Virus record (IMG/VR): IMGVR_UViG_3300027805_001017 | Span: 1-34,213 of that record | DNA length: 34,213 nt | From: a virus | Direction: 5' to 3' (one strand) | Shown: positions 1-34,213 of the stretch, one piece after another | How positions within the stretch are numbered: the stretch's first letter is position 1 | How the letters are laid out: each line of letters begins with the position of its first letter | Program-made: the position numbers and the translations under genes | Notes under the pieces: generated by a model | Seen by the model: only the letters and a program-made list of their open reading frames with translations | Databases searched by the model: none | Told to the model about the DNA's origin: nothing

Positions 1-3000
1 CCAGTAGGGATAGGTGCGATGAGACCGCCGCCAAGGTTGAACAGGGTGACGAAGTTGCTGTTGGACGAGTATCTTGCCCTGTGATGGCGAGCGTCCATGA
101 CGACGAGTGCGTCCTTTCTGGACTGGAGTGCCCTCATGGCGTACCAATTGGTCATGACGCCACGGTAGGCATTGTCTTCGCCAAGCGGGATGGTGTCTGG
201 GAAGTCGTAATCACCTGCGATAGAGTCGCCCAACTTGGCCTTGAGTTCATTGTGCCTTGCCTTCAGGACGTCCAGTTCAGGGTCTGGCGTGTGGCCAAGG
301 TACGTGTTGACGATGGCTGGGGCGTTGTTCTCGAACATGCGTCCGAGCATGGTCCTAGCATGAGCAGGCTGAGAGACCCTAGACCTAGACAGGGCGTACC
401 CGCTGGTCGAATCCAAGTCGACGTCGGTGACCCTAAGCAACTTGTGGCCCGATTCGTCGAGTTGTTCCAATTGCTCGGCTGTGACCTTGTCTGGTTCGGT
501 CAGCGTCAGTCGCATGATTTCAGCCCTTTCCTTGGTCACCGAGCCAGAGGGCCAATCGCCGTCTGCGTACTTGGACCTGTCCAAGTGGTCCACGAAAGCG
601 GACGGCTCCATTCCTAGAATCTGAGCACGTAGCCTGAGGTCAAAGGCGACCTGATGTACGGGCCTGAGTTCAAGGAACCTGTGTCCCATGCCTGAATGGA
701 TTCTGCCAAGTATCTTCTTTGCGTTTTCAGCGGCTTGGCTGTGCCTGACCTTGCCTCCGCTATATGATTCTGCGGAAGAGACATAGTCATTGATTCGAGC
801 GGCAGAAAGGATGACGGGCATCTTGCTGCCCAAGAGTTCAGGCGTATCGGCGGTGTGGTATTCGCCCCTGTTTATGTGCGGCGAGGTACGCTTGTTCTTG
901 AAGTCGACGATTTGAGAGCCGTCTTCGTAGTAAGCGAGTTCAAGGTACCTGACGGCCCTCAGCGTCGTGGATTTCCACTGCTTAAAAAGCATATGATTCT
1001 CACGCCTTGCGTGGCCGCTAGGCAGTGAGTCAGGGGTTAACTTCTCGACCCTACGCCTGAAGTCCATCAAGGTCTCCATTGCGACCTTGTCGTAGTCTAC
1101 GGGAGGCCTTTGGACGCTGTCTAGGTCCAGTTCATAGAACTGACCGAGTTCGTCTACCTTAGCCATGAACTCCTTGTTGAATTGCAGGCCAATACTTGCA
1201 ATAAGCATGGCCAATCCATGCGGGTTGGTGTTGCTTGAATACCTGAACATTGCCCTCGTCGATGTTCCTACAAGTCCAGCGTGTTCGTTGTTGCCGTAGC
1301 CGTAGAGCAAAGAATACAGGTCGGACTCCATCGGGGCCATGTTGCCGTTCAAGTCCTCATGAATCATTTCAAACAGTCTCATGTGCACGCCGCCGTCATA
1401 GTTCAGGTCAAACACGACTTCTGGCACGTAATCTTCCTTCATGCCATACTGCTCCTGAACCTGTTTGCTTACTTTGTGGCGGACCTCGTGGTTGAAAGCA
1501 ACCGAAGTATCATTGTTTTGGCTGAGGTATTCCCTCGCTATCAGATACCTGAACAGCGGAGTTCCGTTGTCCCATTCGTACCTAGCGATGAAGTTATACA
1601 GTGCGTCCCTGTGCTTGTGCTTGGTGGAATGGGTGAGGTACGCAAGCGGTGCGGAGACGTTGGCTTTTGCGTTCTCCTTGTCGGCAATTTTCTGTTCCAC
1701 CATCCTGAACTCACTTACTAGGGACGTGGCTTCGACTTGCTCAAAGGTGGCTCCGAGCATGGCGTCCTGCTTAGGACCGAAGGTGGAACCTTGGTATGGG
1801 TCCGACTGAAGTTCTTCGACGCCCAGCACTGCGAGGGTGTCACGGCTTAGTTTCAGGGAACTTGCCACCTCTCCGATAGGTGCGTTGGCACGGTGATACG
1901 CCGTCACGATGACGTCGCTGTGGCGTGCATGGCCAAGTTGCATGGTGCCAGACGGGGTGGTCTTGTGGCCGCTGTTCCTTGTCGCCCCTTTCGCAGATTT
2001 CCTGACCGACATGATTCGCTCGGCGGACTTGTGCTGTCGCAACAAAGCCTCCTTCTTGGCTGGGTCGGATTCGAGGTTGGCCATGTCCTTGAGGCCACGG
2101 ACGTAGTTTTCTCCCTTTTGGATTTCCAATTCCGTGTACAGGGTATCCCACCTGTATGAGCCGATGCCGCTGGTGTACCCGACATAATCAGGGACGGAAT
2201 CGACCTGTTGAAGGCCATACGCAGAAGCGTCTGCTTGGGTCGCTTGGTTCTGCACGCCCTTGCCAGTGACCTTCCTCGTGGGCGGAGGCTCAATCCTAGA
2301 GCCATGATAAGACGTGTTCATCGCCAGACCCCAGTTTGAAATCTCGTTCAAGGTGGTGTCCGAAGTCCTGAAATCGGCGATGGCTAGGTCGAACCCAGAG
2401 AGACGAGCGGATGCTTCCAGCCTAGCCCTAGCGAAGGCGTCGTTGAACAGGTGCCTGTACGTCGCCATTACTGGCTCGGTGATAGCGTCAAAGTTCCTGA
2501 ACTCTTGGAGCATCATGTCTGCGACCTGACGCTTGGGCAGGGCATCCTTGCTGATGTCGGATGCGTTCTCAAGAAGGTCGGGCCTCGAACCAATCTTCTC
2601 AGCCCTGTCCTTTTCGTAGAATTGCTCGAGTGCCGACCTGAGGGCATCGTCGTGCATCTTGCGGATGTTGGCCAGATAGGCGACCATCTCGCCCTTCTGG
2701 TCTTCTGGTGCAGACTCGATTGCGGCTTCAATGGTCTTCAGGTGCCTATTTCGTTCGGCCAGAAGCCTGTGTGCGGCAGACCTGATTGCGACAGTGGGCG
2801 AGGTAATGTTGCCCACATAGGGAGTCTGTAACCTTTCGTGATTGAGGCGTCCAGTGGTCGGGTACATCGCCCAGATGAACTTGGCTACTTCCTCCTTGGT
2901 AATCTTGTGCTCCTTGTGGTCGTAGAGAAACTCGGCCAGACCCAAGACACGCATCTCGGCCTTGGAAACCTGATTCTCCATGAACATCTCGTACCATTCG

Positions 3001-6000
3001 CTACCAGTAGCGATGTCCACGGCCTTCTTGACCTTCTTGAGGGCACCAGATTTGTTCTTCTCCATCATGGGCACCATGGCAGTCCTGAGGATGCTCAGGG
3101 CTTTCGGTGCGAACTGGATGTAGGAACCACCCACTGCGAACTGTAGGCCACGGCGGATGTCATGCTCGTACACGCCTACGTCGCCGACGGAAAGGTTAAT
3201 CCTGTCCCTAGACGGTGCCTTGCCAGTGATTGCTTCGGTCCTAAGGAGCATTTCCTGAGCGGCCTTTGCCTCCGCACGGCTTGCAAACGTCTTGTCGACG
3301 TTGCCTACGAAGTAGGTGCCGTCGGCTGTGAAGATGTCCTTCTCATTGCCGTCGTAAGTTGCGGCGGCGTCGGAAACAAACTCTGGGTTGAACTTGAGGC
3401 CAGCGTTGATGTCAGCCTTGCCGCTTGTGCGGCTGTGGGCAAGTGAGGGGTCAATGTCCTCCAGCCTAAACTGGCCTTCCCTGAACAGGATAGAGGGGAT
3501 TTCAGCCTCGATGCCGCCTTGAGACACCCTATCGGCATGTGCCTTCGCTTCGCTTTCTGTCCTGAAGGCCGAGACCTTTCGGGTCTTAATCGGGTTGCCT
3601 GCCTTGTCGACGCCGCTGACGACGTCGTGGCCGACGAGATATCCACTCTTGTCGCTCTTCCTGATGATAGAGACGTTGGCCTTGCTCTGGGCGTCCCAAG
3701 CATACCTTTGCAGATGCGGGGAGTTGGGCATGATAAGGTCGATGACTGCGGACCTGTCTCCGTTGAGTGCAATAGACCTCTCAACGTCAGGCATAAAGTA
3801 TCCGCCCTCTGAGGACGTCAGTCGTTCATGCAATTTGCCCAAGTCTGCAAACACCGACGGCATGAGGAGGCCATACCTCTGTGCAGAAATCTGGATGTTC
3901 TGCGTAGTCGACGAAGTGCTCTTTTGTGCACCAGTGTCGGCGTAGCCGAAATCAGAAGGCCTTGCCCTTGCTTCGGCCCTATTGTCGATTCTGATGGCGA
4001 GATAGTTGTCGATGGCCGACTTGACTGACGCAATCTCATTCGAGGTGGCGTAACCGTTCAAGTGGGGGCTTCCGTCCGCAGGCAATGAACTTCCGCCCCT
4101 CCTGTACGCACCGTTCTTTTGGTTTACCCCATACCTTTCGCTGGTAAGCAGAAGGTTGCTGTGTGCCACTTGAGTGAAGAACGCATGCTGTATGTCAGCC
4201 GCCGTTGCGTTGGCAGGTAGTATGACGGTGACATAACCATCCTCAGGGCTGGCCATGGAAGCGAATTCTGCCATGGCAAGAACCCTAGCAACCTTGGCGT
4301 CTTCATTAGTGAAGTCGTCAAAGTCCATGACCCTGTCTCCGCTCATGATTCTCTGGTATGCGTCAAAGATAGCGTCGGGCTTTTCGGCATATTTAGAGAG
4401 TTGCTGCTTCGACATGCTCTTGATGTTGGAGCCTCCGTAGACACGCTGTGCGATAGCCTTTGCACTGGCCTCGTACTGGGCCCTTACCATCGGGTCGATG
4501 AAGTCCATGTGCGAAGCCGAGCGGCTTGCGATGGGGTTGTTGTCCCTAGTCGAGGCGAACCTTCTGATTATCGACAAGGGGGACATGGGGGTCAGGATGC
4601 CAGATTCGACGTCCCACCCTAACGTACGTCTGTGAGAAAAACCTAGCGGGGTGCTGTAATCGGTACCGTTTGACACGTCCAGATAGCCGCCAATGTTGGT
4701 GTCGGGAGCGATGTTCAGCATGATGCGTCCGTCTTCAAGACGCTTCCATGCAAAGCCAAGGCTTGGCCTGTCCCTCTCAGAATACCTTGCAGAAACAAAA
4801 GACTGTCCGCTGAAAGCGATGGGTACGGCGTCCTGCTCGTAGAACATCTCAGCCCTCCTGTCCTTATTGGAAATACCCTTGAACGTAGCCTGAACACGCT
4901 TTGAGGACGTGAATCGGGCTGGCTGTACCGAGACCTCGGCAGAGCCAAGTTGCTCTGCGGCGGCGGCGAGCCTGTTCACTAGCAGTTTACGCCTAGATAC
5001 GACGCCGAGCGGATGCTTGCGTGTCTGCACCGTGACATTGGACGTTCTGTCGCCCGTTCCTACCATGAAGGGAGTGAGGACACTGCCGCTGATGTCCGTC
5101 GTATACCAAGCGTCCTTAACTCCAGACGAGGTTCCTTCTACGTCTATCGGCATCGCCTGACGGACGGAGTCTACATGGTGTCCGATGGCATCGAACAGGC
5201 TGACGGGGGTCTCGCTTTGAACGTGAACCCTCGTGCTTTCATTGCCTGCCACGAGACCGAATATGTCAGTTTCGGAGATTTTCTTACGCTTGTTCGTCGT
5301 GCCGAACGCACCACCGAAACCAGATTCAGTGTCGTATTTGTCGACAGGGAAGGAATCTACGTCAAGGCCATCGCTGGTGCTTCTTCTATAGGAAGGCATC
5401 GGCCTTCCATAGACTAGCGTCTCTTCGCCCTGCATGTACGCCTTCGACCTGTTCCTGACCTTGCCGTGTCCCACATAGGGGTGAAGACTGGGCCTGCGGG
5501 TCTCGATTTCCTTTGCGGCGGCAAGGCCGAAGAACACGCCACGCCACATGTCAGGATTCAGAGAGGACTCCTTGATTCTGGCGTGCATGTATCGGTTGAC
5601 CTCAGGGTGCTTGCCCTTGAGTCCGTCGCTTGTGTACATCTGGCTGTCGCCGAAGTAATCGTCGAAGCCATGAATGGCACCCATTTCGTTGGCCTTGTTA
5701 AGCCTGTCGGCCCTAGTCGGATGCTCAGACGCCAAAACGTGCATCTGGAGCATGTTCATTCTCAGGACGACTCCGTCGATTACGGAGGCACTGGAGCATT
5801 CATAAAGGAGACGCTGTAGGTATCCAGCATCCATGCCACCAATCCACTCGGTGAGTTTTGAGTTGAAGGCGGCGGCTTGCGTCTGGTCACGCATGTCGGT
5901 CTCCTTGGCCATATCGACCAACTCAAGGAACTTCTCGGTCCTGATGCCACGAGACCTGTGCAAGATGTTTTCTCCCGAAGTGACTGGGAAGCCGAGCGAA

Positions 6001-9000
6001 TCATGTGCCAGCAAATAAGGAGCAATCATCAGGCCCAGCACTCCGTAGTTCAGATTCCTCCCGCTCAGGAAGGCGTTTCTGGTCATAGCATGGTTGCTGA
6101 AGATGCCGCCCGTCTGGTAGTCCGTGTTGATTTGGTCACGAAGGTTATCCGTTGCAAACCGAAGCAGGTCTCGGCTACCAGCCGTCATCATGTCATGGTA
6201 CGACAGGAACGTGTTGTGACTTGCGTACATCAGACCGCCGATAACGGTGTAAGCGTTGCTGGTCATTTCGCCACTAAGGCCTTGGGCTACCTGATTTTCT
6301 GGATTTAGTCTTTCAAGATACCCAAGCATCAGGGGGTTTTGCCTGAGCGGAGACAGGACCATTTGCTCGTCCCGCTTCACGGCGGAGCCGATGAGCCCAG
6401 TAATCACGCCCTCGATGGCATGTGCCGTCATGTTCATCTGTTTCTGCACGGCGGACGGCATGCCTTGTTCGACGCCAATCGCAGGAACGACGACGGATGT
6501 AGGCTGGTCTGGCTCGGCAAGGGACAGGTCGACGTCCACAAAGGTCTTGTCCCTGATTTGAATTGCGGAGGTTCCAGCCGCTTGAACGGAGGAATTCATG
6601 ACAAACCTATGGGGAGTCATTACCTCAATCGGAGCCTCGTCGCCGCCACGAGTCCTAGGAATGCCATTCTTGTCTACCATCACGGCACCATGGTTGGCCG
6701 CAAATGCGGACACCGAGTCCAACTGCATCGTTAAGACTTCGGCGAGGTCCGCTTCGTCGGCTTTCGCCATCTCAATCCTCTTGTCCAGTTCGTTTAGGAG
6801 GCTGGAGAACGCTTGGTCTTGGGACATGCCCTCGGCCATCAGGGCGTCCAGTCTCTTGAAAATTTGCTCGCCCTGCCATTCTCCCGAAATGAGGTTTTGC
6901 CTGCTTTCATTCATCTTGAGGCCAGTCTGGACCCTCAGAAGCCTTTCTTTCATGTCCGCCGTGTTTTCGGCCCTCTTGGAGACAGCCTCGACGTAGCCAC
7001 GCATTCTGCCCATGATGCCACCCATGTCGCCGTCGCTCCAGTTGCCATGGACGTATTTGAACTGCTCGGTCAGGGCGTGCTGGGCTCCAGTGAGGTAGTC
7101 AGTAAGGCCTCCGCCAGTGTCTTGATTGGACATGTTGGCCTCGGAGACGATGCCAAGATACCTCCTCTCCTTGAGTTGCATGGCCTGAGCGGGGGCTACG
7201 GTCACGCCTGATTCAACTCTTGCGAGTCCTTCTGCTGGGACGCTACCAAACAGGAAGTTGCCATGTAGCATGTGCAGTGACGGCATGAGTCCGCTGACTG
7301 GGTGGGACGTGCTTCGACCCCTTTGGTTCATACCGCCAGATTCCCTAAGTTTAGCCGCTGGCGAGGTTTCGCCGAAGACTCTCTGGAGTCCACGTGCGGC
7401 CTGCTCGGTGGCGTTGACCGTGCCTTCCATCCCGCCAATCCTAGCGTAGATGTCCATGGTGTTTGCTTTCTGTCCAGAGTACTGGTCGGAGAAGGCAATC
7501 CTGAGTGCGGCGATTTCGACGTCCTCCATCATGCTCATCCACAGGATTCGGGCTCTTTCAGGGCTCTGGTTGTTCTGCTGAACCACGAACTCGTAGGCCT
7601 TTTCCATGACAGGTTCCATCAGGACGGAAAGCCTGACCATCCTGTCGTTCATCTTGGAGGCAATGTCATAAGCCTCGTTCTTCGTCATGCTGACGCTGTG
7701 CTGTACGATTCTCTGGCTTACTCCCTTGGACAGCCTTTCTCTGAATGCGGCGACGTCCGCAGGAGGGATTCCAGCCGCCAACGCATCGTTGAAATGAGGT
7801 GCCTCAAAGGTGATTTGTCCTCCAGATACCTTGAACCTTCCATACTTGTAGTCTTTCCCACGACCATAGAAAGGCCTGCTGTGGTTGCCCTCGTGAACCG
7901 CCTCAAGTAGCCTGACGACCTTGCTCCTGACCAACTGAGGGTACAGTTTAAGGACCCTCATCTTCATCTCCTTGGTGATTGGCCTTCCAGCGACTGGCTT
8001 CGCCCTGTTCGTTCCGATGTTTGCCTCGGACACGTTGTAAAGCATCTCCATGTCGGAATGGTTGAACGCCATGATGTTGAGCAGGTCGTTCTTGGTGAGC
8101 ACCCTGTCTGGGTTCATCCTCTCGACAACGTAGTCAAGCAGGACGGTTGCCGCCGATTCCTGACTATAGTCGCCGAGCAACCCCTTGATTTCCTTTACAG
8201 AAAACACTGGCGGGAAGTCATCGCTTGCCACCTTGTCCATGACGGAATTGCCGAGGCTCAGGATGTCTTCAGACTCAATCTTGATTCCTGCGATTTCAGC
8301 AATGTCTGCGATGGTGTAGGTTCCGCTTTCCTTGGCCACGCCGCTGACAGCGTAAGCGGTACGGTCACCTGTCTCCACGGAATCGGGCCTGAACTTTGCG
8401 GCCAATGATTTGACTGCGGAATCGAAATCTCCAGAGACCACGTAGTTGCCAGTGACCAGCGTCATCTTGCCGTCGACCACTTCCCATCCCTTCTGCTGGA
8501 CGAAGAACCTCCTGATGTTGGTGTATTCGGTGCTGGCCTTGGAGAGGAAGAACCTAGCCAGTGACATCTTGCCGAGCAACGTGAACGCAGTGTTGTCTGC
8601 GTAGTCCTTGCTCTCGCCGATGCCGCCAATGGACATCATGACCGTCTTAATGGGGCTAACATAACCCCTGTCGAATGCGTCAAAGGAAGCAGTCTGCTTC
8701 TCCATGAGCCCTTTTGTCGTTTCCACCGTGGACGAATCCATGGCCCTCTGGACGATGCTAAGGACCGAGCCTTGCGGAAGTGCGTCCGTAGTATAGGTTC
8801 TAGGGGTATTTGCTAGGTCTTCCTGACTGAGCATCCGCCTATCCTCGGTCTCACGGGCCATCCTTTCGGAGGGGGCCATGATGTAATCCAAGTCGATGAA
8901 CTCGTCAAAGGCCTGCCTGATGAGCAACTTACGCTGTTGGGGCGTGGCTTTTTCGATGGCCACCACGCTCCTGACAAGGCCGAGAGCGGAGATGGCCGCC

Positions 9001-12000
9001 CTGAACTCCACGTCGAAATGGGAGTGTGCCGAGTAACTCGGGTACTTGCTCCTGAGTTCTTCCCTGACGGCCATCATCTCCTTGTAGGTAGCGAGGGCGT
9101 CTTGGACGTTTTGTACCCCGTCCTGAGCCCTGTCTAGGGCCAGCATCCTGCGGGAGAGCGACTCGTCCATCCTGCCAGCATCGACTTCAGCGGCCACGAA
9201 TGCGGAAAGGTTGCGTACTGCTGTCTTGAGCAGGGGCCTTGCATTACCGCTGAGTTCCCTGAAGACGGGCGAATCCTTGGCCAAAGCAATCCTGCTGGCC
9301 AATGCGTTGATGTCCTTGGTGGCTGTGATGTCTGCGTCAGACCAGATGGAGTTGCTCTTCATAGCCTTGCTGATGACCTCTCCGTCGGCGAAGTTGGTCC
9401 TCAGCCCAAGAAGGTTGGCAAAATGACCGATGGTCACCTCCTTGTTCAGTTGGAAGAAATGTCCATGCTCACTGTTCATGTTTGCCCTGTACTGGAGCAC
9501 GTGCTGGGCTTCGTGCAGGACGACGGACGCAAGCGGGTTCTGGGCGATATGCTTGGCTGTGGCGGACTGACGGTCACTGAAGATGAGACCTTCTGGGTCG
9601 TTCTTCATGTTCAGTTCCGAGTTGGCGAAAGACCTGATGCCAAGTTCGATTAGGTGCTCTCCGTTAGGAAGGGTAGAGGCGAAACCGCCATGACTATCGA
9701 CCCAGCGTACCCTGACGTCTCGCATTTCGGGGTAGTAGTAGTACATGGTCTCGTGGCCGAAGACCTTTCCTAGGGTGGTGTCCTTTCCGATTTGCTTGTG
9801 GAAGGGGATGTACTTCTCGGACTTAGGGTCAGCCGCCCTACGCTTGACCTCAAATGCGTAATCGGAAAAGGCCTGCTCTGCGTCAGGCATGCCAGCGAAA
9901 GGAAGCAGGTGGGGCTTGTTCTGTACGGAAGACAGGTCGAGGTAGGCATCTGCATCAGAGAACTCAAAAACGAGCAGGTTCTTGCCGCCGAACTTAATTT
10001 CCTTGGCCAAGCCAGAGCGGATGACCTCCTCACGCCTGCTAGGGCTTAGGTCGTCGACACCGCCGACGGAGAAACTCCGCCTGTAAGTCTGCTCTGCGGC
10101 TTCGTGAAACTTCTTCTGGCGAGCCCTGCTTGTATTTACACGCTTGGTCAGGGCTTCGGCGTTGTAGCCAAACAGCCTGTGAAACTCAGAAGAGGTTCCG
10201 TACTCGTAGTGCAGTTCAATGAGCGTCTTTTTTCCGCCGACATCCCACAGCGAAGACGCACTCGTGTTGTGGTCTGCGACTGCCTCATGCCAATAGCGGG
10301 TGGGTGCGGCCTGCAACTCAGCCTGATACATGGGGTGGCTCGCATCGTATCCTCTGGAGGCGAACCTAGACCTTGCCATGTTCTCGTCTGCGGCCATCGC
10401 CAATTTCTTGAAAGAAATAGCCATTTCAAGGCTGGCTTGATTTCCAGAATCCAAGGCAACGTCGAACAGGCCCTGTGCAAGGGTCATCGGGTTGTTGTCC
10501 TTTGCGAATTCAGACCACACCTTTACGACGTTCTGGTCGCTTTCCTTGACGGAAGAAACCAGCATGTAGGAAAGGTCTCTTGCGACGTTGGGAAGTTCGG
10601 ACTTTTCAAACCTAGCACCAGTCAGATAGTCTACGATAGTGTTAGGAAGTGCCGAAAACGAGGGCAGAGGAGCCAACGCTTTGGCATTGTTCTGCAATTG
10701 GCCAGTCGGGACTTCTGTGCCACCCTTGACAGAATCTCTCCTGTTGTTGTTGTAAACCTTATAGACGATGCCGATGCCAGTTACTAACTGGCTGGCGTCG
10801 CCTTCGTACCTGACGGAAACAAAGTTAGACCTTCTTGCCGCTCCTGCGATAGGCTCAACCTCTGGCATAACCTGTCTGCCGCCAGTCCTTCTGTTGTGAT
10901 TTGGGCCGACATCGAGCATTCCAGAAGAGTCGATTCCAAGGTCTGCGTACTGAACGTCGCTGTACTGCTGGTGAAGCGTATGGTTGAAAGCCTCTTTTGC
11001 CACGTACAGGAAGTCGGCCCTCTTGGATTCTGGGAGAGACTCTAGGTACTTTCTGAACGTCCTAGCGTTCCTAGAGTAGTCCATGTTCGGGGACATGAAC
11101 ACGGTAAGACCACCCGAATTCACCACGGGAACGGCGACGCCGTCCTTGTCCACCAAGTTAAGTTGCCTGAGCGATTCGATTACGGCCTTGTTTTCAGGCT
11201 TATCCCACTTTCCATCAAATACTTTATCCAGTTTTTCGACAGTCGCTTGCCTGACGTCGCTCTTTCCCTCAAAGAGGGCTTCGTCGAACAGTTTCTTAAT
11301 CTCGGTAGCGTTTGAAGACTTCCTAATCTGCTCCCACCTAGGCTGTTTTGCGTCTTCGCACCACTCGTGTCTGGCTATAACCCTGTCGTATGCCTCCTTG
11401 TATTCCTTCGGGAGTTCTTTGCCTTCAAGCCTTGCGTCTGCAAGCAACTTCCAGCCTTCTGCGATAGACTGCTGAATAGGCCTGTTCTGGATGGAAAGAC
11501 TGTCTACCCTCTTGACGACGGTAGAAGTAAGGAGGTTTCCGTCGTGATAAGAACGTGCAATCTTAGACAGGTGGGACTCCATGAGGTTAGTGAACACCTC
11601 ATTGGCCTTTTCCTGAGACAGGACGTCAAAGAATGCCTTGTCGAAAGTGATGGTCGGAAGCGAGTCCGACTTGTGCTCGGTAATTTCCATCGGCGAGCCA
11701 AGAATGGCAAAGTCGACCTTCCTCTTGTCCCTAGGCATGTCATCCTGCCTGATGCGGACGCTTTCAAAGAACCTCGCAGGCAGTCCGTTGCTGATGGCGT
11801 ACTGGCTGAACTTTTGCTTTTCGCTCTCAGGGTAAAAATCAAACAGGTTCATCCCCCTGCCAATCATCCTAGGGTCGGAAATCTTCCTTACAAAATCGGG
11901 AGTTTCGTTACGCTGTAGGGTAATGCCGATTCCGCCTTCCCTCACTCCGTCAACAGACAGGCTTCCCCTTGCTTTGAGAATCTTGGACTGCTGATAGTTC

Positions 12001-15000
12001 AACTTGTCTTCCTGAATCCTCTTCAGCCTTTCGGGCCTGTTCATCTGCGACCACTCTTCGTCAGTGGGCATGGCCAGCACATCGGCTGGGTCCATGTCCT
12101 TACGTAGGTGTTTCTGAGCCGCCTTAAACGCTTTGTCCTTGTCCCTGTACCTGCCCACGAGACCTCCGAAGGGGCTGAACACCTTCCAACCGCTGGACTC
12201 GCTGTTGCGTTCACGGATTACCCTGTAGCCCTGTCCGTTGCCGAACATGTTGGCCGAGATTTCTTCAAAGCCAGCGACGGAAAGGTTACGCCTAAGGGGC
12301 TCGTAGGACCTGCCGTGGTGGTACGGGAACGGTGCGGCGGAGATTCGCTCGACGCCAATGAGGTTCTCCAGTTTCAGCGAGTGAATCGGGAAGTTGGGGT
12401 TCTCGTGACTGCTGAAATAACCCTCCCTAGGGGCGTTGAGGTACGACTCGTCCTTCCTCTTACTGGCACCGAAGGTCTCATACATGATGTCTCTGACCTT
12501 CTCTGCGTCGGCACCGAACTTTGCCCTGAACAGGGTGGCGGAATCGACACGATTAGCAGGGTCTTTGAGGAAGTTCAGCAGATACTCATGGAAGTCTGCG
12601 TTGAACTCGCCGATGTTGGACCAGAGGGCTTTTACGTCGGCACGGGACCACGTCTTGATTTGCCTGCGGTGAATGGCCGTGTAGTCCATCACGGTGGCCG
12701 TGAAGCCACCCCTAGGTGCCCTGAGGCTCTTGCCGTTTCCGTCCGTAGTCCTGAGGTAGACCTTAAGTTCAAACGGGACGAACACTCTGTTGGTGGCAGG
12801 CACGTCGTCTCCGAAGATACGCTTAAACAGGTTGCCGACGGAAGTGCGGTGGCTGTCGCCGATGTTGATGCCGTAGACAAGGTTGCCAGTGGCGAAGCCG
12901 CTGGACTCGTACTGCATGTAGGTATCCCTGAACACCTTGGCCACACGGCCAGATTCTGGGTCAAGGAAGCCGCCATCCACCATGGCGTCGATGACCTCGT
13001 CCTTCATGGTGTAAACGTCGGCGGACCTGTTGCCATGCTCGTCTACCGTAATCTTGGGCTTCAGGTCGTCGGGCAGAGAGTCGATGACCTCAAACGCACC
13101 CTTGGCGTTGTTGGCGGACATCTCATTGCGTTCCTTTTCGCCCTTGAGCGTGGCACCATTCCCACGGATGTTGAACAGGAACTCCTTGCGGTGCTTTTTG
13201 GCGACAGCCAACTGCATCTCAGGGGAAAGGTTGCTGATGGGGCCGTCGTTGACGGACCTAGCGGCCTCAAGCATGTTCTTGAGGACGTTGTCCATGGCGG
13301 GGTGCCTGTAGTAGACACCGTCGTCATAAATCATGGCCTGAATGGTAGGCCTGTTATCCTTAGTCAGGGGTGCACCATACTTGGCGATGACGCCAGCAAG
13401 TTCTAGTTCGGTCTGGTTCCTCGCCAGACGCTCGGTGAACTTGCGTTCAAAGTACATCCTGAGCGGCTTGTCCTCTGGGGCAAGGATGAGGTCCTGAAGA
13501 TTGGTGTGGATAAACATGTTTTCGGCATGCTTACCAATAAACTCCTCAAAGATGTATTGGATGGGAGACTGACGCTCTCCCCTTCTCCCAATAGTAGAGA
13601 AGTAGATGTTGGGAACCTGCTCGCCTTCGATGTTCTGAGTTTGGTGAAAATCGTTGAATTTTGTTGCGGCCCTGAATTCCTTAATGGCCCTTTCAAAGTA
13701 TTTACGGCTTCCGACGGTATCAGCGTTGGCATTGTAGATTTCGTTGGCGACCTGCCTTGCCTCCTCGATGGTCATGCCCTGCTTCCTGTTGAGGGCTTCC
13801 TCAAGGGACATACGCAGAGCCACCTCGGTCATCTTTTCGTCAGGGATGGCACCCTCGTTTTCCTTTATTCCAAAGAACTCTATGAGGTGAGTTCCGAGTT
13901 GGCCACGGGTCTGGAGATTCCAGATTGCCATGTGTGACAAGACTTCGTGTCCGAAGTCGGCAGGCCTGTACTTTTCTGGGTTGAGCCAGATAAGCGGAAT
14001 GATGTTGCCGCTCGTGTCACTAACTAGGCTGAATTGACCCCTGCCCCTAGGGTCGAGATAACGCATCGGGTCTACGACGCCACGGGCGGCGAGGACCTTT
14101 GCCATTTCCTGTGCGGGCAGGGTGCCTGCGATGACCTGCTTCTTCTGCTTGGCATCAAGCATGAGGTGCATCTGCTGAAGGACCATCCTAGCATTGGCGG
14201 AGGTCTTGCTGGACTTTCCAAGGTCAGCGTCGGCGACGACCTTGCGTGCGAAAGATGCGAAATCTGGGCTCCAGCCCTGCTCCAACTTGGGAAGGAGACG
14301 CTCGTCGAAATCCTTGATAAACCTCTCGTGCTGTACGAAGCCGTTGATGTTGCTCCAAAGATGACGGACTGCACCGCTGTAACCGCCCCAGACCATGCCC
14401 ATGGCGGCACCGCCGACGGCACCACGCTCCCTGTCGTTCATGTAACCTAGGCCAGCGAAGAAGGCGGCGTCCTTGTAGCCATGCTTCAGTGCGGAGGTGG
14501 ACATTTGGAGAATCGGGTCCACCGTGACGTTGAGGAACTTGGCGGCGTTACGTGCGGAACCGCTCAAGAGTTTGTTGCCAGCGACACGCTCCAGCACGGA
14601 GAGGCCATTGACGGCCTGTGCGGGGATGGCACCGCTTGCCAGAAGGCTGGCTTGCTCGCCGATTTCACCAGCCAGTTCAGCCGTGGTCCTGAGACCAAGG
14701 GAGCCGAGATAGCCTACGGTCTGCCTGATTTCGCCAGCACCCACGTCAGCCATGCCGTTGATGGCGGTTGCGGCGGTGATGTTTCTAGCCTGAGCGGAAC
14801 TGACACCGCCCCTTGCCGCAAGTGCGTCGATGTTCTTTCCGACGACGCTTTCCACGAGATTGGCTGGGATTGAGATGGCCTTGGAAACGCCAGTGGCGAC
14901 GGCACCAGTAGCCCTAAGTGCCGCACCCGAGGCGAGGGCGTCCAGCCTCTTTCCAGTCTCGGTAAGGGTTCCCATGACTCGGGCATACGCAGAAGCCTTT

Positions 15001-15800
15001 GCGGCCTGTGCGGCGGTCTGCATGACCGATTGCCTGCCTGCGGTAGCGATAGCCATGCCGACGCCAGCACCGCCAGTAAACGGAGCGGTCAGCAGGGACG
15101 GAAGTTCGAGGCCGATAAAGGAAACAGCATGGGCAATCTTAGGGTTGGAAAGCGACCTAAGTTTCTGTGCGGTGGCTTCCGACATGTTGACGTACGGAAG
15201 CGTTTCGTAAACGGACATGTCTCCGTTCTGGATTTTGTAACTATCCCAAAGGAACTTGCGGGTTTCGTTCCACTGCTGGGCTTCTTCTTCCCAGTTCTGG
15301 GAAATCTTGCCGCTCTTGATGGCATTGATGGTAGACTTGGCCCAGAACAGCGGTGAGGTCGGGTTCTCCGACTCTCCAATCATGCCATACAGGTCACGGA
15401 CCGAGCGGACGACGCCTTCAGCCGAAGAAGCCGCAATGGTCAGTGGGTTGCCTTTCTCCTCCACGACGCCCTCAATGAATGCGGCTGGAACTTTTGCGAT
15501 TTCGCCGCCGACCTCGGCGATTTGCTCCATCCAGTTGACATGCCTGTTGTGCATGCCCTTAACCAATTTTTCCCAGTGCTGTTTGGCGTCTGACCTGCTA
15601 AGGTCGATAATCTTGTTGGGATTGGCCGCATACCATTCGGCCAAGTTGTCCTCTTCGGACGCCTTAGGGATGCCGAACTCGTCGGCCTTTGGGGCAGACG
15701 GCTTTAGACTAAGCCTGCCGCCAGCCATACGCAGGGCTTCTGCGTACTGGGCGGTCTTGTTGTAGTCTTCTTGCGGCGGGAGGAGGGGGTCGGATTCCAT
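1..15800 (-). CDS. Giant polyvalent (DarB-like) virion-associated protein, at least 5266 aa, 3' end beyond window
   Basis: One frame is open from the ATG at 15800 to the left edge; I checked the triplets of most lines and found no stop. The start overlaps the previous stop (TAATG), with no Shine-Dalgarno. Residues 1-580 are helical and Ala/Gly-rich, with hydrophobic stretches near 225-250 and 443-482. HEVLSH lies at 618-623. A zincin-like domain covers about 1905-2105, with HEAQH at 2096-2100. Residues about 4250-5245 carry the linked motifs of the EExQSD domain of phage polyvalent proteins. That family comprises large multi-domain proteins often ejected with phage DNA, such as P1 DarB. The position after a run of internal-protein-like genes fits a packaged, ejected protein similar in role to T7 gp16 or N4 vRNAP, but packaging is inference. 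I saw no lysozyme, helicase or RNA polymerase signature. A tape-measure role is less likely because of the enzyme-like domains. Confidence 0.9.
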   Translation of the reverse strand, partial: MESDPLLPPQEDYNKTAQYAEALRMAGGRLSLKPSAPKADEFGIPKASEEDNLAEWYAANPNKIIDLSRSDAKQHWEKLVKGMHNRHVNWMEQIAEVGGEIAKVPAAFIEGVVEEKGNPLTIAASSAEGVVRSVRDLYGMIGESENPTSPLFWAKSTINAIKSGKISQNWEEEAQQWNETRKFLWDSYKIQNGDMSVYETLPYVNMSEATAQKLRSLSNPKIAHAVSFIGLELPSLLTAPFTGGAGVGMAIATAGRQSVMQTAAQAAKASAYARVMGTLTETGKRLDALASGAALRATGAVATGVSKAISIPANLVESVVGKNIDALAARGGVSSAQARNITAATAINGMADVGAGEIRQTVGYLGSLGLRTTAELAGEIGEQASLLASGAIPAQAVNGLSVLERVAGNKLLSGSARNAAKFLNVTVDPILQMSTSALKHGYKDAAFFAGLGYMNDRERGAVGGAAMGMVWGGYSGAVRHLWSNINGFVQHERFIKDFDERLLPKLEQGWSPDFASFARKVVADADLGKSSKTSANARMVLQQMHLMLDAKQKKQVIAGTLPAQEMAKVLAARGVVDPMRYLDPRGRGQFSLVSDTSGNIIPLIWLNPEKYRPADFGHEVLSHMAIWNLQTRGQLGTHLIEFFGIKENEGAIPDEKMTEVALRMSLEEALNRKQGMTIEEARQVANEIYNANADTVGSRKYFERAIKEFRAATKFNDFHQTQNIEGEQVPNIYFSTIGRRGERQSPIQYIFEEFIGKHAENMFIHTNLQDLILAPEDKPLRMYFERKFTERLARNQTELELAGVIAKYGAPLTKDNRPTIQAMIYDDGVYYRHPAMDNVLKNMLEAARSVNDGPISNLSPEMQLAVAKKHRKEFLFNIRGNGATLKGEKERNEMSANNAKGAFEVIDSLPDDLKPKITVDEHGNRSADVYTMKDEVIDAMVDGGFLDPESGRVAKVFRDTYMQYESSGFATGNLVYGINIGDSHRTSVGNLFKRIFGDDVPATNRVFVPFELKVYLRTTDGNGKSLRAPRGGFTATVMDYTAIHRRQIKTWSRADVKALWSNIGEFNADFHEYLLNFLKDPANRVDSATLFRAKFGADAEKVRDIMYETFGASKRKDESYLNAPREGYFSSHENPNFPIHSLKLENLIGVERISAAPFPYHHGRSYEPLRRNLSVAGFEEISANMFGNGQGYRVIRERNSESSGWKVFSPFGGLVGRYRDKDKAFKAAQKHLRKDMDPADVLAMPTDEEWSQMNRPERLKRIQEDKLNYQQSKILKARGSLSVDGVREGGIGITLQRNETPDFVRKISDPRMIGRGMNLFDFYPESEKQKFSQYAISNGLPARFFESVRIRQDDMPRDKRKVDFAILGSPMEITEHKSDSLPTITFDKAFFDVLSQEKANEVFTNLMESHLSKIARSYHDGNLLTSTVVKRVDSLSIQNRPIQQSIAEGWKLLADARLEGKELPKEYKEAYDRVIARHEWCEDAKQPRWEQIRKSSNATEIKKLFDEALFEGKSDVRQATVEKLDKVFDGKWDKPENKAVIESLRQLNLVDKDGVAVPVVNSGGLTVFMSPNMDYSRNARTFRKYLESLPESKRADFLYVAKEAFNHTLHQQYSDVQYADLGIDSSGMLDVGPNHNRRTGGRQVMPEVEPIAGAARRSNFVSVRYEGDASQLVTGIGIVYKVYNNNRRDSVKGGTEVPTGQLQNNAKALAPLPSFSALPNTIVDYLTGARFEKSELPNVARDLSYMLVSSVKESDQNVVKVWSEFAKDNNPMTLAQGLFDVALDSGNQASLEMAISFKKLAMAADENMARSRFASRGYDASHPMYQAELQAAPTRYWHEAVADHNTSASSLWDVGGKKTLIELHYEYGTSSEFHRLFGYNAEALTKRVNTSRARQKKFHEAAEQTYRRSFSVGGVDDLSPSRREEVIRSGLAKEIKFGGKNLLVFEFSDADAYLDLSSVQNKPHLLPFAGMPDAEQAFSDYAFEVKRRAADPKSEKYIPFHKQIGKDTTLGKVFGHETMYYYYPEMRDVRVRWVDSHGGFASTLPNGEHLIELGIRSFANSELNMKNDPEGLIFSDRQSATAKHIAQNPLASVVLHEAQHVLQYRANMNSEHGHFFQLNKEVTIGHFANLLGLRTNFADGEVISKAMKSNSIWSDADITATKDINALASRIALAKDSPVFRELSGNARPLLKTAVRNLSAFVAAEVDAGRMDESLSRRMLALDRAQDGVQNVQDALATYKEMMAVREELRSKYPSYSAHSHFDVEFRAAISALGLVRSVVAIEKATPQQRKLLIRQAFDEFIDLDYIMAPSERMARETEDRRMLSQEDLANTPRTYTTDALPQGSVLSIVQRAMDSSTVETTKGLMEKQTASFDAFDRGYVSPIKTVMMSIGGIGESKDYADNTAFTLLGKMSLARFFLSKASTEYTNIRRFFVQQKGWEVVDGKMTLVTGNYVVSGDFDSAVKSLAAKFRPDSVETGDRTAYAVSGVAKESGTYTIADIAEIAGIKIESEDILSLGNSVMDKVASDDFPPVFSVKEIKGLLGDYSQESAATVLLDYVVERMNPDRVLTKNDLLNIMAFNHSDMEMLYNVSEANIGTNRAKPVAGRPITKEMKMRVLKLYPQLVRSKVVRLLEAVHEGNHSRPFYGRGKDYKYGRFKVSGGQITFEAPHFNDALAAGIPPADVAAFRERLSKGVSQRIVQHSVSMTKNEAYDIASKMNDRMVRLSVLMEPVMEKAYEFVVQQNNQSPERARILWMSMMEDVEIAALRIAFSDQYSGQKANTMDIYARIGGMEGTVNATEQAARGLQRVFGETSPAAKLRESGGMNQRGRSTSHPVSGLMPSLHMLHGNFLFGSVPAEGLARVESGVTVAPAQAMQLKERRYLGIVSEANMSNQDTGGGLTDYLTGAQHALTEQFKYVHGNWSDGDMGGIMGRMRGYVEAVSKRAENTADMKERLLRVQTGLKMNESRQNLISGEWQGEQIFKRLDALMAEGMSQDQAFSSLLNELDKRIEMAKADEADLAEVLTMQLDSVSAFAANHGAVMVDKNGIPRTRGGDEAPIEVMTPHRFVMNSSVQAAGTSAIQIRDKTFVDVDLSLAEPDQPTSVVVPAIGVEQGMPSAVQKQMNMTAHAIEGVITGLIGSAVKRDEQMVLSPLRQNPLMLGYLERLNPENQVAQGLSGEMTSNAYTVIGGLMYASHNTFLSYHDMMTAGSRDLLRFATDNLRDQINTDYQTGGIFSNHAMTRNAFLSGRNLNYGVLGLMIAPYLLAHDSLGFPVTSGENILHRSRGIRTEKFLELVDMAKETDMRDQTQAAAFNSKLTEWIGGMDAGYLQRLLYECSSASVIDGVVLRMNMLQMHVLASEHPTRADRLNKANEMGAIHGFDDYFGDSQMYTSDGLKGKHPEVNRYMHARIKESSLNPDMWRGVFFGLAAAKEIETRRPSLHPYVGHGKVRNRSKAYMQGEETLVYGRPMPSYRRSTSDGLDVDSFPVDKYDTESGFGGAFGTTNKRKKISETDIFGLVAGNESTRVHVQSETPVSLFDAIGHHVDSVRQAMPIDVEGTSSGVKDAWYTTDISGSVLTPFMVGTGDRTSNVTVQTRKHPLGVVSRRKLLVNRLAAAAEQLGSAEVSVQPARFTSSKRVQATFKGISNKDRRAEMFYEQDAVPIAFSGQSFVSARYSERDRPSLGFAWKRLEDGRIMLNIAPDTNIGGYLDVSNGTDYSTPLGFSHRRTLGWDVESGILTPMSPLSIIRRFASTRDNNPIASRSASHMDFIDPMVRAQYEASAKAIAQRVYGGSNIKSMSKQQLSKYAEKPDAIFDAYQRIMSGDRVMDFDDFTNEDAKVARVLAMAEFASMASPEDGYVTVILPANATAADIQHAFFTQVAHSNLLLTSERYGVNQKNGAYRRGGSSLPADGSPHLNGYATSNEIASVKSAIDNYLAIRIDNRAEARARPSDFGYADTGAQKSTSSTTQNIQISAQRYGLLMPSVFADLGKLHERLTSSEGGYFMPDVERSIALNGDRSAVIDLIMPNSPHLQRYAWDAQSKANVSIIRKSDKSGYLVGHDVVSGVDKAGNPIKTRKVSAFRTESEAKAHADRVSQGGIEAEIPSILFREGQFRLEDIDPSLAHSRTSGKADINAGLKFNPEFVSDAAATYDGNEKDIFTADGTYFVGNVDKTFASRAEAKAAQEMLLRTEAITGKAPSRDRINLSVGDVGVYEHDIRRGLQFAVGGSYIQFAPKALSILRTAMVPMMEKNKSGALKKVKKAVDIATGSEWYEMFMENQVSKAEMRVLGLAEFLYDHKEHKITKEEVAKFIWAMYPTTGRLNHERLQTPYVGNITSPTVAIRSAAHRLLAERNRHLKTIEAAIESAPEDQKGEMVAYLANIRKMHDDALRSALEQFYEKDRAEKIGSRPDLLENASDISKDALPKRQVADMMLQEFRNFDAITEPVMATYRHLFNDAFARARLEASARLSGFDLAIADFRTSDTTLNEISNWGLAMNTSYHGSRIEPPPTRKVTGKGVQNQATQADASAYGLQQVDSVPDYVGYTSGIGSYRWDTLYTELEIQKGENYVRGLKDMANLESDPAKKEALLRQHKSAERIMSVRKSAKGATRNSGHKTTPSGTMQLGHARHSDVIVTAYHRANAPIGEVASSLKLSRDTLAVLGVEELQSDPYQGSTFGPKQDAMLGATFEQVEATSLVSEFRMVEQKIADKENAKANVSAPLAYLTHSTKHKHRDALYNFIARYEWDNGTPLFRYLIAREYLSQNNDTSVAFNHEVRHKVSKQVQEQYGMKEDYVPEVVFDLNYDGGVHMRLFEMIHEDLNGNMAPMESDLYSLLYGYGNNEHAGLVGTSTRAMFRYSSNTNPHGLAMLIASIGLQFNKEFMAKVDELGQFYELDLDSVQRPPVDYDKVAMETLMDFRRRVEKLTPDSLPSGHARRENHMLFKQWKSTTLRAVRYLELAYYEDGSQIVDFKNKRTSPHINRGEYHTADTPELLGSKMPVILSAARINDYVSSAESYSGGKVRHSQAAENAKKILGRIHSGMGHRFLELRPVHQVAFDLRLRAQILGMEPSAFVDHLDRSKYADGDWPSGSVTKERAEIMRLTLTEPDKVTAEQLEQLDESGHKLLRVTDVDLDSTSGYALSRSRVSQPAHARTMLGRMFENNAPAIVNTYLGHTPDPELDVLKARHNELKAKLGDSIAGDYDFPDTIPLGEDNAYRGVMTNWYAMRALQSRKDALVVMDARHHRARYSSNSNFVTLFNLGGGLIAPIPT
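66..3053 (-). other. EExQSD (DarB-like polyvalent) domain region of the giant protein (residues about 4250-5245)
   Basis: Linked motifs occur in the order known for this phage polyvalent-protein domain. First is a helix-turn segment, GLAEFLYDHKEHKITKEEV, near residues 4287-4307. Next is a region with GHARHSDVIVTAYHRA near 4625-4640, leading into GVEELQSDPYQG, where EELQSD is 4662-4667. Last is a segment starting at W5219, NWYAMRALQSRKDALVVMDA. In relatives the last two parts usually lie close together; here about 550 residues separate them. The biochemical activity of this domain is not something I can state from sequence. Confidence 0.6.
9486..10088 (-). other. Zincin-like metallopeptidase domain inside the giant protein (residues about 1905-2105)
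   Basis: The translated stretch ends in VVLHEAQHVLQ, with HEAQH at residues 2096-2100: two zinc-binding histidines and the catalytic glutamate of the HExxH motif in a hydrophobic helix context. Ahead of it come a VFGHETMYYYYPEMRDVRV segment, a short beta hairpin with a Gly-Gly turn, and EHLIELG. That order (tyrosine/proline helix, beta strands, then LHExxHxxQ) is the one I know from zincin-like domains in phage and conjugative-element polyvalent proteins. The third ligand is not assigned; a downstream histidine/glutamate-rich stretch (SEHGHFF) is one candidate. Cleavage of a phage or host protein is inference only. Confidence 0.72.
13521..14033 (-). other. Candidate atypical metallopeptidase segment with HEVLSH (giant protein residues about 590-760)
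   Basis: A stretch with strands and turns (QFSLVSD, NIIPLIWLNPEKY) runs into DFGHEVLSHMAIW, placing HEVLSH at residues 618-623. The spacing is HExxxH, one residue longer than the usual zincin HExxH; HExxxH is known from dipeptidyl peptidase III (family M49). About 110 residues later comes IQYIFEEFIGKHAE, which could supply an acidic third ligand. The surrounding pattern resembles zincin domains of polyvalent proteins, so this could be a divergent or inactive copy. No family assignment is made. Confidence 0.35.
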
Positions 15801-16765
15801 TACTCTAGAGTGGTGCTACTGTTTTCGTAAAGTTCGTTACGGGGGCCTGACTCACCTTCTTCGTCTTCTACGAGGAAGTCCACACCGTTCGCATTAGCCG
15901 CACTCCTGAGTTTCTCCTTAGCCATGGTCCTTACCTGCTTGATAAGGGCCGTCTCGTTGCCCTTGAACCTAGTGAACCAACTGGACGCACGCTGAGGGGT
16001 CATGGACAAGGCCATCGCCAAGTCCCTGTCGGACGTGTTTCCGCCGACGCCCTTGGTTCCCTGCATGACCTTCATGAAGTTCATGGCAATGCTGGCTTCA
16101 AGGGCCCTAGCCTCGGAGGAGGCTTCGCTGTAGCCGAACCCAGTGAGCATGGCGTTCTTTTTGTAGATAGATTCCAGTTTGGTCAGGTTTCCGAAGAGGG
16201 TCTGGGTGTCGGTCATGAGGCCCCTGAAGGCGTCAGCCGCCTCATCCCCGCCTTTGAACGGCACGTTGGTGACACCGTATTGGGAGGCATAGGCATGAAC
16301 AGGGAGTTCCTTGATGCCGTCTGGGGTGGGAACCTGCCTGCTACCCTTAGGGATAATCCTGAAAGTACTGCGTTTCACCCTGTCTGGGTTCTTTTCGTCA
16401 ACCCCATCTGAAAAGTCATAGGAGTCGTACATCTGGAACACGTTCCTGCCTGTCTTTGAGCCAGTCAGGGATGCGGCGGCACCCATGTCGTCGACGACGT
16501 TGGCGTAGAACTCTGCGTCACGGGCGAACCTAGACGGTTCCTCTGAGGCCTTTTGGCTTCCGCCACCGCCCATGCCCATGCCCATGCTGGGCTGGCCACC
16601 GCCACGCTTCCTGCTGGAAAACAGCGGAGCCGCCTCGATGAGCGGGTTGAACCCAGCCTGTTTGGCCATCATGGAACGCTCAGGGTAGTAACCGCCTTCA
16701 CGCTGGGACTGGCCAAGGACGTCCTGAGGGCTGACCTTGAACTCTTCGTCGTATCCAGAGTCCAT
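15800..16765 (-). CDS. Putative internal virion protein, 321 aa
   Basis: Not recognised as a named family. The N-terminal third is flexible, with a Gly/Met-rich linker near residues 58-70, and the rest is mainly helical. The C-terminal part (NTSDRDLAMALSMTPQ followed by a long basic helix) resembles a recurring pattern in podovirus virion proteins, where a short S/N-x-x-D-R/I turn precedes a PxxxS-type helix. It ends in an acidic, Glu/Ser-rich tail. The start codon overlaps the stop of the upstream 271-aa gene (TAATG), and its own stop overlaps the giant gene start, so the three are probably translated as a coupled unit. A role beside the giant protein in the virion is inferred from position. 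Confidence 0.8.
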   Translation of the reverse strand: MDSGYDEEFKVSPQDVLGQSQREGGYYPERSMMAKQAGFNPLIEAAPLFSSRKRGGGQPSMGMGMGGGGSQKASEEPSRFARDAEFYANVVDDMGAAASLTGSKTGRNVFQMYDSYDFSDGVDEKNPDRVKRSTFRIIPKGSRQVPTPDGIKELPVHAYASQYGVTNVPFKGGDEAADAFRGLMTDTQTLFGNLTKLESIYKKNAMLTGFGYSEASSEARALEASIAMNFMKVMQGTKGVGGNTSDRDLAMALSMTPQRASSWFTRFKGNETALIKQVRTMAKEKLRSAANANGVDFLVEDEEGESGPRNELYENSSTTLE

Positions 16766-17580
16766 TATTCCTGACCCTCAGGCTCCTGCCAGTCGAACTG
16801 AAGTGCGGTGTAGGAAGTGCTCTTGTCGTCTCCCTTCACTGGGGAGATGACTACGACACGAGGTTTGCCGTCTTCGGTGCGAGCAAGCCCCGGAAGTACG
16901 TAAGGTTCCTTGATGGCTTTCTCAAGAGCCTTGGTGTCGGCTGTCTTGGCCAAAGCCTTTACGAGTTCGTCATGGACAGCCTGACCAGCATTCGGGTTTT
17001 TCAAGGCCGCTCTACGCAACTGCATGTAGCGTTCCTTTCCCATGTTGTCCACGGCGGTCTTGACCCACTGGGAGTCCTTGGTGACGGAACCGTAAAGTTC
17101 TGCGTTAAAGCCGCTGGAGCCGAGAAGTTTCGTCTGCTTGTAGTCGTCTACAGCCTTGGCACGCTTCTCGTCGAAGCCTTTGTTTGGGGTGCCTCTTGCG
17201 TCCTTCTTGGGCGTAGGCTCGCCAGACATCATGTAAGCACCGAGGCCACCAAGAGCACCATAGCCACCTGCCTGTGCGGCATATCCTGCACCAGTAAGGT
17301 TTCTGTATCCGCCAGTGGAGGGGATGGCCTTTTCAAGGAGTGCGTCAGGCTCGTAGCCTCCGCCAGAGCCGAAACTAAACTTAGGGCCTCGCTTCTCAGG
17401 CCTGCCAACGTTCTTATACTGCATCGGACCACGTGTCCTGACGCCGAGGCCAGAGGCAATGTCTTCGCCCCAAGAGCCAGGATTTAGCCTGCTTTGGCTA
17501 AACCATTCACCGAGAGATTTCCCCTTACCTTTCCTAGTGAGGTTCCTGAGTCCACGAGCGGCTGATTTTAGAATTCCCAT
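16765..17580 (-). CDS. Putative virion protein with cationic amphipathic N-terminus, 271 aa
   Basis: Function unknown. It begins MGILKSAARGLRNLTRKGKG, a short helix with lysine and arginine on one side and leucine/isoleucine/alanine on the other, of the kind that binds membranes or nucleic acid. A Gly/Tyr/Ala-rich stretch follows near residues 90-118 (GYRNLTGAGYAAQAGGYGAL), then a helical C-terminal half (DDYKQTKLLG, QVHDELVKALAK-like repeats of helix) and a beta-rich end (PRVVVISPVKGDD). The start is six bases after the upstream stop, without a Shine-Dalgarno. Its place next to the giant gene and to other low-complexity virion-like proteins suggests an internal or ejection protein; this is inference. 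Confidence 0.8.
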   Translation of the reverse strand: MGILKSAARGLRNLTRKGKGKSLGEWFSQSRLNPGSWGEDIASGLGVRTRGPMQYKNVGRPEKRGPKFSFGSGGGYEPDALLEKAIPSTGGYRNLTGAGYAAQAGGYGALGGLGAYMMSGEPTPKKDARGTPNKGFDEKRAKAVDDYKQTKLLGSSGFNAELYGSVTKDSQWVKTAVDNMGKERYMQLRRAALKNPNAGQAVHDELVKALAKTADTKALEKAIKEPYVLPGLARTEDGKPRVVVISPVKGDDKSTSYTALQFDWQEPEGQE

Positions 17581-17586
17581 GTTAGT

Positions 17587-19104
17587 TTACTTAAATTTTG
17601 GGCGGTCCATAGGCACCCTGATGTTCATGCTAGGCTTGTTGAGGTTCATCGGGCCAAGCGGCCTGCCGTAGGGGGCAAACCTAGGTTGAGACGGACGCAT
17701 GGCGTTTCCGAACGAACGAGCGTCGATGGCGTCTTCGACGTCACCCTGAGGCATGCTCGGCAACCTGAAGTTCTCATTGGGCAGAGGCACTCGTACGCCG
17801 AATCCATTGGTGAATCCAGAGACGTTATCGGTGTCTGGTGCATATCCAGCAGACGGGTCCCTTCCTAGGTCGTTGACGGCGTTGCCCTTGGTCCTGTGGA
17901 GGAAATTAGGGTCAAAGTATTCGCCAGTGCCCATGTTATCGAGAGAGTCGTCTCCTTCAGCGTTCGCACCGACCCTAGCCCTCAGGAAGTTTGCCACTTG
18001 GTTACTCCAGCCTTTCATGTCTGGGCCCATGACTGGTGCGTCCCTTTCCTTAATGGAGTCTGCGATTGCCTTATTGGCGTAGTCTTGTGCTTCAGTTTCC
18101 TGAAACCTACGCATACTGCGGCCAGTGGGGTTCAGTTGGTCTCTGAAAAAAGAAAACTGCATCATTTCTGGGTCGTAGTTGGTTTCCAAGCCCCTGATGG
18201 TGCTTGCCGCCCTTTGCTCGTCGGTAAGGATTTCCCGAGAGGGCTCAACTTTTGGTGCATTGGGGTTCATTCCGCTTTGGTTGTAGGCGTCCTGACTATC
18301 CCACACGTTGTTTTCAACGTCCTTGTATTGTCCAGTCAACTGGTTGTCTCCAACCCAGTCGTTTCCAGTGAAAAGTTTTTGGCGTGCTGCTTCGCTGGCC
18401 CTCATGCCTGCGTCGGAATTAGTGTCAAGGTAAGCGTATTTGCCAGCCTTGAGGTTCCTAGCCATCGCATCAGCATGACCGCCACGCTGGAGTGCGGCCT
18501 CAAACGAGGCTTGCCTGCCTGCGGCGGAATTAAGGTCAAAGCCAGTGGACTTTCTGTACATCTCCCTGAGCCCTTGTTCCATTTCTGCATCTGCATCGGA
18601 AGCAAGACGACCACCTTTACGCCTAATGTAATCGGCTTGCTCTTCGGCGATGGTCTTCTGGCGTGAATCTTGTGCGGGACTAGTCTGTGCACTGGCCCTT
18701 ACGGCATCGGGCGTAGACTGGGGCTTAAGGGATGGAATCTTAAGCGGTGCCGCCTGATTGCCAGTCGGCCTAGCCATGGGGCCAGAATAAGGCTGTTGCC
18801 TAGCCATGGGGCCAGAATACGCAGGTGCGAACTTAGGCATCCACGAGGGCATAGGCTGGTCTTTCCCATGGGGAACCCTGATTCCGTCCCTGATGTCGCC
18901 AACTATCGTGTGCGTCTTTGGGTCAAAATTAGTGATGGGGTTTCCAGCCACATCTTGGTAGAAACTTTCTTCAATGTCAGGAATGTTCATTCCAGCCCAT
19001 TGCGAAACGTCGGGCATCTTACGCTTTTTAGTGCCTCTGTATACAGAGACTGGGCTATTGTCAGACTCGGAAAGTTTGAGCGTAACAGGGTTGGTAGTTG
19101 CCAT
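17587..19104 (-). CDS. Putative virion protein, Pro/Gln-rich N-terminal third, 505 aa
   Basis: No family recognised. Residues 1-80 are beta-like and include VYRGTKKRKMPDVS and HTIVGDIRDGIRVPHGK. Residues about 90-150 are a flexible Pro/Gln/Ser segment containing two copies of a ten-residue repeat (YSGPMARQQP type). Residues 155-260 are helical and charged (QKTIAEEQADYIRRKGG, ADAEMEQGLREMYRK). The C-terminal half is Asn/Asp/Pro-rich and looks extended. The composition suits a long, partly disordered structural protein inside or at the tip of the virion. The start lies two bases after the upstream stop, in an A-rich leader with no Shine-Dalgarno. Placement between internal-type proteins and the giant gene supports a virion role, not a precise function. 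Confidence 0.8.
   Translation of the reverse strand: MATTNPVTLKLSESDNSPVSVYRGTKKRKMPDVSQWAGMNIPDIEESFYQDVAGNPITNFDPKTHTIVGDIRDGIRVPHGKDQPMPSWMPKFAPAYSGPMARQQPYSGPMARPTGNQAAPLKIPSLKPQSTPDAVRASAQTSPAQDSRQKTIAEEQADYIRRKGGRLASDADAEMEQGLREMYRKSTGFDLNSAAGRQASFEAALQRGGHADAMARNLKAGKYAYLDTNSDAGMRASEAARQKLFTGNDWVGDNQLTGQYKDVENNVWDSQDAYNQSGMNPNAPKVEPSREILTDEQRAASTIRGLETNYDPEMMQFSFFRDQLNPTGRSMRRFQETEAQDYANKAIADSIKERDAPVMGPDMKGWSNQVANFLRARVGANAEGDDSLDNMGTGEYFDPNFLHRTKGNAVNDLGRDPSAGYAPDTDNVSGFTNGFGVRVPLPNENFRLPSMPQGDVEDAIDARSFGNAMRPSQPRFAPYGRPLGPMNLNKPSMNIRVPMDRPKFK
18769..18819 (-). repeat. Tandem 21-nt near-identical repeat, 30-nt period, in the 505-aa gene
   Basis: The 21-base unit cctagccatggggccagaata (plus-strand reading) occurs exactly at 18769-18789 and again at 18799-18819. 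Reading on the minus strand, the 30-nt period encodes two in-frame copies of YSGPMAR separated by QQP. It is a short duplication inside the flexible part of the protein and could change copy number among relatives. Confidence 0.9.
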
Positions 19105-19106
19105 TT

Positions 19107-19616
19107 TTATTCAGATTCAGGTTCAAATTTTTCGGGGAAAGGCTTTCCCATGTGGGTGTAGGCCTTCCTCCTAATGTCGTTGTAAAGTGCTTCGTTCTCG
19201 TCAGTAGCATGACTGCCAGCCCAAGTACTGGCACCCATTGTCAAAGGAATGCCAGCATACGGAACGAAAGAAGAGCCTTCGATTGCGGCGGTTTGCAACC
19301 AAGACTTAACTGGGTTGGACCTGTGGTACGACTTTGACCTCCAGTATTTCAACAGGTCGTCAGGTTCTAGAACCCCTCCGCCGAGTCCTTCGTCGTCCCT
19401 GACGAGACCTTCTGCGACAAGTTTGTCGAATACGGAGGTGAACTGCTCGTCGTCCATTGCGTCTGGGGTTTCCCAAAACGGAGAATTAGCCAAGCCTCCT
19501 CCTCCGCCGTAGACGATAGGGTTCCTGTACTTGTACATCCTGTTAGCCAAAGTCTTATGACCCCTCTTGGATAGTGCCTTGAGAGTTGGCTTGAGGATGG
19601 CTTTAGCGAGACCCAT
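19107..19616 (-). CDS. Putative virion protein with basic N-terminal helix and glycine linker, 169 aa
   Basis: Unrecognised. The first 26 residues (MGLAKAILKPTLKALSKRGH onward) form a cationic amphipathic helix much like that of the 271-aa protein downstream. A GGGGG linker follows near residues 37-41. The middle is acidic and helical (DDEQFTSVFDKLVAEG), and a short hydrophobic stretch occurs near 113-130 (FVPYAGIPLTMGAS). The C-terminus is charged. The start overlaps the upstream stop by one base (TAATG). A membrane-active or DNA-associated ejection protein would fit, but this is inference from composition and position. Confidence 0.78.
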   Translation of the reverse strand: MGLAKAILKPTLKALSKRGHKTLANRMYKYRNPIVYGGGGGLANSPFWETPDAMDDEQFTSVFDKLVAEGLVRDDEGLGGGVLEPDDLLKYWRSKSYHRSNPVKSWLQTAAIEGSSFVPYAGIPLTMGASTWAGSHATDENEALYNDIRRKAYTHMGKPFPEKFEPESE

Positions 19617-20212
19617 TATTCGTTGTCGTCGTATTCAGAGTCTACGCCAGTTCTAGTCGGGCGGGTCTTGGGCTTTTGGTCCTTGGGATTGCCTCCGACG
19701 TACGAAAGACTGCCTAACGTGCCTTGGTTGACGGGCTCGTTAATGCCATACTCCTCAATGTAATCTAGGTACCCCTTGTCTGCGGCAAGACCGCCACGCT
19801 TGCGTCCAGTAATCATGTCCATGGCACGCTTGGCCTGCTTGTATTCTGGGCTGTCAGGCTGGTAACTCTGAAGCACGTTGCCAAACCAGTCCACCATTGC
19901 GGCCTCACGCCCACCAAGCATTTCGCCAGCCTCTGCCATTTCTGCATTACCCTCGGCTTCTGCATCCATGGCCTTTTGTGCTTCGGCGTCGGCGAGCATT
20001 CGGCCCTCGAAGTCCTTCATGGCTAGGGCACGGGAAAGCATGTCGGCCTCTCCTTGACGCATAGACAGACGCTTGCTGGCTCCAGAAAGCCCCTGTTGGG
20101 CCATGGCAGAATTAGTAGCCATGGCTCCGCTGAGGGGTCCGTATTCTTGACCTAAGGCCGCTTGAAGGGTGTCCCTGTTGCCCCTGTAGTCTCCGAGGGA
20201 TAGTTGTTGCAT
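19616..20212 (-). CDS. Putative virion protein, Ala/Met/Glu-rich helical, 198 aa
   Basis: Function unknown. I chose the ATG at 20212 (MQQLSLGDYRG) over the one at 20257, because the longer form would overlap the upstream gene by 44 bases while this start sits one base after its stop, the spacing seen all along this operon. Residues 25-115 are alanine-, methionine- and glutamate-rich and probably a long helix or coiled coil (EGRMLADAEAQKAMDAEAEG). The C-terminal 50 residues are Gly/Pro/Lys-rich and end in an acidic tail (DSEYDDNE). Helical low-complexity proteins of this size are common among internal core and ejection proteins of podoviruses. Confidence 0.75.
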   Translation of the reverse strand: MQQLSLGDYRGNRDTLQAALGQEYGPLSGAMATNSAMAQQGLSGASKRLSMRQGEADMLSRALAMKDFEGRMLADAEAQKAMDAEAEGNAEMAEAGEMLGGREAAMVDWFGNVLQSYQPDSPEYKQAKRAMDMITGRKRGGLAADKGYLDYIEEYGINEPVNQGTLGSLSYVGGNPKDQKPKTRPTRTGVDSEYDDNE

Positions 20213-20213
20213 G

Positions 20214-20915
20214 TTAAGTGGTGATGGCGGCGGCTCCTTGGGCGTGCAACGAAGCAAACATTACGACTTCGTCGACTGGGGTCGGGTTGGTGCCTAGGTT
20301 TGGCTGTGCGTCGATGAGATAGTCGGCGGCGGCTTGGGACTGGCGAATCTGCTGGGAGCGGATGTTGCCAGCGGAGTGTGCCTCGACAGCCGAAGCACAG
20401 ACGTCGGCCACCAGTTGGGATTCGATGGGCACCACCAGAGGCATCCCAGAGGTAGCCTGATAAGTAAGACCCATGAGGGTCTGAGCGAGCCTAGCGGCGG
20501 ACTCATGCACCATCAGTTGCTTGTCCTGAGTCGCAAGGTTGCCGTACGAGGCGACGCTAGTGTGCCCACCCCCCATTGCGGCACTCATGCCAGCAAGGAA
20601 TTGGTCGTAGGCTACATTGGGAGTCGTCGGAGTGCCGCCATAGACGTCATTCTTGATGACGTTAAGCAGGGTCGTAAACTCTGTGCGAGCGACTCCAGCG
20701 AGCGTAGTTACGACGTCGTTGTAGCGGGTCTTTAGGGTGTTTCCGACAGCCTTTTCTGCATCAGCCCAATCGCCATCAGGGTCTACGATGTCCTTCAGCA
20801 GGGCCGACGTGTACTCCAGTTCCTGCTTCGGGTCACGAGTCTTAAACGTAAAGCCAGCCGCATTCGGGTCAGTAGGATGCGTGTAATCGGCGTAAGGCTT
20901 AGTAGGATAGGCCAT
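20214..20915 (-). CDS. Putative virion protein, Ala-rich helical, 233 aa
   Basis: No family recognised. After an extended N-terminus (residues 1-35, Pro/Thr/Tyr-rich) the protein is almost entirely predicted helix, with alanine-rich faces (LAGMSAAMGGGHTSVASYG, VADVCASAVEAHSAGNIRSQ). No signal peptide or clear membrane span is visible. The start overlaps the stop of the 477-aa gene by one base (TAATG). It is the first of the series between the possible nozzle and the giant protein, the position taken by internal virion protein genes in T7-like genomes; that comparison is positional only. Confidence 0.78.
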   Translation of the reverse strand: MAYPTKPYADYTHPTDPNAAGFTFKTRDPKQELEYTSALLKDIVDPDGDWADAEKAVGNTLKTRYNDVVTTLAGVARTEFTTLLNVIKNDVYGGTPTTPNVAYDQFLAGMSAAMGGGHTSVASYGNLATQDKQLMVHESAARLAQTLMGLTYQATSGMPLVVPIESQLVADVCASAVEAHSAGNIRSQQIRQSQAAADYLIDAQPNLGTNPTPVDEVVMFASLHAQGAAAITT

Positions 20916-22348
20916 TAGAAGACGTTAAAGATTGAGCGTCCAGCAATACTGCCGTCCACCGTGCACGAATAGAATAGGGGTCGTCCTGACTTTACAACGA
21001 CTTCCAGCATAGCCCCGACGGACTTTTTCCCAGCCAAAGCACGCCGAACCGCATGGCCGACGTTGCCGTTCAGTTGGTCTAGCAGTATCTTTCCGTCAGG
21101 ATTGATAGGGTGGAAGTAAAATTCGACGTTCGCAGACCCTTTTGTGTCTAGGGTCAGGGTGCATGCGTCATACCTTTTCTCGAAGTCCGTCCTGAAATTG
21201 TAGTTACGGGTCTTGAAGGAGGACTCAAAGGTCGTCCCAGCGTCGGTATCGCCAGACTCCAGTTGATAGATGTCCCCGAACTTAGACACGGCCCACAGGC
21301 AAACCACCCCACTTGCGTTCCTAGAGGTCATGATGGACGCTATCTCAAACGGGTATTCGTCCACCGACTCGAACATACTGGGCAAAAGAGGGTTCATGAC
21401 CAAGATTCTGGTCATGTTGTTGTTTGTCTGATTCGGAAGAAGAAGGTAATACCTGCCCATATAGGCCACCCCGACGGCCTTTTGCATTTTAGCGGCGGGG
21501 ATGTTTTGCAGGAGATTTTCTATTGGGTTAGAAATCGGCCCCTGCCCCTCGACGAAGCCCTTTTGCATGTCGATGGCGTAAATTCCGTCATGGCCAAGGT
21601 AGAAAATTTGGCCTGCGACCTCCGCCACGCTGTCTTTGGCAAGGATTCCTTCCTGCGAAGTCAGCAGGTTTACTTTGTGGAAGTGCTCCGCCGTCGGTTT
21701 GCCAGACTCTAGGCTCATGGACGGAAGGCCAAAGGTGACCTCATACACAGAACGAGTACCCAAAGCGTAAAGTTTGCGTGCGGCGTTGGAGTAGTGCAGG
21801 GCTTGAATCTTGTCATAGGTGCCTTGCACAAGAGAAACCGTGTCCCCATTGAACGGCTGAAGACCCCCAAACAGCGTCAGCCAGATTTGGTCGTTTTTGC
21901 AATAGGCCAGACGCCCCAAGACATTAGCACAAGCAGTGAAGTCGGCGTCACCGCTCCAATTTGCGGCATTGGAAGCCTCAATGGTGGCTAAGGTCTGGTA
22001 GCCTTGACCTCTGGCTTTCCTATATGACCTAGGGCCAGCCGTTACCGCCAGCATTCCAGTCGGTTGCGTGGTGCGGTAGCGAGACACCGACTCGCCAGTA
22101 GCCCCCCTCCACATGTAAATGTTGTCTTCCAATGACCCATGGCCCGCCGACGCAAACTGGACCTCCGTAACGCCAGTGTTCGTCAGGACCTTGGTGCACC
22201 CAAGCCTAGGCGTAAGAACGCCCTCCACGATACGCACGTTCTTGCACTCGGTCAGCATGCCCTTTTGCGGGTCTAGGCTGGCGGAGTTTGGGTAGGATGC
22301 GAAGCCGCCAAAGGCGACCTCTCCGTCTTGTTGGAATTCTCTAGGCAT
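20915..22348 (-). CDS. Possible tail nozzle or tail tubular protein B-like protein, 477 aa
   Basis: The protein is beta-rich throughout, with repeating strand-turn-strand units: NTGVTEVQFAS, DNIYMWRGATG, KLYALGTRSVYEVTFGLP, GQIFYLGHDGIYAIDMQKG, GRYYLLLPNQTNNN, GVVCLWAVSKFGDIYQLESG. These fit blades of a beta-propeller. The N-terminus (SLDPQKGMLTECKNVRIVEG, then LTPRLGC) matches the pattern common in short-tail nozzle and stabilisation proteins, where a list of 'N-V' and 'R-x-G' residues precedes the propeller. Length is between P22 gp10 (472 aa) and T7 gp12 (794 aa). Alternative: a receptor-binding hub. It overlaps the upstream gene by 8 bases. Confidence 0.6.
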   Translation of the reverse strand: MPREFQQDGEVAFGGFASYPNSASLDPQKGMLTECKNVRIVEGVLTPRLGCTKVLTNTGVTEVQFASAGHGSLEDNIYMWRGATGESVSRYRTTQPTGMLAVTAGPRSYRKARGQGYQTLATIEASNAANWSGDADFTACANVLGRLAYCKNDQIWLTLFGGLQPFNGDTVSLVQGTYDKIQALHYSNAARKLYALGTRSVYEVTFGLPSMSLESGKPTAEHFHKVNLLTSQEGILAKDSVAEVAGQIFYLGHDGIYAIDMQKGFVEGQGPISNPIENLLQNIPAAKMQKAVGVAYMGRYYLLLPNQTNNNMTRILVMNPLLPSMFESVDEYPFEIASIMTSRNASGVVCLWAVSKFGDIYQLESGDTDAGTTFESSFKTRNYNFRTDFEKRYDACTLTLDTKGSANVEFYFHPINPDGKILLDQLNGNVGHAVRRALAGKKSVGAMLEVVVKSGRPLFYSCTVDGSIAGRSIFNVF

Positions 22349-23033
22349 GTTCTGTAAAGTAGTTCTGCGGAGGGTGGTCGAATGAGCCCGACCAAGTCAT
22401 CGTGCTTCCGCTTTGCGGAGACCCGACAAACCCTAAATTGGGCCCCGTATTAGGTGCATAAGGGCCTTCGTATACCGTGTTCCCTTCGTCTAGGCCTGCG
22501 GCTAATGCCCAAGGGCTGTACAATTCGCCTTCGATGGTCTGGAAAGTCGGGTTAGTGGTTATGGTTCCATTCGGTCCGTTATGTACCGTGGTGCGAGTAG
22601 TGCTACCAAACGGTACGTCGCCGCCTTGGGTCCTTGCCGCAAAGTAAACTCCCTGCGTAGAGGCAGTGTTTGAAGAATAAGAAAGACATCCAAAAGCGAA
22701 CTTGTTTGTTCCAGATTCCGAAAAGTCGAAATTCGTAGGGTGGCCACCGCCAGCGGAAGAATAGCCAATCTTTACCCGTGCGTGACCCCCAGACACAGAC
22801 TGATAAAGCGGTCCATTCTGCCCAGTTCCGTCAAAGCCAGTAAACCAACCAGTAGGGCTGAACCAGATTCCGCCAAGGCCAGAAAGGTATTTGTTAACCC
22901 ATGCTTCTCTGTCGCCTGCGGTTTCAAATAGAAGGCCTTGTCTGGTGCCGTTCTGAACGTACATGTCGGCTGAAAGGCCAGCCATCACATGACAGCCAAG
23001 GTTAAAGCCTATTGTAATGATGGAATCGCTCAT
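22341..23033 (-). CDS. Putative glycine/serine-rich tail protein, 230 aa
   Basis: Unrecognised. The sequence is beta-like, with many Gly, Ser, Thr and aromatic residues (SGLGGIWFSPTGWFTGFDG, YSSAGGGHPTNFDFSESG) and few charged ones, typical of tail-fibre, tail-tip or decoration proteins. The N-terminal 25 residues are hydrophobic (IITIGFNLGCHVMAGLSADM) but lack the basic start and cleavage site of a good signal peptide. The start codon overlaps the upstream stop (ATGA), and its stop lies inside the start of the 477-aa gene. A surface or receptor-contact role is inferred from composition and neighbours. Confidence 0.75.
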   Translation of the reverse strand: MSDSIITIGFNLGCHVMAGLSADMYVQNGTRQGLLFETAGDREAWVNKYLSGLGGIWFSPTGWFTGFDGTGQNGPLYQSVSGGHARVKIGYSSAGGGHPTNFDFSESGTNKFAFGCLSYSSNTASTQGVYFAARTQGGDVPFGSTTRTTVHNGPNGTITTNPTFQTIEGELYSPWALAAGLDEGNTVYEGPYAPNTGPNLGFVGSPQSGSTMTWSGSFDHPPQNYFTEHA

Positions 23034-23995
23034 ACCCTATTGAAATAGTACCTAGCCATGTTTAGACCCTGACCAAGTTTGACTCGCTCGCTCATCAAGG
23101 AAGTGAAAATAAACTGCGAAGGCACTCCGTTGCTGATGTGGGCGACCTTTACCCAGCCTTCGTTGACGGTGTTAGCGTTGTAAGGATTCCAGTTCTGTAC
23201 GACGCTCCAGATTACCTCGTTCGGGTAGGTGAGTCCGACGCAAGTCGCCTTAATGAGCACGGAGTATTCGCCTGTATCCACGGTAAAGGTGGCGGCACCA
23301 TTCGAAATCATGACGTTGTTGACCGTGCCTTGGGTGATGCTGGCCGTCGTGCCTGTCATTATGACCTTAAACGGGTGGTCTCCTGTAGGCGTCGGCGGAG
23401 GGTCTTCGTCCTCAGTCGGAATGTTGACGAAATTTAGGTCACTTTTCCAGACTTGATGAACCGTTTTCCACCCTACAACGATGCCAATCACGATGTCGCT
23501 GTTCATTATGCTGGCCTGAGACACGGACGACAGGCACCACTTCGCCTGAGGTATTTCTCCTTCTTCCTGAGTGGCTTCTACTTCCCTGTGCAAGATGACG
23601 TAATTCACCTCGTTCATGGATGCCCTAGACCACTCGGCATAGGCCTTGTCTTGGCTGATTGCGGAGGCAGACCCGTAAGTAGCCCTTCCCTGCCCAGAAA
23701 TCTGGTGGATGACGGCAGAACCAGTGTCTAGTTGCAGGTCTTTATACTGTTGTTCGGCCCTATTGTACGCCTTTGCCTTCGGAAGACCCTTCTGGCTGAT
23801 TTTGTTGGCGTAGTGCGGCCAAGACTTCTGTTGCTGTCTACCGAAGTCCGCCTTGGATTCTGGGTCATTCACCCTGCCCAAGTGGCACCTGAGCGGGAAG
23901 CCAGACACTAACTCGACCTGAAACGGATAATGCCTTTCGACCCCAGACGTTCTTGCGGGAGGTGATGCGAGACGCCTTTTGGTAGGGTGAAACAT
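23030..23995 (-). CDS. Putative tail or tail-fibre structural protein, 321 aa
   Basis: The second half contains a domain beginning near residue 210 with HPFKVIMTGTTASITQGTVN, then alternating strands (AATFTVDTGEYSVLIKATCV) and a C-terminal HISNGVPSQFIFTS segment. The 'PFxV..., G-x-V-N' pattern recurs in podovirus tail and fibre proteins, where it forms a small beta domain. The first half is mixed: a basic N-terminus with KRRLASPPART, then a Gln/Lys helical stretch around 70-90. Between them lies an acidic proline linker (PTEDEDPPPTPTGD). The start is five bases after the upstream stop and is one of the few with a fair Shine-Dalgarno (GAGGAG, 8 bases upstream). The exact part of the tail is unknown. 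Confidence 0.72.
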   Translation of the reverse strand: MFHPTKRRLASPPARTSGVERHYPFQVELVSGFPLRCHLGRVNDPESKADFGRQQQKSWPHYANKISQKGLPKAKAYNRAEQQYKDLQLDTGSAVIHQISGQGRATYGSASAISQDKAYAEWSRASMNEVNYVILHREVEATQEEGEIPQAKWCLSSVSQASIMNSDIVIGIVVGWKTVHQVWKSDLNFVNIPTEDEDPPPTPTGDHPFKVIMTGTTASITQGTVNNVMISNGAATFTVDTGEYSVLIKATCVGLTYPNEVIWSVVQNWNPYNANTVNEGWVKVAHISNGVPSQFIFTSLMSERVKLGQGLNMARYYFNRV

Positions 23996-24000
23996 TACCG

Positions 24001-24732
24001 TTACTCCTCAGGCGGCGATGGAACTGAAGTGACGTACTGTCCGTCTACGGGGTCCGCCCAATAGTAATCCGACAATCCTTCTCCGTTGTCGTAGGACGTG
24101 ATGTAGTCATATGGGTTGACGAGAATAGAGACGCCATTTTTGCTTTCGGTCCACGTTTGTGCATCGAAGTCCCAAAAATAGTCTACGTCGTTATACGTTC
24201 CCCATTGGTAGTAATTGAGACTATTAACAGGGACCTCTGCCTCTAGCGTGCCGCCATTCGGGTCGTTGCCAATGAATGCGGGAGCACCTTCCGTGGCAGT
24301 CCCAGCCCAAAAGTAGTCAACAAACGAATTCTGGATTCCGCCCAAGCCGTCATGTTCCCAATTCAGCGAGGACCAACTATCTATCGTGAAGTATCCCAAT
24401 GGCGTCCAAGCGGTGTTACTTCCACCCCCAGACGGGTCATTGTAAATAAACGTACCTTGGTCTCTGTATTGCGGGTCTCTCGCACTCGTCCAGTCGATTA
24501 CTTCTCCTCCGACTCCGTCAGAGTAGACATCGACTTCGGCGGTCTGCGTAGGCACATAATGCGTGACCCCATCGTAATAGTACGAAAGTTCTGCTCCTCC
24601 TTCTGCGATAGGATAAACATACCTGTCAGCCCTGAGGAAAGTGTTCCCAGACGGGATGTCTTCTCCCGCTCCATTAAGGCTGGCCTCGTTGTCATGAGGG
24701 CCACCCAGACGCATGTCCCCCTTGAAAGGCAT
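24001..24732 (-). CDS. Aromatic-rich putative virion surface/tail protein with degenerate repeats, 243 aa
   Basis: No known family. I chose the ATG at 24732 (MPFKGDMRLGG), which overlaps the upstream stop by one base (TAATG), over the ATG at 24774, which would overlap the upstream gene by 43 bases and add an arginine-rich stretch read from the other frame. The protein is unusually rich in Tyr, Trp, Asp, Gly and Ser. Short aromatic units recur: AELSYYYDGV, VDYFWAGT, VDYFWDFD and LSDYYWADPVDG, each beside Asp/Gly turns. This suggests a repetitive beta structure, as in tail-tip, fibre or carbohydrate-contact proteins. It ends in a Pro/Glu tail. Confidence 0.75.
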   Translation of the reverse strand: MPFKGDMRLGGPHDNEASLNGAGEDIPSGNTFLRADRYVYPIAEGGAELSYYYDGVTHYVPTQTAEVDVYSDGVGGEVIDWTSARDPQYRDQGTFIYNDPSGGGSNTAWTPLGYFTIDSWSSLNWEHDGLGGIQNSFVDYFWAGTATEGAPAFIGNDPNGGTLEAEVPVNSLNYYQWGTYNDVDYFWDFDAQTWTESKNGVSILVNPYDYITSYDNGEGLSDYYWADPVDGQYVTSVPSPPEE

Positions 24733-25025
24733 TACGACTCGAAGTAGTAGACGTAGCCTTCGCCGATGGCCCAAAACTCGCCGTTGTAACCGTTGAGTTC
24801 GAACGAACCGCCGTCATGTTTGCTGGCGTTCTTTTCGTGGGTCAGGCTGATGGGGTAACCATCACCATTAGGCTGAAGGTACATCTCAAGCAGGGTGTCG
24901 TCCGAGACGTTGACCACGCCGAAGACTCTCCTGTTCCTAGCGGAGTCGAGAATCTTGGTCTTGGTTGCGACATTGAAGGTCTTTACGTTGACCTTCGGGA
25001 TTTGATAGGGGAGGTCTTTGCTCAT
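24732..25025 (-). CDS. Small beta-sandwich-like virion protein, 97 aa
   Basis: The pattern fits a recurrent small phage virion family of about 100 residues: a strand with TKTKILDSARNRRVFGVVN, then SDDTLLEMYLQ, a glycine turn, a GGSFEL strand, and a final AIGEGYVYYFES. In relatives this reads as 'basic residue, then V-x-N-x-S/D-x-x-x-x-x-Y-L, then G-x-x-x-x-L, then A-I-x-x-G'. Such proteins are found beside head-tail connector and fibre genes, but their exact role is not settled. The start follows the stop of the adaptor-like gene by one base, and no Shine-Dalgarno is visible. Confidence 0.7.
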   Translation of the reverse strand: MSKDLPYQIPKVNVKTFNVATKTKILDSARNRRVFGVVNVSDDTLLEMYLQPNGDGYPISLTHEKNASKHDGGSFELNGYNGEFWAIGEGYVYYFES

Positions 25026-25026
25026 T

Positions 25027-25773
25027 TTAGTAATTTCGGAAATTTATCGGCCTCGTCGAGCCTTGCTGGCGGAGCGTCTGGTCAAGGGCCGAGTCGAGGG
25101 CTTTTGCGTAATCGGCCTCCGCCGCTTGTGCGGCTTCAAGTTCGCTTGTGGAACGTCGATAATCGGCGTGGACTCCGTGGATGAGGGCGTTGGCAAAGAG
25201 TTTGGGGATTGAGATTCGGGACCAAGAACCAATCGTAGGAATCGAACCAGTGCCTGACGGAGTTGTACCAGTGTAGACATAAAAATCACCCTGAACAGGG
25301 TAGCCAGCGACAGGGACAAGCGAGCCGCTTTCGCTTCCAGCGTCATAATAGACCTGAGCATTGGGCCTGTAGGAGGTCCCAGTAGCCCAAGCATCACCAT
25401 ACAGCCTAGGAGACTCCTTGCGGCTCTCGACCCAGACGTTGCTGGCGTTCTTGTCACGGAGGTTGATTACGTTGCCGATGAGGTCGAAGTCCTTTTGGGA
25501 AGCAGACTTGGACATCGGGTCCTTGTCCCAAATGGTCAGAACCTGCCCGATGTTAGGGTCGAAGGTCACGACACGCCTTTCGTTGGTCAAAACGACGGGG
25601 CAGTAGGTCAGGGTCTTGAGGTCAGTCCATTCGTTGGTCTCCCAGATGGTCCTCAGACGCATGGAAGCAAGGTCCCTGACCATGGCGAAACGCTCAGGGG
25701 TGGTCAGGTTCCTGTCCAGACCGCAGAGTTGCAGGCTGGCATGCAGGATGTCGCTGAAATTGACCGTACGCAT
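25027..25773 (-). CDS. Probable head-tail adaptor (connector) protein, 248 aa
   Basis: I chose the ATG at 25773 (MRTVNFSDILHASL), which overlaps the upstream stop by one base. The ATG at 25842 would add residues read through the upstream gene in another frame. The first 50 residues are helical (LTTPERFAMVRDLASMRLRT then IWETNEWTDL), the pattern seen in podovirus adaptor proteins that bind the portal. The middle is beta-rich (RRVVTFDPNIGQVLTIWD). The C-terminus is a long helix (RRSTSELEAAQAAEADYAKA) ending in an unstructured tail. Size (T7 gp11 is 196 aa) and the position two genes after the capsid gene agree. Alternative: a different virion connector. Confidence 0.6.
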   Translation of the reverse strand: MRTVNFSDILHASLQLCGLDRNLTTPERFAMVRDLASMRLRTIWETNEWTDLKTLTYCPVVLTNERRVVTFDPNIGQVLTIWDKDPMSKSASQKDFDLIGNVINLRDKNASNVWVESRKESPRLYGDAWATGTSYRPNAQVYYDAGSESGSLVPVAGYPVQGDFYVYTGTTPSGTGSIPTIGSWSRISIPKLFANALIHGVHADYRRSTSELEAAQAAEADYAKALDSALDQTLRQQGSTRPINFRNY

Positions 25774-26123
25774 TAAGAAAGTGAACGGCCAAAGCCGTCT
25801 ACGAGAAGCGTGGTGTTCTCCGCTTTGGAGTTCACCTTGCACTCGGGGTTGTCACGAAGGAAGTCCTTCATGAAACCATCGTCACGCCAGCATGCGTACC
25901 CCAGTCTCGTCCCCCAATAGTGGTAGGATTCCTCAGGGATACGTGCCGACAGTTGTCCAAGTCCATCAACATGACGGTGTTGAAGTTGGTTGAATTGGGC
26001 TAACGCCTTTTTAGTGGCGATTGCCGTTGCTTTACGGAGTGCCCACCCCCGACGGAACTCAGCGACCATTTCTGGTATGAGTTCGTCGGGGATGTGCTCG
26101 TGGATGGATTCAAGACCAGCCAC
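25773..26123 (-). CDS. Hypothetical protein between capsid and adaptor genes, 116 aa, GTG start
   Basis: Unrecognised. Translation starts at GTG (26121-26123), eleven bases after the capsid stop; a GGGAC run directly precedes it, which is a poor Shine-Dalgarno. The protein is helical: an acidic amphipathic N-terminus (IHEHIPDELIPEMVAEFRRG), then a basic helix (ATAIATKKALAQFNQLQHRH) and a Trp/Tyr/Cys-containing part (SYHYWGTRLGYACWRDDG). The last 20 residues look extended. Its place suggests a head-completion or connector-associated protein, but no motif proves it. Confidence 0.72.
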   Translation of the reverse strand: MAGLESIHEHIPDELIPEMVAEFRRGWALRKATAIATKKALAQFNQLQHRHVDGLGQLSARIPEESYHYWGTRLGYACWRDDGFMKDFLRDNPECKVNSKAENTTLLVDGFGRSLS

Positions 26124-26134
26124 GTCCCGTCGAA

Positions 26135-27580
26135 TTAGGCGTTGTTAGCCTTGTAGTCGAACATGCCGAACGTCAGGGGGCTGTGGACCAGCAGAGCGGC
26201 CATAGCCTCCATCATGCGGCGAGGACCACCACCGTTTTCGGTGAGTTCCCTGACCTGAGCGATGTTACCGCCGTAGCGGACTTCGAGATAGTCCCACGGG
26301 ATAATGAAGCCCTTGCACTTGGCGTTTTCGAGGTGCAGGTTAGCACGATACTTGGCGAGAGCCAGAGCGGCGGCGTTGTTGGCGGTCTGAGCGGCGGTAT
26401 CGCCACCCGTGGCCGCAACGATGACGAGGTTGTTGGCGGTCAGGGCGTTGCCAGCGGCGGCGAGCATCGTAGCCTTGGCGGTGTTAAGGCCAGCGGCGGA
26501 GACGGTGATGCTACCAGAGGTATTGCCATCGCTCGTCAGAGCCTTGACTCGGTTGTTCTCGGTGCCCAGATGGCCGTCGTACAGCGTGCACGTGAGGATG
26601 CCGCTGTTGACGACTTCCTTGATGGTGTACGGGTTGACGCCTGCATGCAGGAACTGGGTCGGGATAAGAGCCAACTTACCGAAGTCGCCCTCGAAGTAGT
26701 CCACGGACGCCTTGATGCTGTCGGAGGACGCATCACGGGTGGAGCGGATACCAGACGGGGTAGCACCGCCAGCGGCGGCAGGAGCACGGGTCGTGTAGAC
26801 GAGTTCCGTGAACTGACGCTTCAGTTTGGTGCCGACGACGGCTTCATGGTTCTTGAACTGGCCAGTCTGCTCATAGACCGAGGTCATGAGGTCCTGAACG
26901 GTGTTCTCGTTGAGGTCGGTGACGGAGGTGCCAGTGCCGACGATGGAAGACTCAGGGGTGCAGAAGTTCTCGTCGATGGAGCGAATCTGCTGGTTCTGGA
27001 CGCCGTACTTGTCGTTGTTGTAAGTAGCGGTGGCCTTGTCCTTCTTAATCCACGAGGTCAGGCATCGGGTGCGATACGGGGTGGTGCCATCGTCGAGGGC
27101 AGGCAGGATGTCCGAGGTGAAGGTGATTTCCATCGAACGCTTGAGGTCGATGGTAGCCTTCGCCAACTGACGGGAGAGTTCGTCCTTAACACCAGCGATG
27201 TTGAGGATGTCCTGCGTCAGGTTGGACACGTGCACGGCACGGCGGAACATGTGGATGTTGTTTTCCACTTCAGTCCTGTAGCCGATGGTGTACTGCTTGA
27301 ACTCGCTGTTGCCGAGGCCAGCGTTCGGGCCAGTCAGAACGTTCGGGTCAACGTCCTTGCCGTCGAGGATACCGAGTTCGACGGACGGGTCGGGATTGCG
27401 GTCGACCTGCCAGCGGAAAGTGGTATTTCCAGGCTTAGAACCACGCTTTGCCATGGAGGAGATGGGGGTCTCCTTGGCGTCGACGTTGGTGATGAGGTCG
27501 GAGAGTTCTTCACGGATACCGACTCGGGCACCCTTGAGGGGCCTGTCGTTCTGGAAGTTGGATTCGAATAGAGAAGCCAT
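26135..27580 (-). CDS. Major capsid protein, SU10/DUF5309-type HK97 fold, 481 aa
   Basis: The N-terminal region TNVDAKETPISSMAKRGSKP, followed by NTTFRWQVD (residues 31-60), is the hallmark of the SU10-type capsid family: 'D-x-x-E-T-P-(4)-K/R-G, then T-x-F-x-W-x-x-D'. Next come an ENNIHMFRRAVHVS segment and the helix AGVKDELSRQLAKATIDLKR (residues about 130-149), matching the spine helix. Residues about 350-405 are an Ala/Thr/Asn-rich stretch that may be an added loop or domain. The C-terminus returns to core strands (LEVRYGGNIAQVRELTENGG then a final LTFGMFDY). It forms the icosahedral shell around the DNA. The start follows the scaffold gene by 21 bases, with an A-rich, Shine-Dalgarno-free leader, unexpected for what should be the most expressed gene. 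Confidence 0.88.
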   Translation of the reverse strand: MASLFESNFQNDRPLKGARVGIREELSDLITNVDAKETPISSMAKRGSKPGNTTFRWQVDRNPDPSVELGILDGKDVDPNVLTGPNAGLGNSEFKQYTIGYRTEVENNIHMFRRAVHVSNLTQDILNIAGVKDELSRQLAKATIDLKRSMEITFTSDILPALDDGTTPYRTRCLTSWIKKDKATATYNNDKYGVQNQQIRSIDENFCTPESSIVGTGTSVTDLNENTVQDLMTSVYEQTGQFKNHEAVVGTKLKRQFTELVYTTRAPAAAGGATPSGIRSTRDASSDSIKASVDYFEGDFGKLALIPTQFLHAGVNPYTIKEVVNSGILTCTLYDGHLGTENNRVKALTSDGNTSGSITVSAAGLNTAKATMLAAAGNALTANNLVIVAATGGDTAAQTANNAAALALAKYRANLHLENAKCKGFIIPWDYLEVRYGGNIAQVRELTENGGGPRRMMEAMAALLVHSPLTFGMFDYKANNA

Positions 27581-27601
27581 GTTGATGATGATTTGGGTTT
27601 C

Positions 27602-28582
27602 TCAGAGGAATTTATTTCGGAGAACGTCGCTCAAGTCGTCGAGTGAGGAGGACTGCCTGTAACGGACTTCTGCCTGCCTTGCTTTCAATGCGTCGGGCTT
27701 TTGGGCCTTCGGCGTCGGAAGTGAGGACATGGTCGGCTGGACGGGGACCCTCTGCTGGACAGGATTTCCCGTACGGGAGGCCTGTTTCTGCTGTTGGTAA
27801 GACACCATGCCAGTGGCAAGGTGAGCGGCGTAGATTTCGTAGTCAGGGAACTTGGTGACCTCAGGAACCGCCTCGATAAAGCGTTTGGCCATGATGGCTC
27901 GCTTGTCGGTGGGGTCATTAAGCCACGGGAATTCCTTTCGAGCAACGGCCTTGAAGGTCTTGCTCTTCTCCACGTAGTCTAACTGCTTCGGCAGGAAATC
28001 CTCGGTGGCACGGATGGCGTTGACCTTGGCCTTCGCAATCTGCTCCTTGTCGATGGGTTCCTTGCCGTCTTCATAGTACCCGTCAGGGTAGCGTTCGCAA
28101 AACAGGCGGATTTCCTTCTGTCGCTCGTACTCGGCCTCGATTTTTTCCTCCGTATCCAGTTTGCCGAAAGGGTTGTTGGCATTCTGGGGAGTGGCCTGAC
28201 GACGCTTGAACGACTCAAGTTCTTCCTCTAGTTTCTTTGCACGCTCCTCAGCCTCTTTCCGCTGTGCGGTCAACTTGGAGATACGCTTGTCCACGCCCTT
28301 GGGCTGGACCTGTCGCTCCTCGTTTTCCTGCTCATACGATTCTGCTTCGGTTTCCTCGGTTGCGACTTCGGCTTCCTCTGAGAACGCCTCGTCCACCGCT
28401 TCCTCAGGTTCAACAGCCTGAGGTTCTGCTTCCTGCTGACCGTCAGCGAGGGCTCGCCCAAAGAATTGGGAGAGTTTTTCATCATCGGCGAGGTCGGTAC
28501 GCTCGCTCTGTTGGGCCATGAGCGGATTAACCTCGGGCTCAAGTCCGAGGGATTCGGTGTTATCCGTGTTGTTAGGGTCCAT
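27602..28582 (-). CDS. Putative capsid scaffolding protein, 326 aa
   Basis: It lies between the portal and major capsid genes, where scaffold genes usually are. Residues 1-95 are disordered and very acidic/glutamine-rich. Residues 98-129 form a charged coiled coil (KRISKLTAQRKEAEERAKKL then EEELESFKRRQ). A helical domain follows (about 140-260, including EEKIEAEYERQKEIRLFCER), and then a Gln/Pro/Ala-rich linker. The C-terminus is short, basic and helical (SLDDLSDVLRNKFL), the kind that contacts coat protein in scaffolds. No protease domain is visible. It should direct procapsid assembly and leave before packaging. The 76-nt gap upstream is the longest in the window. Confidence 0.72.
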   Translation of the reverse strand: MDPNNTDNTESLGLEPEVNPLMAQQSERTDLADDEKLSQFFGRALADGQQEAEPQAVEPEEAVDEAFSEEAEVATEETEAESYEQENEERQVQPKGVDKRISKLTAQRKEAEERAKKLEEELESFKRRQATPQNANNPFGKLDTEEKIEAEYERQKEIRLFCERYPDGYYEDGKEPIDKEQIAKAKVNAIRATEDFLPKQLDYVEKSKTFKAVARKEFPWLNDPTDKRAIMAKRFIEAVPEVTKFPDYEIYAAHLATGMVSYQQQKQASRTGNPVQQRVPVQPTMSSLPTPKAQKPDALKARQAEVRYRQSSSLDDLSDVLRNKFL

Positions 28583-28658
28583 AGTCAGCGTTGCTTGGCA
28601 CGCAGAAGTAGTCGAAAGGTTGTATGTTTAGGGTTGGAGGCAAGTGTGAGAGTGCTCG
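28583..28658 (-). other. 76-nt intergenic gap upstream of the scaffold gene
   Basis: This is the only gap longer than 21 bases in the window. On the minus strand it holds a TTGCCT and a pyrimidine/A-rich stretch (CCTAAACATACAACCTTT). I could not fit a convincing -10 box at a sensible distance, nor a hairpin followed by a T-run. No small reading frame with a plausible start was seen. It may contain a promoter that boosts scaffold and capsid transcription, but the sequence alone does not show it. Confidence 0.5.
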
Positions 28659-28928
28659 TCACCCGTTTTGAGTGGGATTGACGTGCTTTCCTTCCCTGAC
28701 CTTGGTCATGAAGTCCCTGTTTGCCTGAAAAAGACGGAGCAGGTCGTTAAAAGCGGCAACCCTGCCGCTGTAGAACGCTCTTTCTTCTCCGACGACCTTT
28801 GCCTCCATGACCCTGATGAGGTCATTTTGGAAATTCTCGTCGGTGATGACCAAAACAGCCTTGTACAGGGCGTCGGCGTCGGTGTTCGAGAACCCGAACG
28901 CCTTTGTGTTATCGTCGATTTCTGCCAT
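28659..28928 (-). CDS. Hypothetical protein between portal and scaffold genes, 89 aa
   Basis: Unrecognised. It is a small, mainly helical protein with mixed charge: a short extended N-terminus (residues 1-16), then three helices (NTDADALYKAVLVI, DENFQNDLIRVMEAKVVGEE, RVAAFNDLLRLFQANRDFMT) and a short tail. Starting three bases after the portal stop, it is translated in the head-assembly group. Genes in this place in related phages are usually short proteins of unknown function or head-assembly helpers. No DNA-binding or enzyme motif is visible. Confidence 0.75.
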   Translation of the reverse strand: MAEIDDNTKAFGFSNTDADALYKAVLVITDENFQNDLIRVMEAKVVGEERAFYSGRVAAFNDLLRLFQANRDFMTKVREGKHVNPTQNG

Positions 28929-28931
28929 AAA

Positions 28932-31190
28932 TTACATCATGCCTCCCATTTGGAGCGGAGAGGGTACCCCGCCCATGCCTTGTTGCGGAGCCGCCTGCTG
29001 TGGGGCTCCCTGCTGGGGTGCCGCCTGCTGTTCCTGCATGGCTTCGCCCATCTCTTGCTGGATTTGCTCCGACGCAGGGGACACGCCGATGCGTCCGATG
29101 GTCTTGTTCTTCTGCTGTTCGACGGACATCTGGAGGTTCTTGGAGTAGTTCTCCAGCAGAATCTGGAAGATACGGTCTCCCTGTGCCGCCTGTGCCGCCT
29201 TGGGGTTCTTCTGGAGGATTTCCTGAAGGTACTGCATCTTGGATTCCGCCGCAGGGTCGTTTTCGACGTACAGTGCTTCATTGCCGAGCATCATCATGCC
29301 GACATCGTTGATGACGTCCTTGTACAGTTTCTGGGAGGCCGTGGCTTGGTCGATAACCAGTTCCCTTGCGGCGTCAGGAGAGATGGCCTCGATGACCAAC
29401 TTGACGAGTTTGTTCCTGTCGATGACGCCGCCGCTGTCCAGAGGCACCACGGTCTCGACGATGGCCTTCAGTTTTTCCATCACGAACTCGGGGTCGGTGT
29501 CACGCACGTCAAAGCGTACGTTGAAGTCGTACTGGCTATGGATGTCCGACATGTTCTGCTTGAGGGGGGCACCCGTGATTCGGGTGACTTCTTCTTCTGG
29601 CATGAACTGTAGGCACAGGGAGAACAACTGCTTGTAGCACTGGGTCCAGAAGTGAAGCCAGTTGTTGACCTGCAACTGTTGCATCATGCGGACCTTGTTA
29701 GGGTCGATGGTTTCTCCGACGATGAAGCCGTAGAAGTTGCCGAGGTTGGTTTCAATCTGCTGGATGATGCTGATTGCGTACTCGGCTTTGCCCTGAGGAG
29801 GGTCCATCCAAGTGTAGTCGTCCTTGGTCGAAACTGGGAGCACTTGCCCCGGAGCAATCCTGTTCAGTGCACCTACTCTTTTGACCACTTTAACGGGCGG
29901 CATGATTTCGAGTGCGGTCCTGTCACGGAATGCGTCGTGCTGTGCCTTGACCTCATCCTGCTCGGTCTTGGAGATTTCTGGGATGCCACGGCTCTCAGTC
30001 ACTTGACGTCGGGTCATCTCGAACCTGATTGCTACGAACGGATACTCTCCGTGTGCGTAGTTAAGCATGTCTTGGATGGCATATGTTCCGTTGCCGACAT
30101 GGGGCGAGAAAACGGTGTAGTAGATGGAGGCGATGTCATTTTCGTCCAACTGCCTGTAGTAGGCCCAGACGACCTCGATGAGGTTGTCGCCACGCTGGAT
30201 GTTTGAGTTGAGCATCGTCGTGGTAGGCACGAGGTTCGGGTCGTTGAAGTAGAAGTGGTTACCCGACGTCTTGACCGCCGCCTCAATGAACTCTGGGTCC
30301 CATCCAGCATTCTTCTGCATGCCACGGAGTTCGACTTCGGTCATGAACTGCCTGCGGAAGATGACACGTGCCTGCTGTAGGTCGGACGTCTCTGGAGGAA
30401 AGCACACCTCGTCGAAGGGCTTTAGGGCCGTGACACGGGGAAGGTTCTTCTGGATGTAGACCTCTTCCAGTTCTCCTTGACCTTCGTCACGCATCTTGGT
30501 CACGAACTTGCGGATGTCTTTCTGCTTCATCTGCGGAAGCACCTGCTTGCAGAGTTCGATGGCGTACTCCTCCTTCTGGGGATTCTGGATTGCGGCAATG
30601 AGTTCCCCCGTGACGCCGCCAGCACCCATGGCCTTTTCCTGTTCGGCGACGGCGAACAATTCTTCCATGGTCATGGTCTGACGCCTGATGCCAATCTGCC
30701 TATCCCACGTAATTTGGGCACAGCACCAGCCATAGGTAAGCATGTAGTCTGCGGTAAGTTCGGCCTCACGCTGGAGTTCGGTACGCAACTTGGTCTCTAC
30801 GAGCCAACGCATCAGGTTGGTGGCGGAGGAAGCGGCCATGGCGTCGTTGACCTCGGTCCCGCCCACCTTGAGGGTGGATGCGTTGTAGGAGGTCATCAGC
30901 ATGGCTTTCTGGTCACGAATCAGCCTGTCAACGAGTCGGACACGGACGTCGGACGCACCTTCGAACGGGAAGGCAGGGTCGCCGTCGGGACGGGCCCAAG
31001 AGTGCTTCTTGCCGTCGTCGGTCTGGCCAGCCCAACGAGCGTAGCGGACGTCGTCGGCCCACGACATCTTGGAAACCATGGTGCCGTGGTATGCGGAACG
31101 CTCATACTCCTCTAGGAGCGTGTTGATGTCTGGCTTACGTTCATGGTAGGCCAGAGGGTCGGAGCCGACCTGATTATGCTTTTGCTTCAT
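28932..31190 (-). CDS. Portal protein, 752 aa
   Basis: The ring at one vertex of the head through which DNA is packaged and ejected. Identification rests on gene order (directly after terminase and the small HTH gene, before scaffold and capsid) and on portal-like sequence: a helical N-terminal clip/wing region (DINTLLEEYERSAYHGTMVS), WTDDGKK-like wing strands, a long conserved middle with MEPPQGKAEY-type loop (WMDPPQGKAEYAISIIQQIE) and a crown-side helix group after it. The C-terminal 35 residues (718-752) are Gln/Ala/Pro/Gly/Met-rich and probably flexible. Length is like P22 gp1 (725 aa) and larger than T7 gp8 (536 aa). The start lies inside the end of the upstream HTH gene (17-base overlap), without a Shine-Dalgarno. 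Confidence 0.8.
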   Translation of the reverse strand: MKQKHNQVGSDPLAYHERKPDINTLLEEYERSAYHGTMVSKMSWADDVRYARWAGQTDDGKKHSWARPDGDPAFPFEGASDVRVRLVDRLIRDQKAMLMTSYNASTLKVGGTEVNDAMAASSATNLMRWLVETKLRTELQREAELTADYMLTYGWCCAQITWDRQIGIRRQTMTMEELFAVAEQEKAMGAGGVTGELIAAIQNPQKEEYAIELCKQVLPQMKQKDIRKFVTKMRDEGQGELEEVYIQKNLPRVTALKPFDEVCFPPETSDLQQARVIFRRQFMTEVELRGMQKNAGWDPEFIEAAVKTSGNHFYFNDPNLVPTTTMLNSNIQRGDNLIEVVWAYYRQLDENDIASIYYTVFSPHVGNGTYAIQDMLNYAHGEYPFVAIRFEMTRRQVTESRGIPEISKTEQDEVKAQHDAFRDRTALEIMPPVKVVKRVGALNRIAPGQVLPVSTKDDYTWMDPPQGKAEYAISIIQQIETNLGNFYGFIVGETIDPNKVRMMQQLQVNNWLHFWTQCYKQLFSLCLQFMPEEEVTRITGAPLKQNMSDIHSQYDFNVRFDVRDTDPEFVMEKLKAIVETVVPLDSGGVIDRNKLVKLVIEAISPDAARELVIDQATASQKLYKDVINDVGMMMLGNEALYVENDPAAESKMQYLQEILQKNPKAAQAAQGDRIFQILLENYSKNLQMSVEQQKNKTIGRIGVSPASEQIQQEMGEAMQEQQAAPQQGAPQQAAPQQGMGGVPSPLQMGGMM

Positions 31191-31380
31191 TTACGGGAGG
31201 GGTGGAGTTGAGTTTAAGGAAAGATTCGATGTCGTCTCGGTAGAACATGTGCTGTTTGCCTTGGGTGGTGAACACCCTAAGGGCACCTTGCCTGCGGAGT
31301 CGAATTAGCGTGGTCTTGGACAAGCCGTAGTGCCTTGCGGCCTCGGCGAGCCTCATGAGGGGTGGGATTTTGTTAGTCAT
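31174..31380 (-). CDS. MerR/excisionase-type helix-turn-helix protein, 68 aa
   Basis: The protein is essentially one winged-helix unit of the HTH_17 (excisionase/MerR-like) type: PLMRLAEAARHYGLSKTTLI is the helix-turn-helix (residues 7-26), RLRRQGALRVFTTQGKQHM supplies the basic wing, and FYRDDIESFLK closes it. It should bind DNA. It lies between the terminase and portal genes: the start is one base after the terminase stop and the end overlaps the portal start. That position suggests a role in packaging, possibly recognition of the packaging site as a small-terminase substitute, rather than excision. A transcription regulator of the head genes is the main alternative. Confidence 0.85.
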   Translation of the reverse strand: MTNKIPPLMRLAEAARHYGLSKTTLIRLRRQGALRVFTTQGKQHMFYRDDIESFLKLNSTPPVNEAKA

Positions 31381-31381
31381 T

Positions 31382-33010
31382 TCAGTAAGAGCCTCCTCCG
31401 AAAGCCCTGTAAGAGTCGCTACCGCCGTAGTCGGGTTGCATGACGGCTATGTAGCGAAGTGCGTCGATAGGGTCCTTGCTTGAGCCCTTCTCGCCGTCGA
31501 TGCCAGTCCACTCTCTCAGGCACCACATCAGGTTCTTGCAGTCTTCGGAGATGTAAAGTTTCGGCTGATTGACCGCCGAGATAGGCTGATTCTGGTCGTA
31601 GGAGAACCAGTCATTGATGATGGACACGCCTTCCTCCAGCCTTAGGCCAGCAGAAGCGGTGAAGTACATGGGCAACGGCTCCTCGTCCAGCAGTTGCAGG
31701 AGCGTAGTGCCGCCTTCCTTGTTGATGACGGGAGAGCCAGCCGCCCTAGGGTCTATGTAGCGTTCGGCTATTTCTTCGCCGTTCTCAAGGTTGAGGATGT
31801 GCTCCTTGATTTCGGTAAGGCCCATGCCAGCACCCTGCTTTTGGGCAGGCCCAGCACGCCCATCCGACTTTTCGGAAGGCAAAGCCCACTCTCCCATGCT
31901 GATGTCAGGCCACTCTCGGTAGACAAACTTGTTGCCGTACTCGTCAATACGTAGCCACACCATGAACCAATTTCTGGCTCCAGCAGGGTCCACCGCCATG
32001 TAATTGGTTCCTTCTTCTGGGATTTGGTCGGCGGGGATGATGTTCGGCTCCCCGAACCTCGGGAACTGCGAGCCTGCGAGCGATTCCGCCCAGCCATATG
32101 CACGGATTTTGACTTCATAGGGGCCACGCCCCCTAAGTGCTAACTTGATTTGTTCGAAGGGCGAGTATCTATTTAGGATTGAATGAAACCAGATTACATT
32201 GGCCGAACCCTTGCTGCATTCTGCAACGTAGGGCATGTGCCCCTTCGGGATGCTTGGGACATTCTGTGTATCGGGCAGAAGGTCCGCATGAAGCGTCTTT
32301 TTAATGCGGCACCCAGCGACGTAGTCCTTGACGACAGGCGTGAAGCCAGTGATGGGCGTGAAGGTGAGAATCATCTTACCCGAGCGGGTGACAAGACGGT
32401 ACCGTAGGGTCTCAATCCAGTCCTGAGGCACGAGTTCGTCGCACCATATGAGGTCGGGCTCGCCACCTTCGATGACCTTCTTCTCCTGACCGTAGTTCAT
32501 GAAGAAGCACTGCGAGCGATTGGGCAGGACGAACGTTGCGTCCGTGAAGCCGTTCTTCTGCGAGTACTGGATGTTGGTGACCTTGGTCTTTTTGGCCGTC
32601 TTGAACTCTGGTGGCATGTATTTCCAGATGACGGCCTGTTGCATCTGGATGGAAGTCTGGGAAGTGGTGTGTAAGCACCAAATTCTGGAATTGGGCCTCG
32701 TGCAGAGCAGTTGCATCACCCTCTTGGCGGCATATTCGGTCTTTCCAGCACGGTTTCCGCCCATGATGAGCAGTTCGTTGCCTGACATCAGCAATTTGTC
32801 CGCTTCGGCCCAACTGTCGGGCTCGTAGCCATGCCTGTAAGGGTCGTTCTGCTCGGCCTGAATCTTCTCCTCACGCCTTTTGAGGATTTCAGCCGCACCT
32901 TCGGCTCCTACCGTCTTGGCCAGTTGGACGATTTCGTCCTCAGACGGAAGATAGATGATGGGATGCTTGGTCAACTGCATCCCAGCCACGGTGACTTGGT
33001 CCGTGCTCAT
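31382..33010 (-). CDS. terL: Terminase large subunit, 542 aa
   Basis: The packaging motor that translocates DNA into the procapsid and cuts it. ATPase domain: Walker A GGNRAGKT at residues 84-91, Walker B DLIWCDE at 186-192 with the catalytic glutamate E192, and coupling motif TFTP at 216-219. RNase H-like nuclease domain: candidate metal ligands D341 (in MAVDPAG), D420 (in ERYIDPRA) and D513/D516 (in KDPIDALRY). These are all the parts expected of a full-length enzyme. The start overlaps the upstream stop (ATGA) and is preceded by a strong Shine-Dalgarno-like run (GAGGAGGAGG), one of the few here, which also encodes the acidic tail of the upstream protein. The C-terminus is Gly/Ser/Tyr-rich. 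Confidence 0.95.
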   Translation of the reverse strand: MSTDQVTVAGMQLTKHPIIYLPSEDEIVQLAKTVGAEGAAEILKRREEKIQAEQNDPYRHGYEPDSWAEADKLLMSGNELLIMGGNRAGKTEYAAKRVMQLLCTRPNSRIWCLHTTSQTSIQMQQAVIWKYMPPEFKTAKKTKVTNIQYSQKNGFTDATFVLPNRSQCFFMNYGQEKKVIEGGEPDLIWCDELVPQDWIETLRYRLVTRSGKMILTFTPITGFTPVVKDYVAGCRIKKTLHADLLPDTQNVPSIPKGHMPYVAECSKGSANVIWFHSILNRYSPFEQIKLALRGRGPYEVKIRAYGWAESLAGSQFPRFGEPNIIPADQIPEEGTNYMAVDPAGARNWFMVWLRIDEYGNKFVYREWPDISMGEWALPSEKSDGRAGPAQKQGAGMGLTEIKEHILNLENGEEIAERYIDPRAAGSPVINKEGGTTLLQLLDEEPLPMYFTASAGLRLEEGVSIINDWFSYDQNQPISAVNQPKLYISEDCKNLMWCLREWTGIDGEKGSSKDPIDALRYIAVMQPDYGGSDSYRAFGGGSY

Positions 33011-33720
33011 TCATCATCCTCCTCCTCTTGCTCGACATACGAACTGGTTGCACCAGCCGAGTCCCATTGCTGGATTTCCATGACTGGGAAGGCTCCCTGC
33101 CACCGCATGGGCTGAATCCTGATGGCACCGCCGTGGAATCCAGTGCCGAAAAGGCCGTACTGCGGGATGAAGTGCTTGGCGGACGAGACCGCCGCCTTGA
33201 AGAAGCCCGAGCGGAACACCTGCGGGTTGTAACTCTTGAAAGTCGGGTCGCCACGTCCGTAGGACGAAATTTTTTTGGACGGACGTATCCCAGACTTCGC
33301 ACCTCCCCCAGAGAGGTCTCTCTGGGTAGGCATTCGCTCAGTCTTGGGGATAGGTTCATTAGGGTCCCTAAGGGTAAGGAGGCCATTCTTGCCCCTGACG
33401 AACGAGGAAGTGTTCCTTGCGGCCAGTTCCTTGTTACGCTCGTCAAGGGTATCCTTGCTGGCGAGAAGGCCAGAACTGTCCCTACCGAACGAAGTTTGGG
33501 CAAGAAGGGCGGAGCCCTCCTTGGTATTGAGGTTCAGAAGTCTGGGGTCCGTGGCAAAAGACTTGTCGCTTCCGCCAGCGTTATACTTGTCGGGACCTTT
33601 GTCCCACTCGGAACCGCCTAGGCTCTTGCTCCAAGGCGTGAACGCCAAAGGGTCAGGACGTGTAGGGTCGAGGCTTGGGTTGCCCCTGCCCTGCACGTAC
33701 CTGTCCTTGTCGTCGGCCAT
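33007..33720 (-). CDS. Hypothetical basic, largely disordered protein upstream of terminase, 237 aa
   Basis: No family recognised. Most of the protein is Gly/Ser/Asp/Lys-rich, without long hydrophobic runs, and likely disordered (DKDRYVQGRGNPSLDPTRPD, SGGGAKSGIRPSKKISSYG). Residues about 160-225 look folded, with aromatic strands (YGLFGTGFHGGAIRIQPMRW). It ends in an acidic tail (VEQEEEDDE). It takes the place where a small terminase subunit is often found, but I see no helix-turn-helix or coiled coil, so I do not call it one. It starts immediately after the stop of the 34-aa gene and its end overlaps the terminase start by four bases. Confidence 0.72.
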   Translation of the reverse strand: MADDKDRYVQGRGNPSLDPTRPDPLAFTPWSKSLGGSEWDKGPDKYNAGGSDKSFATDPRLLNLNTKEGSALLAQTSFGRDSSGLLASKDTLDERNKELAARNTSSFVRGKNGLLTLRDPNEPIPKTERMPTQRDLSGGGAKSGIRPSKKISSYGRGDPTFKSYNPQVFRSGFFKAAVSSAKHFIPQYGLFGTGFHGGAIRIQPMRWQGAFPVMEIQQWDSAGATSSYVEQEEEDDE

Positions 33721-33825
33721 TTAGCCTACGATGGAATACCAGATGGCCTTAAGCCTGTCGGCGTAACGGGCACCGACATAAACGCCACCGAGGAAGAAGA
33801 TAGCAGAAGCAATTAGGGTAATCAT
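33721..33825 (-). CDS. Small single-pass membrane protein, 34 aa
   Basis: An ATG at 33825 opens a 34-codon frame ending in TAA at 33721-33723, directly before the ATG of the next gene. It overlaps the upstream stop by four bases (ATGA), the spacing of real genes in this operon. Residues 2-18 (ITLIASAIFFLGGVYVG) form one hydrophobic helix, and residues 19-27 (ARYADRLKA) are charged, placing the basic end in the cytoplasm if it inserts. Pinholin-like or spanin-like proteins have this shape, but the location beside terminase is not diagnostic. No other function can be given. Confidence 0.65.
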   Translation of the reverse strand: MITLIASAIFFLGGVYVGARYADRLKAIWYSIVG

Positions 33826-34097
33826 TTGAAAGGGTCAAATTTGGACCTTTCTCCGGGGGCATATGTCTCGCCTCGTCGCCATTGGTTCACCTTACCGAGT
33901 TCCTCATTGACGCTGAGAGTGTGCTTATTTCCGTAGATGTCTTTCTTCATCTTAACGCCCCTCTTTAGGCTGCTTTCGGAGCGACGAAGGTCTTCGAGTT
34001 TGGAAAACGGGATGCCTTGCTTTTTCTTGGACCAAGCGGAGACGCCCTTAGTAAACATCTTGGACGCCGACTTGAGCAACTTCTTAGGAACCTTCAT
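33822..34097 (-). CDS. Hypothetical lysine-rich protein, 91 aa
   Basis: Unrecognised. About a quarter of the residues are Lys or Arg. The N-terminus (MKVPKKLLKSASKMFTKGVS) is a cationic amphipathic helix like those of two proteins at 16765-17580 and 19107-19616. The middle has a second basic helix (FSKLEDLRRSESSLKRGVKM) and the end is extended (GETYAPGERSKFDPFK). Nucleic-acid or membrane binding fits the composition but is not proven. Both ends overlap the neighbouring genes by four bases (ATGA), so it is part of the same coupled series. Confidence 0.75.
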   Translation of the reverse strand: MKVPKKLLKSASKMFTKGVSAWSKKKQGIPFSKLEDLRRSESSLKRGVKMKKDIYGNKHTLSVNEELGKVNQWRRGETYAPGERSKFDPFK

Positions 34098-34213
34098 CGG
34101 GACTGACGCTTCTGTCGCTGGTAGTAGTTGTAGCCATCAACGGCACCGCCGACGGCGAGACCGCCTGCGACGACCCGCTTGCCTGCACGGACCTGCTTGC
34201 TGGTGTAGCGGGG
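34094..34213 (-). CDS. C-terminal fragment of a protein entering from the right edge (39 codons seen)
   Basis: The frame is open from the right window edge to TGA at 34094-34096, where the stop overlaps the next ATG (ATGA). The visible end has a basic stretch (TSKQVRAGKRVV), a short Gly/Ala/Val-rich hydrophobic run (AGGLAVGGAVDG) and a Tyr/Gln/Arg tail (YNYYQRQKRQSR). It could be the end of a small membrane or membrane-anchored protein. Its start and size are outside the window. Confidence 0.6.
   Translation of the reverse strand, partial: PRYTSKQVRAGKRVVAGGLAVGGAVDGYNYYQRQKRQSR

Follow-up and report, generated by a model that had tools for sequence, protein, structure and literature searches.

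A giant, cysteine-depleted protein encoded at the end of a virion operon is a probable ejection cargo of a podovirus-like phage lineage

The stretch of DNA analysed here (the window) corresponds to an entire IMG/VR record, 34,213 bases long, and represents a fragment of a phage genome. Its virion genes form one minus-strand run encoding the large terminase subunit, a portal-size protein of 752 residues, a scaffold-size protein, the major head protein, an Hc3-like head-closure protein, products of 505, 271 and 321 aa and, last, a giant protein. Matches to PHROG profiles identified the large terminase subunit (31382..33010, minus strand; phrog_2, E 4e-16), the major head protein (26135..27580, minus strand; phrog_1328, E 1.5e-34) and the Hc3-like protein (20915..22348, minus strand; phrog_578 and phrog_3287, E 1e-7 and 4e-9), and from its size and place the 752-residue protein is presumably the portal. 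The 505-aa gene (17587..19104, minus strand) is the third gene ahead of the giant; its Cys-free product, 411-695 aa long in relatives, is rich in proline, asparagine and glycine. It is followed by a glycine-rich 271-aa gene (16765..17580, minus strand) and a 321-aa gene (15800..16765, minus strand), both encoding no Cys and both, from their place, candidates for small ejection proteins; neither matched a known family or any known ejection protein in our searches. In the close relatives, as well as in one other record, G006, a counterpart of the 321-aa gene immediately precedes the giant. On the opposite strand, the major head gene is overlapped by a 462-codon open frame (window 26183-27571, plus strand), and plus-strand frames of 513-537 codons also occur at this place in three close relatives (G001, G002 and G004); these are probably a shadow of codon bias, though their position is conserved.

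The giant gene (3..15800, minus strand) starts with an ATG that overlaps the stop codon of the preceding gene (TAATG), remains free of stops for 5266 codons and leaves the window, its 3' end lying beyond the record. The complete giants of relatives, together with the end of the gene in a further close relative (G003), place the missing C-terminal part at about 450-470 codons plus the stop, for a total of about 5,720-5,740 codons. The initial annotation had proposed a real gene of at least 5266 codons with a product above 570 kDa and had advised extending the contig leftwards to find the stop. The gene is indeed open and coding-like throughout and complete in independent records; the mass holds for the part seen, the whole product being about 630 kDa, and the extension came from relatives that contain the whole gene and from G003, which covers the end absent from the window. 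Codon usage trained on the neighbouring genes favoured the giant frame in every 200-codon block, and the frame is therefore not a chance one. Comparison of the window with G003 gave an omega (dN/dS) of 0.084 overall and of 0.03-0.14 per 300-codon block, and the gene is under strong purifying selection.

Scans of IMG/VR recovered complete giants of 5,715-5,749 aa (629-636 kDa) from close relatives: 5737 aa in G001 (record of 48,615 bases), 5715 aa in G002 (48,775 bases) and 5749 aa in G004 (48,761 bases). The last record carries a direct end repeat of 127 bases, which indicates a complete genome, about 35% of it taken up by the giant. These three proteins aligned with the window end to end at 47-71% identity, and the giant of G003 was 93% identical across the 4,847 residues that it shares with the window. 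The first distant relative, a frame of 6262 residues, surfaced while we were searching phage zincin proteins. A profile of residues 781-1281 (W numbers below are residues of the giant as encoded in the window) was then searched and returned 25 loci, most of the newly found ones having 28-39% identity within this block. In the more divergent members, whose best block reaches about 32% identity, complete frames ranged from 5,615 to 6,428 aa, the longest corresponding to about 695 kDa. The giant was thereby found in at least 25 further records of uncultured phages, 26 including the window, and all readable members were collinear. In G005 the longest ORF turned out to lie antisense and was left out. 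The contigs measured 28-50 kb, mostly 44-50 kb, one giant occupying about 40% of its contig, so that across the lineage the gene accounts for about 35-40% of a genome of about 48 kb. A tblastn search of cultured phages and plasmids with the giant returned nothing at E values up to 1 and 0.1, and one pattern scan of GTDB genomes found no relative of it.

Searches of Pfam, PHROGs and PDB sequences with the giant, distant members included, yielded no match, PDB hits at E 0.1-1 being noise. Because no Pfam or PHROG family matched, we built motif-based reference sets from IMG/VR. The clearest domain recovered in this way spans W1943-2355 (8736..9974, minus strand) and contains HEAQH at W2096-2100 (9501-9515) and a glutamate at W2312 (8865-8867). 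A reference profile of 98 independent polyvalent proteins with the motif HEIQHAIQ matched it with E values of 6.6e-9 to 8.6e-15 in six close members and as low as about 1e-30 in distant ones; among 189 controls, shuffled or reversed, the best reached 8e-3. With a deep alignment, hhalign gave 99.6% (E 3e-24), and all other slices of the giant scored far weaker. The zinc histidines H2096 and H2100, the catalytic E2097 and E2312, which fits the third ligand, are invariant in the alignment, and by profile and motif W1943-2355 can be assigned as a phage-type zincin peptidase, in agreement with the zincin-like domain first proposed for this protein. A further candidate lies towards the N-terminus (13431..14123, minus strand), with HE(V/A)L(S/G)H at W618-623 (13932-13949) and a glutamate at W753 (13542-13544). 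H618, E619, H623 and E753 are invariant in the rows covering them, bar one truncated, misaligned row. Support from hhalign against a HEAxGH set was weak (30-45%, P 2e-4 to 6e-4), this slice being the best among those tried against that set, and the HE(x)xxH at W618 together with E753 would fit a candidate second zincin in the chain.

Near the other end, an EExQSD domain (1761..2183, minus strand) carries GHxR at W4623-4626 and EELQSD at W4662-4667 (1800-1817). With few close sequences this match was near noise, and it became convincing only after distant relatives were added: hhalign with the deep alignment then gave 83% over the domain (P 9e-6, 109 columns) and 94.5% over its core (P 8e-8). 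The EELQSD motif is invariant in the 22 members covering the region. It is preceded by an element at W4264-4309 (EMRVLGLAEFL..ITKEEVAKF; 2874..3011, minus strand) that also precedes EExQSD in polyvalent proteins, where 72 of the 81 proteins with EEIQSDWHQ have it, in the form GLxxFL...TKxEVxxF, at a distance of 106-399 residues ahead of that motif. A profile from 51 independent sequences, selected without a regular expression derived from the giant to avoid bias, matched W4264-4309 at E 1.5e-8 (best control 0.09). The spacing between element and EELQSD in the giants, about 350-440 residues, is at or past the long end of the reference range. The initial annotation had called this domain DarB-like; its EExQSD identity is upheld by the profile, whose sole match is to EExQSD proteins, and the DarB attribution is not. 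Both the zincin and the EExQSD motifs remain invariant down to about 30% identity and are confirmed by independent phage polyvalent proteins, and by these two domains the giant belongs with this class. No Pfam or PHROG match was obtained, in the slices searched, to the methylase, helicase or ParB domains of the DarB/DdrB type, and by these profile searches the giant is not a DarB.

Profile searches in slices, as had been advised, thus recovered the zincin and the EExQSD domain and no Pfam or PHROG family. Most of the chain was expected to lack recognisable motifs, and more than 80% of it (4,000 or more residues) indeed has no counterpart in the polyvalent set or anything else searched. Two of these stretches are nevertheless well conserved across four genomes: an N-terminal block at W1-562 (14115..15800, minus strand; 80% mean column identity) and the most conserved block, W781-1281 (11958..13460, minus strand; 84%), which serves as the family signature. 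The region around W220-500 is rich in alanine and glycine (32% A+G in residues 250-500 of the G001 giant), and a hydrophobic peak lies near residue 222 of the G001 protein. AlphaFold predictions of W1800-2560 and W3960-5000 (7 sequences) had a mean pLDDT of 40 for both and gave no usable model. By eye, W1205-1233, W4046-4092, W4160-4190 and the C-terminus of the relatives resemble each other in a pattern 'G..V.......F.....EA..AA'; these stretches may be a recurring small fold or due to chance, and BLAST found no internal repeat.

The giant is strongly depleted in cysteine. Only 78 Cys were counted in the 136,546 residues of the 26 giants, and the three complete close relatives have 0-4 Cys each, where the composition of the remaining genes in each genome predicts 55-66 (P 1e-21 to 1e-29), the baseline being a mechanical ORF set that includes one ORF antisense to the head gene. 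The depletion extends upstream, where the 321-, 271-, 505- and 169-aa genes encode no Cys, compared with 6-8 in the terminase, portal-size and Hc3 proteins. A similar contrast was found in well-studied phages: known ejection proteins of T7, P22, N4 and phiM5 have one Cys in 9,255 residues and the other virion proteins checked in these phages 62 in 10,338 (P 3e-16, a value that overstates the case since residues are not independent). The single Cys occurs in T7 gp14, with none in T7 gp15 and gp16, in P22 gp7, gp20 and gp16, or in N4 gp50, gp51 and gp52 (0 in 4,294 residues; 0 in 3,500 for the virion RNA polymerase, vRNAP, alone), and the depletion of the ejected set goes in the same direction in T7, P22 and N4. 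The three internal virion proteins of phiM5 likewise have none, as have many of its other virion proteins. Cys-free virion proteins that are not ejected exist (scaffolds, P22 gp26 and several of phiM5), and the signature is correlative. Large zincin polyvalent proteins from other viruses, 51 in number, had a median of 0 Cys, an observation made on HEIQHAIQ polyvalent ORFs at least 1,500 aa long (loci L163-L282).

The most plausible explanation of these observations, to which we assign a probability of about 0.7, is that the gene encodes a giant virion cargo or ejection protein of a podovirus-like phage lineage. The best reading in our view is an ejected cargo resembling the N4 vRNAP without the RNA polymerase, and hence a new giant family of polyvalent proteins. 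The position at the end of a virion operon, behind internal-protein genes, was correctly anticipated, as the giant comes after the 271- and 321-aa genes and is last in the run. Two small genes and one large one thus close the virion run as in podovirus ejection sets, and the placement of ejection genes after head and tail genes follows the same order in P22 and T7. Furthermore, the giant lies near the virion genes of a phage with a terminase and, by size and place, a portal, the setting of polyvalent proteins. The proposal that the protein is loaded in the head and ejected gains support from the Cys depletion, a signature it shares with known ejection proteins.

As an ejected cargo, the giant would be the last and largest member of a cassette comprising the 271-aa protein, the 321-aa protein and the giant itself; the 505-aa product may serve in host range or be ejected as well. 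Stored in the head, the giant could exit by way of the portal and then the short tail, its small domains following one another in a chain. Following the model of small ejection proteins drawn from T7, P22 and N4 (PMC8954989, PMC12633501), the 271- and 321-aa proteins would form a channel across the envelope, and the giant would be ejected with or after both. Inside the cell it might partly stay at the inner membrane, with parts acting at or beyond it, and its domains would act on host targets early in infection. An early-infection or anti-defence role, as initially suggested, might then apply. The zincin may act on the giant itself, cleaving it either before it leaves the head or once it has entered the cell, or its targets may be proteins of the host; cutting of its own chain by a zincin has been proposed for P1 DdrB (PMC5512222). 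Whether such a protein must pass the portal unfolded or be cut first was fairly posed as a dilemma, since the N4 vRNAP offers a precedent for uncut passage and the zincins leave room for cleavage. A protein built like beads on a string may get through a channel of roughly 35 A uncut, as described for the N4 vRNAP (PMC12633501), which has 3,500 residues, is present in 4 ± 1 copies, is ejected with two small proteins and is itself a polyvalent protein with an HExxH domain (PMC12633501; PMC5512222).

Several known systems resemble the giant in part. N4 gp50, of the Schitoviridae cassette gp50-gp51-gp52, is likewise a large, last ejection protein beside two small ones, with an HExxH domain, zero Cys and a proposed beads-on-a-string ejection (PMC12633501). 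However, the giant has no recognised RNA polymerase module, is 1.6-1.8 times longer and showed no sequence similarity to gp50, and the N4 genome measures 70 kb against 48 kb. Polyvalent proteins with a zincin metallopeptidase and LPD-type domains (Iyer et al. 2017, PMC5512222) share the zincin, the EExQSD domain and the virion-operon context, and most of the large ones are also Cys-free; the giant differs from them in its unmatched majority and in an architecture that is fixed across the lineage rather than mosaic. Its chain joins the zincin, EExQSD and the candidate second zincin, and no second enzyme activity was identified among them. In P1, DdrB has a zincin at its C-terminus and undergoes cleavage ahead of packaging (PMC5512222). 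The gp16 proteins of T7 and P22 are similarly Cys-free and encoded after two other ejection genes but have only 1,318 and 609 residues, no known zincin and no detected sequence similarity. In length the giant exceeds the 5,002-residue P23-45 tape measure (PMC10770324), and a larger polyvalent protein, of 12,242 aa, has been reported from a Streptomyces plasmid (PMC5512222).

The likeness to gp50 also raises the alternative that the giant is an N4-type virion RNA polymerase whose core has become too divergent to recognise, a doubtful reading that nevertheless fares better than the others. The operon place, size class, HExxH domain and freedom from Cys would all be shared, and the genes scanned yielded no recognisable RNA polymerase gene. 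Nevertheless, the lack of Pfam and PHROG matches extends to polymerase families, DxDxD and R...K...YG fall at no family-conserved column (at most 8 of 26 rows), and the middle of the chain is the least conserved part of the giant. By the tests made, it is not an N4 vRNAP. Three individual candidates were rejected: motif C at 'HDSLGF' (W3266) and motif B near W2385, the key residues of which vary even among close relatives, and a DxDxD at W5126, which just 8 of the 26 aligned members contain.

It is somewhat less probable, and on the whole unlikely, that the giant is the tail tape measure protein of a very long-tailed phage with enzymatic domains fused to it. The gp96 of Thermus phage P23-45, a giant ejected-type virion protein of this kind with a fused RNA polymerase, shows that tape measures can attain such a length and carry enzymes (PMC10770324), and a tape measure would be ejected too. 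However, gp96 belongs to a siphovirus, and the giant has none of the tape-measure features: self-comparison gave no internal repeats or off-diagonal hits, the PHROG tape-measure profile reached only E 0.21, and three conserved enzyme-like blocks are dispersed along the chain. The recognised head and connector genes match podovirus-type families (P22-type Hc3, LUZ24-like terminase), no tail tube, sheath or chaperone genes were recognised, and a tape measure gene would be expected upstream of the tail genes, not last in the virion run.

A polyprotein of the infected cell, absent from the virion and processed into individual enzymes by the zincins it contains, appears more improbable still. Two zincin-type motifs in a single chain would suit such a product, and genome place alone does not prove incorporation into virions; on the other hand, virion-operon place and lack of Cys in combination match ejected proteins. 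Polyproteins are rare in phages. An assembly join or frameshift fusing separate genes, which the initial annotation had named as a refutation, or a chance frame, with exceptional size as the sole argument for either, is refuted by the collinear frame in 26 independent records, stop-free inside in four independent close genomes and 16 distant ones, and by an omega below 0.14 in all blocks.

What is new is a giant family with a fixed architecture in a single phage lineage. As an ejected cargo, the giant would bear on the passage of very large proteins through a channel of about 35 A, an open question resting almost wholly on the N4 vRNAP. The family offers chains nearly twice the length of that protein, in small genomes, with a fixed domain order and natural length variants, and with such material the unfolding, beads-on-a-string and pre-cleavage models become testable through their differing predictions. 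We know of no earlier report that ejected proteins are depleted in Cys. Within a limited literature search, the word 'Cys' was absent from the text of a review of ejection proteins (PMC8954989). Absence of Cys is possibly a general signature of delivered phage proteins, and a Cys count would then be a simple sequence test for them; the proposal, made in 2017, that phage polyvalent proteins are delivered with the DNA gains support from the zero median of the large zincin-bearing ones. We consider about evenly balanced the joint proposition that a lineage of roughly 48-kb phages devotes 35-40% of its genome to a single ejected protein of 630-695 kDa, one that would rank with the largest individual chains that any virion delivers, and that freedom from Cys is a general signature of portal-passing proteins, a Cys-free block marking the ejected set of a podovirus and the pattern fitting most large polyvalent proteins.

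Beyond the virion genes, a complete relative encodes exonuclease VIII, an O-like replication protein and an Erf-like annealing protein. In another record, G027 (49,988 bases; L442, L443), the two ends of the contig hold parts of the giant in compatible frames, suggesting that the genome is complete and circularly permuted. The annotated phage with the nearest terminase is C75C1 (L026, OQ984151.1), at 31.7%. Its very large genes showed no significant similarity to the giant; the virion run of C75C1 also ends in such genes, unnamed and encoding about 2,770 and 1,343 aa.
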